Assembly: GCA_009746045.1 (NCBI GenBank)
Contig: RPFO01000156.1
Location: forward strand, 2,875,452 to 2,939,451
DNA: 64,000 bases
Direction: 5' to 3'
Source of the DNA: Mesostigma viride
Lineage: Eukaryota > Streptophyta > Mesostigmatophyceae > Mesostigmatales > Mesostigmataceae
The translations under genes were made by a program, and so were the position numbers. This document shows positions 1-64,000 of the stretch, one piece after another (the first letter of the stretch is position 1; each line of letters opens with the position of its first letter). The notes under the pieces are model-generated. The model searched no databases. It was not told the DNA's origin and worked only from the letters and a program-made list of their open reading frames with translations.

Positions 1-944
1 TTTTTCTGGCTTGATTTAAATTAAATCAGGGCTCTCCTATCGACTTGTCCCTTGGCGTAGTGTTGTGGCGTAGTGCTGGCCACGACGAACGAGGATGCTG
101 ATCGAAAGAGATGTTTTACACCGTATCTAAGACACTGCAACAGTAAAAAAACTAAGATGGAGAAAGCACCGAAACCAACCTTATGCATGTGATGGTATTC
201 AAAGGAAATCAACCAACTGGGATGGATAATTTGGCTTCAATGCTTACACACTACTATCATTGGAAACTTTGCTCTTCGCATCTCTGTCTAGATACCGTAA
301 GCGCAAGCATAGGGACCTTTGTTTCATGATCTGCATTGACGTCATGTTGAGAACACGGCTAATGCGAACTGACTACAAGTCCGAGCCCAATGGACATGCG
401 GCAGAGGTGATGGGTTCCAAAGTTTAGTTGTCGTGTCACATTCGCCATTGTTGTAATTTTAATTTCTTCGTTTTTTCTCATATGCGCGCACGGGGTTTTC
501 CTTTTCCATGCGCTTTTCCGACCTTTCATGGTCTTGCGACTAGTGGCTAATCGCTAGTCGCTACTGAGAAAAAAGGATTGTTGTTTACTAGATTTTCCGT
601 ATACTGTTACTAATTCGCGCGGGAGTGCTGGTTGACAGGTGGTGACCGAGCCAGCTGGTCAGCTGCACGTGACGCACGGCAGTGCGGTGATGGCAATGCC
701 TGAATTTGAGGACAATCATGGTCGGTCGCCATTACGGTAGTGGTAGATAGATTCCTAGCGACATCGCGACGCGAAATTGGACAAGCACTTCTGAAAATAA
801 GACATCCCAGCCATGATTCTGTAGCAGCGTTTCGACGCTCCATCTATTTCTAGCCGAGTTTTGCTAGGCAGTGCCGGATTGCTCTCCAGCTGTGTCGCGC
901 GCTATGCTCTGCGAAGTCAAGTGTTTGCCTCGGATGACGGGCAC
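1..944. other. Upstream flank of XRCC2, no gene recognised
   Basis: About 0.9 kb before the XRCC2 start codon. Only short open frames occur on either strand (for example 21-212 and 610-843, both minus) and none resembles a known protein or shows convincing gene structure. It should contain the XRCC2 promoter and 5' UTR, but no TATA box or initiator can be pointed to. Confidence 0.4.
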
Positions 945-3900
945 ATGACTCAATCCATTCTGCCTCCAGAGATCAAACAATTGTTATCATTTGATGAAAC
1001 CGCCAGTGAATTCCTGGCACGTACTCACGTGGAGCCTTTGAGGACGGGAGTTTTTTTTATCGACAAGTGTCGTGTCTTACGCGCTGGAGATGTTCTTGAG
1101 ATAACTGGGGACAGCGGGAGCGGGAAAACAGAGGTTCTAATTCAGGTACGTATTATCTGAAACATGTCATTATGTCTTTCAAACCCCTGTTGTAATCGTG
1201 TTTCGCAGTACCCTGCATAGAGGGATAAAATGTCTGTTGTCTGTCTGAATTTATGAGGTAATTAGCCGGTGTCAAAATTTTCGCGAGGCATGTTGCTTGC
1301 GAAGCGGTAACAGCCGGGACTTACTGTGGATGCAAGCTATCAAGCGAAAAGTCATGCAGGAAAGTGGAATTTCAGAGAGGATACTTGCAAGAGCACGCGA
1401 GAACCTCGGTGTCGTCAAGGATCCAACAATCTTGGGACCAACGTCCGTTGCCCTGTGTCACGCGCATCGGCTCTATGCAGGCAGCCGCGACTTGCGTGCT
1501 CCCAAATGCCATTAACGGTGTCACGTACGGAGGGAACAATGCATCCCTCGTCGTCTATGACCTGGAGCTCGGGTTCGACCTCGAGAGACTCTCGAATGTC
1601 CTTAAAGCTCGCATCCGCGCAGCAAGAGCCGCGCATACAGCGGGCGCTCCGAGCGGGCCTGCGGATACGGAGTCGGCCCTTGTCGCGGAGTGCCTGAGCC
1701 GGGTGCACGTTTACATTTGCAATGGGAGCTTTTCCTTCCTTGCGGCCCTCAAGGTACATTATGTCACCGTGCCGTTCTTGTGCTACATACCGTTCCAGAG
1801 ACTCGGATATGCCAGCAAGTGTGCTTGTTTTGCTGCACGCTATTATAGCTGTCTACTTTATGGCTGCGCGCTTTTGTTGCTGCGTGCAAGCGTTTTATTT
1901 TGCCCCATGTGCGCGCCCGAGGAGTTATGAATCAGTTCTTAGACATGCCCTCTTTCCCCACTGCCTGCCCTTAACTTACACCATCCTGAACAGCCTCGCT
2001 TGCATGGCGCACTCCAAAATCATCTGCTACCATTTGTGTGGCGTAATGCTATGCGCCTTCCCTCATGCGTGGTTCTCGAGCATGTCTCTGCTCTAATGCA
2101 GGCCTATGTCCTTCATGAAGGATTTTTTAAATAATATACGTTATATATATTTTAATATTATCATGTTGTTTCAGATGCATGTCTCTGCCCTCATACGCGA
2201 CTAATTCATATTTGTGCTCTAATGTTTGTTATAACGCATGGTGTTGGAACGCAAATCTCTACCCTAGTTAATGCCATGGATCCTCGCGTGGCCTGCATGC
2301 CTGAATGCGTGACGGGGGCCAGTCCTCCGAATTTGTGACTCTCGGCGTCATGCTGATGACCTACTGCAATGCTTGCCTTCTTTCTTTCTTTCTTTCCTTC
2401 CTTCCTTCATGCATGCCTTTTTTTGAATGCATTGAATGAATGCATGAATGCATGGACGAATGTGTGGCGGTGGCCAGTCCGCTGACTATGTACTTCGAGG
2501 CATCGCTCGCAATGCACCGCGTGGCGTACACCTGCGCATGTTGCTGATCAACGGGTGAGGGTGTACCGTGGCCCACCTTCCATGATTAATCGATGGGTAT
2601 ATGCAGCATGGCCGACGCATAAGTGCGCATGCTGCTGATCAAGCGGTGAGGGTGGATCGCATCTTTCTTACTAAGAGCTACCACTTTGGTAATATGTGCT
2701 GCCATTATGTTACTATGTCTGCCATTATTGTTACTATGTGCTGCCATTATTGCTACCATGTGCTGCCATTACTGTTACCAAGTGCTGCCATTATTGTTAC
2801 TATGGACTGCCATTATTGTTACTCTGTGCTGCCATTATTGTTACTATGTGCTGTCATCATTGTTACTATGTGCTGCCATTGCTGTTACTATGTGCTGCCA
2901 TCATTGTTACTATGTGCTGCCGTTATTGCTACTATGTGCTGCCATTCTTGTTACCATGTGCTGCCTGCCATTATTGTTGCTATGTGCTGCCATTATTGTT
3001 ACTCTGTGCTGCTATTATTGTTACTATGGACTGCCATCATTACTGGGTACCGCCCACTGCTTGTGATGTCAACAGGTACCGATGATAGCACGACCCGCCC
3101 CCCCCCCCCCCCCCCCCCCCCCCCTTCCCCTGTTAATGGCCAAAGCCTGTAGCTGCGGATCCAGTAACGAGGATGACAGAGTGTTGTATGCGTGCTATGT
3201 CCCGGTGGGTACGGCTGGTGGCATGACCTCGTGTGTTTCCGTGTGTGCGCGTTAGCATTACTTTGTGTACGTTCTCCACGCACACGTTATCATCTACCAC
3301 CATTCTTTAAACACAATGTCCCCCTATCTATCCATTGACCTAGCCTCCCTTAATTAAAGAACTCTGCAAACACCCCTTCTCATCCATGTGTCTGCATGAA
3401 CTCCTGCACGCTCTCTGTTAAAGCAGTGTTCGCGGACCCTTGGTGCAGACGCCGTCTCCCCCTAACACCCCTTTTCTTGAACACGTCAGCATGAGCACGT
3501 CTACTTTTTCTGACGCATCATGCCGTGCCCTTCCTGTGCGAACACCCCGCCCGTCCAACGCACCTCCCTGCCATCATCAGCATGAGCTCGTTTTACTTCA
3601 TGGACAAGGCTGGAGCGTTCGCGCTGGCGAGGAACACGGAGGGCAGGTACGTGCCGATTCCACAAGGGAGGAGTTGAAAGCCCTCCTTCAAAGATATCTT
3701 TCCATCCATTCCATTCCATTCCGCGTTGGCTGACCACTTGTGAATTGCGCATGTTTTATTCTATTTTAACGAATGGCCACCTGTGGCTTGGTGGGTGAGG
3801 ACCAAGGCACTTGTGGTTTTGGTGGGTGAGGACCGAAGCACTTGATTTGGTGGGGGAGGACCAAGGAATGTGTGGTTTGGTGGCGGAGGATGATGAGGGC

Positions 3901-5798
3901 GGCCCAGGCAGGTGTGGATTGAAACCTGAATGGAGGAGTGATGGCCATCCTGTGCCCATACATTGAAAAAATGCAATAGTCGATGACTCGATGTCATCAT
4001 TTGAGACTCATTGTCATACCACGCGGGGGTGAGTAAGGAGATACTGGAATGCACGCCAACCGTGTTGAATTTTTCGGTTGGGTGCAAAGGCTTCATGTTA
4101 CCCTCGTTCCGCCACCGTGACACTGGGGAAGGGCCGCCACCATGACACAAGCACTTTGCACGGCAGGCCCTAGTCTTTTAAGAGGGGTGGGATCGCTATT
4201 CAAATAAATAGCATTGCTGAAGCGGCTCCACGTGTGGGTAGACAAGCAACTTGTGTACCTTGTCTAAAAAGGTGAACCGCTGGTGTACCTCCTCTACCCA
4301 GCTGTGTTGATGTCCGACCGGCAAATGCACCATGTTATGTGATGGGGAGCTCTTTCTTCATAGTGCTGCGAGGGCAGGTTGGCAAGGCAAGGTGGACGAA
4401 TGTTCTCCCCATCTGTCACTGTATTTTACTAGTATGAAACCATTGGCGGGAACACAGACTATCATATACCATATTAAGTTAGCACATTTTGGCAAATCGT
4501 TTTTTTTTAAGAGCGGTAAACCGTAGACCCGCACTGGTCTGCCCGCAATCTGGCTTTAAAAGCTTGGCATTTTTTACCTCAACCTGACCATGCCCCGTAA
4601 TTGTTGGTTTGCCACCCATTTGCCTGCCCAATTGGGGTTTTGGGGTAGCTTCGACCAAACTTTCCTCCCAGAGCCTCCTTTTTTTTCAAGAGCCAACCAT
4701 GAACCAGCGCTTGACATTTAGCGCTAATCGTCCCGGAATGTGGAAAGGCCCTCAATTGGTCCCTGTTCATGATACTGGCGCTACACGTCAACGTGGCCAC
4801 CGTGCCGCCCTGCGCCCCGCGCTGGCCGACGGTGCCTTTGGCAGGGCCATGCTGTGTGCTGCTCATGCTCTACCACGTGGGCCAAGCGGCCTTCATTTCG
4901 TCACCCACACTCTACCACGCGGGCCACAATCCTCCCAAGTGAGACCCCGATGCTTCCTGTTGAGCCATGCACTTTCCAAGTACTATGTCTTAACGAACCA
5001 AACATAGGTAACAAATCTTGTGAACGCTTGGGTTGTCATGAAGCCCAGGTTTCCCGCCCTCTTCACCCTGCTGGTCATCATCTACCACTCATGCTCTTCC
5101 ACTCTGGCCATCGCCCTGTCTTTCCGGGCCATGTCGCTTCTTTGCATTGCCCTACCACGCTGGCCACCGCTCCGTTCTGTTCCGTCTTGTCGTATTGTGC
5201 CACACATATGGCGCCACGCAGGAGCGTCAGCGGTGTCTTGGGCGTGATGACGGTTGTCGCCCGAGAGCTGCGCTGCCTACTGCAGACGCACCGCCTGGTG
5301 GTGCTTGTGTCCACAAACTCCCTGTCCTACCAGGGGGGCAAGCTGGGCCCTGGAGGGGGCGGCGGCGGCGGCAAACCCAACTCGAGGGGCACTGCGCCGC
5401 CGCAGTTATACCAGCTGCCGGCGGTGTGGCGGGTAGGTGCCTAGTGTGGCCGCTGGTGGGGTTGAGCTTTGATGGGTCTCTGGTATTCTGACCACGTCGC
5501 TGGTGTTTCTTGGCAGGTTCTCTGGTATTGTGGTATCTGTTACCGTTGCGCGGTGTCACGGTGGTGGTGTCTATTACCGTCATCTCAAGCGCAGGATTCG
5601 TTTGTTTTACGTCAACTCGGCCTCTTTAGAGGCATAAATTCACAGTTGATGTCCGCCATCTGTCTGTCCCTTCAAATGCCACAACCACGAAGGAGTGACC
5701 AACGAAATACCAGAAATTGCTTGTCTACTACTACTACTACTACTAGTAGCTACCAGCTATCGCTACTAGCAGCAATCGCTTGTGTACTTCAGCCATAG
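945..5798 (+). CDS. XRCC2: XRCC2-like RAD51 paralogue, spliced, six predicted exons
   Basis: Predicted exons: 945-1145, 1481-1753, 2478-2554, 3581-3646, 5222-5432 and 5595-5798, giving about 343 residues (human XRCC2 has 280). Donors are GTACGT, GTACAT, GTGAGG, GTACGT and GTAGGT; all acceptors end in AG and the phases agree. Exon 1 carries the Walker A motif GDSGSGKTE (residues 55-63); exon 2 has LVVYDLELGFDLERL and FLAALK; exon 3 ends in LLIN at the Walker B position; exon 4 reads MSSFYFMDK, matching the AFYW/AFHW-D region; exon 5 has TVVARELRCLLQTHRLVVLV and an LPAVWR end. XRCC2 acts in the BCDX2 RAD51-paralogue complex in homologous recombination in the nucleus. An upstream ATG is not in frame, so 945 is taken as the start. 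Exons 1, 2 and 5 are secure. Exons 3 and 4 fit by phase and homology. Exon 6 is tentative. The Walker B aspartate appears as Asn. Confidence 0.82.
2316..2660 (+). repeat. Three diverged exon-3-like segments in XRCC2
   Basis: The acceptor side of predicted exon 3 (GGCCAGTCC at 2472) has a relative at about 2318. The donor side (CGCATG, TTGCTGATCA, then GGTGAGGGTG, ending about 2560) has a relative at about 2632-2653. The downstream copy has an in-frame TAA. This looks like local duplication of an exon and its splice sites, leaving one usable copy. Confidence 0.5.
2377..2408. repeat. CTTT/CTTC microsatellite
   Basis: Short tetranucleotide run, TTCTTTCTTTC changing to TTCCTTCC, inside XRCC2 intron 2. 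No coding meaning. Confidence 0.85.
2694..3050 (+). repeat. 22-bp minisatellite in XRCC2 intron 3
   Basis: About 16 imperfect copies of a 22-bp unit (TGCTGCCATTATTGTTACTA plus TG) lie in the intron between exons 3 and 4. Because 22 is not a multiple of three and the unit has no stop, all three forward frames stay open. Those long Leu/Ile/Cys-rich reading frames are artefacts. Confidence 0.9.
3091..3124. repeat. Poly-C tract
   Basis: A run of about 33 C inside XRCC2 intron 3, just downstream of the 22-bp minisatellite. Its length is likely to vary and to be hard to sequence accurately. Confidence 0.85.
3786..3900 (+). repeat. Degenerate minisatellite in XRCC2 intron 4
   Basis: Three to four imperfect copies of a roughly 35-bp unit built on TTTGGTGGGTGAGGACCAAG. 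The rest of intron 4 (3901-5221) has scattered degenerate CTACCACG-type repeats (4870-5170) and no recognised gene. Confidence 0.6.
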
Positions 5799-5935
5799 TC
5801 GTTAGCCATGAGCCATGAACCACAAAGCTTGGTCGCCCTCTCTCTTTCTCATTGTGTACAGGGGTTGAAGTTTCCTTTATTGGTGCCCACGTGACGCAGT
5901 CTACGTGATAGTTCATTAATTGATTAATGAGCCAC

Positions 5936-6057
5936 AAGCCAGGAGCCAGGAGCCAGGAGCCAGGAGCCAGGAGCCAGGAGCCAGGAGCCAGGAGCCAGGA
6001 GCCAGGAGCCAGGAGCCAGGAGCCAGGAGCCAGGAGCCAGGAGCCAGGAGCCAGGAG
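5936..6057 (+). repeat. GAGCCAG heptamer array, left part
   Basis: About 17 tandem copies of the 7-bp unit GAGCCAG. The array stops at the left end of the hAT element and resumes at 9667 in the same orientation, so both parts are one older array split by insertion. The last 8 bp (6050-6057, GCCAGGAG) form one copy of the target duplication. Confidence 0.92.
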
Positions 6058-7147
6058 CAGGGATTATTTTACAGCCGGCGCCGGCGGCAAATGCCGCCGG
6101 CAAGGACCCGGCGCCGGCTGTTTTCCAAACTGGCCGGCACGGCGCCGGCTGGCCGGCTCGCCGTAGAATGGCCGGCCCGGCAAAGCGTATGGCATGGGGC
6201 TATGGGTAGTTGGGTACTGGGTAGTTGGGTACTAGCCTGCTAGGTAGTCCAGACTGCCCTCCAGCTGGCGCGTCTGTCCGACCATACGTGTCAAGTGTCA
6301 ACTGTCAAGACTCAAGACTCAAGACTCAAGAGAGTGACTAGTGACTACTGACAAGAGTCACGACTGACGAGTGTGACGACCTATCAGTTCGCACATCATG
6401 AAAAGACACGAACTCACGCAACATTTGCATTTTCAAGCTAGCCGCCAGCCGGGCTGCGGCTACCAAGTCCGCGCAGAAAAATAACGAAACAGGCATTCTA
6501 AAATGTCGAGCGCATCAAGCCATTCTGACCACTCTGATAACGATGGTGGCAATGGCACATCTGACACCGGCGCATCTGTCCCGAAAGTTTGGGATCATAA
6601 GAAAGATATTATCATCAAGGACCAGATGAAGGGGTTCCCAAGGATGGAGAGACAGGGAACAGGGCTAGCCACCCGCTTATTTTGCACCCTCTGCAAGGCG
6701 GCAGGAGAAAAGGGCACCGCCTACGGTAACAAAGGCAGCACGAGGATCAAGACACGGATTGGCAATGAACATGTCAAGAGAGCAGCCCATGCTAGGGCAG
6801 TACAGTTTGCTGCCTCTCAGCAGAGGCGTGCCACTGGAGCGGCCTTGGCTGGCCCTATCGTGAGTGGCTTTGCGAGGCAGCTGGCCAACAACGGGTTGTC
6901 CCTGAGTCAGAAGAAGCTCAAGAACCATTTCGCTGCTGCCTGGCCGATTGCGGTGAATGGGCGCCCGTTCACTGTCTATGGTGAGGCCATCTGTGGCCTC
7001 CGGTTTGCAGGTGATCTGCTGCCTCCTGGCGCTGATTCGCAGCTGGTGTCTCTGCAGGGCTATGACACCAATATTTTTGCCAAGGACTTCGTCGGCAGTA
7101 TGGCCACTGTCGAGATGCAGCGCGTTGTTGACAAGGTGAAGGCCTCC

Positions 7148-7321
7148 CCTGTTTACGCTCTGACATTTGACAAGACCACGGACGTGTCCAAGGTCAAGGC
7201 GATGATAATCTACGTCACCACAGTTGACCCGACAACGTGGGTGGCCGAAACTGATTTTCTTCGCTTGCTGGAGTGTGCCGGCAAGGATGCCCAGGCATTG
7301 CGGAGTACGTTCGTGGAAGGG
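7148..7321 (+). repeat. 174-bp arm of inverted duplication, forward copy
   Basis: This stretch encodes the TFDKTTD catalytic region of the hAT transposase. A 174-bp reverse-complement copy, with only a few differences, lies at 7602-7775. The two arms are separated by 280 bp, so a sense transcript could fold into a long hairpin. Confidence 0.9.
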
Positions 7322-7601
7322 CTAGTATCTGCAGATGTCGACGTGGATCTCGCATCATGTGTCTCTTACGGCAGCGACGGAGCTACCGTGATGCTTGCCG
7401 CGAATGGACTCACCAACCTGCTCAGGGAGGAGCACTCCCCCTTTGCAACTCGCAGCCACTGCGTTGCACATAAGCTCCCGTTGGGGATTGCTGACGCTGT
7501 CAAGGCATCACCGTGGGCAGAGAAGCTGGACACGCTCATGACGGAGGTTTACGTTGTCTTCAGCCACTCTGCGAAGCGGAAGCGGGAATTCCAGCAGCAA
7601 T

Positions 7602-7775
7602 CCCTTCCACGAACGTCCTCCGCAATGCCTGGGCATCCTCGCCGGCACACTCCAGCAAGCGAAGAAAATCAGTTTCGGCCACCCACGTTGTCGGGTCAAC
7701 TGTGGTGACGTAGATTATCATCGCCTTGACCTTGGACACGTCCGTGGTCTCGTCAAATGTCAGGGCGTAAACAGG
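7602..7775 (-). repeat. 174-bp arm of inverted duplication, inverted copy
   Basis: Reverse complement of 7148-7321. It begins CCCTTCCACGAACG and ends GTAAACAGG, and interrupts the transposase frame just before the MEQLEQQAL segment. Confidence 0.9.
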
Positions 7776-9666
7776 ATGGAGCAGCTGGAGCAGCAGGCCT
7801 TGGCAGCCAGGCGGTTCGCTCCCACAAGGTGGCTATCGCGTTCTGAGGTCGTGGACCGCATTCTGCACATCTTGCAGGGCATGCAGCTTTTCTGTGAAGA
7901 GCTGGGTAATCACGACTTGGCTAGGCGGCTGCGCCTTTACGACACGGTGTTTGCTCTTAATGGTTACGCAGACATCATCGGCAGGTGCGCAGAGCTCAGC
8001 AGGTTTTTCCAAAGGAAGGACCTGGACTTTACCCAGGTCATGCCGGCTGTGAATGGCTGCAAGGAGGCCCTGGAACTGTGGTTCGGGGACGTGGACAGCC
8101 CCAAGTTTGGTGGGCCCAAGCTGCGCGTTTTTCTGAAGCAGCTGGACCAGCAGCTGGATGAGCAGCTGGGCGACTTCAACGCCGGTATGCAGTTCGGGGA
8201 GGTGCGCTTGCTCCCCGGGGTTGGTGACTATGAGCAGAAGTGCAAGCAGGAGGCGCATGACTTCATGAGGAGCATGGTACAAAATATTGATGTGCGCTTT
8301 CCAGACTTGGGGGAACTGGATGCCTTCCGCGTCCTGGACCCAAAGAACATGGCCGGCCTTTCTGGGGCTGACCTGGGCGCTTACGGGGACCGCGAGATGG
8401 AGAGGTTCGCCGAGCGATACGGGAAACCCTCCAAAGGCCGCGACCCCCTCGTGAATGGGCCCAAGCTCCTGGAGGAGTGGGAGGTGGCTAAGAAGTCGTG
8501 GAAAGCTGTAGGTGAGGGCTGCAAGCGGCTTTTTGACCAAACCCGTGAGTCATTCTGCCTGCAGCACGCCAGCGTGTACCCGAACTTTGCTAAGTTGCTA
8601 TGCATTTCTCGCGTGCAGGCACTGACCACGGTGGACTGTGAGAGGGGTTTAAGTCGGCCGAACTTACTCAAGACCGATGTGCGCAGCCGGCTAGACCTGG
8701 ACACGTGCGAGGACCTCATGCGAATGACCATCAAGTACCACGACACTCCCGTTACCTCACCCGTGGCCAAGGAGTTGATAGACCAAGCGGTGGTGACGTA
8801 TGAGTTGGTCAACCCGCGCTTTAAATTCCACTTCAGGAGTATGCGGGAAGTTAACATTCATGTTCGGGACTGAGGAGCTTGGACGCAATACCGTTGTGGC
8901 AGAGTGACGTGCTTGCCTGCCTAAGGGATGAAATTAAGTGTAATGTTTTTAGCTGAGCCATTAGTTTATGCTGAGTTAATTTAATGTGGCGGGCATGCAC
9001 CAACATTAAAAACTGCACCAATTAATTAATTATTAACACACGACAATCAACGCAAATCATCCACTCCATTTGATGATTTATGAAAAGAGACAACAAACGT
9101 GGAAAATCTCAATTAATCAATGAGACATGAATTTATCGTGTTAATGTAAGTGAGACCATGATCTAATATTAAATAGTAGTATAAAGATATTCATTTTCAC
9201 ACTTAAAAAACATGAATCATGAAAATACCTTTTTGTCTCATGGATAATTAAAAGCCGTGTGGTTCAGTTTCCACCAATGTGACAACCTGGCCCCATTTCA
9301 TTTTTTTTGTGTAGCATTAAATCATCAAATCGTGTGAATTCGGTACTTAAGTGAGACAATACGGTGCCGTCATCATATGGCATTAAAAAATTAAATTAAA
9401 TTAATTCTCAGGCATGTTAATTAATTATCATCAGGCATGTTTGATGTTGGATGCCTGAGACTACTGTAGCATCTGCTGGCGTCAGCGGCTAGTGCCGGCG
9501 GCCGGCCAGGCCCCGGCGGCCGACCGGTACTAGTACCTAGCTGGGCGGCAAACGGCTGGCCAGTGGCCGGGACGCCGGCTGCTGCCCGGCATTTGCCGGC
9601 TGCCGGCGTCATAATTATTTTGCCGGCGTGGCGCCGGCCGTAAAAAAAAGTCAAAAATAATCCCTG

Positions 9667-9831
9667 GCCAGGAGCCAGGAGCCAGGAGCCAGGAGCCAGG
9701 AGCCAGGAGCCAGGAGCCAGGAGCCAGGAGCCAGGAGCCAGGAGCCAGGAGCCAGGAGCCAGGAGCCAGGAGCCAGGAGCCAGGAGCCAGGAGCCAAGAG
9801 CCAGGAGCCAGGAGCCAGGAGCCAGGAGCCA
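9667..9831 (+). repeat. GAGCCAG heptamer array, right part
   Basis: About 23 further copies of the same 7-bp unit as at 5936-6057, beginning with the second GCCAGGAG target duplication. Long Trp/Leu/Pro/Gly repeats in the reverse frames are by-products. Confidence 0.92.
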
Positions 9832-10510
9832 GCAGCCATGCGCCGGTGGTGTGCTATAATTAATGGATGTTGAGCCCCTATCCAGTATCTCTAACTTAAT
9901 CAACTGCCCGTTAGGCCCTGATGGCTAGTCCAGTGCTGGCCCATGTCTAGGTCGGTAACACCAGCTATTATAACATAGGGTCGGCTACCCTGGACTCACT
10001 CCGGTTTTAGGGCCAGTTAGGGACAACTTAGGGAGCAAGGTTAGTTGGATTCCTGGTGTGATGCGCGTGTGTGTTGTGGGCAAGTTTGGGAAGCTCAGGG
10101 CTCGGGTATCAAGGCTGGTCTTTAGGTTCCTGGTATGATGCGCATGTGCTTTGGTAATCTGATCAACATAGCTTGGTAACTTGGTAACTTGTAATCTGAT
10201 CAGCGTGCGTTGCATGCTCGGAACAATAGAGAAATTTCGTTAGGCGAGTCACTAGGCTGATTCCTTTATCCATGCACTGCGACACATTGCCCTTGTGCGT
10301 GTCACAGGATTTCCCAACCCACCGGGTCGTGCTGTCACCACCCACGGACCAAGGTACATGCGAAATGGGACATGGCTTTGCTGTGTTTTCATGCCCCTTG
10401 CCACAGATGTGCTCTGATGTGTGCAAAAGGGACTATTTCCATGGAGTTAGATCCATCTCGGACTCGTGAATGATGTCCTTATTGTGCAGCTGACTTCCAT
10501 GTGACTTCCC
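9832..10510. other. Unassigned interspersed sequence
   Basis: No gene or element recognised. A CCTGGTATGATGCGCATG-type phrase occurs twice (about 10050 and 10130) as a short local duplication. Confidence 0.4.
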
Positions 10511-11055
10511 CCCTGACCCCTGACCCCTGACCCCTGACCCCTGACCCCTGACCCCTGACCCCTGACCCCTGACCCCTGACCCCTGACCCCTGACCCCTGA
10601 CTCCTGACCCCTGACCCCTGACCCCTGACCCCTGACCCCTGACCCCTGACCCCTGACCCCTGACCCCTGACCCCTGACCCCTGACCCCTGACCCCTGACC
10701 CCTGACCCCTGACCCCTGACTCCTGACCCCTGACCCCTGACCCCTGACCCCTGACCCCTGACCCCTGACCCCTGACCCCTGACCCCTGACCCCTGACCCC
10801 TGACCCCTGACCCCTGACCCCTGACCCCTGACCCCTGACCCCTGACCCCTGACCCCTGACCCCTGACCCCTGACCCCTGACCCCTGACCCCTGACCCCTG
10901 ACCCCTGACCCCTGACCCCTGACCCCTGACCCCTGACCCCTGACCCCTGACCCCTGACCCCTGACCCCTGACCCCTGACCCCTGACCCCTGACCCCTGAC
11001 CCCTGACCCCTGACCCCTGACCCCTGACCCCTGACCCCTGACCCCTGACCCCTGA
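10511..11055 (+). repeat. TGACCCC heptamer satellite
   Basis: About 78 nearly perfect copies of the 7-bp unit TGACCCC, with only occasional TGACTCC variants (about 10600, 10718 and the last unit). The high homogeneity suggests recent expansion. It is not the plant telomere repeat TTTAGGG. Long Gly/Ser/Val/Arg reading frames over it are artefacts. Confidence 0.95.
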
Positions 11056-11230
11056 CTCCATGCAGCGGGCGTGTTTAGTTCGACGTGGGAGAACCCAAGC
11101 CGCAGCCGCGCAGACAGATTCACCATCACTGAGGTGAGTCGAGCCAATTTACCAGCGTATGTGGTGGGTAAGAGTCTCGTGGAGATTTGATGTTTCACTC
11201 CAAGAGAAGGACGTGTGACGTGTGTGTGTG

Positions 11231-11398
11231 CGGGCGGGCGGGCGGGCGGGCGGGCGGGCGGGCGGGCGGGCGGGCGGGCGGGCGGGCGGGCGGGCGGGCG
11301 GGCGGGCGGGCGGGCGGGCGGGCGGGCGGGCGGGCGGGCGGGCGGGCGGGCGGGCGGGCGGGCGGGTGGCGGGCGGGCGGGCGGGCAGGCGGGCAGGC
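11231..11398 (+). repeat. GGGC tetranucleotide array and G-runs
   Basis: About 40 copies of GGGC with few interruptions, followed at 11400-11444 by G-runs broken by single T or C. Strong potential to form G-quadruplex or other structures, and a likely site of assembly error. Confidence 0.93.
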
Positions 11399-11495
11399 GG
11401 GGGTGGGGGGTGGGGGGGGTGGGGGGCTGGGGGGGGGGGGGGGGAACTGTAGACCGGTCAGCTGGGGGTAACCGAGGCAGGTCCTTAGATAGTAC

Positions 11496-12003
11496 CCCAA
11501 CCTTTTGCCTACCCGTTTTTATCACTGCGGTGGATGCTGATGCTAATTTACCCCTATGTGGTAGACCCCTAATGTTTTTAAAGGGTGGCTTAACTGTTCC
11601 TTCTACCGTTGTAGATCCCTCATCACATCACAATGACCTTCTTACCGTCTCTGTTCTCGTAGACAGTGGGGCTGCCAGCTCCGTTGTGAGCGACGCTCTG
11701 GTTAGGCGATTAGGATTATCCTCTACCCCACATCCTACGCCTGCCACTGTTCAGGATGCTGACGGACGTCCTAATCACTCAACCGGTACACTTACCGTAC
11801 CCCTTATCATTCAAGGTCGCCCTATTGACTTGTCTCCGATGTCTCGTATGGGCCCAGCTGAATCAGTAGAGTTGAAGGAAATTCTTGTGTCTCTGTGGGA
11901 AGCAGGACTGATAGAACCTAGTAACTCCCCCTATTCTGCAGGTGTGCTACTTGTTCCCAAGCCTAATGGTAAGTTCTTGTGTCTCTGTGGGAAGCAGGAC
12001 TGA
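11496..12003 (+). pseudogene. Gypsy-type protease fused to an RT start, internally deleted
   Basis: The frame contains a retropepsin core, VSVLVDSGAASSVVSDALV (near 11650-11710). Then, after only about 50 residues, it runs into the start of a Ty3/gypsy reverse transcriptase (SRMGPAESVELKEILVSLWEAG, then SNSPYSAGVLLVPKPNG). The normal spacer and the start of the RT linker are missing, so this is a deletion derivative. The frame ends where the 92-bp tandem expansion begins. It is a fragment of a gypsy Pol, not a working gene. Confidence 0.8.
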
Positions 12004-13010
12004 TAGAACCTAGTAACTCCCCCTATTCTGCAGGTGTGCTACTTGTTCCCAAGCCTAATGGTAAGTTCTTGTGTCTCTGTGGGAAGGACTGATAGAACCT
12101 AGTAACTCCCCCTATTCTGCAGGTGTGCTACTTGTTCCCAAGCCTAATGGTAAGTTCTTGTGTCTCTGTGGGAAGCAGGACTGATAGAACCTAGTAACTC
12201 CCCCTATTCTGCAGGTGTGCTACTTGTTCCCAAGCCTAATGGTAAATTCTTGTGTCTCTGTGGAGAGCAGGACTGATAGAACCTAGTAACTCCCCCTATT
12301 CTGCAGGTGTGCTACTTGTTCCCAAGCCTAATGGTAAATTCTTGTGTCTCTGTGGAGAGCAGGACTGATAGAACCTAGTAACTCCCCCTATTCTGCAGGT
12401 GTGCTACTTGTTCCCAAGCCTAATGGTAAATTCTTGTGCCTCTGTGGGAAGCAGGACTGATAGAACCTAGTAACTCCCCCTATTCTGCAGGTGTGCTACT
12501 TGTTCCCAAGCCTAATGGTAAATTCTTGTGTCTCTGTGGGAAGGACTGATAGAACCTAGTAACTCCCCCTATTCTGCAGGTGTGCTACTTGTTCCCAAGC
12601 CTAATGGTAAATTCTTGTGCCTCTGTGGGAAGCAGGACTGATAGAACCTAGTAACTCCCCCTATTCTGCAGGTGTGCTACTTGTTCCCAAGCCTAATGGT
12701 AAATTCTTGTGTCTCTGTGGGAAGCAGGACTGATAGAACCTAGTAACTCCCCCTATTCTGCAGGTGTGCTACTTGTTCCCAAGCCTAATGGTAAGTTCTT
12801 GTGTCTCTGTGGGAAGGACTGATAGAACCTAGTAACTCCCCCTATTCTGCAGGTGTGCTACTTGTTCCCAAGCCTAATGGTAAATTCTTGTGTCTCTGTG
12901 GGAAGCAGGACTGATAGAACCTAGTAACTCCCCCTATTCTGCAGGTGTGCTACTTGTTCCCAAGCCTAATGGTAAGTTCTTGTGTCTCTGTGGGAAGCAG
13001 GACTGATAAG
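11882..13010 (+). repeat. 92-bp tandem repeat made from gypsy RT coding sequence
   Basis: Twelve full copies of a 92-bp unit (some 89 bp after loss of CAG). The first copy is the in-frame RT segment SLWEAGLIEPSNSPYSAG to KPNG; duplication joins GGTAAG to TTCTTGTG. Each unit carries a GTAAGT or GTAAAT motif and, about 60 bp on, CCCCCTATTCTGCAG, so it resembles a small intron plus exon. The 92-bp length shifts frame from copy to copy. A single degenerate copy lies at 13144-13206 and about four inverted copies at 13556-13915. Confidence 0.92.
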
Positions 13011-13205
13011 TAAGTAAGTAAGTACTTGCGTGTCATGCGCATGGGCATGCCACGGAGTACTATGCTAATCTCATGAGAAAAATAATTACACAAAAGTTAC
13101 AAATATCGTCTGCATCATGCCCCAACCATATAGTCACTACACAAGACTGATAGAACCTCGTAACTCCTAGTCTGCAGGTGTGCTACTTGTTCCCAAGCCT
13201 AATGG
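13011..13205. other. Spacer with GTAA repeat and one degenerate RT unit
   Basis: Begins with four to five copies of TAAG, then unassigned sequence, then a degenerate copy of the 92-bp unit next to the foldback element. Confidence 0.6.
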
Positions 13206-13555
13206 TTCCGTTTGGTTAATAGTTCCGTTGGTAAGAGACCACCAAAACTAAATGATATTAGTGAAAGGTCCAAGTATCCGCTACCCAGGATAGATGATGA
13301 TGAAGGTTAAAGGTTCTACCTGTTTTACTGTTTTAGTTTGAGCTGATGGTTTTTGGTAACTTCATGTAGCACCTGAAGACTCTTATGGTGCTTCACGAAG
13401 TTGCCAAAAACCATCGGCTCAAACTAAAACAGTAAAGCAGATAGAACCTTTAACCTTATTCAAAATATCATCTATCCTGGGTAGCGGATACTTGTACCTT
13501 TAACTAATGTGATTTATTTTTCGGTGGTCTCTTACCAAACGGAATTTACCATTAG
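13206..13555. mobile_element. Foldback (MITE-like) element, about 350 bp
   Basis: The two halves are long imperfect inverted copies. The outer ends read TTCCGTTTGGT or TTCCGTTGGTAAGAGACC on the left and the complement GGTCTCTTACCAAACGGAA on the right. A short non-matching centre lies near 13375-13390. It is flanked on both sides by the RT-derived repeat in opposite orientations, so a palindrome spans about 11836-13972. Confidence 0.8.
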
Positions 13556-13972
13556 GCTTGGGAACAAGTAGCACACCTGCAGAATAGGGGGAGTTACTAG
13601 GTTCTATCAGTCCTGCTTCCCACAGAGACACAAGAACTTACCATTAGGCTTGGGAACAAGTAGCACACCTGCAGAATAGGTGGAGTTACTAGGTTCTATC
13701 AGTTCTGCTCTCCACAGAGACACAAGAACTTACCATTAGGCTTGGGAACAAGTAGCACACCTGCAGAATAGGGGGAGTTACTAGGTTCTATCAGTCCTGC
13801 TTCCCACAGAGACACAAGAACTTACCATTAGGCTTGGGAACAAGTAGCACACCTGCAGAATAGGGGGAGTTACTAGGTTCTATCAGTCCTGCTTCCCACA
13901 GAGACACAAGAATTTCCTTCAACTCTACTCATTCAGCTGGGCCCATACGAGACATCGGAGAATGGCTAGGGT
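13556..13972 (-). repeat. Inverted copies of the gypsy RT repeat
   Basis: About four copies of the 92-bp unit on the minus strand, ending at 13972 with the same RT sequence that precedes the array on the left (reverse complement of about 11836-11881). This is the right arm of the large palindrome centred near 13380. Confidence 0.9.
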
Positions 13973-14084
13973 GTGCACCGCCCATAATCACTACACAGTA
14001 CACAATGTAGGACGGAACGGGGAGGAGGGTAGGATGGAGTCTTTTCTTCAAAGCTTGACTCGTCTATGACGACCATATATCTGG

Positions 14085-14465
14085 CTAGCTCTCCTTTATC
14101 AAATCAATGCCTATCTCGTCATGGTCTACACATATAGCATTGGTAGGGTAGTCCACCTTTTCTATATCCAACTGCAGGAAGATTCTGAACAAATCATCAA
14201 ACTCCTTTAACTCAGTTGTTAATTCATCAACAGACATCAATACTTCACACGTTGGGCGTACAGTAGGTTCAGCAGGAGGCATATGAGTAATGTCAACCAA
14301 GGATAAATTTTCTACTTTAAAGTGGCGTTCATGTAGCCAGTAGATACCATCATGAAACCAGATCACCTTGGTGTCATGATTGATAGTAATTTTATTATCC
14401 TGGTCAGCGTTTTGATTAGTGGCGTTTGCTCGCCAAATGTGGCAGTGTAGCGCCAGCTTTAGCAC
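14085..14465 (-). CDS. Unrecognised 126-aa open frame
   Basis: The frame is rich in Asp, Glu and His and has no known motif that can be named. It lies in the gap between two parts of a scrambled gypsy region. It may be a fragment of a transposon accessory gene or of a host gene. No splice or promoter evidence was found. Confidence 0.2.
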   Translation of the reverse strand: MLKLALHCHIWRANATNQNADQDNKITINHDTKVIWFHDGIYWLHERHFKVENLSLVDITHMPPAEPTVRPTCEVLMSVDELTTELKEFDDLFRIFLQLDIEKVDYPTNAICVDHDEIGIDLIKES

Positions 14466-15059
14466 ATTGTGGCGATATCACCCCCACATGACAGTTCCCA
14501 AGGCGCCACAAAGTGGCGGTGCTGTGCTGCTTGGCGATTGCTGGTTGCCACATAATGGCCGTGTTGAATCCAAAGCTACTACCTAGGGACGCCACACTTG
14601 GCCGTGTCAACATGAGTTTCAGCCGGCTCTCCGCCGCAAGTCTCCCTCGTAGTACAATACTACTAGTAACTTCCGCCAGTCAACAATGGCCCAGTACCCC
14701 GCGGCTGCCGACTCACGTGCGTTGGTCTTCTGACGCTCACTAGCCTGACTGGCCCGCGCCACGCCTTGGTTGTACTTGAAGATTCTGCGCTTGGGGCTCA
14801 GTCACTCGGAAGGCCGCCTGCCAGTGGCAGGTGACAGGTTAAGAAGGGAGCATTGTGTGACCAGGGAATCCAGCTGACTCACCCGTCCCGTCCGCTCGCC
14901 AGCGCGAGTCGCCACACGTGGCCGTGCCTAGCCGAATATTAATTGGCTAAAAGCCAGGCATTGGCCGAGCCAAAGCTAGTTTCTGTAGTTCAATATGCCA
15001 CATGGCGCTTAGTGCAAAAAGCGAATCAGTGACCGTGGTGCCAATCCAGGACTCATAAC
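14466..15059. other. Unassigned interspersed sequence
   Basis: No coding signature. Phrases such as TTGGCCGTG and TTGCCACATAATGGCC suggest a decayed DNA element, but no ends or target duplication are visible. Confidence 0.35.
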
Positions 15060-15992
15060 ACATCAGCGGTAGTAACAGGGCCTATAATGGCCACCAATTT
15101 AAGAGGGCGGCCTTGAATAATAAGAGGTAGAGAAGCTGTACCAGGTGAGTGACAAGTACGCCCGTCAGCATAATGCACAGTGACACGGGTAGGATGAGGG
15201 AAAGGGGCTAATCCTAACCGCCTAGCTAGGGCTTCGCTTACAAAGGAGCCAGCAGCCCCGCTATCTACGATGACAGAGACATACAGAGATCATACACAGA
15301 TAATTAAGTAGGTCATTGTGATGTAGGAAGGGGTCTAGAATGGTAGAAGGGACAGCTAAACCGCCATTTTGAATAATTAGGGGTAACACGTAGGGGTCAT
15401 TTAGCATAAGCATCCACAGCAGTGACAAAAACAGCTAGGCAAAAGGTTGAGGTACTATCTAAGGACCTGCCTCGGTTACCCCCAGCTGACTGGTCTACTG
15501 TTTCCCCTCCCCCTTTACATCACTAGGCACGAACCCTGGTAGAGTTCCTGGTGGAAAAGCCACTGGTGGAGAATCACGATGTAGCGAAGGGGAGGAGCTT
15601 ACCTGATCAAGGTAGGGAACCCCAGAGGGGTCTGTCTGCAAAGCATTGACCCTAAGGTTCGAGTATGCAGGGGAAGGACGACCTGGAGTAGGACGTATGA
15701 GTGGGGTGGGGTGGGGGGTGGGGTGGGGGTGGGGTGGGGGGAAGGAGTCTGCAGTGGCGGTAGTGGTGATCTGCAGTTGTGCGGTTGCACGGTCGTTCCG
15801 GTGAGGACTGAGAGGCTCTGAGCGCAGCAAGTGTAGGGCTGGCAGCACTGAGCACCTTGTTTCGTATGAAATCGCCAAGGCTGGCCTCACTTCTGAGCTT
15901 GTTGCACACCATTGTTTGTTCCTAGGACGTAATCCTTTGGCTGCGTCAGATCTTGCATGGGGCGGGATCAATCTGAGGAACGTTACTGACAA
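15060..15992 (-). pseudogene. Gypsy-type Gag end and protease fragment
   Basis: Read on the minus strand. 15992-15495 encodes a Pro/Ser/Thr-rich Gag tail. 15480-15060 encodes a second copy of the gypsy protease, with VSVIVDSGAAGSFVSEALA and the following GRTCHSPGT region. The DNA between is clearly homologous to the plus-strand fragment at 11450-11830 but diverged, so the two fragments are inverted relatives. Insertions near 15280-15310 break the frame. No intact Pol remains. Confidence 0.75.
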
Positions 15993-16490
15993 TGAAAGTG
16001 TCCAAGTACATCCGTATCAAGTGCTGCATTACTTACTTTTTCTCACTTTATGTCAAAATGCACTTTCGGTGTGTGCCTGCAGGGGTCTCTGCGGCCTTGC
16101 CTTTAAATTAAATGCCAGCTGCATGTGTGCAGGTCATGGCATGGCTTGATATGGCCTGCCAGGGGTAGCCGATGTGCATGGGCCAGAGAGCTCTGTGAAG
16201 GGATTCGGCTTTTGTGCTACTAGGCCAAGTCTGTCCTATCATGAAGTAGTAGAGTTAAATTTATTAACTATGTGGACCAGCGCCCACAAGGGACTCGAGG
16301 AACTGGAGTCAAGGAAGGCCAGCCATGGATGAAAGCTCGCTAATGTAAAAAGAAGTACATAAGAATCACTCACAGTTTACCAGGCAATGCATGAAAAGAT
16401 GACCTTGCTTGTGCCCCGTTTCGGTGATTGCCAATTGCATGTATTGTGAGACAACTAGATTATTTATTGATCAAGGGGCTGCCCATGAAA
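15993..16490. other. Unassigned interspersed sequence
   Basis: Nothing recognised apart from the start of AT-rich sequence leading into the LINE tail at about 16490. Confidence 0.35.
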
Positions 16491-17200
16491 AAATTAAATT
16501 ACATTATAACATGACTACGTTGGGAGATCATGTACCACGTATTCCCTTAATTAAGCTTGATGGATGGGGGTGAGCGAAGCCGCGAAACCTAACTAAGCTA
16601 ACTCTAAACTAAACTAAAAAATCCTAGCTACTCTACTCAGCAAAGCGCCCCTCTTCCTCCTTGGGGGGGGGGGGGCGGCTTGCCCACAGGGGCTGGCGTG
16701 TGGGCCTGGACAATGGTCAGCCACCTCTTCTTGTTCTGCACAGCAGTCCAATTAGCAAGAGAGAGGGAGGAAATGTGGTGTTCAAATTTGGCTGGGACCA
16801 CTAGGTCGCCCAGCAACTGCTGTGTATAGTTCATGCATGGCAGGTCTACCAAAACGGCCTTCCAGATGGGTATGTCCTTGGGGCCAGGCCAGGTCAGGAT
16901 GTGCCACCCCGGCTGGCCAAGCCGCTGGGGGCCGGCCAGACCGAGGCCGGTGTCTACCTGACAGGTGCGGGCAAGATGCATGTCCTGAAAATGCTATCCC
17001 ACGCTGTCTAATTAATTAACTAACTAATTAATTAGACTCCAGCTCCCGTTGGGGAGTCACGGAGCACCGATGGATGGATGGGTGCAAACAGTCCTACCGG
17101 TCTAATCTATCGCTGTCTAATGTCGTCTGTTATGCGAGGCATACCCTTATACAAAGACGCTAATGACCTATGTGTGGAAACCCCTACATTCGTGCGCGCA
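16490..17200 (-). mobile_element. LINE A, 5'-truncated copy with a nested LINE B fragment
   Basis: Minus-strand 3' part of a non-LTR retrotransposon. It has the C-terminal ORF2 segment (LARTCQVDTGLGLAGPQR, then the LVVPAKFEH region and VGKPPPPP), a short 3' UTR, a terminal ACTACGTTGGGAG hairpin region and an AATTTAA-type tail at about 16495. A 98-bp LINE B end (17013-17110) interrupts it. The coding frame has shifts, so it is dead. Confidence 0.85.
17013..17110 (-). mobile_element. LINE B 3' end, 98 bp, inside LINE A
   Basis: Flanked by the 11-bp target duplication CGCTGTCTAAT (17002-17012 and 17111-17121). It holds only the last part of LINE B: GACCGGTAGGACTGTTTGCA, the hairpin around GACTCCCCAACGGGAGC, and a TTAA-type tail. 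LINE A sequence continues on both sides. Confidence 0.93.
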
Positions 17201-18100
17201 TAACTGCATGCTACTTGCGTGCATTGCGCTCAAGCTGAATTTTTTTTAAGTAGCTCTGATAATATTAAAATGAAATTAAATTATAACATGACTCCGTTGG
17301 GAGATCATGTAGTACGTATTCCCTTGCTTGATGGATGGAGGTGGGCGAAGCCGCGGAACCTAATTAACTAAGCTAACTCTAAGCTAATCTAGAAAATCCT
17401 AATTACTCTGCTCAGCATTTGAAGCGCCCCTTCCTCATGGGGGGGGGGGGCTTGCCCACAGGCGGGCTGGCGTGTGAGCCTGGACCATCGTCTGCCACCT
17501 CTTCTTGTTCTGCATAGCAACCCAAGCAAAAGAGATCGAGGGCCGGAGGAAATGCATTCATTCATTCATTCATTCATTCATTCATTAATTAATTAATTTA
17601 ATTAATTAATTAATTTAATTAATTAATTAATTTAATTTTAATTAATTAATTAGAAACATAACTCCGTTGGGAGTACATATACTCCGTTGGGAGTATATGT
17701 AGCACATAGCCCAGAGAAGGGGCATATCATTGGCCTATATCAGAATATCATTGGCCTATAATACATTCTAAGCTACTTCTTGCAAGGGTGGGAATGTAAA
17801 CGACACTTGCTCTAGGTGCACCAGGGCACCTGCACCCTCATGATCTATCGATCACGCTATGCCCAGCTAAGGGGGAGCATGTCATGTGGGGGAAGATCAT
17901 CATAGCTATATACAAAAGCTAGAGCGTGGCATCTCAGCAGAGAGCAGCTCTCTGCATGGGCACAGCATAACTAAATAAAACTAGGCATCATCTGGAGTGT
18001 GGCACATCATAGGCACACATGTACATGGCTAAATAGTGCGCGTGGCTCAGCGGGTATAGTGCCTAGGTAGGAGGCGTTCATGTACATGGCCACGGTCTAT

Positions 18101-19029
18101 CTATTCTACACTACTACTGCTGTATTCCCCTAAGCTGGGGCGTCTGGAGTCGCTGGGGCCGCGGGGGTCGTCGCATGCCAGGGCTTGTGGCCGACGTAGA
18201 TGGCCGCCCCCTTCCAGTACACCGGCTGCCCCGCCTTGGTCTGCCGGAGCTGGAGGTAGGTCGGCCATAGCTCCCGTCGCCGTTGTTGCTGCGCCAGGGT
18301 ACGTCAAGTCGTCGTCAAGGGTGAAGTGAGTCTTCTCGAGCCGCTTGCGGCGTCGGAGAAAAGAAATCTTGTCAGCCGGGTTCTTAAAGGTTAGAAGGAG
18401 CGGGGGCGCCCCTGCTTTACCCCGCGCCCGGGGAAGGCGGTGGCCGGTGGGCGACCAGCTCAATCTCACTAGTAAGGCCCATCCGCCCATGCGACTAAGA
18501 ATTTCTCTCTCAAACGCACGTGCAAGCTTCTCGGAATTCTCACCTTCCTCCATGTCGAAGTTCTTGACAATGACGTTGAGGCTGCGCTTGGCGAGCTCGG
18601 CCTCCTCGCGGAGGTCAAGCGTCTGCTGCTGGAGCTGTGCTGCGACGGCGGAGGTGGTGGAGGTGGCATGCTGCTTAAGCATGTCCGCCCAGGTTGGGAT
18701 GGGAGGAGCATCGCCAGCGGCCAGGCCAGCCGGGGCTGGCTTGGCGGCAATGTCCTTCACCGGCCGCCTGGGCGGTGAGGCCTGCGGTGTTCTGCAGGAC
18801 CTCGATAGCGATGGCATTGTCCTTAAGACGCTGGTCGATGTCGCGGAGCTGGGCGGTGATGGAGTCGGTGGAGGCGGAGGGGCCGGGGGGGGGGGGTGGA
18901 GGCGAGGAGGGTGGCGGTGGCGGTGGGGATGGTGGGGAGGCAGGGGAGCTCAGCAGCCAGCGTGCGACTCACAGCTGCCACATCTGCAGCTAGGGGCGTC
19001 ACGTGCTGTGAGAGGGCTTCGTTGAGGTG
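18101..19029 (-). pseudogene. LINE C ORF1, C-terminal part
   Basis: The frame shows a short coiled-coil stretch (LQQQTLDLREEAELAKRSL), an RNA-binding-like fold opener (NVIVKNFDMEEGE), then LPRARGKAG, PPLLLTFKNPADKISFLRRR and FTLDDDLT. This order resembles L1-type ORF1 proteins: coiled coil, RRM-like, C-terminal domain. Such proteins bind LINE RNA as trimers. Frameshifts near the C-terminus (around 18300) and low-complexity Pro/His runs upstream show decay. The N-terminal part is at 34512-35058, on the far side of copia 1. Confidence 0.7.
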
Positions 19030-19034
19030 GAGGA

Positions 19035-19732
19035 AGTTAACGCCAAGCGCATTGGCGTGTTCCTGATTCGGCATATCTCTGCGATTCCAGCGGCACCGGA
19101 ACGAGTTCATTCCGACAAGTATCAAGAAAGTTATGGCGTTCCGACTTCCCGGTCGCGCGCGAGCGCGAGCCGGCTGTTCTTCTAAGTCGGACGTGAATAT
19201 TTGCCGACGACATATGGGGTCGACAGTAATTCCTGGGCTGACAGGAATTAGGTGCTGAACCTACGACGGTATTGGATTAATACGTCGTACGCAGGAAATA
19301 GGAACCTTAACCTGTGGTCTGTTGGTACCGCAGGTTTAGTCCTGGACTTTCTAGGTGCAGATGCAATAGTCACTGTGGACTGTGCTCTGTGGTCACTGTA
19401 CCTGTATGGCAGACCTACTGTATAGGAACTGGGCGCTGTACAGGTAGTGAATACTGTACCGGGAGTGTTATTACTGAGCACGCCTTCTAGGCTGCTCAGG
19501 ACTAGCAAGCACAGTGCACAAGTATATAAAGAATAGGCCAGTGCCAATTGGGCATCTCTTGCGAGCCCGCCTCACGTGTGTTGCCTTGACTTGGCAAACT
19601 CGTGTACAAGCCTCAAGTGTGTGAGCGCTGTAACATTATCCAATTTTAACAAAGCTCCGTTTCCAACCATATTCACACATTGCTGCATTGCAACCATATC
19701 CTTATACATTGCGTTTTATAAAAACGTTAACT
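19035..19732 (+). repeat. Copia 1 5' LTR
   Basis: A 698-bp LTR with ends AGTTAAC and GTTAACT instead of TG/CA. It contains a TATATAAAG box at about 19522, so transcription probably starts shortly after. It is almost the same as 33797-34506, apart from small insertions and substitutions. Confidence 0.92.
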
Positions 19733-19825
19733 CAAATTACAAGCAGTCTCGACGGAACGGCCAGGAGGGTCGTTGCTGTTTGCTGCGTGCAGCGTTGACG
19801 ACGCGAGAAGCTCGTCAGATGTCGA

Positions 19826-20752
19826 ATGGTGCAGGAAGAACAACGGCAGCAGAATTTCCGGTTTCCTCGGCAGTCTGCTGGTGGTTCCATTTCGCCTGAA
19901 TTGCGTCGTGTGGTTCGAGATTTATCTTTATTGCTTGCAGATCGTCCACCTGTTAATCGCAACTTTGTGCAATTCGTCGACGACCAGGTCGAGGATTGGG
20001 AGCGCATTCTGCAGCACGTCCGAACCATCGTCATTCCGGAGCACCGGAGCGTCGACGACATCGAGCAAGAGCTGCACGGTTTGGTCGGGATCCAGACTGT
20101 GATTACAGCCTTAGCTGAGCGGGTGCGTGCGGAGTTGGCGGCCAGGCGAGGTGAAGCTGCGGAGCCAGCTGGTGCGGTGCGACACGAGTTCGTGCAGGCA
20201 GCAGCGGGTGCGGGTGCACAACGTACGTTCGCAGGCGTAATCGGCGACGAGGGTGTTGCAGCGGGACCAGTTCGACGTGAGCGACGCGGGGCGGAGCGCT
20301 ACAGGCGGCTGGCAGAGGTCGAGGCGGCTGCGGAAGCCATCACCGGAGGTCAGCGTGCGGCACGAGTCGGCAGGATTCCGGAGCGAGGAAGGGTTCCTTT
20401 TCAGGAACTGCCCCAACCTCTTCGCGTTCGTGTGACGCGTTGGGAGGAGTTCGCCCCTCTGGGTTACGACAGTGACCTTGAGGTGGGAGCTGTGGGGGTC
20501 GCTGGTCTAGTAGGCGACGAGGAGCTTGGCGACCGCAAAGTGCCAAGATACAATCCGCGGGGTGTTAACGACGGGTTGTCACCTGTCTACTACACTAACG
20601 GTGACGACGCTGTCATCGCGGGCCAACAGCGGGCCGACGACGGCGCAGCAGGTAGCAGGGTGCCAGAGCTTATCGTTGTGAGCGACAGCGACAGTGACAG
20701 CGACAAGGAGAACCAGGAAGCGCCCGCGGGTGACCGTGGTGGTCTTGACTGA
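19826..20752 (+). CDS. ORF0 of copia 1, 308 aa, function unknown
   Basis: An open frame just inside the 5' LTR, ahead of Gag. It is rich in Arg, Glu, Val and Ala, with likely helical segments in the first two thirds and an acidic Asp/Ser end (VVSDSDSDSDKENQE). No recognised domain. A frameshifted upstream start (ATGTCGAAT at 19819) resembles the ATGTCGAAC that opens the matching ORF of copia 2, so the original start may differ. It could be an extra Gag-like or accessory protein of this lineage. Confidence 0.5.
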   Translation: MVQEEQRQQNFRFPRQSAGGSISPELRRVVRDLSLLLADRPPVNRNFVQFVDDQVEDWERILQHVRTIVIPEHRSVDDIEQELHGLVGIQTVITALAERVRAELAARRGEAAEPAGAVRHEFVQAAAGAGAQRTFAGVIGDEGVAAGPVRRERRGAERYRRLAEVEAAAEAITGGQRAARVGRIPERGRVPFQELPQPLRVRVTRWEEFAPLGYDSDLEVGAVGVAGLVGDEELGDRKVPRYNPRGVNDGLSPVYYTNGDDAVIAGQQRADDGAAGSRVPELIVVSDSDSDSDKENQEAPAGDRGGLD

Positions 20753-21130
20753 GTGGTAACACTTGTCATTTTCCTTTCGAGGGGTTGCGCTGGATTAAGA
20801 CAAATTGCGGTAGGCATCAGAAGTTTCTTAAATGACAAGTTGATAAACATGTTTTTTTTAACCAGGGGCATTGGCAAATAAGGTATGGAATGGTTTTCAC
20901 CATGTAACTGTATCGGCAGTGGCAATTTACCGTAAAAATACCGTGTTTCAGTACCAAACGCTATAAACGTTGTCACCACTCGGTGATGACACAATATTCC
21001 CAAGGTATTATACAACATGATACGGTATTCCCCAGGTATTATACAACAAGAATGGATCCACGGTGTGCCATTGTGTGGTCGAACACTATCTCATACGTGT
21101 GGTGTTGTCAATTCCGTGGCAGCGACCCTT
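20753..21130. other. Unassigned sequence between copia 1 ORF0 and piggyBac
   Basis: No gene. It contains repeated ACGGTATTCCCCAGGTATTA-like phrases (about 20990-21050) and, at 20781-20811, one half of an inverted repeat pair. Confidence 0.4.
20781..20811 (+). repeat. Left half of a 30-bp inverted repeat pair
   Basis: AGGGGTTGCGCTGGATTAAG and the following ACAAATTGCG match, with about three differences, the reverse complement of 28120-28149. The two could be terminal repeats of a DNA element of about 7.4 kb that brought piggyBac and the foldback element into copia 1. No target duplication is visible. Confidence 0.5.
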
Positions 21131-21428
21131 AACCCTTAAACTGTACTGAGTCCGTTTTCGTGGCGCCAGTTGAACTGGCGCCACTCTAACGGACTGAGTT
21201 TGTGCGCCTTGCAGGCGCCGCGCCAAAAATAATTTAACGGTCAAACCTGGGGGAATCGAAAGATCTAGATCTCAGCTTTCCGTAGAGCACTTCAGACCGT
21301 ACTTTGGACACTTGGCCAGGGAGTACTGATCTGGCAAACCCAGGGGGGTACCCTGGTCCTGGGGTACTTTCGGCGGGAAAAAAATCTGCGTTTTTTGCAA
21401 AAAGACGTGCACGACGACGAAACGACGT

Positions 21429-23829
21429 TTGACCTCGACAGACATGGCGTCGCCTACTGGCCAGCTGCTGGCCACATTTCGACTGAAACTTGGAATCAAG
21501 GTGGCATTGCCTCCGGCCTACTTCGGGGAGGCATGGGCAGTGCAGGAATTCGGTGTAAATCATGCGCGCCACCGCGTAGACGGCAGGGTAGCGGAGTTGG
21601 TACGCGGCCAACATGCAGCATGGTGCAAGTTTCCCGGCGATCCATTAAGGTATAAGTTGACGAAAGACGAGATTTTTAAGTGGCAGAAGATAGGAGATGT
21701 CTCTAGGCCTGCGGAGGATGAGGTGGAGGAGGGAGGGGATGCAGGCGACGATGGGCAGGGGGCTGGGAGCGCAGATGACGACTCAGATGCCCCGGAGTCT
21801 TCATCGGAGCCCGACAGCGATGACGAGCAGGATAGCGAGGATATTTCCTCCTCCCCGCCCAAGAAACGTGCCAAGCGTCGTGCAGGCAACCCGAGGAAGA
21901 CTCCTGCCATCGCGCCTGCTGCAAGGAGGCGTCTGCAGCGGCTGCCCCCTCCGGATCAGCCCGACTCCGAGCCCAGCGACTCTTCTGATGACGACGACAT
22001 CGTTCCCGAGCTTGTGGACAGCGATGCTGAGTCGGAAGATGCGGGGGATGATGCTCCGGATGGTGGCGACGATGGCGGGGATGAGTGGGTGTTCGGCACT
22101 GGCAAGCCGGATCCTGCAGAGCTGCCCCGAGTTCCGCATGGTGCGCCGTTTGACCGTGAGCGCACGGCGATGTATCAGAACATCCCCGGTGTTCCGTGTT
22201 CCTCACAGGTTTTCTCCTCTCGACTTGTTCCTGCTGTTTTGGCAGCCTGCCCTCGTGCTGGAGCGGATTGTGACCGAGACAAACCGCTATGCCGAGGAGA
22301 AGCAGCGCTCGGCATCTGCTGGGGCACGGGAGTGGTCGCCTCTTTCCATGAACGAGCTGGGCAAGTGGCTTGGCATCCTCCTGACCATGTCACTCGTGGG
22401 CATGCCTGCCCGGGAGGATTATTTTTCTGGCCAGCCACTTGGTGCTGCTCATGCTGCCAACCTGCAGAACGTGATGCCCTTGCGCCGCTTCCAGCAGATT
22501 ACACGCTTCTTGCACTTCCAGGACTCTGCCCAGCGCCCTGCCAACACGCAGACACGCGAGTGGCGACTGTGGCAGTTCTTGTGGCTGGAGGACATCTTGA
22601 ACAAGGCATACAAGAGGTACTTCATCCCGGGCAGCGCGGCCGCCATCGACGAGAGAAGCATCGCGTCCAGGCACAAGTTGTGCCCGATCAGGTGCTTCAA
22701 CCCAAGCAAGCCTGCCCCCTTCCACGTGAAGCAGTATTGCCTGAACGACTGGCCCACCGGCTACCTCTACCATGCTAACACGTACGACAAGCTGCCCCAG
22801 GTCAACCACACCTTCCACGTGGTGAGTGAGCTCGCCAGCACGCTGCCACACGGGGTCCACATGGCCATGGACCGGTTCTACACCGGGCGTGAGGTGATTG
22901 AGACATGCCACCGCATGGGCCACCGCGTGGTGGGCACAGTGCTCCCCAACCGCCGTGGCATCCCCGTCGCCCAGGTCAAGGCCCGCATGCCCCGCAGGCC
23001 AGCCCAGGGGGACTACGCATGGGCTGTCAACAAGGATGGGCTGACCCTGTGCGCCTGGCAGGACCGCAAGCTCGTGTGGGTGCTGGGCAAGGGCATCCCC
23101 TTGGAGGAGGCGATGGTCAGCCGCCACGGTGGCCGTGACCAGCGCGTGATGGTGACTGCCCCGTCCCTCATCCCCGCGTATTGGAGCTGCTACAAGGCGG
23201 TCGACAAGTTTGACCAGCTGGCCAGCAATTACGACCTGCAGAAGGCCCTCGTCTCCCGGGTGTGGTGGCACCGGGCCGCCACAGGGCACCTGGCCAACTC
23301 AGTCGTCAACGCCTACATCCTGCAGACTCTCACCCGCGCCAACCGCCCCGACTGCCTCTCCCACGTGGGGTTCCTCAGCTTGCTCGCACAGCAGCTAGTG
23401 AACAACCAGTGGCATGGCGCCCGGCTGGACATGGATCGCATCCTGGGGGACCACCAGCCTGGGCTGGACAGGCGGTTCAGCGGCACCCACCTCAGGCCCG
23501 AGCGCATTCCGTGGACGGAGTCGGCGCAGTGCGTGGTGTGCGCCACGATCCCCGAGCGCAAGCGCACCAACTTCTGGTGCAAGGACTGCAACCAGGCACT
23601 GTGTACGGGCACGTGCTGGAACGTGTTCCACGCAGGGCCAGTGGCTGGCCTCGACGACGACGACCGCCGCCAGCGTGCCATGCAGCCCCTGTCAGCCCGC
23701 AGCCCGGCTGGCCGCGCGTGGGCTGAGGCCAATGGCCGCACGACCCGCACGCTGGCAGCTGGCACCCAGCTGACAGGGCCTCGTAGTAGGAGGCAGTACC
23801 TGCGCACCCAGAGGCGCAATCCGGCGTAG
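21429..23829 (+). pseudogene. piggyBac transposase with one frameshift
   Basis: The N-terminal part (21429 to about 22200) has a very acidic Asp/Ser/Glu region with a basic PPKKRAKRR patch, probably a nuclear signal. After a frame change near 22200 the catalytic domain follows (FSPLDLFLLFWQP, then IVTETNRYA). The three expected Asp residues sit in AAAIDERS, HMAMDRFYTG and KAVDKFDQL. It ends in a Cys-rich zinc-binding segment (CVVCATIPERKR, then FWCKDC and CTGTCW). The family cuts and pastes at TTAA. One small indel separates it from an open gene. The break could be true decay or a sequence error. Confidence 0.85.
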
Positions 23830-24062
23830 TTTGGCATATATAGCCAGGTAGCCTTGACAGTTAGCTACACCCTTGGCTAGTCATGCGCTACCACGCGCGC
23901 TAGTGCCATTTTGGCCCCTTGTGGCATGTTGGCATGTGTTATATGGCATGGTCTCTTGTTTTATCACCTGGGTATGGTGCATTATGCCCATTTGGGCATC
24001 CCTTGATGTTTTATGCCAACTGGAATAAAGTTTTGTGTTGTTAAGCTACCATTTATACCCCT

Positions 24063-24096
24063 GCCAGCTGGCACCGTTATAACGGTGCCAGCTGGC
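24063..24096. repeat. Perfect 34-bp palindrome
   Basis: GCCAGCTGGCACCGTTA followed by its exact reverse complement. It lies about 230 bp beyond the transposase stop, inside the right side of the piggyBac element. It could be a transposase-binding or cruciform site. Confidence 0.95.
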
Positions 24097-24460
24097 TTCG
24101 GCCATTTGGTAGCTAGCGTTCACAGTTTTGTGACATGTCATGTTGCCAATGCATTTTGGGCATGCCTGTGAATATATTTAACTCCTCTCAAAGGGCCAGG
24201 GCCAGCAGATTTGAAGAAATGGTCCATCATGCATTAATTATATGTGTCTCGAACCCCGTGGGCAGTGTACCCCCCTGAGGGGGGTGCTATTTTGAGCAGG
24301 TGTAGGGCATGGATATGTGACCAACCAAATTTCCTAAACATTATTTGATATAAAAGCATGCTTGGTTCCAAGGGTGGGCCAGAAAATGTTATTTGGCTAG
24401 TTACTCTCAGGCGCACAAAGATACCCAAACTCAGTCCGTTCTCGTGGTTCCAGTTATGAC

Positions 24461-25440
24461 GGCATCAATGTGCGACGTTACCTGCGGGGCTTGGAACCCA
24501 GGCATCTCTGAACAATTTTTTACTAGATAATAAACATGCACCAGCAAGAAGTTGGGCAGGCCAGTGAATACCAGCTATGGCTGCATAGACAGTATGAGAA
24601 GAAGCAGCTTACGGAATGTGGCTGAATGGAAAAGGAGCAACCTCGAATGGAAAAGGAGCGACCTCGATCCGACCAGTCGTTAAGAAGTTATGACGACAGC
24701 AATGTCGGCAGGCCACAGTGTCATTAAGTTAGTCGTTTCCTATAGAACCTTCTAGAAGATATATTGCGACAGCCATGCTGAGTCAGAGAGTCTAGAGCCT
24801 TCTATATTGCGTCAATATATACCTGCTGAGTCAGATTGCGCTTTGCGCTATCAATCATGATATTTCTATGCAATATAAACGCGCGATGGCCTCTGGCCGG
24901 GCCACAGCCATCTTTACTAACGCAAACACTCACCTGTTTCACCTCAACGCAAGAGGCACTTTCCAAAAGTGCGCTGAGCATGCACCGGCCCCCCAACAAT
25001 TGGCTCGATTCCTCGAAACAAGCGGCTGCATGGAGCACAGAAGCGCCATCACCGGAACCAGCTACAAAAAATTGCCCGCTATGAAGCCTCAGCCTTGCAA
25101 CCCCACGTTTCTTCATCCAATACCCATTCCAGCGTCGAATATTAAGTGTAAAGCATGCAATGTTAGCCGCCACGTATTGCTGGCTTAGCTGCACCATGAA
25201 TCGGCCGCGGATGCCACCTATTTCCCCCTCGCGGGGCCGGGCGTGGAAATGGCAAAGGCATAGAGTTACTATCCCGCAGCCCTACCGCGAGGGAGATTTT
25301 TTTAAAAACTCAATGATATGCTAAAAATTAGCTCGAGCATTGATTAGTAACTCGTTGATTCCCCGACAATAATTTGGCCAGCCATAGCTCGGTAGGATGT
25401 CTGGCAATTACTGCGGTCGTGCTGCGTGCATAGCACCTCA
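24461..25440. other. Unassigned interspersed sequence
   Basis: No gene is recognised. There is a two-copy GAATGGAAAAGGAGC-ACCTC repeat (about 24625-24665) and two related CTTCTA-ATATTGCG phrases (24750-24810). The small open frames show no family features. Confidence 0.4.
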
Positions 25441-25471
25441 GGCAGCCTTGTGTGGAATCGCCTGGCCATAC

Positions 25472-25985
25472 CTTGTGTGGAATCGCCTGCATGGCAGCGC
25501 ATTCTAACCGTAGAGACTTGTTTCGAGTACCGGCGGGTGAAACTCTGGTGCCAGATACTCTGGGCCATACCACCTATACCTTGTGTGGAATCGCCTGGCA
25601 TCGCATTCTAACCGTAGATACTTGTTTCGAGTACCGGCGAGTGAAACTCCGGTGCCAGATACTCTGGGCCGTACCTTGTGTGGAATCGCCTTGGCATCGC
25701 ATTCTAACCGTAGATACTTTTTTCGAGTACCGGCGAGTGAAACTCCGGTGCCAGATCCTCTGGGCCATACCTTGTGTGGAATCGCCTTGGCATCGCATTC
25801 TAACCTAGATAGTTGTTTCGAGTACCGGCGAGTGAAACTCCAGTGCCAGATACTCTGGGCCATACCTTGTGTGGAATCGCCTTGGCATCGCATTCTAACC
25901 GTAGATACTTTTTTCGAGTACCGGCGAGTGAAACTCCGGTGCCAGATACTCGGGGCCATACCTTGTTTTAGAATGTGGAATCGCC
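25472..25985 (+). repeat. 95-bp satellite, about five copies
   Basis: The unit starts CTTGTGTGGAATCGCC and includes TTTCGAGTACCGGCGAGTG and CTCCGGTGCCAGATACTC. Copy starts are near 25472 (with a short extra copy at 25448), 25581, 25676, 25772 and 25867. ACCGG-CCGGT within the unit can form a small hairpin. Reading frames across it are artefacts. Confidence 0.9.
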
Positions 25986-26347
25986 TGGCATCGCCTTCCA
26001 AGATACGCCAGGTCCCGCTTGAATTTTTGCCAGCGACCTCTGGGATTGTTGGCAGCGCAATGCCGAGAACTGACGATGGCGGATGACTATGTTGGATTTT
26101 AGTGGCTGGATGCATGAAAAATGTCGGGAGTTTCAACATAATGATAGGGGTTAACGATATAATTTATGTTATGCAGGAGATTCCTGTCGACAGTGGGCAT
26201 TGGAAAAAAAAAGGATGATGCCAAGAAAGAGGACCTTTTGTTTGGGCGGAGCTAACCACCCGTGCCTCAAAAATTGCGGCAAGCAGGTGCATGGTTTCTG
26301 CACCGGAATGTTTCAAGAGCCGGATGCGGAAGAGGGAACGCGGGATG
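25986..26347. other. Unassigned sequence before the foldback element
   Basis: No gene seen. The last five bases (26343-26347, GGATG) are the left target duplication of the foldback element. Confidence 0.5.
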
Positions 26348-27694
26348 AGTTATATACAACGATTCCTGCCGGAATCGACACTAAGCGCTTAGTATCGATT
26401 CCGTCAGGAATCGTTGTATATAACTAAAACTTTTGCTTGCGCCGGCAAGGCTAAGGCCGATACTAGTCGGGTCATCGAATTGGCTATTCGATTATCGAAG
26501 TTGCCTATTATTCGACCATCGAACTTTCCTATTCGATTATCGAATTTTCCTTATTCGATTGTCGAAATTTCCTATTCGACGGGGGGTCAGAGGCCAGCGG
26601 CCTATCATACTCGGTGCCCAGCGAGCCACCGAACTAGGCCTAGTCGATTATAGCGAGACATCGCGTGGAACTTAGCCGATTTCGGGGACTTAGCCGATTT
26701 TCGGAGCGACGTCGAACAACACAGATGATTAGCCGGTTGAGCACATCATATCAGTCGAATAGCTAGCGCTGGTACTCCGCCTAGTAAGCGGAGAGCACTT
26801 GCCTATTTCGATTGACATATTAGGCCGAACGATTAGCGTCCGCAACGTTATTCGCATTACTAGGCGAAAAATCCACCCCCGGAACGATCCTAGCGGGATT
26901 CGAACCCGGGATGCCGGCGTGTCGCAACAGTCTTAGTTATATTATACAACGATTCCTGACGGAATCGATACTAAGCGCTTAGTATCGAATCCGCAAGGAA
27001 TCGTTGTATATAACTAAAACTTTTGCTGTCTTAGTTATATACAACGATTCCTGACGGAATCGATACTAAGCGCTTAGTGTCGATCCCGTAAGGAATCGAT
27101 GTATATAACTAAGACTGTTGCGACACGCCGGCATCCCGGGTTCGAATCCCGCTAGGATCGTTCCGGGGGTGGATTTTTCGCCTAGTAATGCGAATAACGT
27201 TGCGGACGCTAATCGTTCGGCCTAATATGTCAATCGAAATAGGCAAGTGCTCTCCGCTTACTAGGCGGAGTACCAGCGCTAGCTATTCGACTGATATGAT
27301 GTGCTCAACCGGCTAATCATCTGTGTTGTTCGACGTCGCTCCGAAAATCGGCTAAGTCCCCGAAATCGGCTAAGTTCCACGCGATGTCTCGCTATAATCG
27401 ACTAGGCCTAGTTCGGTGGCTCGCTGGGCACCGAGTATGATAGGCCGCTGGCCTCTGACCCCCCGTCGAATAGGAAATTTCGACAATCGAATAAGGAAAA
27501 TTCGATAATCGAATAGGAAAGTTCGATGGTCGAATAGGCAACTTCGATAATCGAATAGCCAATTCGATGACCCGACTAGTATCGGCCTTAGCCTTGCCGG
27601 CGCAAGCAAAAGTTTTAGTTATATACAACGATTCCTGCCGGAATCGACACTAAGCGCTTAGTATCGATTCCGTCAGGAATCGTTGTATATAACT
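26348..27694. mobile_element. Foldback DNA element, 1347 bp, almost wholly palindromic
   Basis: The target duplication GGATG lies at 26343-26347 and 27695-27699. The outer ends are AGTTATATACAACGATTCC and its inverse. The left arm (26348 to about 26940) and right arm (about 27110-27694) are near-perfect inverted copies. Four hairpins of about 80 bp occur: one at each end (26348-26427, 27615-27694) and two in the centre (about 26937-27022 and 27033-27113). Each arm holds a tRNA-like T-arm with a perfect B box, GGTTCGAATCC (inverted in the left arm). No transposase is present, so it must move with outside help. Confidence 0.88.
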
Positions 27695-27699
27695 GGATG

Positions 27700-28240
27700 G
27701 ACTTGCCTGGAGTGTGGTGGGCCAGGGCGCCGTTCAGAACCAAACGATGATACCATGGCGGTAGATAACAAGCCCAGCGGCCCGGTCCTGCCAACCGACA
27801 ATCAAAGTTCTACCTTATACTATGGCCATAATGTGTGAAGCTAGCGTTTTCACGCTTGTTGCTTTCTGACGACAATACTGTGTGAAGTCATTATGTGTCC
27901 TGACATGACTTATTGCCCATGATGACTTAGAACTGTGGGAGAATCTCTCATGCATTATATGGACCATGCCACATAGAGCCGTAATCACGTCCATGTTCGT
28001 TTCACGGTTGGACAAGTTTGAGATTGAGAAAATTAATGTCCCCTACATTAGAATCAATGTTAGCCACACATAAGGAGACCAAATCAACTTATTTTCTTGA
28101 GTCGGCATCAAAAGTGTCCTAAATTTCGCAATTTGTCCTAATCCAGTGCAACACCTCTTCTTGTTCAGTAGCTTATATTGCTTTAATTACTGCTTGGCCA
28201 CTTGGCTGGCTGTAGCAGATCTGAACAGGGGCCATAATGA
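27700..28240. other. Unassigned sequence before copia 1 Gag
   Basis: It contains a 38-bp relative (27840-27877, inverted) of the repeat at 55708 and 56137. The right half of a 30-bp inverted repeat pair is at 28120-28149. Copia 1 internal sequence probably resumes near 28150. Confidence 0.4.
28120..28149 (-). repeat. Right half of the 30-bp inverted repeat pair
   Basis: Reverse complement of 20781-20811 with about three differences. See that entry. Confidence 0.5.
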
Positions 28241-29345
28241 GTGAGGGCACTATTGACCAACGAGGGCGCGGTATCGGCTTTGAGCGGCGCGGCGCTGGGA
28301 TGGATGGACGCGATGGACGCGATGGACGCGATGGACGCGATGGACGCGATGGACGCAGTGAAGGACAGGCGCTGGGAGACCAGGCTGCGCTGGCAGATGA
28401 TCAGAGCCAAGGATCTCGATCAGGGCGGTCAGAACGCGCCAGCTGCAGATCAAGCAGCACCTAGGCGGCCGACCGTGGCTGAAGGGTACGCGGTGCTAAG
28501 CCAGTTTCAGTCCATGCATCAAGGACAATTGGCAGCCCCGGGACGCCGAGAGGATGTTAGAGGACATGAACTTGTACACGGACATCTACACCGGTAACAA
28601 GCTTCGCATCCTGGCCTCTAGTGCCTACATAAGGCAGTCGGCGAGGCGGCTGTTCAAGTTTGTCCGGGAGCGACACACAGCTGGGGACACCTGGACTGCG
28701 TTTATGACGCGACTCAGGGTGTTCCTGAGTGACAAGAGGACCATAGATGGGTCCCACCTGAAGCAAGAATACCTGGACTACAAGCCCATCAAGGGGCAGC
28801 TAGTGGTCCACGCCTTTGAAGACTTCGTCAAGCTGAGGGAGGACGCCATGGCCAAGGGATTCTTCGTTGCAGATCGGATGGCCATGGGCGACTTTCTCAA
28901 GTCGCTGCAGCTGGATCCGGTCACCATGGATAATGTGACCATCCACATGCGACAGGTCCATGGCTGGGCAGCCATGACGGACCAGTTGTATGAGTGTTTC
29001 AGCGGCAAGTACGTAGGTGGTAAGCGCCCTCGTCAAGGGGACGAGGAGGCCAGCTGAACCTGCAGGTTAAGTCCATGAGGGGATCGGGCCACGGGGGCCC
29101 AGCGTCCTCGAGAGGGCCTGAGACCTCTTCAAGGGGTCGAGGAAGGTCCAGGAGGGGGCGTGACAGAAGGGCTGGACGGGGGACCCCCGAAGTCGGGACA
29201 TCCACAGTCCCAGTTTGACTTCAAGAGGGTGGGTGGTCCTCCCAAGGCTGGGCCCAGCAGTGGGACCTCACGGGACATCAGTCAGGTGGAATGTTATTTC
29301 TGCCAGGGAAGGGTCACTTCAGGAATGAGTGTCCCTCGTACCTGA
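28241..29345 (+). pseudogene. Copia 1 Gag with zinc knuckle, frameshifted
   Basis: The first frame (28241 to about 28550) contains six copies of the 9-bp unit ATGGACGCG (28300-28358), giving Met-Asp-Ala repeats. The next frame (28554-29057) is a capsid-like all-helical stretch (LYTDIYTGNKLRILASSAYI, LFKFVRERHTAGDTW, GWAAMTDQLYECFSGKY). Around 29290-29340 lies a CCHC zinc knuckle (CYFCQG, then HFRNEC) in which a single missing A in a GGGAAGGG run breaks the frame. Gag would package element RNA in cytoplasmic particles. Confidence 0.7.
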
Positions 29346-29568
29346 GGCAGGAAGGTCAGAGCAAGCCAGCTCAGGGTGGCAGCAAGGACAAGGCTGGTCC
29401 ATCCCAGGATAAGGGCAAGGGCAAGGCTGCTGATCATTGACTTGAGCCTGCACACATCCCTGAACCCTGGAGGGTGCCCCCAGGGGTGTGTAATGTAGCT
29501 GCTAGTGACAGCAGTGAGGGGCAGCCCCATGCTCTAGTGAAGAGCCTATTGGACACGATGGGGCAAGC

Positions 29569-32500
29569 TTGGTTACCACAGAGAGTATGCCAGCTGTAGC
29601 TGCAGTGGTTACTCGCCAACGTGCCCGCCATGGCGGTGCTGAGCCTGAGGTAGGACCTGGTGATGTGGACCCAGGTGGATCTCAGAAGCATTCTGACCGT
29701 GCAGGACTGGCACAGGATGGTCAGGATGAGGATAGGGCTGGAGACAGTCTGACAGGCACGACCCTGGTGCCTCCTGTACATAAGGGATCTGTACATACCT
29801 TGAGTGCTAATAATGACAATAAAAGATTTTCTCTCTTGTATGACATTGCCTCAAGGTTGCATACCATGTTTGGCCATGCAGCTCAGTCTTTGCAAGTTGC
29901 TAGACGGCTGGGAGGAAGTGAGTTGTACTCCATCTGCCAACAGGTTGCTCAAGCTTGCAAGTGCAGGCTAGTTGCTAGAAAGCCCAAGCAGTCTCATGCC
30001 AGGACTCCTATTTTGCAGCCAGGCCATGTGCAGGTAGATATTCAGAGAATCAGGGGTTTGAAGCTGCTGGTGGCAGTGGACAGATATACCAAGTACAAGA
30101 CCCTAGAGATCCTGCCTGACATGGAGAAGCCTACATTGATTGCTGCTCTGAAGTTGACAAGGAGCAGGTACCCTGGGTTGGAGTTGTTGCAGTGTGACAT
30201 TCAGTTTGAGTGCTGTGAGAACCTGCCAGAGTTTCCAGAGTTGCTGATTACACCCAGGGAGAGCCACGGCCAGCAAGGGGTGGTGGAGAGAGCCATCCAA
30301 GAGATCAAGACTGTGCTGCTGGTGGAGAGGATTCCAAGGACGTCATCTGCCATTGTGACATCTGCATGGCTACGTTCTGTGGAGGATAGGCTGAACCTCA
30401 GGACTCCCATGTTCTTTGGTGACATTGCCATCAATCCTCTTATGCTGCATACCAGGATGCTGCCAGCTGATGCTGAGCAGGCATGGAAGGAGAAGCTAGA
30501 GGCCAAGTTCCTCAAGCTGAGGCAGAAAGACAAGGGCTGGAGTGTCCTAGAACCTAACGTTGGACAACAGGTTGTTGTGTGGAAGGAACCAAGCTTTCCA
30601 GGGAAACGTGGCAGCTGGCATGATGGGGTGGTGACCCGAGTAGAAGCCGCTGGCCATAAGTGCTGGGTGGCCATTGATGGCTCCCAAGCAGTGCACCGTC
30701 TGTCCTGGTCAAAGATCCGTCCCCGGGGAGGTAATCAAGGAGACCTCTTCCAGGTGCCCGTTGGTGTACAAGGCGGGGGTGACGTGGAGCTTCCTGATCA
30801 GGGTGCTACAGCTGTATCGAGCCCTCAGGGTGACCCTGGCCCGGCCCCTGGGGTACCTTCACATACGGTGGTTGGGCAAGCAGGCGGACAGGCTGCACCT
30901 CCGGAACGGCCCGACACCAGGCCTAGGGGTGTGCGTCTATCAGATATTGTACAGGCTTTGCAAAGAGCCAAGAAGGAGCCTAAGGTGTCCAAGCTTGTCC
31001 AGTTGGATGAACCTGAGGTAGCTGCCATGGAGATAGATACCAATGCACAGGTTTCTGTCATGGGACCTCAGCATACAGGAGAACTGCTGGTCGGAGAACC
31101 AAGTTGCCCCTGGGTGTCTGATTTCAGTGGTAGGACGCATCTAAGGGTGTTGGGAGAGGTTACTGCCCCTGTCATGGGTGTGGATGTGACCTTCCTTGTC
31201 CTAGAGGACTATGATGGCCCTGTGATTTTGGGTCAGAATTTTCTGGGCAATCCTGGGATTTCTATCAGAGCTACAGCTCTGAGAAGAGATGGCTGGGGGA
31301 TGATTCCCCTAGAAAATTTCAGGACAACATTTCCAGTCAGGTGCAGGGCCAAGCCGGTCAAGGGTGTAAAATGGGATGAAGGGGAGGTGCCCCCAGCGGC
31401 CAGTTTGGTGATTCCAGCTGTGTTGCACCCCAGCAGTATTGGCATAACTCACAGGAGCCTTGCTGCACACTCTCCTTTGACATATGACCAGCTGGTCCAA
31501 GAGATGAGCTCGCCTACTTTGTTTGAGGCTTGGAAGCTCGCCTTCTCCAAGGCATTGGAGGAGTGGTTGCAGTTTGAGTGTGCTGCACCAACAGACAGAC
31601 GTCCCCCAGCATCAAGGAAGCTTGCTTTGAGATTTGTGCTGAAGAGGAAGGTTGTGGATGAGGTATCAGTGCCCCATGTCAGGCCTGTCCTGAATGAGTA
31701 TCACGGCACGGGGAGTCTGCCAGGAGAGGAGCTGTACACGCCAGGGATGCTACACGACACATGGAGAATTTTGCTATGTCTCTACGTGGGGTTGCTGAAC
31801 AGGGGAGCAGCTATGTCATCAGTGCTGCTGGACTTCAAGAGGGCATTTTTAAAATCTGATCCAGAAGTGGCCAGGAGGGTGTGGAAGCAGGATGAGCCTT
31901 ACTGTGTTGAGGTGCCTGCCATCTGGAAGCTGGAGCTGCATCAACAATTCCTGGTTATTCTGAAGGGCCTGGAAGGACTCAGGTCGAGCCCAATCATCTG
32001 GAGACTCACGCTGCAGGAAGCTCTGATCAGTGAGTGTGGCTTGAGAGTGTCTTCAGTTGATCCCTGTTTGCTGCTGGCCCAATGGGAGGGTCTGCCAGTG
32101 TATGCTAGTTTGCATGGAGATGATCTGCATTTGCTAGCCCCCACGACCTGGCTGAAGAAGTTTATTCCTGTCATCAGTGGCAAGTTTTCACTGGGCAAGG
32201 AGCTGTGGCAGGAGCCCAACAAGCCTGTAGTGTTCTGTGGAATGCAGGCTACCCTGTTCAGGAGGGACGGGGAGTGGAGTATCAGGCTTCAGGCTGGAGG
32301 AGATTATAAACAGACCATTGTGAAGGCCTTGCCAGAGAAGATCACCCAGGCTGCAGGACCTGAGTTGAGAGGCATGTGGGCCTGGTTTGCCAGCATCTGT
32401 GGTCCGTCTTTGATGGTCCATAGCAGAATGCCTGATGAGGTGCTTGAGGATGAGAAGCCTCGAGTCATAGCCCGGTTGGTGGAGAGTACCCCTGATCTGA

Positions 32501-32736
32501 TTTTGTCTGGGATTGACTTTGCCCAGCCTATCACCTTGGAGATCTTTGTTGACAGTTCCATGGATGCTCGCCAGGTTACCAAGGTCAGGGGGAGATCTGC
32601 TGCTCTGTTTGCTTTTTATCAGAGCAGGGCAAGTTTGTTCAGCTGGTACAGCAGACTGCAGAAGAGGGTCTGTATCAGTTCAGATGTGGCAGAATGCAGG
32701 GCCATATGCGAGGGGATCCAGTCCAGCTGTACATAA
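29569..32736 (+). CDS. Copia 1 Pol: integrase, protease-like, RT, RNase H start
   Basis: One long frame of 1055 codons. An HHCC-type zinc region comes first (H98, H103, C130, C132), then the integrase core with D157, D210 and E240 (VQVDI, LQCD, GVVERAIQE). Then comes a retropepsin-like segment, MEIDTNAQVSVM (D490) with GPVILGQNFL about 60 residues later. Then a copia-type RT follows with LDFKRAFLKS (D755) and LHGDDLHLL (D851, D852), and the start of RNase H (EIFVDSSMDARQVTKV, CISSDVAECRA). The usual copia order puts protease before integrase, and the usual RT motif is YVDD. The frame stops early at 32736; the RNase H end continues in another frame. Confidence 0.85.
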   Translation: MVTTESMPAVAAVVTRQRARHGGAEPEVGPGDVDPGGSQKHSDRAGLAQDGQDEDRAGDSLTGTTLVPPVHKGSVHTLSANNDNKRFSLLYDIASRLHTMFGHAAQSLQVARRLGGSELYSICQQVAQACKCRLVARKPKQSHARTPILQPGHVQVDIQRIRGLKLLVAVDRYTKYKTLEILPDMEKPTLIAALKLTRSRYPGLELLQCDIQFECCENLPEFPELLITPRESHGQQGVVERAIQEIKTVLLVERIPRTSSAIVTSAWLRSVEDRLNLRTPMFFGDIAINPLMLHTRMLPADAEQAWKEKLEAKFLKLRQKDKGWSVLEPNVGQQVVVWKEPSFPGKRGSWHDGVVTRVEAAGHKCWVAIDGSQAVHRLSWSKIRPRGGNQGDLFQVPVGVQGGGDVELPDQGATAVSSPQGDPGPAPGVPSHTVVGQAGGQAAPPERPDTRPRGVRLSDIVQALQRAKKEPKVSKLVQLDEPEVAAMEIDTNAQVSVMGPQHTGELLVGEPSCPWVSDFSGRTHLRVLGEVTAPVMGVDVTFLVLEDYDGPVILGQNFLGNPGISIRATALRRDGWGMIPLENFRTTFPVRCRAKPVKGVKWDEGEVPPAASLVIPAVLHPSSIGITHRSLAAHSPLTYDQLVQEMSSPTLFEAWKLAFSKALEEWLQFECAAPTDRRPPASRKLALRFVLKRKVVDEVSVPHVRPVLNEYHGTGSLPGEELYTPGMLHDTWRILLCLYVGLLNRGAAMSSVLLDFKRAFLKSDPEVARRVWKQDEPYCVEVPAIWKLELHQQFLVILKGLEGLRSSPIIWRLTLQEALISECGLRVSSVDPCLLLAQWEGLPVYASLHGDDLHLLAPTTWLKKFIPVISGKFSLGKELWQEPNKPVVFCGMQATLFRRDGEWSIRLQAGGDYKQTIVKALPEKITQAAGPELRGMWAWFASICGPSLMVHSRMPDEVLEDEKPRVIARLVESTPDLILSGIDFAQPITLEIFVDSSMDARQVTKVRGRSAALFAFYQSRASLFSWYSRLQKRVCISSDVAECRAICEGIQSSCT

Positions 32737-33029
32737 AGGAGTTAATGCTGGAGCTGGCTTCAGTTACCCCTTGGACCTTGCAGATGGAGACGTTGTTGCT
32801 AACAGACAGCATGGGTATGGTCCAGTTTGTTCACAAGCAGCTGGCCAGAAGCCGGGACCTGGATTATTTGTTGCTGAAGGAGTTGGCCAGTTTGGTTGAC
32901 TTGAAGCATATCCCTGGCGAGGAGAACCCTGCTGATGCATTGACAAAGCTGCCACACAAGGCCCCAGCCCAGTACAATGTACTGAGGAAGCTCATGAATG
33001 CTGACTGTCAAGTCGGTCTATCTGTCTAA
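32694..33029 (+). pseudogene. Copia 1 RNase H C-terminal part, frameshifted
   Basis: Continues the RNase H domain after a frame change near 32700: MLELASVTPW, LLTDSMGMVQFV, DYLLLKELASLVDLKHIPG and the classic end, NPADALTKLPH. Together with 32545-32736 it forms a copia-type RNase H. Confidence 0.8.
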
Positions 33030-33796
33030 AAGCTGAGAGCTGGGTGCTTAAGTCTCTGGATATCAGGCTGGGAGCTTGATTGTACATAATCCTGAGCACA
33101 CCTTGAGGGGTGAGACATGTCTCTGGTGTGGGAATGTCTGACATTGTCTCTGATGGAGAGATGTCTATCTGGGGTTTTCATCTCAGTCTGAGGTTTCCCC
33201 AGATCTGTGGTTTGTGGGCGGGGTTCGATTCCCTGGTGCCGTCTTAAGGCGGAGTTTCACGGACTGGCTGACCCATCCACCATGCTGGTGAGGTGGCGAC
33301 AGGTCCCCTGATTTTCCACGGTTGGAACGAGTATAGGAGCTTGTGTTTTGCATGTGCTTCGCGTAGATGTTGTGTCTGGTTCGATAAGGGGCAGCAGACC
33401 GGCGCCGACTCCCGTCTGGGGGTCAGCAATGTTTTCTGATGAGCTGTTGTGGGTGATCTGTGGGGTTTCGCCTAAGGTCCTGAAGGTTGTACATACTTCT
33501 CAAGTTCTTAGCTGAACACCTATGGGCTGCCACAGTTGGCCAACCTCTTGTACATGGGTAACACAACGAGCCTCCCGTGAAGGGATAGGGACTCATTGTA
33601 ATTTGTTTGTGCTCCTGAACCAGTATGGGTGCTATGTACATATAATAAGGAATCCAAGCTGACTGTCATGCCCAAGCTGACTGTCATGCCCAGCGGGTTG
33701 TGACTTGTAGTCGGGGAGGATGTCCAGTACCCATTGTGTGTGTTTGTATGTAGACTTGTGTGAGCTGCTACAGCTCAAGAAAAGAAAGCGGATTGG
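33030..33796. other. Copia 1 3' untranslated region
   Basis: About 770 bp between the end of Pol and the 3' LTR with no gene. It ends in the purine-rich tract AAGAAAAGAAAGCGGATTGG that would prime plus-strand synthesis. A GGGTTCGATTCCC phrase at about 33216 resembles a pol III B box but lacks a convincing tRNA context. A 16-bp direct repeat (AAGCTGACTGTCATGC) lies at 33655-33690. Confidence 0.6.
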
Positions 33797-34506
33797 AGTT
33801 AACGCCAAGCGCATTGGCGTGTTCCTGATTCGGCATATCTCTGCGATTCCAGCGGCACCGGAACGATCGAGTTCATTCCGACAAGTATCAAGAAAGTTAT
33901 GGCGTTCCGACTTCCCGGTCGCGCGCGAGCGCGAGCCGGCTGTTCTTCTAAGTCGGACGTGAATATTTGCCGACGACATATGGGGTCGACAGTAATTCCT
34001 GGGCTGACAGGAATTAGGTGCTGAACCTACGACGGTATTGGACTAATTAATACGTCGTACGCAGGAAATAGGAACCTTAACCTGTGGTCTGTTGGTACCG
34101 CAGGTTTAGTCCTGGACTTCTAGGTGCAGATGCAATATAGTCACTGTGGACTGTGCTCTGTGGTCACTGTGCCTCAGGTATGGCAGACCTACTGTATAGG
34201 AACTGGGCGCTGTACAGGTAGTGAATACTGTACCGGGAGTGTTATTACTGAGCAGGCCTTCTAGGCTGCTCAGGACTAGCAAGCACAGTGCACAAGTATA
34301 TAAAGAATAGGCCAGTGCCAATTGGGCATCTCTTGCGAGCCCGCCTCACGTGTGTTGCCTTGACTTGGCAAACTCGTGTACAAGCCTCAAGTGTGTGAGC
34401 GCTGTAACATTATCCAATTTTAACAAAGCTCCGTTTCCAACCATATTCACACATTGCTGCATTGCAACCATATCCTTATACATTGCGTTTGTAAAAACAA
34501 TTAACT
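33797..34506 (+). repeat. Copia 1 3' LTR
   Basis: A 710-bp LTR, AGTTAAC to ATTAACT, homologous along its length to 19035-19732 and longer by small insertions (for example near 33867). It is followed directly by the GAGGA target duplication. Confidence 0.92.
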
Positions 34507-34511
34507 GAGGA

Positions 34512-35207
34512 GGAGGGTGGATTCAGTCAGGGGGATGGGGCGCCAGACGTCAATGGCACTGCGCTGAAGGATGGAAAAGACGGCGGCAAGCTGAAGGCGC
34601 TGTCGCGTCCAGCCGGACATGCAGGTCAGGTGCACGAGGCTGGAACTGGCCGTCAGACTGGCTGCGGAAGCATTTATGGCGTTGGAGGCGCTGGCACAGG
34701 TCGAAAAGGGAGGCATATGTCCCATAAAACAAAAGCTCCAGGATCCGGATAGGTGCCGTAGCTGGTACATATGTCGAAAAAGCCGGGTCTGTCAGTGACG
34801 TCGAAGATTGAAAATAACTCGTCAACGTCAAAGTCGTACTCAGACCAGCTAGGTTCGGTTGGGCGGCTGCGTTTGGGCTCGGGCGATCGAGGCTGAAGGC
34901 GAGGCAGGAAGCCCGGGAGGGTGCTGGGCGACCACCAGTGCGCGACTAGTGTCACCGCTGCCTGCCGGGCCTGAGGGCGAAGCTGCAGCCGAAGCTGCAG
35001 ACGTATTTTCATCGAGCGCAGCCGCCAGGCTGCGTTGCGTCGATGGGCGTTTGCTCATCGTATATTGCGTAATAGCGTCGGAAAATTATATCAGCAATTG
35101 CGTCGTAGAAAGACGCGTCGATTGTGATATTCACGGCTGAATTCGGTGCTGAAATGTGAAAGTTATGAGCTCCGCCGTCAGCCATGGCTACCTCGTGGCT
35201 CTTGGCG
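34512..35207 (-). pseudogene. LINE C 5' UTR and ORF1 N-terminus
   Basis: On the minus strand, 35207-35059 is 5' UTR (GAGGTAGCCATGGCTGACGG type). The ORF1 start is at 35058 (MSKRPSTQRSLAAAL). The frame changes downstream (SEYDFDVDELFSIFDVTDRP lies in another frame), so it is decayed. It continues at 19029 beyond copia 1. Confidence 0.75.
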
Positions 35208-35218
35208 AGGAAATGCAT

Positions 35219-37129
35219 GCGGTGTTCTAACTTAGCTGGGACCACTAGGTCGGCCAGCAACTCAGTGCATGCTGTGTATTCTGATCTCAGTGCATGCTGT
35301 GTATAGTTCATGGTCGGTTTACCCATCTTTCTAGTAATGTCCGGCTATAATGGGGCCATGCCAGCTAGGTCAGGATATGCCGCCCCGGCTGGCCAAGCCG
35401 CTGGGGGCCGGCCAGACCGAGGTCGGTGTCTACCTGACGTTGGTGCGAGCAAGGTATCCTTTGAATGCTATCCTACGCTGCCTTATCTCGTCCGAAATGC
35501 GAGGAACACATACCGGCTTATACAAAGACTCTAAATAAAGACCTATGTGTGGAAAACCCTCCGTACGTTCTGGACCTGTCGAAGCATCCTGGTACACGTG
35601 CCAGTATCACTGGTACCGTGCCGTCCATCCGGCCGTGGCCAGCGTGTCCGTGAGCGTCCATGCCTCGGCGCCATAGGTGAGCACCGTACGTGAGGGCCAC
35701 TGGACCTTAAAGAGCACTCGCTAGCGCCGTCCTCGCCCATGTCCTACGAGGGCCAATAGGGGTTGAGCGAACGGAGCCTGGCCCATGCAGGCCAGCTAGG
35801 CCGATGCGGGTGTCCACATCACGTCGGCGGTACACGTTGGGCCGGAGCATCTTCCCCAGCATGCATGCAGTTTGATCGAAGCGGGACTCATGGAACGGGA
35901 AGTTACTCCGTCCCATGCATCTAGTACCATGCAGCCGAGGCTTCGGGGAGCAACTGGTAGCCCCAATCACCATCGCCTCAGTTTCGACATGCACTATTAA
36001 ATCTCCAGCCCCACCACCCGCGCCTCCAGACCTAAAGGCAGTCCAGCCAGGTCTGAATGTGCTCGGGGCGGCCGATGAGGGTGGTATCATCTGCATAAAT
36101 CAGGTCGGACAGGCGGTAACCAGGGCCACCAACCCCGTGTTCACGCTCGGATGTCCAAGCCAGGTTCGAACCCCAGTCCGGAGTGGTGACCTGAGCAGTA
36201 AAGCGCGCACGTGCCTGGCGCATGACGTGATCCACGACAATAATGAACAGATATGGGGACAGGACACAACCTTGCCACACCCCGTGGAGAAGGGGGAATG
36301 GTGGGGTGGTGCCTTGATCCGCAGTCCGCACTACTGCCTGTGAGCCCTCATACAGCTGGCGAATGGCGGCAATGAATGCTCAGGTACTGCACGCGATCCA
36401 GAGCTAGGATGGCCCAAAGAGCCTCCAAGAGGACCGTGTCTCAAGCCTTGATATAGTCAACAAAAATGAAGACCAGCGGAAAACCATCAGGGCAAATGCG
36501 ACGCACCTCGATCCTCCATCGATCAGCCGGCGCGCGACAATTACAGCCATGGTGACAGAGTTACGGCCACGACAGAAACCCATCTGAGACTTACCCATGC
36601 AGGTGTGGGTCCAGGGCGGCGCGGAGCCTGTGCAGCATCATGCCGTGCGCATGAAGAACTTCAGCGCGGCGCTTTGGAGGCAGACACCCCGATAGTAGTT
36701 ATACCGGGGTCGGCATGGCAAAGCCCTTCTTGCATGTACAGCATGACTTGGATGGCCGTCTGCCAGTGACTCAGCATGCAGGGGCGGAGGCTCATCAGAG
36801 AGCAGATCAGAGTTGCAGAACGCCATCAGACTAGCTCTTGCACCGCCAGGTCAGGGGTCTTCAGCAGCTCGGCCGAAAGGTGGTCGGCACCGGGCCGACC
36901 GCCGTGTCGTACCTCAAGCGAGCAAGGGCGCCGTCCAATAATCCTTCAAAACGTGAAGGGGTGGATGACGTCGTTAGTGGCGAGGCAGCCCTCCTGCAAG
37001 GCGGGGACTTGGTACGATCCGCGGCCGAGGAGGGTGGCGCAGGCGGCAGGGGGGGGGCCGGCAACACCGAGACGGGCGGCCGTCTCGGGGTGAAGCGGTG
37101 TGTGGGAGGAGGGGGGGGGGGGGGGGGGC
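35219..37129 (-). pseudogene. LINE A ORF2: reverse transcriptase and C-terminal part
   Basis: Minus-strand remains of a non-LTR RT. Motifs in order are QMGFCRGRNSVTMAVIVARR (near 36590), GVWQGCVLSPYLFIIVVDHV (near 36290), YRLSDLIYADDTTLIGRPE (near 36095), and then the C-terminal ISDEIRQRR-like stretch and LLADLVVPAKLEHR, ending at the LINE C insertion. Frames change several times. The upstream end is cut by copia 2. Confidence 0.82.
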
Positions 37130-37134
37130 GCGGG

Positions 37135-37655
37135 AGTTATTCTAGGACTTCAGGCCTAGACTATCAGTACACGTGGCGTTGTCCCCGTCTCCCAAGTGGG
37201 ATACGGACATGGACGGTGGTGTAGTACACTGGACATATCTCTACTAGGGTTTAGATCCGCACGTGCCATATTGGGCACGTGGGTGCTAGATATTAGCACT
37301 GAGATATGTAGGGCACACGCACGTGGGTATTCACGTGGTAGGGTTTATGAGCTGTGATGCAGACCACAAGGTGGTTGCAGTGCTAGTCCTGTACGGAGGT
37401 CCTAGGTGAGGTCCAGGACCATCCACGTAGTGCTGTTAGGCAGTCGGTGCCTGTGGGCATCGTATCAGTCCTAGCTGGAGTAGATCTAGCTGGACGGAGC
37501 CAGCATCTCATTGGTTAGCACTAGTGCAGGATAGCTAGGTTACCCTAACCTACGTGCCCATGCAATCCAGCTTGGCAAGCTTGCATGGGTTGATATTATG
37601 CCAGCCATTGCATAATCCAACACACGTTCGCATCCATTGCACGAGTGCCATAACT
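37135..37655 (+). repeat. Copia 2 5' LTR
   Basis: A 521-bp LTR with 6-bp inverted ends AGTTAT/ATAACT. The matching copy is at 44348-44868. TTTATAAAAAC follows just inside the element. Confidence 0.95.
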
Positions 37656-37686
37656 TGCATTTATAAAAACTCTCTCATTTTTAAAG

Positions 37687-39017
37687 ATGTCGAACGTTTC
37701 CAACACCGATTACTCTTCGGAGTCAAGCCTGTCCCCATCGTCCGAAGATTTGGACTACCGGGCGGCAGTGCGGGGCCGGCAGGGTCAGGCCGATCACGCT
37801 GGCAGCGATGCCGGCAGTGGTCGCTCGTCTTCGGACGAGGACCAGCGGTTCCTGGATCAGTTGGCGGCGCGGCCGCCGCTATACAATGTATGGCGTCCCA
37901 ACGCACCACCGGCGGAAGGGCAGCCCACGGCCCCGAGCTGGTCACGGGGCCGGGGAGGGTGGTGCCGGTATTGGGGGACATCCCGTCAGATGGCTACGAC
38001 GAGGACGAGGACCTCGTGGATCTCGAGTTGCCGGAGGACAAGGAGAAACGCGAGGAGCTGCTCCGCCGCGAGGCAGAGCGCATCCGGCAGGAGGCCCAGC
38101 TCCGCAGAGAGCTGGAGCAACAGCGCGAGCTGGAGGCTCAGCGCGAGGCTCAGCTGCGGGCAGAGACTGAGATGGACAGGACAGCCCGGGTGCTCGCGGA
38201 GCGGCAGCAGGAGCGGGATCGCGTGGCCAGGGCAGGTCTGCGCGCGGGGCCGACAGGTGCGCGAGAGGCGCCCCCATACGTTCTCCGCAAGAAGAACGAG
38301 CTTTACACCTTTGCGCACAGGCGCACAGCGCGCTCCTTTAGGCGCATGGCTGGAGATGTGCTGCAGGAGACCGACTCGTCGGTGGAGATGCAGCCAGGAG
38401 CGCGGGGAGAGGAGCTGGTTTTGATGGACCCGGCCATGGTGGAGGCAGAGCGTCTGGCCAAGATAGAGTACGCCAGGCATTGCCAGCGGAAGGCCAAGAG
38501 GGCAATGGTGCGGTCCATGGCGGAGAACAGTTTGGCTAGGGAGCGCGCAGCCAGGGAGGCGCAGCATCGGGAGATGAAGCGACTTCGTGCGAAGGCGCAC
38601 GACGCCGCGGAGAAGACCCGGCGTCACCAGGCGCGGCTGGACGCAGCCTGAAGAGGTCGGAGGCGACACTGGCAACGATGGTGGGCCCGGCGAGGCGGGA
38701 GCAGGAGGCCGGCTGGCGAGGAAGAGCCGGCGTAATGCACGTGCCCTAGACAGGCGCATGCGCAAGGAGGAGCGGGCTCTGCGCAGGTATCAGGAGGCGG
38801 CCAGGACCTGGGCTCTGCAGGGAGAATTCGGAGACGCAATCCGGTTTGAGCGTGGTCTGGCGCCACATGAGCCGCTGCCTGAGGACGCTGTATTGGACTT
38901 CATGCGTACCCCACAGCCAGCAAGGGCCCAGCGAGGAACGGCCTTGTTAAACGCGCGTGAGCGTGTTCGCGCTGGCGCAGACACACCCCACCCCCCACCC
39001 CCCACACCCACACACAC
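37687..39017 (+). pseudogene. Copia 2 ORF0: acidic then coiled-coil, frameshifted
   Basis: It starts at ATG 37687 (MSNVSNTDYSSESSLSPSSE). Near 37950 the frame changes to GDIPSDGYDEDEDLVDLELP, followed by a long Arg/Glu/Gln coiled coil (EELLRREAERIRQEAQLRRE and on) to a stop at 38651. A further frame (38657 to about 38980) continues with basic helical sequence (LARKSRRNARALDRRMRK). No named domain. It takes the same place as the 308-aa ORF of copia 1, ahead of Gag. Confidence 0.55.
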
Positions 39018-40255
39018 ATGCAGACCGACACGGACCTGGAGCTGGACCGCATCGCTGCACTACTCCACCAGGAGCTGGACGCAGCGGAGGCCAACCCGAC
39101 CAAGCGGGCGCGGGCAGCAGAGGCAGTAGAGCAACTGCTGAGGGCCGCCAAGCGGGTCCGCCAAGGAAAGTGGCAGGAGGGGTGTGGACCATCGTCTACG
39201 CCCCAGCGGTCGCATCCAGAGGAGGATGGTGACGAGGGGAAGGACGGGGGAGCACCAGGGGGAGGGGCACCAGCAAGCACCGGGGGTATGGCGGGCGGCA
39301 GCAACGCTGGAGCGACAACCCAGCAGCAGCAGCAGCCACAGCATCAGCAACAGCAGCAGCAGCAGCAGCAGCAGCGGCAGCATCAGCAACAGCAACCGCA
39401 GCAGCAGCAGCAGCAGCAGCAACCTCAACCACAAGCGACTGTCGCTGTACCACAGCGACCCAGGTTTGATGCATCCCGTAGGGAAGATAGGATTACCTTC
39501 CCAGGTCTAGCTGAGGGATTTGTGCAGGAGGATGCACTTGAGTTTCTTTTCAAGATAGAACATTCCTGGTCCCATGATAACATCCGTGATTGGTTTCCTG
39601 CTCTCAGGGTGTCTAACACGATCCACCAATCTGCACCTAGCATAAAACAAATGGTTCAGATGTATGAGAGGAGGGCAGCACACCTGGGGCTGAGGAGGTG
39701 CAAATCTTCACAGAATTCATAGCAGACCTAAAAGGGCTGTTGACCAAGGGGGAACACCTGCAGGCTCTCAAGGGGTTCAACTGGTTGGCCTCGTACAAAG
39801 TCAACAAGTCTGACTACGTACGTGACAACAAACAGTATGTCCTGTACATAGACAGGGACGAGGAGTTGAAGAAACTCAACTCTAAGTACCTGATCCATCA
39901 GTGGCTCACCAAAGCTGAGCTGGACAAGAACACCAATGCAGTTCTGCTGGCTGGCCTTAAAGACAAGTGGGATGATTTTAGGGGGGCCATGTTGTTCATT
40001 CAGCAGAGCCTAGAACCCTTCTCAACTGTCAAGGAACCCAAGGTTAACAAGGTCCAAGGGGGGGTGGTCAGGACGGTGCAGGTCCTAGCAGGAAGAAGCT
40101 CATCAAGGAGGTGGTAGCTCAGGTCAAGGCGGTGTTCAAGGGTCCCCAGCAAGGTAAGAAGGCAGGGGGGTCATCCAAGCAGCAGGGGAAATCAGACAAG
40201 GGGGGAAAGGGGAACCAGGCAGTAAGGCAGGGCCCTCCAGGGGCCTAGTCAGAAA
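39018..40255 (+). pseudogene. Copia 2 Gag with polyglutamine and zinc knuckles
   Basis: 39018-39722 gives a helical leader, then a CAG/CAA tract (39320-39425) encoding long Gln runs, then a capsid-like start (RITFPGLAEGFVQEDALEFL). After a frame change the helical capsid part continues at 39698-40117 (EFIADLKGLLTKGEHLQALK, YLIHQWLTKAELDKNTNAVL). A knuckle, CTRCSCKGHERDDC (CX2CX4HX4C), and a second Cys/His group lie at about 40284-40410 in yet another frame. Confidence 0.7.
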
Positions 40256-40265
40256 GGTAAGCCTC

Positions 40266-41635
40266 ATGACTCCACCCTGTACTGCACCAGGTGCTCATGC
40301 AAGGGGCATGAGAGGGATGATTGCTGGAAGGGCAAACCCGAACTTGGATCTGATGTGGATGTGTGCCCAGGTTGCTGGGAGCCCCGCCACCCGTTACCTG
40401 CAGGGGGACGCTGCAACAAGCCCAGGAAGGGAGCCTCGACGGGGCGCCCCAACAAACAAGCCAGCACTCAGGACGACTGTAAGTCTCCTGTACCCTGGTT
40501 TCTCAATGGCCGTGTACCTTATTTGCTCTGTGTTGCCTGACAGTGAGGAAGTGGATTGGGACCTGGCTTATGACATGACGTTAGCACAGGTGGCCCAAGA
40601 TCCCACTATAGCCTCCTTAGATGCAGCAGCAGATAAGGTTATATCCTATGCCAGGTTAGCCCAACAGCTACACAAGGCAATGGGGCATGAGGCAGTGGCA
40701 GAAAGGCTGGCCAATAAAATTGATGGCCGTGACCTGGAACAGATGTGCAGGCATGTCAGGAAGCACTGTGAAGCGTGCCAACTGCATGCACCTAAACCCA
40801 AGAGATGGCATGTGGCCACCCCACCACTGGCTAGAGGAAAGCTAGTAGGGGATGTGATACACCTGGTGAAGGACACGGTGTATTACTTGGTCCTAAAAGA
40901 TGCCTGGTCTAGGTTTGTGGTGATAGAACCCTTGCCAGGCATGGCCAATGAACAACTGCACAGAGCCCTGCTGATTGCACTAGCACGGTATCATCCTCAG
41001 GAAAAATTAATGCTGGATCAGCAGTTCACGTGGATACAAGATTATCCTGATCTGCCCAAGATAGACATTGCTGGGGCTCAAGATCATGAACGCCAGGGGA
41101 TGATTGAACGTACCATGCGTGCTATCAGGGACCTCATAAAGAAAAATGAGTCCAGGACAGCAGAGTCTGGGAGCTATGCTGATAGGACAGCGTGGGCAGC
41201 TGAGGTGTGCAGAACTCTGAACACCAAGCCCCTCATGTCTTCTCCTTTTGGTGAAATCACATCAATTGGCCTGCAATCAGGTAGCTACTCTCAGGAGGTA
41301 CTAGACCACTACAACACGCAAAGGCAACACTTGGCCAAGTTGCTGGCAAAAAAGGATAAGAGTAATGCCAGGCCTGTGTTTGAAGTGGGGGATCAGGTAC
41401 TCTACTATAGGGAGGGGAAGGGAACAAAGCCCACTCTGGTAGATGGCATGGTCCAGCTGAAATCATCAGGTTGTCAGAAACAGGTGACACGGTGACTATT
41501 CAGCATCACAGAGAGCGAATGGTTGGCAAGCATAGACTGAAGCTTTATTACCCTCCTTTGGCAGACGTGTCAGGGGTAGAATTCTTGGACATGGATTCAG
41601 AGCCTCAGTCTGGTGGGTTGGTCTCACCCAGTGAA
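40266..41635 (+). pseudogene. Copia 2 integrase
   Basis: The zinc region has QLHKAMGH and HCEACQ (HHCC). The catalytic core has GDVIHLVKD, LMLDQQF and GMIERTMRAIRDL, supplying Asp, Asp and Glu. The C-terminal SH3-like part (FEVGDQVLYYREGKG) continues after a one-base frame change near 41455 as TVTIQHHRERMVGKHRLKL. The protein would insert element cDNA into chromosomes. Confidence 0.82.
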
Positions 41636-42243
41636 TGGCCAGGGACATAGCTGATGCAAGCAACACAACCATAGACGCTCCTGTGTTCCTCAGTGGTGCA
41701 GCCCCACCACAGCCCAATGGTCCAACTGGGCAGGAGGAACGTGCACTGGATGAGCAGCAGGTCGCTCCTCCCTCATCTCAGGAACAGCCACACGAAGCAG
41801 CAGATCCTGTTGTCCCCAGGAATAAATTTGCTGAGGCTCTAAAAGCTCTACATAGAGCACACACTGCCAAGGCACAAATGGCAGCAGGTGCAGCACAAGT
41901 CAATGCTGTGGGTGAATCTAACCAGGATCCCAGTATTCTGGCAGTAGACACACAGGCACAGGTGAGCATCATCAGTGCACAAGCTGTATCTGGCCTAAGT
42001 CTGCAACGCTCGCCCTGGGCTAGAGTGTCAGATTTTTCAGGCAAAACAAAAATGGCAGTCAAAGGCCAAGTGCTAATTCCCATTCTGGGTGTGCCCACTC
42101 CCTTCCAGGTAGTAGAGGGCTACAAGGGGAATGCACTGCTGGGGGAACCATTTGTCTCATACCCTGGAGTAGTCATCTCAGCTGGGAGGTTGAGTGTGAC
42201 TGGGGTGGGGCAGGTCACCCTGGACCATTTAAAATTCCTTTAA
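41635..42243 (+). CDS. Copia 2 protease-like domain, placed after integrase
   Basis: An open frame of 202 codons. After a Pro/Gln-rich linker comes LAVDTQAQVSIIS (Asp105), a retropepsin-type motif in which the usual Gly of DTG is Gln. The second half has GYKGNALLGEPFVSYPG, matching the LLG-strand that follows the active site in retropepsins. Copia 1 has the same layout (DTNAQ). The protease would process Gag-Pol if active. Whether a DTQ centre is active is uncertain. Confidence 0.6.
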   Translation: MARDIADASNTTIDAPVFLSGAAPPQPNGPTGQEERALDEQQVAPPSSQEQPHEAADPVVPRNKFAEALKALHRAHTAKAQMAAGAAQVNAVGESNQDPSILAVDTQAQVSIISAQAVSGLSLQRSPWARVSDFSGKTKMAVKGQVLIPILGVPTPFQVVEGYKGNALLGEPFVSYPGVVISAGRLSVTGVGQVTLDHLKFL

Positions 42244-42389
42244 CACAGATCAGTGATGGCCTGGAAGCAGCCATCAATGCTGTCAACATAAAATACCTCC
42301 CAGGTCAGGAACCCTGTGTTGATTCCCTCATTCATTCTCAGAAGCTACACCCCTCTGCGTTTGGGCTTGGTAGATGGGACATAGCGTCC

Positions 42390-43397
42390 ATGTCTCCCTT
42401 GTCCTATGATGATGTGGTCAAAGACTGTCAAACGCAGATTGGTTTTCTGAAATGGATGGAAGCCTTTAACAGGGCTAGAGAGGAATGGGTTTGTCCTGAT
42501 CCACGTAGCAAGTCCCAGGTACCACCTGTAACACCGATTGAGGCACTGCCACAAGGGGCCAGAAAGCTCAGACTGAAGTTTGTCTGCAAGCATAAACCCC
42601 AGGCAGATGGGACACCTCCCATTTTTCATGCCAGACCTTGTGTCACGGAGTTCAGGGGCTCCACTGAGCTAACAGAGGCTGAACTGTATACCCCTGGTAT
42701 TCAGCAGACGTCTCTTAAGGTCCTGTTGGCCACTTTCCTTCACCATCTGAATGCTGGTAAGGACTACGTGTGTAAAGCCACTGACATTAAACGAGCCTTC
42801 CTTAAAGGCAACCCTGACATAGCCCAAAAGGTGTGGAGGGGTCAAGTCTATGTGGTAAACACTCCCAAAGTCTGGTCTGGGGACATCAAGGAACCTCATC
42901 TAAGGCCTAACTTGGGGGTAGAAGGGCTTCAGTCAGCACCTAAAATTTTTAGGCTGTCTGCCCAAGAGGTCTTCCTGAAGCTGGGGGCCCAGTATGATGA
43001 TATTGACCCTTGTTTCTTCACCATCCCTCATCCTGCTGGTATGATGATGTTTGTGTGGCATGGGGATGATCAGCTCATTACTGGTCCCAGGGCAGCTGTG
43101 GAGGATTTCATTGCTCAAGTGTCTGCTAGCTTTGAATTAGGCAAGCAGCTGGAGCTGGGGAAAGATCCTGTCAAGTTCTGTGGCATCATTCTGAACCTGT
43201 TTAAGGAGCAGAAGGAGTGGGTGTGTTCTCTCAAAGCATCCCCTGAGTATGTCATGTCTTGCAAAGATGTTCTTCCCTCTGACATCACTCCTGATCTCTG
43301 TCCCACTATTAGGGGTAAGCTAGGTTGGCTGTGTGCCACTTGTGCTCCTCATCTGGCGTGGTCAGCAGAGTGGATGATGATGTCCTCATGGAGGTAG
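42390..43397 (+). pseudogene. Copia 2 reverse transcriptase
   Basis: Copia-type (RVT_2) RT: LRLKFVCKHKPQADGTPP, KATDIKRAFLKGNPD (Asp132), EGLQSAPKIF in place of the usual YGLKQAPR-W, VWHGDDQLITGP (Asp226, Asp227) in place of YVDD, and KFCGIILNL. The frame runs on to 43397 and then changes to that of RNase H. Confidence 0.85.
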
Positions 43398-43972
43398 GGT
43401 CTAGGGCTATTAAACAGGTGTTGCATGATGGCCCTCCCCTTATTCTTCATGCCTTGGATCTGTTCCAACCCATCCACATCACATGCATGATGGACAGTTC
43501 CATGGAGTCACGGGTAGTCACTAAGGTACAAGCCAGAGAGGCAGGTCTCTTTATGTTGTCTAACCCCACTGGCAAGCAATCTTTGGTTTCCTGGTTCAGC
43601 AGACTCCACAAGCGCAAGGCAGTCAGCAGCAATGTAGCTGAATGCCGTGCTGTGGTATCTGCTGTGTTGCATGCCAGGTACTTGAACCATCTGCTGGTGT
43701 GGTTGCAGCATCAGGCTGGTAGTTATGCTGGTGTCAAATCCCATCTGCTGACTGACAGTCAATCCCTTCTCTCTTTCCTGGACAACCCCTTGGCTGTGCA
43801 CACCGATTTGGACTGGATTGTCCTCAAGCAGGAGTGTACCTATCTGGAGTCCAAGACTCACATCCGAGACCCTGACAATGCAGCAGATGCACTCACAAAA
43901 GTGCCACAGGCTGCAGGGCCTCAGTACAGAGTCCTATACACGCTGATGAACCCATATAATGGCAGAGGGTGA
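43325..43972 (+). CDS. Copia 2 RNase H and Pol C-terminus
   Basis: CMMDSSMESRVVTKVQARE, SLVSWFSRLHKRKAVSSNVA, ECRAVVSAV, LLTDSQSLLSFLDNP and HIRDPDNAADALTKVP give the Asp, Glu, Asp residues and the ADALTK ending of copia RNase H. It ends at a TGA at 43970-43972, about 375 bp before the 3' LTR. Confidence 0.85.
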   Translation: MAVCHLCSSSGVVSRVDDDVLMEVGSRAIKQVLHDGPPLILHALDLFQPIHITCMMDSSMESRVVTKVQAREAGLFMLSNPTGKQSLVSWFSRLHKRKAVSSNVAECRAVVSAVLHARYLNHLLVWLQHQAGSYAGVKSHLLTDSQSLLSFLDNPLAVHTDLDWIVLKQECTYLESKTHIRDPDNAADALTKVPQAAGPQYRVLYTLMNPYNGRG

Positions 43973-44347
43973 AGTGCCTCAGCCTAGGGCTATTAGCACC
44001 AGATAGGAGGGTGGTCATGGGGTGGCAGGGTCTGAAGTGTCCCACCCGTAAGACTCTCTTTGCGTCATTAAAGCTTGAGGTCAGAAGGGTCCTCCTTTAT
44101 TGATGGCTTGTTCTTTGTCAATAAAACGTGTGGTCATATTTTTCTGACAATGGTTTTCCTAACACAGGCACCCAACCAGTGGGGATGTTGTATCCAACAC
44201 GGAGGAGCTATGGGCGCTTTTATAAATGCATCTCTTTCAGTGTCCTGGTTGTCCCTGTGGGGAACCTTGCTTATCAGTAGTGGTTGGCATATGAGTGGGT
44301 TGTGGGAAGAGTCTTCCCCTCACTCCCCAAAGAAAAGTAATAATGGG

Positions 44348-44868
44348 AGTTATTCTAGGGCTTCAGGCCTAGACTATCAGTACACGTGGCGTTGTCCCCG
44401 TCTCCCAAGTGGGATACGGACATGGACGGTGGTGTAGTACACTGGACATATCTCTACTAGGATTTAGATCCGCACGTGCCATATTGGGCACGTGGGTGCT
44501 AGATATTAGCACTGAGATATGTAGGGCACACGCACGTGGGTATTCACGTGGTAGGGTTTATGAGCTGTGATGCAGACCACAAGGTGGTTGCAGTGCTAGT
44601 CCTGTACGGAGGTCCTAGGTGAGGTCCAGGACCATCCACGTAGTGCTGTTAGGCAGTCGGTGCCTGTGGGCATCGTATCAGTCCTAGCTGGAGTAGATCT
44701 AGCTGGACGGAGCCAGCATCTCATTGGTTAGCACTAGTGCAGGATAGCTAGGTTACCCTAACCTACGTGCCCATGCAATCCAGCTTGGCAAGCTTGCATG
44801 GGTTGATATTATGCCAGCCATTGCATAATCCAACACACGTTCGCATCCATTGCACGAGTGCCATAACT
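44348..44868 (+). repeat. Copia 2 3' LTR
   Basis: A 521-bp copy of 37135-37655, differing at about two positions. It is followed by target duplication GCGGG. The 375 bp before it (43973-44347) contain no gene and end in the purine tract. Confidence 0.95.
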
Positions 44869-44873
44869 GCGGG

Positions 44874-45303
44874 GCCCTCCTATCTGAGGAAACTTTGTGG
44901 GCCAGCTGAGCGGTCAAGCTAGGCTGATCGGCGCCGCGCCGTCCCGGCCCGGTGTGCTCCACCGCGGGGTGCGATGTTGCCAGCTGCCGAGCCGGTCGAG
45001 GTGGTACCACATTTCCTTGCCCTGTTTGCGAGCTTTGCACGCCTTGGCATCCGCGATGTAAGTCTGGGCCACCTCTGCGTCCTGAGCGTGGGCGTAGGCC
45101 TCCACAAGGGCGGCCATGAGCACAGGTTTCAGCAGCAGGTCCCGATTACGCTTGATGAGGCGGTGCCGGGCAGCCAGGACCTTGTTGCGGTCATGCATGG
45201 CGCTAGAGCGGTCCGGGTCGCGGCGGCGGGACATGGCCGGCAGATGCGGGGCCGCCAGCAATGGGGCGCGGGCCGTGAAAATAACCCTGATCAATACACC
45301 CAC
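44874..45303 (-). pseudogene. LINE A ORF2 segment upstream of RT
   Basis: The minus-strand frame MSRRRDPDRSSAMHDRNKVL and on (45230-44914) is Arg/Lys/Ala-rich helical sequence like the linker between endonuclease and RT of LINE ORF2. It lies on the upstream side of copia 2 and is continuous with 37129 downwards once copia 2 is removed. Confidence 0.6.
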
Positions 45304-46001
45304 AAAAATGGCTCCGATAAGCTAAGGCCATATATCGCTATATATTGCACGTGTCAGACGTGCGCAGTAGACTGTAGACCTACGTGTAATTAATTAACTA
45401 CACAATGGCACAGTATGGTCAGAACTATCATAAAACATTAATATCAGTATAGTTCAACCATCTTCGACACAGAATGAAGGCTACACCTCCTACCGGATTA
45501 GTTAGCTTAGGTAAGGTTCATCGCGAGGCTCTTGGAATGCCCATCCAGTGGGTCGTGGAGGAGGCGCGGAGCCGAATCGAATCGTAACAGCAGGGTCCCC
45601 CCCTTGTCCCGTCGCAACCCACTGGCAAACTTGCGCCCGCCCCGCGCACCGATGCAGCGCGATCCGGACCTACTATGTGACACAATTGCTTGAGGATGCA
45701 TGGCTTCTGGGATCAGTTATCTGTACTCCGCACCCGCATTGAAATTAGACAAGGAGAAATGGGCTGCCGTCATTGTGATAAGCACCTTCCTGCGCACGGG
45801 GCATGCTCGATCCTGTTTTCTCCCCATGCACGGGCCCCGCAGCCCATGGGTAGAATGCAAGGTAGAAGTCCGCATGTGGAGTTTATTCCCCCTGCAAGGA
45901 TATAGCCGCTAGTAACACTCATACCGCCTCGTCTGCCATGATAACAGTAGAGGACAGCTCGATCAGATGAGGATTATATCCCCCTCTAGTGACTATATGG
46001 T
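45304..46001. other. Unassigned sequence, perhaps LINE-derived
   Basis: No confident gene. Open frames at 45690-45912 may be an upstream part of the LINE fragment that follows. Similarity is too weak to call. Confidence 0.35.
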
Positions 46002-46773
46002 TTGGGCATGAAGCAGACGATGTTTGCAATTACTTTAACACGTCGTACGTACCTGCACCTATTCTTAGGACTGAGTTCAACTTCTGTACAACATCTTCTG
46101 ATGCATAGGGCGATAGGGGTCTGTGCTACGCTCCACGAGCGTTTTGGTCATGATGCATCATGCCTGTGCACGCACCCTAGCGAAACCATTGAGCACCGTT
46201 TCCTTTTCTGTAATCTCCCAGGGGTTTGGAAGTGGCTCATTAACATCTGGGCCGCATGGACGGCATCGCCACCCAATCTCCTAATCAGTGCGTACCATCA
46301 TTTTACGTATTGCTGGCACACCAGGGGCTGAGCTTTCAGATTCCCTAGCAGAATGGATATGGTTGCGCACTACTATGTTGTACGCGATCTGGACCATACG
46401 CAACGAGACAATCTTTAAGGTCCGCGAGGAGTATACCCGCGGCAGCGTAGTCCGGCGCTTTATATACCTATGGAATGCGGCTATGCGCCGATACTGGCTG
46501 TTGGCTCAGGAACAACACAAGGTGTGGGACCCAGGGCCCAATAACGACAAACCCAGCCCACTCCAGCTTTTTCATGATCTTATACTGGCGGGCCGTAACG
46601 AGGTAAATATTCACCATTATCATGCCCCACGGCGACATGACTCAGGTCCATTGGCTTCCCTGGTCACATACCGCGCCCTATTAAGCCCCTCACCTGTCAC
46701 CTTCACACCCGTGTGTGACCACCTTCATTTAGGATTTGTTGATACTCATGTCCCATCTCACCTCTTTGGTTAA
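46002..46773 (+). pseudogene. LINE C-terminal zf-RVT fragment
   Basis: 46002-46331 has a zf-RVT-like pattern, CLCTHPSETIEHRFLFCNLP (Cys, Cys, His, Cys), then WKWLINIWAAW. After a frame change near 46300 it continues with LRTTMLYAIWTIRNETIFK and VVRRFIYLWNAAM, the tail usual in plant and algal LINE ORF2 proteins. It differs from LINE A and B. The 3' end is probably near 46790 (CTAATAAAAAATA). Confidence 0.75.
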
Positions 46774-47542
46774 TCATTGGCTAATAAAAAATATACCCAT
46801 TTCCCCGAAAAAGCTCAACTCAGTTCTAATTTTAGGACTGAGTTTTGGGGTCATGTAGAAAATTCTCCCAAGTCGGAATGTTTGTCAAAAAAATTCCCAC
46901 AAAATTTATTCAAATATAGTACTACGTGAAAAGACCTTTCTTGGCAGTTTCTTGGACATATTTTCCTGCTCGGTCCATGCTCGGTCTGCAAAATTTTCAG
47001 ATTACTTTGGAAACTCGTGTCCACCCGCTGTGCTGTTCGCCAGTAACAACACGCGATTATGCAGTCGTCAACGTTGCCCGGTGCCCGGCTGGACATGGCA
47101 AATCACGCGCGATGGTGAGCAATCGTGACAACTTTTATTTCTATGTATAGGAGTTACCGCACTGCCGCCCTCCAGGCTTTGAAGCGTTGACAAGCGCGGC
47201 ATTGGTGCGGAGATAGGTATTTATTTTGAATTGACGTTGTAATGTTTATCTGCGACCATGGAAATGCAGGGGAGTGCCCCTCGTACGTATGCACGGAGAC
47301 ATGTGCGTGTGCGTTTGGAAAAGTCTCAAATTGAAGTATAGGCTTGAACCGCCATTTACACAGCCTTGTCTCGTTGCTTTGCTAGCCAGCCATTCCCCCG
47401 AGGTTTGCAAACCAGCATTCCAGGGTTGTTGGTATCACATGTGTCGTATTCTCTCGACCGAGCGCACCGGTGTCAACCCATCGCGCGCCCATCCTAGAAT
47501 GCTGGCGAATTCGCCGGTTCTCTAGCTCGTCTTTCCCCCCAA
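46774..47542. other. Intergenic sequence
   Basis: No gene recognised. A hairpin, AACTCAGT-loop-ACTGAGTT, lies at about 46817-46845. It should include the promoter of the gene at 47543, but no clear element is visible. Confidence 0.4.
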
Positions 47543-47986
47543 ATGGTGCGCTTCATAGTGCAATCCCTCTGGAGAGGTGCCAAGATCGTCGCCTCCCCCG
47601 TCTTCCGATGCCTGGGCCGCTTCGTGCCCCCGTGGTTCGCCTGGCTGCTCAGCTTGACGCTCCTGAGCATGGTGCTCCTCCTGCTCATCTTTATCGGCCA
47701 CTTCATGTCGCAAAGCGTCCGGCTACAGTCGGGGGAGATGGCGGCCAGGCAGGAAGCCATGCTGCGCAAATACCAGACGCTCGCGATGGGGACCTCGCGC
47801 AAGCTGGAGGAATGCGAGCGCAGCCGATCCACGTCTGCCTCCCAAAAGGACGAGCTCATCGGCAACCTGCAGACCAGCTTGGCGGTGGAGAAGGAGCGCG
47901 TCAAGGTGCTAACAGCGGCGCTGAGGGAAAAAGAAGCGATGTTGGCTCGAAAGCTTGGCAAAGGGATGTCCGATGCCTCGCGGTAG
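47543..47986 (+). CDS. Small membrane protein with coiled coil, function unknown
   Basis: 147 residues in one exon, starting at an ATG in context CCAAATGG. Residues 1-30 are basic and amphipathic. Residues 33-55 (WLLSLTLLSMVLLLLIFIGH) form one clear membrane segment. Residues about 60-140 are charged and helical, with likely coiled coil (EECERSRS, EKERVKVLTAALREKEAML). It looks like a single-pass anchor with an internal or luminal rod. No family is recognised. It stands alone between repeats. GC-rich coding-like composition and a clean start favour a real gene. Coding on the other strand (47494-48024) overlaps but looks less natural. Confidence 0.55.
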   Translation: MVRFIVQSLWRGAKIVASPVFRCLGRFVPPWFAWLLSLTLLSMVLLLLIFIGHFMSQSVRLQSGEMAARQEAMLRKYQTLAMGTSRKLEECERSRSTSASQKDELIGNLQTSLAVEKERVKVLTAALREKEAMLARKLGKGMSDASR

Positions 47987-49215
47987 GCTTGTTGTGATGG
48001 CTGCCAACTGCCAAGTGGCCACAAAGCCTAATAAGTAGGGTGACTTCAAGGACGGCACATTCAAGGGTTCCAATTGGGAACTTGCGAGCTTGCCTATGTC
48101 GTTATTGTTTTCGAATCATTTGCATAGTTTCACATTCCAATTGCCAGCTCATCAATACTCCCCCGCCGGAAAAGAGCACATGGTTTGCTTTCCTTGATCC
48201 AGAGATTGGTGCCATATCTTCTGGCATGATTCATGATTGAGGCATTTCTGTGGACATGATCCATGGCGTGCCCCCACGAGGTCATCGAAAAACTGGTTGT
48301 GAGAGTGCACGGGCTGCCTTGCCACGCAGTTGTAGTTCATGATTACTATCTATTCATTATTGCACAAACATGAGCAAATTATGATTTTCGCACAGCATAT
48401 CCCGGCCAGGCTTTTCCACCTCCGTCCAGTGTGTCCACGAACGTACTGGTTGTTTGCATAGTATTTATAACGAATGCTCCATATTACAGACAACAATATA
48501 GAGTGCAGACACGTGTGTAGTACTTACTCCTACACACAGATCTCGAATGATATATCTAGTACCAAATCCGAAAGGCTTGCATCACTCCCCGGAAAGGAGA
48601 ACTTTTGCGGATGACTGTAGGTGTCAGTTGGCGATGCCCTAGGATCCGGAGACGTCCGTCCTATAGTCAGCAAAATTGGTGCGAGAGGTCCCCAGTTCGA
48701 TTCCGGCCTGGATTCATTTGCAGATTGCGTTTTTCCGCGTTTTCCGCGGACCGACACTGAACGCGAATGGTTTTCACCTTTGCGGCGTGCCAAATCAGAA
48801 CAATATATATTCATGGAGAATGATAGATTACGGAGGTGAGATGGGCATGCAACATAAGGAAAAACCCGAAAAGGAGAAGAACCCTGAAGAAATTAATAGG
48901 AATCAATGCAACAATATATATTAATTGAGAATGATAGATTACGGCCAGGTGAGATGGGCATGCAACATAAGGAAAAACCCGAAAAGGAGAAGAACCCTGA
49001 AGAAATTAATAGGAAGCTGACACGGACACCCAAGGATCACGCCAGATAGCTGCACAAGGTACAACTAACAACATCACTAAACTACGACACGCAGCAACAT
49101 CGCTGCCGGCCCACCATGCAGGCCTGGGGGGGATCTAGACCGCATGGGTCGCGACAAAGTCAGCCCGGGTGCGGCGGAATAACGCTATACAAAGAAAAAC
49201 GAATATACGAGAATG
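47987..49215. other. Intergenic sequence with a tandem duplication
   Basis: No gene recognised. A tRNA-like phrase, CCCCAGTTCGATTCCGG, at about 48690 carries a B-box match but no A box or full cloverleaf is evident. The duplication at 48790-49015 is listed separately. Confidence 0.4.
48790..49015 (+). repeat. Tandem duplication, two copies of about 112 bp
   Basis: Both copies contain ATATAT, GAGAATGATAGATTACGG, GATGGGCATGCAACATAAGG and GAAGAACCCTGAAGAAATTA. The second begins at about 48912. Differences are a few bases, so it is recent. Confidence 0.85.
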
Positions 49216-49225
49216 ATAAGAAAGT

Positions 49226-49720
49226 TTCGGACGAGATTAGGCAGCGTAGGATAGCATTTGTAGGACACCTTGCCCGCACCAGCCAGGTCGACAAAACCCT
49301 TGGTCTGGCCGGCCCCCAGCGGCTTGGCCAGCCAGGGCGGCACATTCTGACCTGGCCTGGCCCCGAGGACATTCCCAAAAGGGTAGGGAAACCTGTCACG
49401 AACTACGTTCAGATGTTGCTGGACGACCTAGTGGTCCCAGCCCAGTTTGAGCACCGCATCCACTCTCTCTCCCGTCTTTGGACTGCCATGCAGGACAAGA
49501 CGCGGTGGAAGAAGATTGTCAAGGCGCACACGCCCGACCCTGTGGGCAAGCCACCTCCCCCAAGCGGCGGAGGCGTTTTGATGAGTAGTGTAGTTAGGAT
49601 TTTCTAGATAGCTTAGAGTTAGGATAGTTCGATCACGCGGCTTCCTCCACCCCATCCATCATGGAATATGTGCTACATGACCTCCCCACGGAGGCATGTT
49701 ATAATTTAATTTAATTTTTA
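49226..49720 (+). mobile_element. LINE A, 5'-truncated, with target duplication
   Basis: The target duplication ATAAGAAAGT lies at 49216-49225 and 49721-49730. It keeps an uninterrupted ORF2 C-terminus (SDEIRQRRIAFVGHLARTSQ, LGQPGRHILTWPGPEDI, LVVPAQFEHRIHSL, stop at 49607), the 3' UTR, the CCTCCCCACGGAGG hairpin and an AATTTAATTT tail. Confidence 0.93.
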
Positions 49721-49730
49721 ATAAGAAAGT

Positions 49731-50116
49731 ACTAGCTCATAAAGTTCTAGCTTTTGACTCCGGCCATCAAATTTCATCGGTTGGTTGCATTAGACTCGTC
49801 TTTTGAAGACGAACACGCTGATATAATTTTCTGCAACTAGATATCGCCCAATATTTACGAAGATACCGGCGCCGCCCTGCCCAGCAAATATCGATCTTTT
49901 TCAGCTCGATATATCAAGGAGACAACCAGCGCAGGCCAGAAATATGGCGGAATACGTGACTCAGCCCAACAATCACAAGCGTCCGCGGCCCTGCACCGCC
50001 TTGCAATGATGAAGCCATGGCTTCATAGGCAACCCCCTCGCACGCTATGCCGGACGCCACTGTCAGCATCCAGCTAGCCGCTCCACTCCACCGCCCCGCC
50101 GAACAGCGACCCCGCC
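49731..50116. other. Unassigned sequence
   Basis: Nothing recognised. It may hold the 5' UTR of the ORF1-like gene that follows. Confidence 0.4.
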
Positions 50117-51160
50117 ATGGATACCCACGAGGAGGCCTTTTCTGCCGAGCTAGAAGCTGCCGAGAATTATTACCTGGCAAATGGCCAGGCCATAACATGT
50201 GCGCCTGTCCCGAGCTGCCACCCTAACCATCCTGCAACGTTGGCTGCCGAGAAAAAGTGCGAGCTCCGGGACTGCAACCAACAGGTTACCCACCTGTCGG
50301 ACTTTCTCCAGGACAACCCCAACGACACCGACCTCTGCCTCGCAGTCTGGTGGACGTGCTCCCGTCTCTCCGACAGCGCCCTTGAGCGATTTGTCAAGGC
50401 CTCTCTGGACCTGGGAGCCGACCCCACTGATGCTGCCGCCATCGAAATCATCGCCAGGCAAGTCGCCAATACCTGCTTCGATCACATCCCCGATCCCTCC
50501 TCAACGCTGCCCTCAACCCTGTCCACGACCTCCTCGCCACCCACCACGCCCATTCCACACACGCCGACACCTCCGGCCGTACTCCGCCATCGCGTACCCA
50601 CATTGCAGCAGGCCTGCAGCAGCAGCAGCAGCTCCTACATCAGCTCCAGCAACAACTTGCCGCCTCCATAACCCCTGCCAAGACCACCTATATGCCGCCA
50701 CGCTTCATTCAGAATCCTACGGAGCTCTGACATCATGCAACGAAATCAAAACAGCAGTACCAACCAAGTACCAACGCCAGCACACTGGATGCTATGCAAA
50801 CCCATTCGCTCATGCAGTATGTGGTACGTGGCGTCCCCTCGAACGTCAACGATGCACGCCTGGGCACCTACCTCCGAGGCGCGACGGTTCCTTCCTAGCT
50901 AGTTAATTCCTCGGGATTCAAGCTCGGCGTGGCCGGCCCAAGCGTCGTCATTCGCCAGGCCTGCACGCCGGCTCGGCGGCCCCACCGCCCCCGTCCTGGT
51001 GGAATTGGAAGGTTCCACCCGTCGCAAGGAGGACAAACTGCAGTAGACCTGCATGGTGCTGAAGGCCCACCGGAACCTCCACAATAGACAAATTATGAGC
51101 ATGGACGATTACTATCCCCCGGAGCTGCTCGCGGCCCGGGCGGCCGCCCTGAACGTACCA
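50117..51160 (+). pseudogene. LINE ORF1-like gene, diverged family, decayed
   Basis: It starts at ATG 50117 in a strong context (CCGCCATGG). The first 184 codons are open: MDTHEEAFSAELEAAENYYL, a Cys-containing stretch, then a Ser/Thr/Pro-rich linker. Later, in other frames, come YVVRGVPSNVNDARLGTYLR (RRM-like opener), LVELEGSTRRKEDKL and HRNLHNRQIMSMDDYYPPEL, which matches the RLHDLTWTLDDDLTPAQQ end of the ORF1 at 56874. So it is most likely another ORF1 protein. The N-terminal part alone could not be identified. Confidence 0.5.
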
Positions 51161-51511
51161 GCAGCCGGCGGCTGGGGATGGGCCCTTCGGGCCCACGGAG
51201 CTTGTGCTCCAGTGCGAAGTACTGGCATATCTCGGCGCAGTGTGCGTCGGGCAGTCTCAGCCAGGGCTCTGCTGAACGTATAAAGCATGTGTAGTCTTGG
51301 TAGACGATGGCGAGTGACCGGTTGGGCTGGGAGCCGGAAAGCTAACTACTCGTTTTGCTTTCGGAGTCGTCATATAGCTGCTTGTCACGTGCGTAACTTT
51401 TTCGATCATGCGTTTCAGTCGTAACCGATTATACTGGCGATTGCGTCTTAAAAAGGCGCATCGAATGTGCACAAGTGATCTGACTGAATGTGGGGCTCAT
51501 CAGACGCTAAA
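51161..51511. other. Unassigned sequence
   Basis: No gene recognised. It ends in target duplication ACGCTAAA (51504-51511). Confidence 0.4.
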
Positions 51512-51641
51512 TTAATCAATTAATCAATTAGACTCGTGCTCCCGTTGGGGAGTCACGGAGCATTAACCCCGATGCATGGATGGATGGATGGGTGCAAACA
51601 GTCCTAGCTACCGGTCTAATCTATCTACATCAGCTACCTAT
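51512..51641 (-). mobile_element. LINE B 3' end, 130 bp
   Basis: The target duplication ACGCTAAA lies at 51504-51511 and 51642-51649. It contains the LINE B end (CAGTCCTAGCTACCGGTC, hairpin CTCCCGTTGGGGAG, tail TTAATCAATTAATCAATT). Confidence 0.9.
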
Positions 51642-52204
51642 ACGCTAAAGATCTGAGCTCTGCCGTCATGCAGCCATACCGCCGTCAGCCATTTTCAACC
51701 AACTGAAATGACTGTTGTTGTTACTTCTTGTGTTAGGCTATTATATCCAGCGTTCTGTGAATTGTGAAAGTTTGGCTTTTGTTTGAGGACTTTTGGACAA
51801 GATTTGAGAAAGTTATAAGGTTTTTAAGTTCACTGAGACCGAGTGTCAGACTGTTGAGACGCGTTTAGTGCCCTCATTGCATGCAGTCGTGGCCTGATCC
51901 ACGTGGGGTTGTCTAGTTGTTCGGTTCTGTCAAGTCTTAAATGTTCCTTTAGTAGGACTCCAGTGCTTATCAAGATTCTGTGACTCTGCATCTAAATTCT
52001 GCTACTAGGTTGGCCTGTGTGCTGTTTTGTTAAGTGTGTTAAGTTAGAGGGTCGAAGGAATCTTACCTTGAGATGCATGTAACCTGATTGGTCCATTTCA
52101 GGCTAATTAACGTTGGAGCATGCTCGACATGCACGTTGATATTACCTAGGATGTATTCTGATTCTGATTTATGTATGCATGGGGCGCTATAGCATCATGC
52201 CCCA
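51642..52204. other. Unassigned sequence
   Basis: No coding signature found. The phrase GCCGTCAGCC near 51683 recalls the LINE C 5' UTR on the minus strand, so part may be an old LINE C relative. Confidence 0.35.
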
Positions 52205-52394
52205 ACGAGCCACGAGCCACGAGGTAGCCATGGCTGACGGCGGAGCTCATAACTTTCACGTTTGGGCACCAAATTCGGCTGAGAATATCACAATCGCTTT
52301 CTAAGACTCATATGCTGATATATTTTCCTGAAACTAAAACGCAATATTATGACGAGCAAACGCTCGACTACGCAACGCAGCCTGGCGGCTGCGA

Positions 52395-53934
52395 TTGAAT
52401 TGAATTGAATTGAATTGTAACATAACTCCGTTGGGAGAATATGTAGCACATAGCCCAGAGAAGGGGCATATGGCCTATCATACATTCTAAGCTACTTCCT
52501 GCAAGGGTGGGAATGTAAACGACCCTTGCTCCGCTAGGTGCCCCAGGGCACTTGCAGCCCCATGATCTTCAAGCTATGCCCGGCCAGCTAAGGGGAGCCT
52601 GTCATGGGGGGGAAGATCAGCATAGCTATATACAGAAGCTAGGGCATGGCGTCTCAGCAGAGAGTTACTCAGACTCTGCATGGGCACAGCTTAATTAACT
52701 ACATAAAGCTAGGCATCATCTGGGGTGTGGCACATCATAGGCACATATGTACATGGCTAAAGAATGCGCGTGGCTTAGCTGGTATAATAGTGCCTGTAGG
52801 AGGCGGACATGTACATGGCCACGGTCTATTATTATCTATTCTACACGACTGCTGCTGTATTCCCCTCTGCTGGGGCGTCTGGAGTCGCTGGGGCCGCGGG
52901 GGTCGCATGCCAGGGCTTGTGGCCGACGTAGATGGCCGCCCCCCTTGGTCTGCCCGGGAGCTGGGAGTAGGTCGGCCATAGCTCCCGTCGCCGTTGTTGC
53001 TGCGCCAGGGTCAAGTCGTCGTCAAGGGTGAAGAGAGTCTTCTCGAGCCGCTTGCGGCCGGCGTCGGAGAAAAGAAATCTTGTCAGCCGGGTTCTTAAAG
53101 GTGAGAAGGAGCGGGGGCGCCCCTGCCTTACCCCGCGCGCGCCCGGGGAAGGCGGTGCATGGGCGACCAGCTCGATCTCACCAGTAAGGCCCATGCGACT
53201 AAGAATTTCTCTCTCAAACGCACGTGCAAGCTTCTCGGAATTCTCACCTTCCTCCATCCATGTCGAAGTTCTTGACAATGACGTTAAGGCTGCGCTTGGC
53301 GAGCTCGGCCTCCTCGCGGAGGTCGAGCATCGATCTGCTGCTGGAGCTGTGCTGCGACGGCGGAGGTGGTGGAGGTGGCGTGCTGCTTAAGCATGTCCGC
53401 CCAGGTCGGGATGGGAGGAGCATCGCCGGCGAGGCCAGCCGGGGCTGGCTTGGCGGCAATGTCCTCCACCGCCTGGACGGTGAGGCCTGCGGTGTTTTGC
53501 AGGACCTCGATAGCGATTGCATTGCGCTGGTCAATGTCACGGAGCTGGGCGGTGATGCATGGAGTCGGTGGAGCCCTGCGTTTGGGATTGGGCGAGGCTG
53601 AAGGCGAGGCAGGAATTAGCCCGGGACTGGGTGCTAGACGACCACCAGTGCGCGACTAGTGTCATCGCTGCCTGCCGGACCTGAGGGCAAAGCTGCAGCA
53701 GGAGCTGCAGACGTATTTTCATTGCCGAGCGCAGCCGTCAGGCTGCGTTGCGTCGATGGGCGTTTGCTCATATAGTATATTGCGTAATAGCGTCGGAAAA
53801 TTATATCAGCATGTGCGTCTTAGAAAGATGAAGCGATTGTGATATTCACGACTAAATTCGGTGCTCAAACGTGAAAGTTATGAGCTCCGCCGTCAGCCAT
53901 GCATGGCTACCTCGTGGCTCGTGGCTCGTGGCTC
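52395..53934 (-). mobile_element. LINE C, full-length ORF1-only copy, 1540 bp
   Basis: The target duplication GCGGCTGCGA lies at 52385-52394 and 53935-53944. The minus-strand order is a 5' end with GAGCCAC repeats, 5' UTR, ORF1 (start about 53770, C-terminal RGAAIYVGHKPWHATPAAP near 52910), 3' UTR with CTCCCAACGGAG, then a tail of CAATT repeats. It is complete at both ends yet holds no ORF2. Confidence 0.93.
52841..53770 (-). pseudogene. LINE C ORF1
   Basis: N-terminus MSKRPSTQRSLTAALG (from 53770), then a frame with PGRTCLSSTPPPPPPP, a coiled-coil segment (LDLREEAELAKRSLNVIVKN), FDM, EGENSEKLARAFEREILSRM and FTLDDDLTLAQQQRR. Several frameshifts remain. The role by family is RNA binding in the LINE ribonucleoprotein. 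Confidence 0.7.
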
Positions 53935-55084
53935 GCGGCTGCGATGAGCCAAGAAAATTCACCTGCTGCAGCTCCGGCTGTAGTTACGCCCGGCCTGCCA
54001 GGCAGCGGGGACTGCCGTCACTACTAAGTACTCAAGCGTTAGTAGTGCACTGTGCCGCTCCTGTGGCCTCGCTCTCGGCATCGCCTGATCCCAAACGCAG
54101 TCGCCCAACAGAACAGCAGAATCGCGCCCCCAATTACAGAACGGCGCTGTCGGCCCCAACCTTTCAAGGTCGATGGTCACGACAGGCTCAACATGTCCCC
54201 GAGCACTGCTCTGCACTGCACCTCTTCTTCGGGGACTAGTTACGCCTCACTTTATACGACCTGCTGTGCATCCATCTCGACAGCATCAACCGCCTTGAGC
54301 ATCACCCCGGGGGGGCAGCTAGTTTAACCCCAGGTCTCTGTTCGGGTGCGCCCGCCCCCAACTCCAGCACACCATCCTCAACTCTCTAATTCTCATGCGC
54401 TTGATGCCAGCGATCGATCTGGGCTCCATCCATTTCTGCACCCACACTCCGCTCCATCCTCACGGAAGGGCTCCCTCCAGCAGCACGTGACTCCCCTGAG
54501 TCCCCTCGCTGCAGATTGGCAGCATTGGGAGGCAGTGACGCTGACTTCTGAGCTCCCTCATGCACCTTTCCACCACCGTCACCTCCACCTCCAACCCTCC
54601 TCGCCTCCACCTCCACTGCCGCCTCCACCTCCACCCCCGACATCAAAGCCCAGCTCCTCGACATGCATCGACCAGCGCCTCTGCATGAAGGACAACGCCA
54701 TCACCATTAAGTGGCAGCCTGCAAAACACCGCAAGCCGCCGGCCTCACCGCCCATGCAGGCGGTGAATTGACATCGCCGGCCGCCCAGGCCCGGCATCCG
54801 CTGGCCTGGCCGGCCAGCAATGCTCCTCGATCCCACCCCGGCCCTGCCCGGGCGGACCTGCTTAAGCACCACACCACGTACCTCCACCGCCTCCACCATC
54901 GCGGCACAGCTCAAGCAACAAACGCTCGACCTCCGCGAGGAAACGCCTCGAGGCAGACCTCACCCAGCGCAGCCACAATCTCATCGTCAAACACTTCGAC
55001 CATGCAGCCGGCAGGTAACTGAGACCTCGGAGACTCTTGCCATAGCGTTAAGCGCGACATTCTTGGCCCCATGCAACTCACTGG

Positions 55085-55575
55085 TTAATTAATTAGACTC
55101 GTGCTCCCGTCGGGGAGTCACGGAGCATTAACCCCGATGGATTGATGGATGGATGGGTGCAAACAGTCCTACCGGTCTAATCTATCTACAACATCTATCT
55201 ACAACAACTAGTCTAAGCTCTCTACCCTATAATAGGGGACCTGTCTGGCGTGCAAGCTTCCCGTATGTTTGCACACGCGGGCGCTTCCCCACGGGGGGGG
55301 GCTCGTTGTCCTCTATGACCTGGGCCCACTTGGCCTTGTCCATCATCTTTTTCCAAATCACGGAGAGGCCTAGGCCCCCCATGTCCTCTACTAGCTGTTC
55401 TTTGAAGGTGCGGGCCTTAACGGCGTCTAACATCACGGGGCCCGGCCCACGTCAGGAGGTGCCGGCCAGGCTGAGCTGGGCGCAGTCCCGGGCGGGTGGG
55501 CCCCGTGAGGTGTCTACCTGGTTGGTGCGAGCTAAGTGCCCTACTAGCTGCAGGCGCCGCTGCTGAATGGTGCTG
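55085..55575 (-). mobile_element. LINE B, 5'-truncated, with ORF2 C-terminus
   Basis: The minus-strand coding end resembles LINE A but is distinct: LVGHLAR-type start near 55555, then a WAGPRDV segment, then MMLDAVKARTFKEQLVEDMG and VIEDNEPPPVGKR, ending near 55250. The 3' UTR, a GACTCCCCGACGGGAGC hairpin and a TTAATTAA tail follow. This identifies the source of the many short LINE B ends in the window. Confidence 0.78.
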
Positions 55576-55588
55576 GTGATATATATTA

Positions 55589-55668
55589 AAAGCCATATGC
55601 CCCTTCTCAGGGATATGTGCTACATGTACTCCCAACGGAGATATGTTACAATTAAATTAAATTAAATT
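55589..55668 (+). mobile_element. LINE C-type 3' end, about 80 bp
   Basis: CATATGCCCCTTCTCAGGG, ATGTGCTACATG, ACTCCCAACGGAG and an AATTA tail. A very short 5'-truncated insertion; no target duplication is clear. Confidence 0.75.
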
Positions 55669-55707
55669 GGGGTCGCCATTGTTGGAACGTTGGTTGTGAT
55701 CTAATCT

Positions 55708-55827
55708 ATTGTCGTCAGAAAGCAACAAACGTGATAACGCTAGCTGCCCAAATCTGAGATTCCGCGGAACACAGAAAGTAAGAAAGCCTAGAAGCTACCA
55801 GCAAGGAATCGAACGTAGGGCCTTTGG
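55708..55827 (+). repeat. 120-bp interspersed repeat with B-box-like end, copy 1
   Basis: About 95 percent the same by eye as 56137-56256. On the minus strand its start reads GGCCCTACGTTCGATTCC, a pol III B-box-like sequence. A short relative is at 27840-27877. It could be a tRNA-derived SINE. Confidence 0.65.
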
Positions 55828-56136
55828 CATGATTTTGCGGCTGTCTGAGTCGCCCGATCCGAAGGCATCTCACTTAACGTTTCGAAACAGCCCAACTGCG
55901 AAAAACCTCTTTACCGGAGAGGGGTGCCAATATGTTCGATATCGCTGAATTTATAGAAGATGCATGACTCACCACTACTAGACCTAAGTGCGCAGGAGTA
56001 CTGCGCACGGACCTACGCGATATTTCTAGTATCGCCGAAGTAGGCAGGTTGACCGCGGCTGGAATCTGGTTGTAGTGGGACGTACAAGTTTACCTAGAGG
56101 ACGTAGCCAAATCTAACTAATATCAACCGATCTTAC

Positions 56137-56256
56137 ATTGTCGTCAGAAAGCAACAAACGTGAAAACGCTAGCTGCCCAAATCTGAGATTCCGCGGAACA
56201 CAGAAAGTAAGAAAGCCTAGAAGCTACCAGCAAGGGATCGAACATAGGACCTTTGG
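56137..56256 (+). repeat. 120-bp interspersed repeat, copy 2
   Basis: Second copy of the repeat at 55708. The minus strand has GGTCCTATGTTCGATCCC. Sequence between the two copies (55828-56136) has no recognised gene. Confidence 0.65.
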
Positions 56257-56358
56257 ACTTCAGATAACGGCAGGCTCGAGCTACCATGGTCCGGATTCTC
56301 CCGATTTCTGGCCTGCGCTGGTTGTCTCCTTGATAGGACCTTTGGTGATCTGATCTAT

Positions 56359-57699
56359 TAATTAATTAATTAATTCAACACGTGCTCCCGTTGGGGAGTC
56401 GCGGAGCACCGAGGTGCTGTTAATCCCTGTGTGTGCACAACAGGAGAAAGGGCAGAGACCCCCAGTCTCCTTCATGCCAAAGGCATGCCACAGCTGCATT
56501 CGGGCGCGCTAGCTAAAAGGACATGCTACCGATCCGGCAAACTGTGGGTGCAATAAGACCCATGTGAGCGTGGCATAACAAGTAGCGTGGACAAGGAATC
56601 TGAACATAGCCAGGGCGTAGCATGGCTGTACTAGGACTAGGCTAAGGCTATGGCTGGTTGTTGTGTACCGTGCGTTGGCGGCACGTGACTAGGTATGTTG
56701 GCACAGCTAGGCAAACATTCTAAGCATGGCTGCCTTAGCGGCAGTGACTACCAATGGATACAATCTAGGCTATTGCTATTCTAGCTAGCCCGCTGGGGGC
56801 GACCACATCTTGTGGTTGATCATCAGGTCCCCGCCCCTCTGGACAGTACACCTTGGGCTTCTGGGGGTCCTGCTTATGGCGGAGGTATTCCGGCCACTGT
56901 CAGGTCGCGTCGCTGCTGTTGCTGAGCGGGGGTCAGGTCGTCATCCAGCGTCCAGGTGAGGTCGTGCAACCTCTTGCGACGAGAGAGGAACCGCTGCTTA
57001 TCCTCAGGGGAGGGGAAGGTGAGCAGGACTGGTGGGGGAGCCGCCTTGTCCCGTGAGTGGGGAAGGCGGTGGCACCCACGCAGTTCTACCTCACCTACCA
57101 GCGGGCCCATGAGGGTAAGAAGCTGGTTCTTGAGCTCGTCAGCAAGGGAGGTTGACGTCTCACCTGGCTTCTGGGGGGAGCGACGTAGCACCACTCGGCA
57201 CTCGCGGCGAGCGCGGTCGGTGACCTCCCGTTGCTGGGCCTGGCGGTGGTCCTCCAGCTCCTGGAGCTTCGTGGCGATGGCGTCGGTGGTGGAGGCGGTC
57301 GCTGACCGCAGCAGGTCCGCGTAGGAGAGCGGCGGGAGGTCACCAGCATCCTGCCGGGGTGGCTGGGATGCAATGGTGGCCGTCTGCTCCGCTATCTTGG
57401 GGACCTGTGTGGCCAGGGCCTCGGTGTGGGCGGTGATGGCCTCAAGCTTCTTCATGAGCACGCCGCACTTGCCCTCCACCTGGTTAAGGCGAGAGACAAG
57501 TGCAGCATGCGTTTCCGAAGCCTGCGCCGCGGTGTGTAGCGCCGTGAACTGGGGTTGTAGCTTGTGGACGACCTTGGTTTCCACGTTGGAGACCCGGGCT
57601 TCCACCGTGTTGAGCGTCGTGTTCAGCGAGGTCAGCTTCTCGGCCAACGGCCAGGTCACGTGCTCCTCCAGCACTGCGCGGATGTCATCCTTGCAGAGG
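56359..57699 (-). mobile_element. LINE D, ORF1-only, 5'-truncated, with LINE B-type 3' end
   Basis: The target duplication GATCTGATCTAT lies at 56347-56358 and 57700-57711. ORF1 is followed directly by a 3' UTR of about 470 bp (56400-56870), the hairpin around GACTCCCCAACGGGAGC and a TTAA tail. The 3' end matches LINE B, while the coding part is ORF1 only. Confidence 0.93.
56874..57674 (-). CDS. LINE D ORF1 protein, long open frame
   Basis: 266 uninterrupted codons, with more open frame upstream to the truncation at 57699. Order: an N-terminal coiled coil of about 110 residues (TSLNTTLNTVEARVSNVETK), a linker, a helical QQREVTDRARRECRVVLRRS segment, GEVELRGCHRLPHSRDKA, LLTFPSPEDKQRFLSRRKRL, and WTLDDDLTPAQQQQR. 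This is the coiled coil, RNA-binding and C-terminal layout of L1-type ORF1p. It is the best preserved ORF1 in the window. Confidence 0.75.
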   Translation of the reverse strand: MLEEHVTWPLAEKLTSLNTTLNTVEARVSNVETKVVHKLQPQFTALHTAAQASETHAALVSRLNQVEGKCGVLMKKLEAITAHTEALATQVPKIAEQTATIASQPPRQDAGDLPPLSYADLLRSATASTTDAIATKLQELEDHRQAQQREVTDRARRECRVVLRRSPQKPGETSTSLADELKNQLLTLMGPLVGEVELRGCHRLPHSRDKAAPPPVLLTFPSPEDKQRFLSRRKRLHDLTWTLDDDLTPAQQQQRRDLTVAGIPPP

Positions 57700-57730
57700 G
57701 ATCTGATCTATCATGGTACTAATAGGTTAA

Positions 57731-57849
57731 TCCATCCATCCATCGGGGTTAATGCTCCGTGACTCCCCAACGGGAGCATGAGTCTAATTAATTAATTAAT
57801 TAATTAATTAAATTAATTAATTAATTAATTAATTAATTAATTAATTAAT
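57731..57849 (+). mobile_element. LINE B 3' end, 119 bp
   Basis: The target duplication TAATAGGTTAA lies at 57720-57730 and 57850-57860. It begins TCCATCCATCCATCGGGG, contains the CTCCCCAACGGGAG hairpin and a long TTAA tail. Confidence 0.93.
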
Positions 57850-57964
57850 TAATAGGTTAAGCTTTATTCATCCATTCTCAAAAGCCTCTTGCATGCTCGT
57901 TTCGACCGCTTTCAGTTCCACAGAAGTTGTCAAGGATACTACTTGTCTAGTTGTGTCTGCAAGG

Positions 57965-58235
57965 GTTAAATTAAATTGAATTAAATTATAACATGCCTCC
58001 GTGGGGAGGTCATGTAGCACATATTCCATGATGGATGGGGTGGGGGAAGCCGCGTGATCGAACTATCCTAACTCTAAGCTATCTAGAAAATCCTAACTAC
58101 AGTGCTACTCATCAAAACGCCTCCGCCGCTTGGGGGGAGGTGGCTTGCCCACAGGGTCGGGCGTGTGCGCCTTGACAATCTTCTTCCACCGCGTCTTGTC
58201 CTGCATGGCAGTCCAAAGACGGGAGAGAGAGTGGA
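57965..58235 (-). mobile_element. LINE A 3' end
   Basis: Minus-strand LINE A end with tail (AAATTAAATTGAATT), CCTCCGTGGGGAGG hairpin, 3' UTR and the last ORF2 codons. It is cut at about 58235, where the next LINE A tail begins. Confidence 0.85.
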
Positions 58236-58280
58236 TTAAAAATTAAATTAAATTATAACATGCCTCCGTGGGGGGGTCAT

Positions 58281-58584
58281 TAATTAATTAATTAATTATC
58301 AACATCACTCCGTTGGGAGTCAATGTAGCACATATCCCTGAGAAGGGGCATATGGCTTTTAATACATCCTAGGCTACTTCATGCAAGGGTGGAAATGTAA
58401 GCAACACTTGCTCTAGGTGCCGCGAGGGCACCTGCACCACCATGCTGTCTCAGGTTCAACCCAACGAAGGGGATCCTGGCACGGGGGAGGAAGATCATCA
58501 TGGCTATACAAGGGCTAGGGCATGGCTTCTCGACAGAGAGCATCTCTCTGCATGGCATAGCATGGCTAAATTCTTAATGCAGCA
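58281..58584 (-). mobile_element. LINE C 3' end, 304 bp, inside LINE A
   Basis: The target duplication GGGGGTCAT lies at 58272-58280 and 58585-58593. It has the LINE C 3' UTR, an ACTCCGTTGGGAGT hairpin and a TTAA tail, and splits LINE A just before its own hairpin. Confidence 0.9.
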
Positions 58585-59267
58585 GGGGGTCATGTAGCAC
58601 TTATATTCCATGATGGATGGGGTGGAGGAAGCCGCGTGATCGAACTATCCTAACACTAAGCTATCTAGAAAATCCTAACTACAGTGCTACTCATCAAAAC
58701 GCCTCCTCCGCTTGGGGGGAGGTGGCTTGCCCACAGGGTCGGGCGTGTGTGCCTTGACAATCTTCTTCCACCGCGTCTTGTCCTGCATGGCAGTCCAAAG
58801 ACGGGAGAGAGAGTGGATGCGGTGCTCAAACTGGGCTGGGACCACTAGGTCGTCCAGCAACATCTGAACGTAGTTCGTGACAGGTTTCCCTACCCTTTTG
58901 GGAATGTCCTCGGGGCCAGGCCAGGTCAGAATGTGCCGCCCTGGCTGGCCAAGCCGCTGGGGGCCGGCCAGACCAAGGGTGGTGTCGACCTGGCTGGTGC
59001 GGGCAAGGTGTCCTACAAATGCTATCCTACGCTGCCTAATCTCGTCCGAAACACGAGGCATGCCATGATACAAAGACTCTGATGACGGACGCTCGGAAAA
59101 ACCTACGTTAAGGACCTGTCGGAGCATCCTGTAAACCGTGCCGTCTAGCCTAGCTGCCAGTTTGGGTGGGAGGGTCTGCAAGGGTTGTGGTAACCAAACC
59201 ATGTGCTGTGGAATTACCATCTCAACATTTCTCTGGTTTACGTGAAGCCTATTTATCAAGAAAGCAA

Positions 59268-59380
59268 TATAGATAGATTAGACCGGTAGGACTGTTTGCA
59301 CCCATCCATCCACCCATTGGGGTTAATGCTCCGTGACTCCCCAACGGGAGCACGAGTCTAATTAATTAATTAATTAATTA
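59268..59380 (+). mobile_element. LINE B 3' end, 113 bp, inside LINE A
   Basis: The target duplication ATCAAGAAAGCAA (13 bp) lies at 59255-59267 and 59381-59393. It starts TATAGATAGATTAGACCGG and ends in a TTAA tail. It interrupts the LINE A coding frame. Confidence 0.95.
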
Positions 59381-59440
59381 ATCAAGAAAGCAAACCAGGT
59401 AAAAGATCTTTCGTATTTGGACTGTGGAGGACGTTGATGA

Positions 59441-60187
59441 CCATTTTTGGTCCTTACAGTGGTACATGTTTGTTTGCAGCTGTAAAAAAAGAATCCAAAA
59501 AATACCAGGGTTTTTTCTTGAGTTCTACGGGATGTAAGGAGTCCATCCACCGAGTTTCAGACCGAAAGTCTCATATCTACTGTGTCTGCCACGTGTCAGA
59601 TTACAACGCGATACATTGCGTTCTAACCCTACAACGCGATGTATCGCGTTGTGATAAAACACCGTTTAACATACGATGCTGGCTGTTCCACGGATTACCA
59701 CGTGCTGGCTGTTCCATGCGCCTATCATTACTGACTGTGCCACAAGGTACTCAAACCGATAGCCCAACTGGAGTGCTATTGGCAACTGCGATCACGCAAG
59801 CATGTACTCCAGCCCATTCTACCGACACTTACAATACCATCACATCACGTGCTCACTGGACAGCACAAGGGAATCGCCCTCATGTTCCACCACAAGGCCG
59901 GCGCACATCCCCAATGATGGCATGTCTTGTAAGTCAGGCACAAGTTAACGTTGGCAAACATGTGTGCTACACAGATAGGCATGACGTTCTTCTTGTTTCT
60001 GCATGTGTCAATAAGTTAAAATAATAATATTAAGAGGGTGCTTGAGACGTTCCCATTTCCACGCTAGCCTGCATCATCTATGCTGCCTCCCGCGTATACC
60101 TTCTGTGCACGGCGCCGCCGCGCGACCAAAAATGCGCTATATATTTGGTTGTCGAGAATATAGACAGAGGAGGGCTTATGCAGCCAT
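59441..60187. other. Intergenic sequence
   Basis: No gene recognised. An imperfect palindrome, ACAACGCGAT-GT-ATCGCGTTGT, lies at about 59631-59652, next to a related ACAACGCGATACATTGCG. The final part is the 3' flank of the RIQ-like gene. Confidence 0.4.
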
Positions 60188-61190
60188 TTACTCGGGATCC
60201 TCGGTGAGGTACGACAGCACAACGGCCGTGATGAAGATTGCCGAGAAGCCCGCAAAAAAGGTTCCCGAGAGGAGGATGCGGAAGAAGCCCGCAACGTCCT
60301 CCCCAGGGATCAGCACCAGGCTCAAGATGCTCAGGACAAATGGGATGATAGAGTAGGACGCGACCGTGGCCGGCGGGGTCATAATCATGGTCTCGGCAAA
60401 GGACAGGAGGCCCAGCTGCTCGGCCTTGGACAGCAGGCCCGCGTTCTCGATCTTGGTCAGCGTGACGCCGGCCTTCTCCGCGGCGGACAGGACGCCGGCC
60501 TTCTCGATCGTGCTGAACAGCTTCTTCTTCTCGAACAGCTTGAGGAAGTTGTTGGGCGTGTCCACGTTCTCCACGAATTGGCCGCCCGAGGTGAATTCAC
60601 CTCGTTCCCAGTTCTCAACGTACCGGATCGACTGGTAACCGAAGCACGACAAACATGGCATCGTTACGGCAAAACATTGATGTCAGGGAAACATTTAGTG
60701 TAATTAATTTGCATGCTCCCAGCAACGTTCTCATCAGGATTCGCACTGCATATTCCTACTAAATATATGTACTATACATGTGCGGCCGTTCGTCCTTACG
60801 AGCTGTTGGGAAAAAGGCGTGTGCCTGCTTGGGATAGCAAAAGTCAGGCACGAACATGTGCAGATTGGCAGCCTAGGGACCGTCGACCAATATACATAAA
60901 CCTGGCACGTGACAAGCTCTTCAATTGCTAATGGCCCATGGGCTGAGCTTAAAGACCGTAAATTAGCCAGTGATCTCTGCAAGGCTATCCTCGCGAAGTA
61001 TCGCTACCATAGGTCGTGGCGCTAGTATCAGGCTATGTACCTTCTTTTGACCCATGGCAACGGTGGCAGAACGGGTCGAGGGCTTGGCCACCTGCGCCTT
61101 GGGCAGGGCGACACGACGGCCCAGGAAGGACTTGGTCAGTGGCGCCGCCACCGGGCATGGCGCGGTCAATTGAGAAACGGACGAAGCCAT
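60188..61190 (-). CDS. RIQ-like (DUF1118) plastid thylakoid protein, two exons
   Basis: Exon 1 is 61190-61041 and exon 2 is 60631-60188, with a GTACAT donor, CCAG acceptor, 409-bp intron and phase 0, giving 197 residues. Residues 1 to about 45 are a Ser/Thr/Ala/Arg-rich chloroplast transit peptide (MASSVSQLTAPCPVAAPLTK, RSATVAM). The mature part has repeated short helices (LFSTIEKAGVLSAAEKAGV, LLSKAEQLGLLSFAE), then two hydrophobic segments (SIIPFVLSILSLVLIPG; GFSAIFITAVVLSYL). Plant members (RIQ1/RIQ2) sit in grana thylakoids and affect LHCII organisation, quenching and state transitions. The 60 bp before the start are 5' UTR with no visible TATA box. The family match rests on memory of the repeat-plus-two-helices layout, and orthology to RIQ1 or RIQ2 cannot be settled. 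Confidence 0.8.
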
Positions 61191-61759
61191 GGCTAGCGTC
61201 CTTAGATTAAATGGGATGGGGATTCCCGCGCCGTGGGCACTGTCCCACTGCTAGGCGACTAGGGAACGTCCTCCCTCTAACGACGACGGCCACTCGTTTT
61301 ATGGAGCTGTCAAGTGTCCCCGCGCGCAAACAATTATCGGGGTGCATGCAGTGGCAGATTCCGGGTGGATTTCGCGTGCGGCTCAGGACAACCGGGCGTG
61401 CTAAGCAGGTGCCCTACTGTACTGATCGCCCAATCCGCGCCGGATAAAGCAGGAGATACAATGCAAGCTAGTCGGAGGTCCATAGATACTGGACTGGTTA
61501 ACACTGCGCATTGGAACAGCGCATTGCGTCGCGGCCCCACCAATTGCCGACTGCCAAGTGACATGCAACCTGTGACAACCAAGCACAACCAAGCACCTTG
61601 CAATCATGGACTGTGGGAGTCAGGACTGTCAGGTCTCAGGAGCCACGAAGCCCGGCGAAGCCTTGATACAGCGGAGTACAAATACGCACATAATCCCCAC
61701 GTGCGTACTGTAGTCCTGTCAAAGTAATGTCAATTCGTGGCTTACACGGCTTATGATTA
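61191..61759. other. Upstream region of the RIQ-like gene
   Basis: Presumed promoter and intergenic sequence. No regulatory element can be named with confidence and no gene is seen. Confidence 0.4.
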
Positions 61760-61964
61760 CAGTCATTCACGCCTTAAGTTGGGTTGGCTTAAGTTGTGTT
61801 CATGCCTAAAGTTGGGTCAAATAGGGTTTCGGCATTCCGAAATCCGAGGTCAAAGTAGTTCAGAATATTTAATTAAAATTAGTAGAATTTAGTAGATTCA
61901 TTCACACCTCAAGTTGGGTTGACCCCTCAAAAACCTCGAACGCAACTTCAGGCGTGAATGACTG
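61760..61964. mobile_element. MITE of about 205 bp
   Basis: The ends are inverted: CAGTCATTCACGCCTTAAGT on the left, and on the right a sequence whose complement is CAGTCATTCACGCCTGAAGT. Inner copies of CTTAAGTTGGGTTG and CTCAAGTTGGGTTG also occur. Left flank TA, right flank TG, so a TA target duplication (Tc1/mariner type) is possible but decayed. Confidence 0.75.
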
Positions 61965-62429
61965 TGACTGTATATGGACGAATCTGTGACTGTATATGCC
62001 GCAAGCCTGAAGCCTCTCAGAGTCTCCGTGCCGAACTACCCGTATTGCCCCCGCCCAACGGAGAACGGACGAGCGGTCCGCAGCCTGCCTCCAAATGTCA
62101 ATATTACGGATCCGGAATCTGTAGCAAGTTCTCCATTACCTAATGCTCTCTCTGACACACCTGGATGGTTAAATCGGGCATTTGTAACTGGTTGTGTGCA
62201 CGAAATTCAAACATCACCTGACCTGTTTGGTGAGAACCGCTGTTTGGACAGAGCGTTGTCAAATTCAAACTGTGATGTTGTTATTAGCAATGGAAACATA
62301 TGTATTGTGGGACCGGTGCAATATAGTTCACGATGGCGGCTTCAGTGCCAATATGCCCCATGTGATGTCTGCAGCCCTATCCACAGCAGACAGTTTTTGA
62401 CGAACCAAAGGCAAGAGGGTGAATCGACC

Positions 62430-63275
62430 ATGGCTTCACCACAGGGTATTACCGTGCATGACGTACGGGAGCAGTTGCGATCTTTGGGACATGACAATGT
62501 TCCAGACTCTATAATTGAGGCATTCCTAGCTGACATGAGAACGGGCAAATCAATCGAGCAGAGCACGTCACCTCCCGCTGCAAGACAAGAGCCCCGCCGC
62601 AGCACTGCTGTTCCCAAGAGTAAGGCACAGAACTCGTCACACAACCTTCCGTCGTCCGTGTCGCTTGCTCGCCGGTCTCGAACAGGCGGCAGGACTCAGG
62701 CACCTCCTCCACGGAATCTGAGGAAAGAGGGTCGACACGAATTTGATCAAATCGGCAATGTGATTTTTGATGACGACGAACCCTGTGAAGGATGGTCTTC
62801 TCAAGAACCGTTAGAGGACTCTTACGGCGACATTTTCGAGAAAGCTGTCAGGCAACCCGTTTCTTTCACCGCAGCTATGCCTTCTCCTGTCGCTAGGCAA
62901 ACGATTAACAGGGGGGTGGCGCGGACGGCCATCCAAGAGTATCAGCAACGCAGCGGTGCCAGTGGCGCCGGTACCTCCACATTTCATGGGGCCAACCAGA
63001 AACTCCCTGCATCAAACCAGGACGCCAGCTCCGCTGTCATTAACGCGATCCAGGGCAATGGCACCTTGGTTCGCAGGGCCCGCACTGCGCAGAACGAGCA
63101 GCAGGGGTCCAGTCTGAACGCGTTAGCAGGCCCAAACTCAGGCGTTAACCGGAACGTACCTCTGCCTGAAGGCGCACAACATGCCCGGCATATCGATGCT
63201 GAGCAAATGGCAGGCCCTACGCGGGGTTGGGCAGATCCAGAGCAAAACATTCGCATCCATGGAAAGATGGAAAAG
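62430..63275 (+). CDS. First exon of a possible HYLS1-like ciliary protein gene, 3' incomplete
   Basis: The ATG at 62430 has a strong context (GACCATGGCT). The exon gives 282 codons and ends in a good donor (AAAAG then GTAACA at 63276). Residues 5-28 (GITVHDVREQLRSLGHDNVP and on to FLADM) resemble the short N-terminal motif of HYLS1 proteins, which act in centriole/basal-body function and ciliogenesis. The rest is disordered, rich in Ser, Arg, Gln and Ala, with acidic VIFDDDEPCEG in the middle. The diagnostic HYLS1 box would lie in later exons, not seen with confidence here. The frame is open upstream to 61974, so an earlier start is possible. Identification is tentative. Confidence 0.4.
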
Positions 63276-64000
63276 GTAACAGATTACGTGATGTACATGA
63301 TGTATGTATGCATGATGCAAGAGCAACATAGGCTTACTTTAATGGTCTGAACCAGGGGTGCCACAATTCTAGAATAATTCATCACAGATTGTTTACTGGA
63401 TTTAAAGACTGCAAAGCTTTAAAAAAAAAAACGGTTATGGATGTCTGTGCATCTGTTTTGATTCAGGTCTTTAATCCCCCCTCCCTCCTCCCCCCCCTCC
63501 CTCCCCAACAAACAACAAACCAAGCCCCCTTTTTCCCTCATCCGCTGTCTGCAGGGCCTTGACTGGGAACTGTATCCACACACAAGCAATACAACTAGAA
63601 TCGTTGTCCCCGTGCTTGTGCCCATGGAGCCCCGCACGCCCATTCCTGCTTTTTTCTCCTTCCGTCCCAAGTATGATTCCCGTTGTACTTCATTGCTTTT
63701 TTTGGTTGTCTTTTCCGCCTTTGGAGACCTGTTGTTTATGTATGGCGATTCAACATGGCATGTCTCTTGCGGCGGCTCTTGTGTAATGCTTTCCCTGGCG
63801 CTCACTAGTGGTAGCTTGCTTCACCGTGTGGCAAGTGGCAACCTGTTCTGACGTGTACTCCCACGTATCACCTTAACGACCCATGCCCCCCTGGCCTCTG
63901 ACTGATTTTGCCTGGGACCACCAGGGATCGGCACGGCTGCCAGAAGGGGGCGGGCGGCCCTTGGAGCCAAGTCCAACCGAACCACAGATGGTGAGACCAA
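63276..64000 (+). other. Intron and possible next exon of the 62430 gene
   Basis: After the donor at 63276 the sequence has a poly-A run (63421-63431) and C/T-rich tract (63476-63510, 63525-63540), then CTGTCTGCAG at 63545-63554, a good acceptor. The frame that follows in phase 0 (GLDWELYPHTSNTTRIVVPV) is open to 63851, but I could not match it to the expected protein. No other gene is seen. Confidence 0.3.

Follow-up and report, generated by a model that had tools for sequence, protein, structure and literature searches.

A copia-related LTR retrotransposon lineage of Mesostigma viride with a retropepsin-like domain, probably displaced, between integrase and reverse transcriptase

Results

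Two copia-like elements in the window

The window, a 64,000-nucleotide stretch of Mesostigma viride contig RPFO01000156.1 (assembly GCA_009746045.1, positions 2,875,452 to 2,939,451 of the forward strand), holds two copia-like elements, copia 1 and copia 2 (Table 1). LTRs and target duplications, which were examined for these two elements, are accompanied by a Gag CCHC knuckle, reverse transcriptase (RT), RNase H (RH) and integrase (INT), as in LTR retrotransposons generally. Both elements are wider than the first-pass annotation gave, copia 1 extending between the LTRs listed in Table 1 and copia 2 over 37135-44868, while the domain layout described there stands. The interior of copia 1 apparently carries nested insertions, and a transposase frame sits within it; a separate 5' frame (19799-20752) matched nothing in Pfam at E of 0.01 or below. 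An open frame of copia 1 (29518-32736, 1072 aa) encodes integrase, a retropepsin-like segment (PR), RT and the first part of RNase H. The window copy of copia 2 is split by frame changes into separate frames for integrase (40158-41495), RT (42024-43397) and RNase H (43319-43972), and its family copy L050 is one continuous frame.

The retropepsin-like motifs lie where they had been placed: MEIDTNAQVSVM at residue 490 (counted from 29569) of the frame that also encodes integrase, with an ATG at 31027 and the Asp codon at 31036, and VDTQAQVSIIS in copia 2, with its Asp codon at 41947 inside a PR-like frame of 41635-42243. The I/L-L-G strand said to follow each of them is also present, as VILGQNFL ahead of RT in copia 1 and as ALLGEPFV in copia 2.

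Table 1. Coordinates of the features of copia 1 and copia 2 within the window
Feature	Position	Strand	Remarks
Copia 1 target duplication	19030-19034 and 34507-34511		5 bp, GAGGA
Copia 1 5' LTR	19035..19732	+	97.2% identical to 33797-34506 over 712 columns; ends AGTTAAC...GTTAACT
Copia 1 Gag, C-terminal part	28241..29440	+	CCHC knuckle; frames broken here; borders approximate
UGA closing the copia 1 Gag part	29438-29440	+	kept in 30/30 loci (L009-L038)
Copia 1 integrase	29833..30727	+	HHCC, D-D-E core, SH3-like C-terminal part; aligned with four relatives; borders approximate
Copia 1 linker, integrase to PR	30728..30984	+	matching F2 linker has dN/dS 0.41
Copia 1 retropepsin-like domain	30985..31323	+	D-T-N-A-Q-V-S (Asp 31036), flap-like VSDFSGRT, VILGQNFL; borders approximate
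Copia 1 RT	31360..32412	+	LHGDD, vs VHVDD in canonical copia elements of this genome; borders approximate
Copia 1 RNase H	32541..33029	+	frame change near 32735 in window copy; borders approximate
Copia 1 3' LTR	33797..34506	+	aligned to 5' LTR
Copia 2 target duplication	37130-37134 and 44869-44873		5 bp, GCGGG
Copia 2 5' LTR	37135..37655	+	99.6% identical to 3' LTR over 524 columns; ends AGTTAT...ATAACT
Copia 2 Gag	37687..40540	+	two CCHC-like knuckles seen by eye around 40283-40420; broken frames here, continuous in the part of L050 read
Copia 2 integrase	40640..41560	+	rve E 1.5e-4; borders approximate
Copia 2 retropepsin-like domain	41914..42243	+	V-D-T-Q-A-Q-V-S (Asp 41947), ALLGEPFV; gag-asp_proteas E 0.011; borders approximate
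Copia 2 RT	42260..43370	+	WHGDD; RVT_2 E 1.4e-8, 35.1 bits vs cut-off 31.6; borders approximate
Copia 2 RNase H	43480..43972	+	borders approximate
Copia 2 3' LTR	44348..44868	+	aligned to 5' LTR

The same domain order in three families and an outside relative

The order integrase, retropepsin-like segment, RT, RNase H that had been read from the two window elements holds for both and extends beyond them. It occurs in uninterrupted frames of three diverged families, F1 (copia 1), F2 (copia 2) and F3, the third being another family of the same 440-Mb genome, and in an outside relative, P0001, whose best match in the Mesostigma viride genome is 63-64%. Intact single frames measure 1196 aa in F1, 1214 aa in P0001, 1344 aa in F3 (L039) and 1287 aa in F2b (L051); in F2, the L050 frame is free of stops for at least 1930 aa, taking in most of Gag, zinc knuckles included, and extending across RNase H. 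The frames read INT-PR-RT-RH and not the PR-INT-RT-RH of Ty1/copia, which L052, a canonical copia element from this genome, does show, and in all frames read integrase comes before PR and RT rather than after RNase H as in Ty3/gypsy. Copia 1 and copia 2 align over all three parts compared: integrase (29% over 270 columns, E 7e-25), PR-like segment (39% over 101 columns, E 6e-19) and RT (34% over 360 columns, E 2e-62).

Open frames of at least 1196 aa are found in at least 31 of 43 scored matches of F1, and of at least 1344 aa in at least 46 of 65 scored matches of F3; F2 has at least 93 scored matches, several with stops. At the 30 places read, F1 copies are near-identical (pol 99.4-100%), and all 30 retain both PR motifs. 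The lineage has recently spread to high copy number within one genome. It is almost inconceivable that the layout is an artefact of local rearrangement, nested insertion or misassembly: both window copies do have broken frames, and copia 1 contains the transposase frame, but the order is common to the three families and P0001 and is carried by the near-identical F1 copies; the unbroken frames, and the many copies of F1, F2 and F3, speak against misassembly. The first-pass view that the layout is not a local rearrangement is borne out. Searches of protein databases retrieved P0001 and then P0002, a further search with a profile including P0002 retrieved nothing more, and scans of viral contigs and prokaryote genome contigs found no relative.

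The route by which Pol is reached seems to differ among the families, leading past an in-frame UGA in F1, along one Gag-Pol frame in F2 and across a -1 frame overlap in F3. Zinc-knuckle (zf-CCHC) matches were obtained in L025 (E 1.4e-4) and L039 (E 7e-10).

No protease recognised ahead of integrase

The first-pass annotation had found no protease between Gag and integrase, and none was recognised there in either window element or in intact relatives. Searching all three plus-strand frames of 28200-29900 and 37650-40680 for [DE]-[STC]-G turned up three chance-like matches, Pfam scans of intact frames listed no upstream protease, and a canonical protease 5' of integrase was looked for in the intact frames of F1, F2 and F3 with none found; for P0001, the sequence covered Pol only. 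The copia protease family Pol_BBD, at E up to 10, was absent from P0001 (Pol only), L050, L051, and L039 and L025 (Gag and Pol). The L052 control gave Pol_BBD at 344-420 (4.1e-15), followed by gag_pre-integrs, rve, SH3_retrovirus and RVT_2.

Affinities of RT and integrase

In the RT tree, the family RTs are copia-type and form a long separate branch. A five-sequence RT profile compared by hhalign gave a probability of 95.2 with one canonical copia RT and of 0.2 with one gypsy RT. RVT_2 scores (cut-off 31.6 bits) were 35.1 in the copia 2 window frame, 31.1 in L050, 29.0 in L051 and 15.5 in P0001, and copia 1, P0002, L025 and L039 had no RVT_2 match. The F2 enzyme is accordingly an RVT_2-type RT, and by homology those of F1 and F3 would be of the same type. 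The integrase of copia 1 has a weak Agenet match (E 0.068), and the integrase C-terminal part compares very weakly with gypsy (probability 1.6, with 2 of 150 permutations as good).

The segment between integrase and RT

Five sequences were compared over the segment. The motif Asp, Thr, Ala, Val and Ser are invariant among them, with between-family identity of 34-37%, and a hydrophobic-hydrophobic-Gly strand follows 40-90 residues past the Asp (VILGQNFL, IILGQNFL, ALLGEPFV twice, TLIGQPFL). Motif, flap-like stretch and strand occur in retropepsin order. The two-part pattern, which was written after the motif had been seen, is present in all five Pol proteins, themselves mutually related, and in 0 of 20000 shuffles. 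The triad itself departs from D-[ST]-G, reading DTN, DTN, DTQ, DTQ and DTK: Asp and Thr are kept, and the D-T-G glycine is replaced in every family, by N in F1 and P0001, by Q in F2 and by K in F3. The first-pass annotation does not mention this replacement.

Aspartyl-protease profiles match the segment weakly in F1, P0001 and F2. The clearest case is L051, where Pfam reads rve 241-302 (3.9e-5), Peptidase_A2_2 612-675 (0.051), gag-asp_proteas 610-681 (0.17) and RVT_2 813-1012 (9.9e-7); its segment alone lists three Pfam families, all aspartyl proteases (E 0.0017, 0.0032 and 0.046), and covers gag-asp_proteas 11-89 of 92, nearly end to end. The L050 segment alone matches two aspartyl-protease families (E 0.0085 and 0.28), and P0001 gives rve 214-265, gag-asp_proteas 557-628 and RVT_2 751-923, all weak. 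For copia 1, DUF6898 (0.16) ranks above gag-asp_proteas (0.21, second motif only). No segment match passes the curated Pfam cut-offs, the best, in L051, reaching 18.8 bits against a cut-off of 27 and 18.5 bits against one of 28.2; scanned as complete frames, copia 1, L025 and L050 list no Pfam protease, and nothing in Pfam matches the F3 segment at E of 10 or less.

Against a profile of eight DTGA proteases from the same genome, the five Pol proteins do not outscore shuffles, and of the four reported matches two fall outside the segment. With hhalign, a 28-column stretch around the Asp had probability 7.5, a value equalled in 1 of 300 column permutations, and the motif-bearing windows took the first 6 places among 75 Pol windows. 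Sequence searches of solved structures (PDB) gave no match, and NCBIfam and PHROGs gave nothing useful. Two AlphaFold2 runs on four-row alignments had mean pLDDT of 39.6 and 46.0, too poor to read a fold.

It is very unlikely that the likeness to retropepsins is due to chance, with an unrelated beta-rich domain in a lineage devoid of protease. The sub-threshold profile matches, the weak or negative own-genome profile tests and the unmatched F3 segment would suit that reading, but every Pfam family listed for the L051 segment is an aspartyl protease, one of them aligned nearly throughout, and motif, flap-like stretch and Gly strand stand in the expected order. We infer a retropepsin of Ty3/gypsy rather than copia type.

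Discussion

The elements are probably a copia-related LTR retrotransposon lineage with Pol in the order INT-PR-RT-RH, in which a displaced gypsy-type retropepsin would replace a lost copia protease. On this reading the retropepsin would dimerise as Gag-Pol packs into particles, and would separate integrase on its one side from RT-RNase H on its other. We propose more tentatively, and at somewhat less than even chances, that a copia-derived lineage lost its protease and gained a gypsy-type retropepsin that works without the D-T-G glycine. In such a scheme, which would add one more Pol arrangement to those of LTR retroelements, the incoming domain would have settled between integrase and RT, and Pol would be reached by readthrough past the in-frame UGA in F1, through continuous Gag-Pol in F2 and by a -1 frame shift at the overlap in F3.

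A rather unlikely alternative is that the retropepsin fold is kept in a catalytically dead form, as a dimerising or spacing module, with the precursor cut by a host protease or left uncut. The replacement of the active-site glycine by N, Q or K speaks for such a loss, as does the fact that Pfam recognises no other protease in the polyproteins, but five residues have stayed invariant despite the divergence between families, and at a dead site the Asp would be expected to be gone from one family or more. Canonical copia of this genome, moreover, has D-S-A in an intact frame, so departures from D-T-G do occur. In the single F2 comparison on which dN/dS rests (L050 vs L051), the segment (0.09) is as low as integrase (0.11), with the linker at 0.41, the PR-RT spacer at 0.11 and RT at 0.05; as the spacer is equally constrained, low dN/dS alone does not single out a domain. 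A working enzyme, as in the preferred scheme, would mean that Pol can house a retropepsin downstream of integrase and that the signature glycine of such an enzyme is replaceable; the abundance of copies in an alga that grows in culture would allow both points to be tested.

Domain order is a defining character for sorting LTR retroelements, and the lineage described here would break such a rule. Titles and abstract beginnings in the literature searched contain no description of an INT-PR-RT-RH order. According to excerpts of a reference survey of plant elements, all elements with unexpected domain order were discarded there as likely mispredictions (PMC6317226), and such lineages could therefore have been missed.

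Compared with Ty1/copia, the lineage shares integrase ahead of RT, RNase H in last place, a copia-type RT and 5-bp target duplications, which are usual for copia. It differs in that the PR-like domain comes after integrase and not before it, carries gypsy-like motifs and has no Pol_BBD match, in that RT forms a separate clade and reads HGDD at the site of the VHVDD found in canonical elements of this genome, and in that the LTRs begin with AG and end with CT. The likeness to Ty3/gypsy lies in D-T-x-A with hydrophobic-hydrophobic-Gly-x-x-F/W-L and in a protease placed immediately before RT, an arrangement also seen in the gypsy-like L041 frame, whereas integrase opens Pol here and closes it in gypsy, and the RT here is copia-type. 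In Gmr1-like elements it is reportedly the integrase that has moved, in a gypsy element, whereas here protease and integrase appear exchanged in a copia-type element. As gypsy elements with a copia-like pol order, so named in a title cited by PMC2774666, Gmr1-like elements offer a precedent for a shifted Pol domain.

Pol domain order and element borders

In both copia-like elements of the window, the reading frames place integrase first, followed by a retropepsin-like segment, RT and RNase H, as the first-pass annotation had proposed, and the motif positions that it gave for the two elements are correct. In copia 1 the motif does share the uninterrupted frame of the integrase, which runs from integrase through D-T-N-A-Q-V-S, V-I-L-G-Q-N-F-L and RT into the first part of RNase H; in copia 2 the same parts follow in the same order across four frames. 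The elements are homologous part by part, with 39% identity in the protease-like segment, 29% in integrase and 34% in RT, which agrees with the view that two diverged elements share one layout.

LTRs and 5-bp target duplications border both elements. LTRs usually terminate in TG/CA; those found here begin with AGTTA and end with TAACT (AGTTAAC/GTTAACT and AGTTAT/ATAACT). Copia 1 looks like a single insertion that was later interrupted by further ones; the transposase within it is presumably of the piggyBac type. A DUF1118 protein (E 4.8e-28) is in keeping with a green alga as host. The window also contains several repeats.

Features of the window
Feature	Positions	Description
7-bp tandem array	9667-9838	~25 copies
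7-bp tandem array	10510-11056	~78 copies
92-bp array	11879-13008	~12 copies; unit resembles gypsy RT fragment
Inverted 4-copy array	13542-13912	near 92-bp array
Repeat pair	17675-18873 and 52420-53573	84.6% identical; minus-strand frames, by eye possible first ORFs of a non-LTR element
Copia 1	19035-34506	
Copia 1 LTRs	19035-19732 and 33797-34506	97.2% identical over 712 columns; GAGGA flanks
DDE_Tnp_1_7 transposase frame	21694-23829	inside copia 1; E 4.2e-50
Large palindrome	26348-27694	inside copia 1; 434-nt arms 100% complementary, repeated 89-nt units; entire stretch 96.8% self-inverse
Copia 1 Gag/Pol UGA	29438-29440	
Copia 1 pol frame	29518-32736	
Copia 2	37135-44868	
Copia 2 LTRs	37135-37655 and 44348-44868	99.6% identical over 524 columns; GCGGG flanks
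Frame with stretch ITVHDVREQLRSLGHDNVPDSIIEAFLADMR	61968-63350	by eye resembles ciliary protein HYLS1; no Pfam match

Intact relatives

Copies were sought in the assembly to which the window belongs (439.9 Mb, 2243 contigs), and all counts are lower bounds because only the best candidates were scored. Family 1, that of copia 1, gave at least 43 scored matches free of stops in the matched part, 31 of them with an open frame of at least 1196 aa; among the 30 of 43 loci that were read, pol is 99.4-100% identical (25 distinct sequences) and both protease motifs are always retained. Family 2, that of copia 2, gave at least 93, several carrying stops. Its locus L050 is open for 1930 aa over a fetched stretch that starts within Gag (2110 aa by the genome search), and L051, an 82% relative, has an open frame of 1287 aa. 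A third family is represented by the protein P0002 (jgi/Mesvir1), which matches at 100% all 65 scored places (a minimum); all are stop-free, and 46 have an open frame of at least 1344 aa. At the one locus of this family that was read, L039, the third residue of the integrase D-D-E triad, read by eye on the alignment, is D (QGKVDR) where E stands in the other families (QGVVER, QGMIER). A copia 1-like Pol of 1214 aa, P0001, comes from a 6224-base contig in 'ena' and is 65% similar to copia 1; its best matches in this genome reach 63-64%, which points to another strain or organism as its origin.

Identity of the segment

A two-part retropepsin pattern, written after the motif was known, occurs in all five Pol proteins of the three families and P0001, which are related to one another, and in 0 of 20000 shuffled sequences. 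Against Pfam no segment gave a match over the cut-off. Below it, the L051 segment alone matched three families, all aspartyl proteases (E 0.0017, 0.0032, 0.046), and that of L050 two, both proteases (E 0.0085, 0.28); gag-asp_proteas matched at the same place in copia 2 (E 0.011) and P0001 (E 0.086), compared with E 2.8e-7 for a true gypsy-type fragment within the window. For the copia 1 segment DUF6898 (E 0.16) ranks above gag-asp_proteas (E 0.21, second motif only), the family 3 segment has no Pfam match, and no protease is listed for copia 1, L025 (a family 1 locus) or L050 when their complete frames are scanned. With hmmsearch, a profile of eight proteases from this genome scored at shuffle level: its highest score was 3.1 bits on the real proteins and 6.2 bits on 1000 shuffled ones. 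Of the four matches reported, two fall outside the segment. With hhalign, the probability is 7.5 across 28 columns around the Asp, equalled by 1 of 300 permutations, and the six top-scoring of 75 Pol windows are those containing the motif. Two AlphaFold2 runs on the segment, from four-row alignments, gave low mean pLDDT values of 39.6 and 46.0.

At the D-T-G position, family 1 and P0001 have D-T-N, family 2 D-T-Q and family 3 D-T-K. In active plant copia elements the active-site Gly can be replaced by Ala. All five sequences keep the Asp, Thr, Ala, Val and Ser of the motif, and L052, a copia element of canonical layout from this genome, itself has D-S-A; catalysis by the segment is therefore likely despite the replaced glycine. 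Between L050 and L051, the single pair compared, dN/dS is 0.09 for the segment itself, 0.41 for the linker preceding it, 0.11 both for integrase and for the segment-RT spacer, and 0.05 for RT, with dS saturated for RNase H and already high in integrase (1.4) and RT (2.1). In this family 2 pair the segment is thus constrained, in contrast to the linker; the downstream spacer is equally constrained, and therefore dN/dS alone marks no domain border.

The first-pass annotation had found no protease between Gag and integrase, and had named a canonical one upstream of integrase in intact relatives as a refuting discovery. None was recognised: Pol_BBD, the copia-type protease region, is absent from the Pfam listings (E up to 10) of P0001 (Pol only), L050 (stretch without the first part of Gag), L051, L039 and L025, and the ~80 residues between zinc knuckles and integrase in L050 hold no protease motif. 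The control L052 (1460 aa) shows Retrotran_gag_2 at 118-219, Pol_BBD at 344-420, gag_pre-integrs at 445-508, rve at 526-624, SH3_retrovirus at 685-752 and RVT_2 at 985-1226.

Gag-Pol junctions

Each family appears to join Gag to Pol differently. At L025, Gag (392 aa), a UGA and Pol (1196 aa) stand in one frame, and this UGA, kept in 30/30 family 1 loci (L009-L038), is a candidate stop-codon readthrough site. A CCHC knuckle lies in its frame in 19 loci and was not found in that frame in the other 11; the frame immediately after it is short in eight (L009-L014, L024, L036). In family 2 (L050) Gag and Pol share one frame. At the one family 3 locus (L039:1186-1250) they overlap in the -1 frame, and Pol may be made by frameshifting at this overlap; G AAA AAC precedes the Gag stop and does not qualify as a classical slippery heptamer, of which none adjoins that stop.

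Comparison with known elements

According to a plant reference survey, copia elements are ordered GAG-PROT-INT-RT-RH and gypsy elements GAG-PROT-RT-RH-INT; the survey discarded elements of unexpected order as likely mispredictions (PMC6317226). A changed Pol order is already known for gypsy elements, to judge from the title of a work cited in PMC2774666. The published Mesostigma viride NIES-296 assembly (441.8 Mb, 2363 scaffolds) has 60339 LTR retroelements, and the word copia is missing from its main text (PMC6947507). No description of the order INT-PR-RT was found in the literature searched, most subscription journals and Repbase excluded. The one paper found there to mention Mesostigma alongside copia, retrotransposon, reverse transcriptase and integrase is a survey of choanoflagellates.

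In an RT tree of 11 sequences, all from this genome except P0001, the five split with full support from six canonical ones (three near-identical, at least two ragged-ended) on a branch of ~2 substitutions per site. The C-terminal part of the integrase is very weakly gypsy-like (probability 1.6), with 2/150 permutations as good versus 93/150 for a copia tail. The RT profile of the five reaches an hhalign probability of 95.2 against one canonical copia RT versus 0.2 against one gypsy RT.
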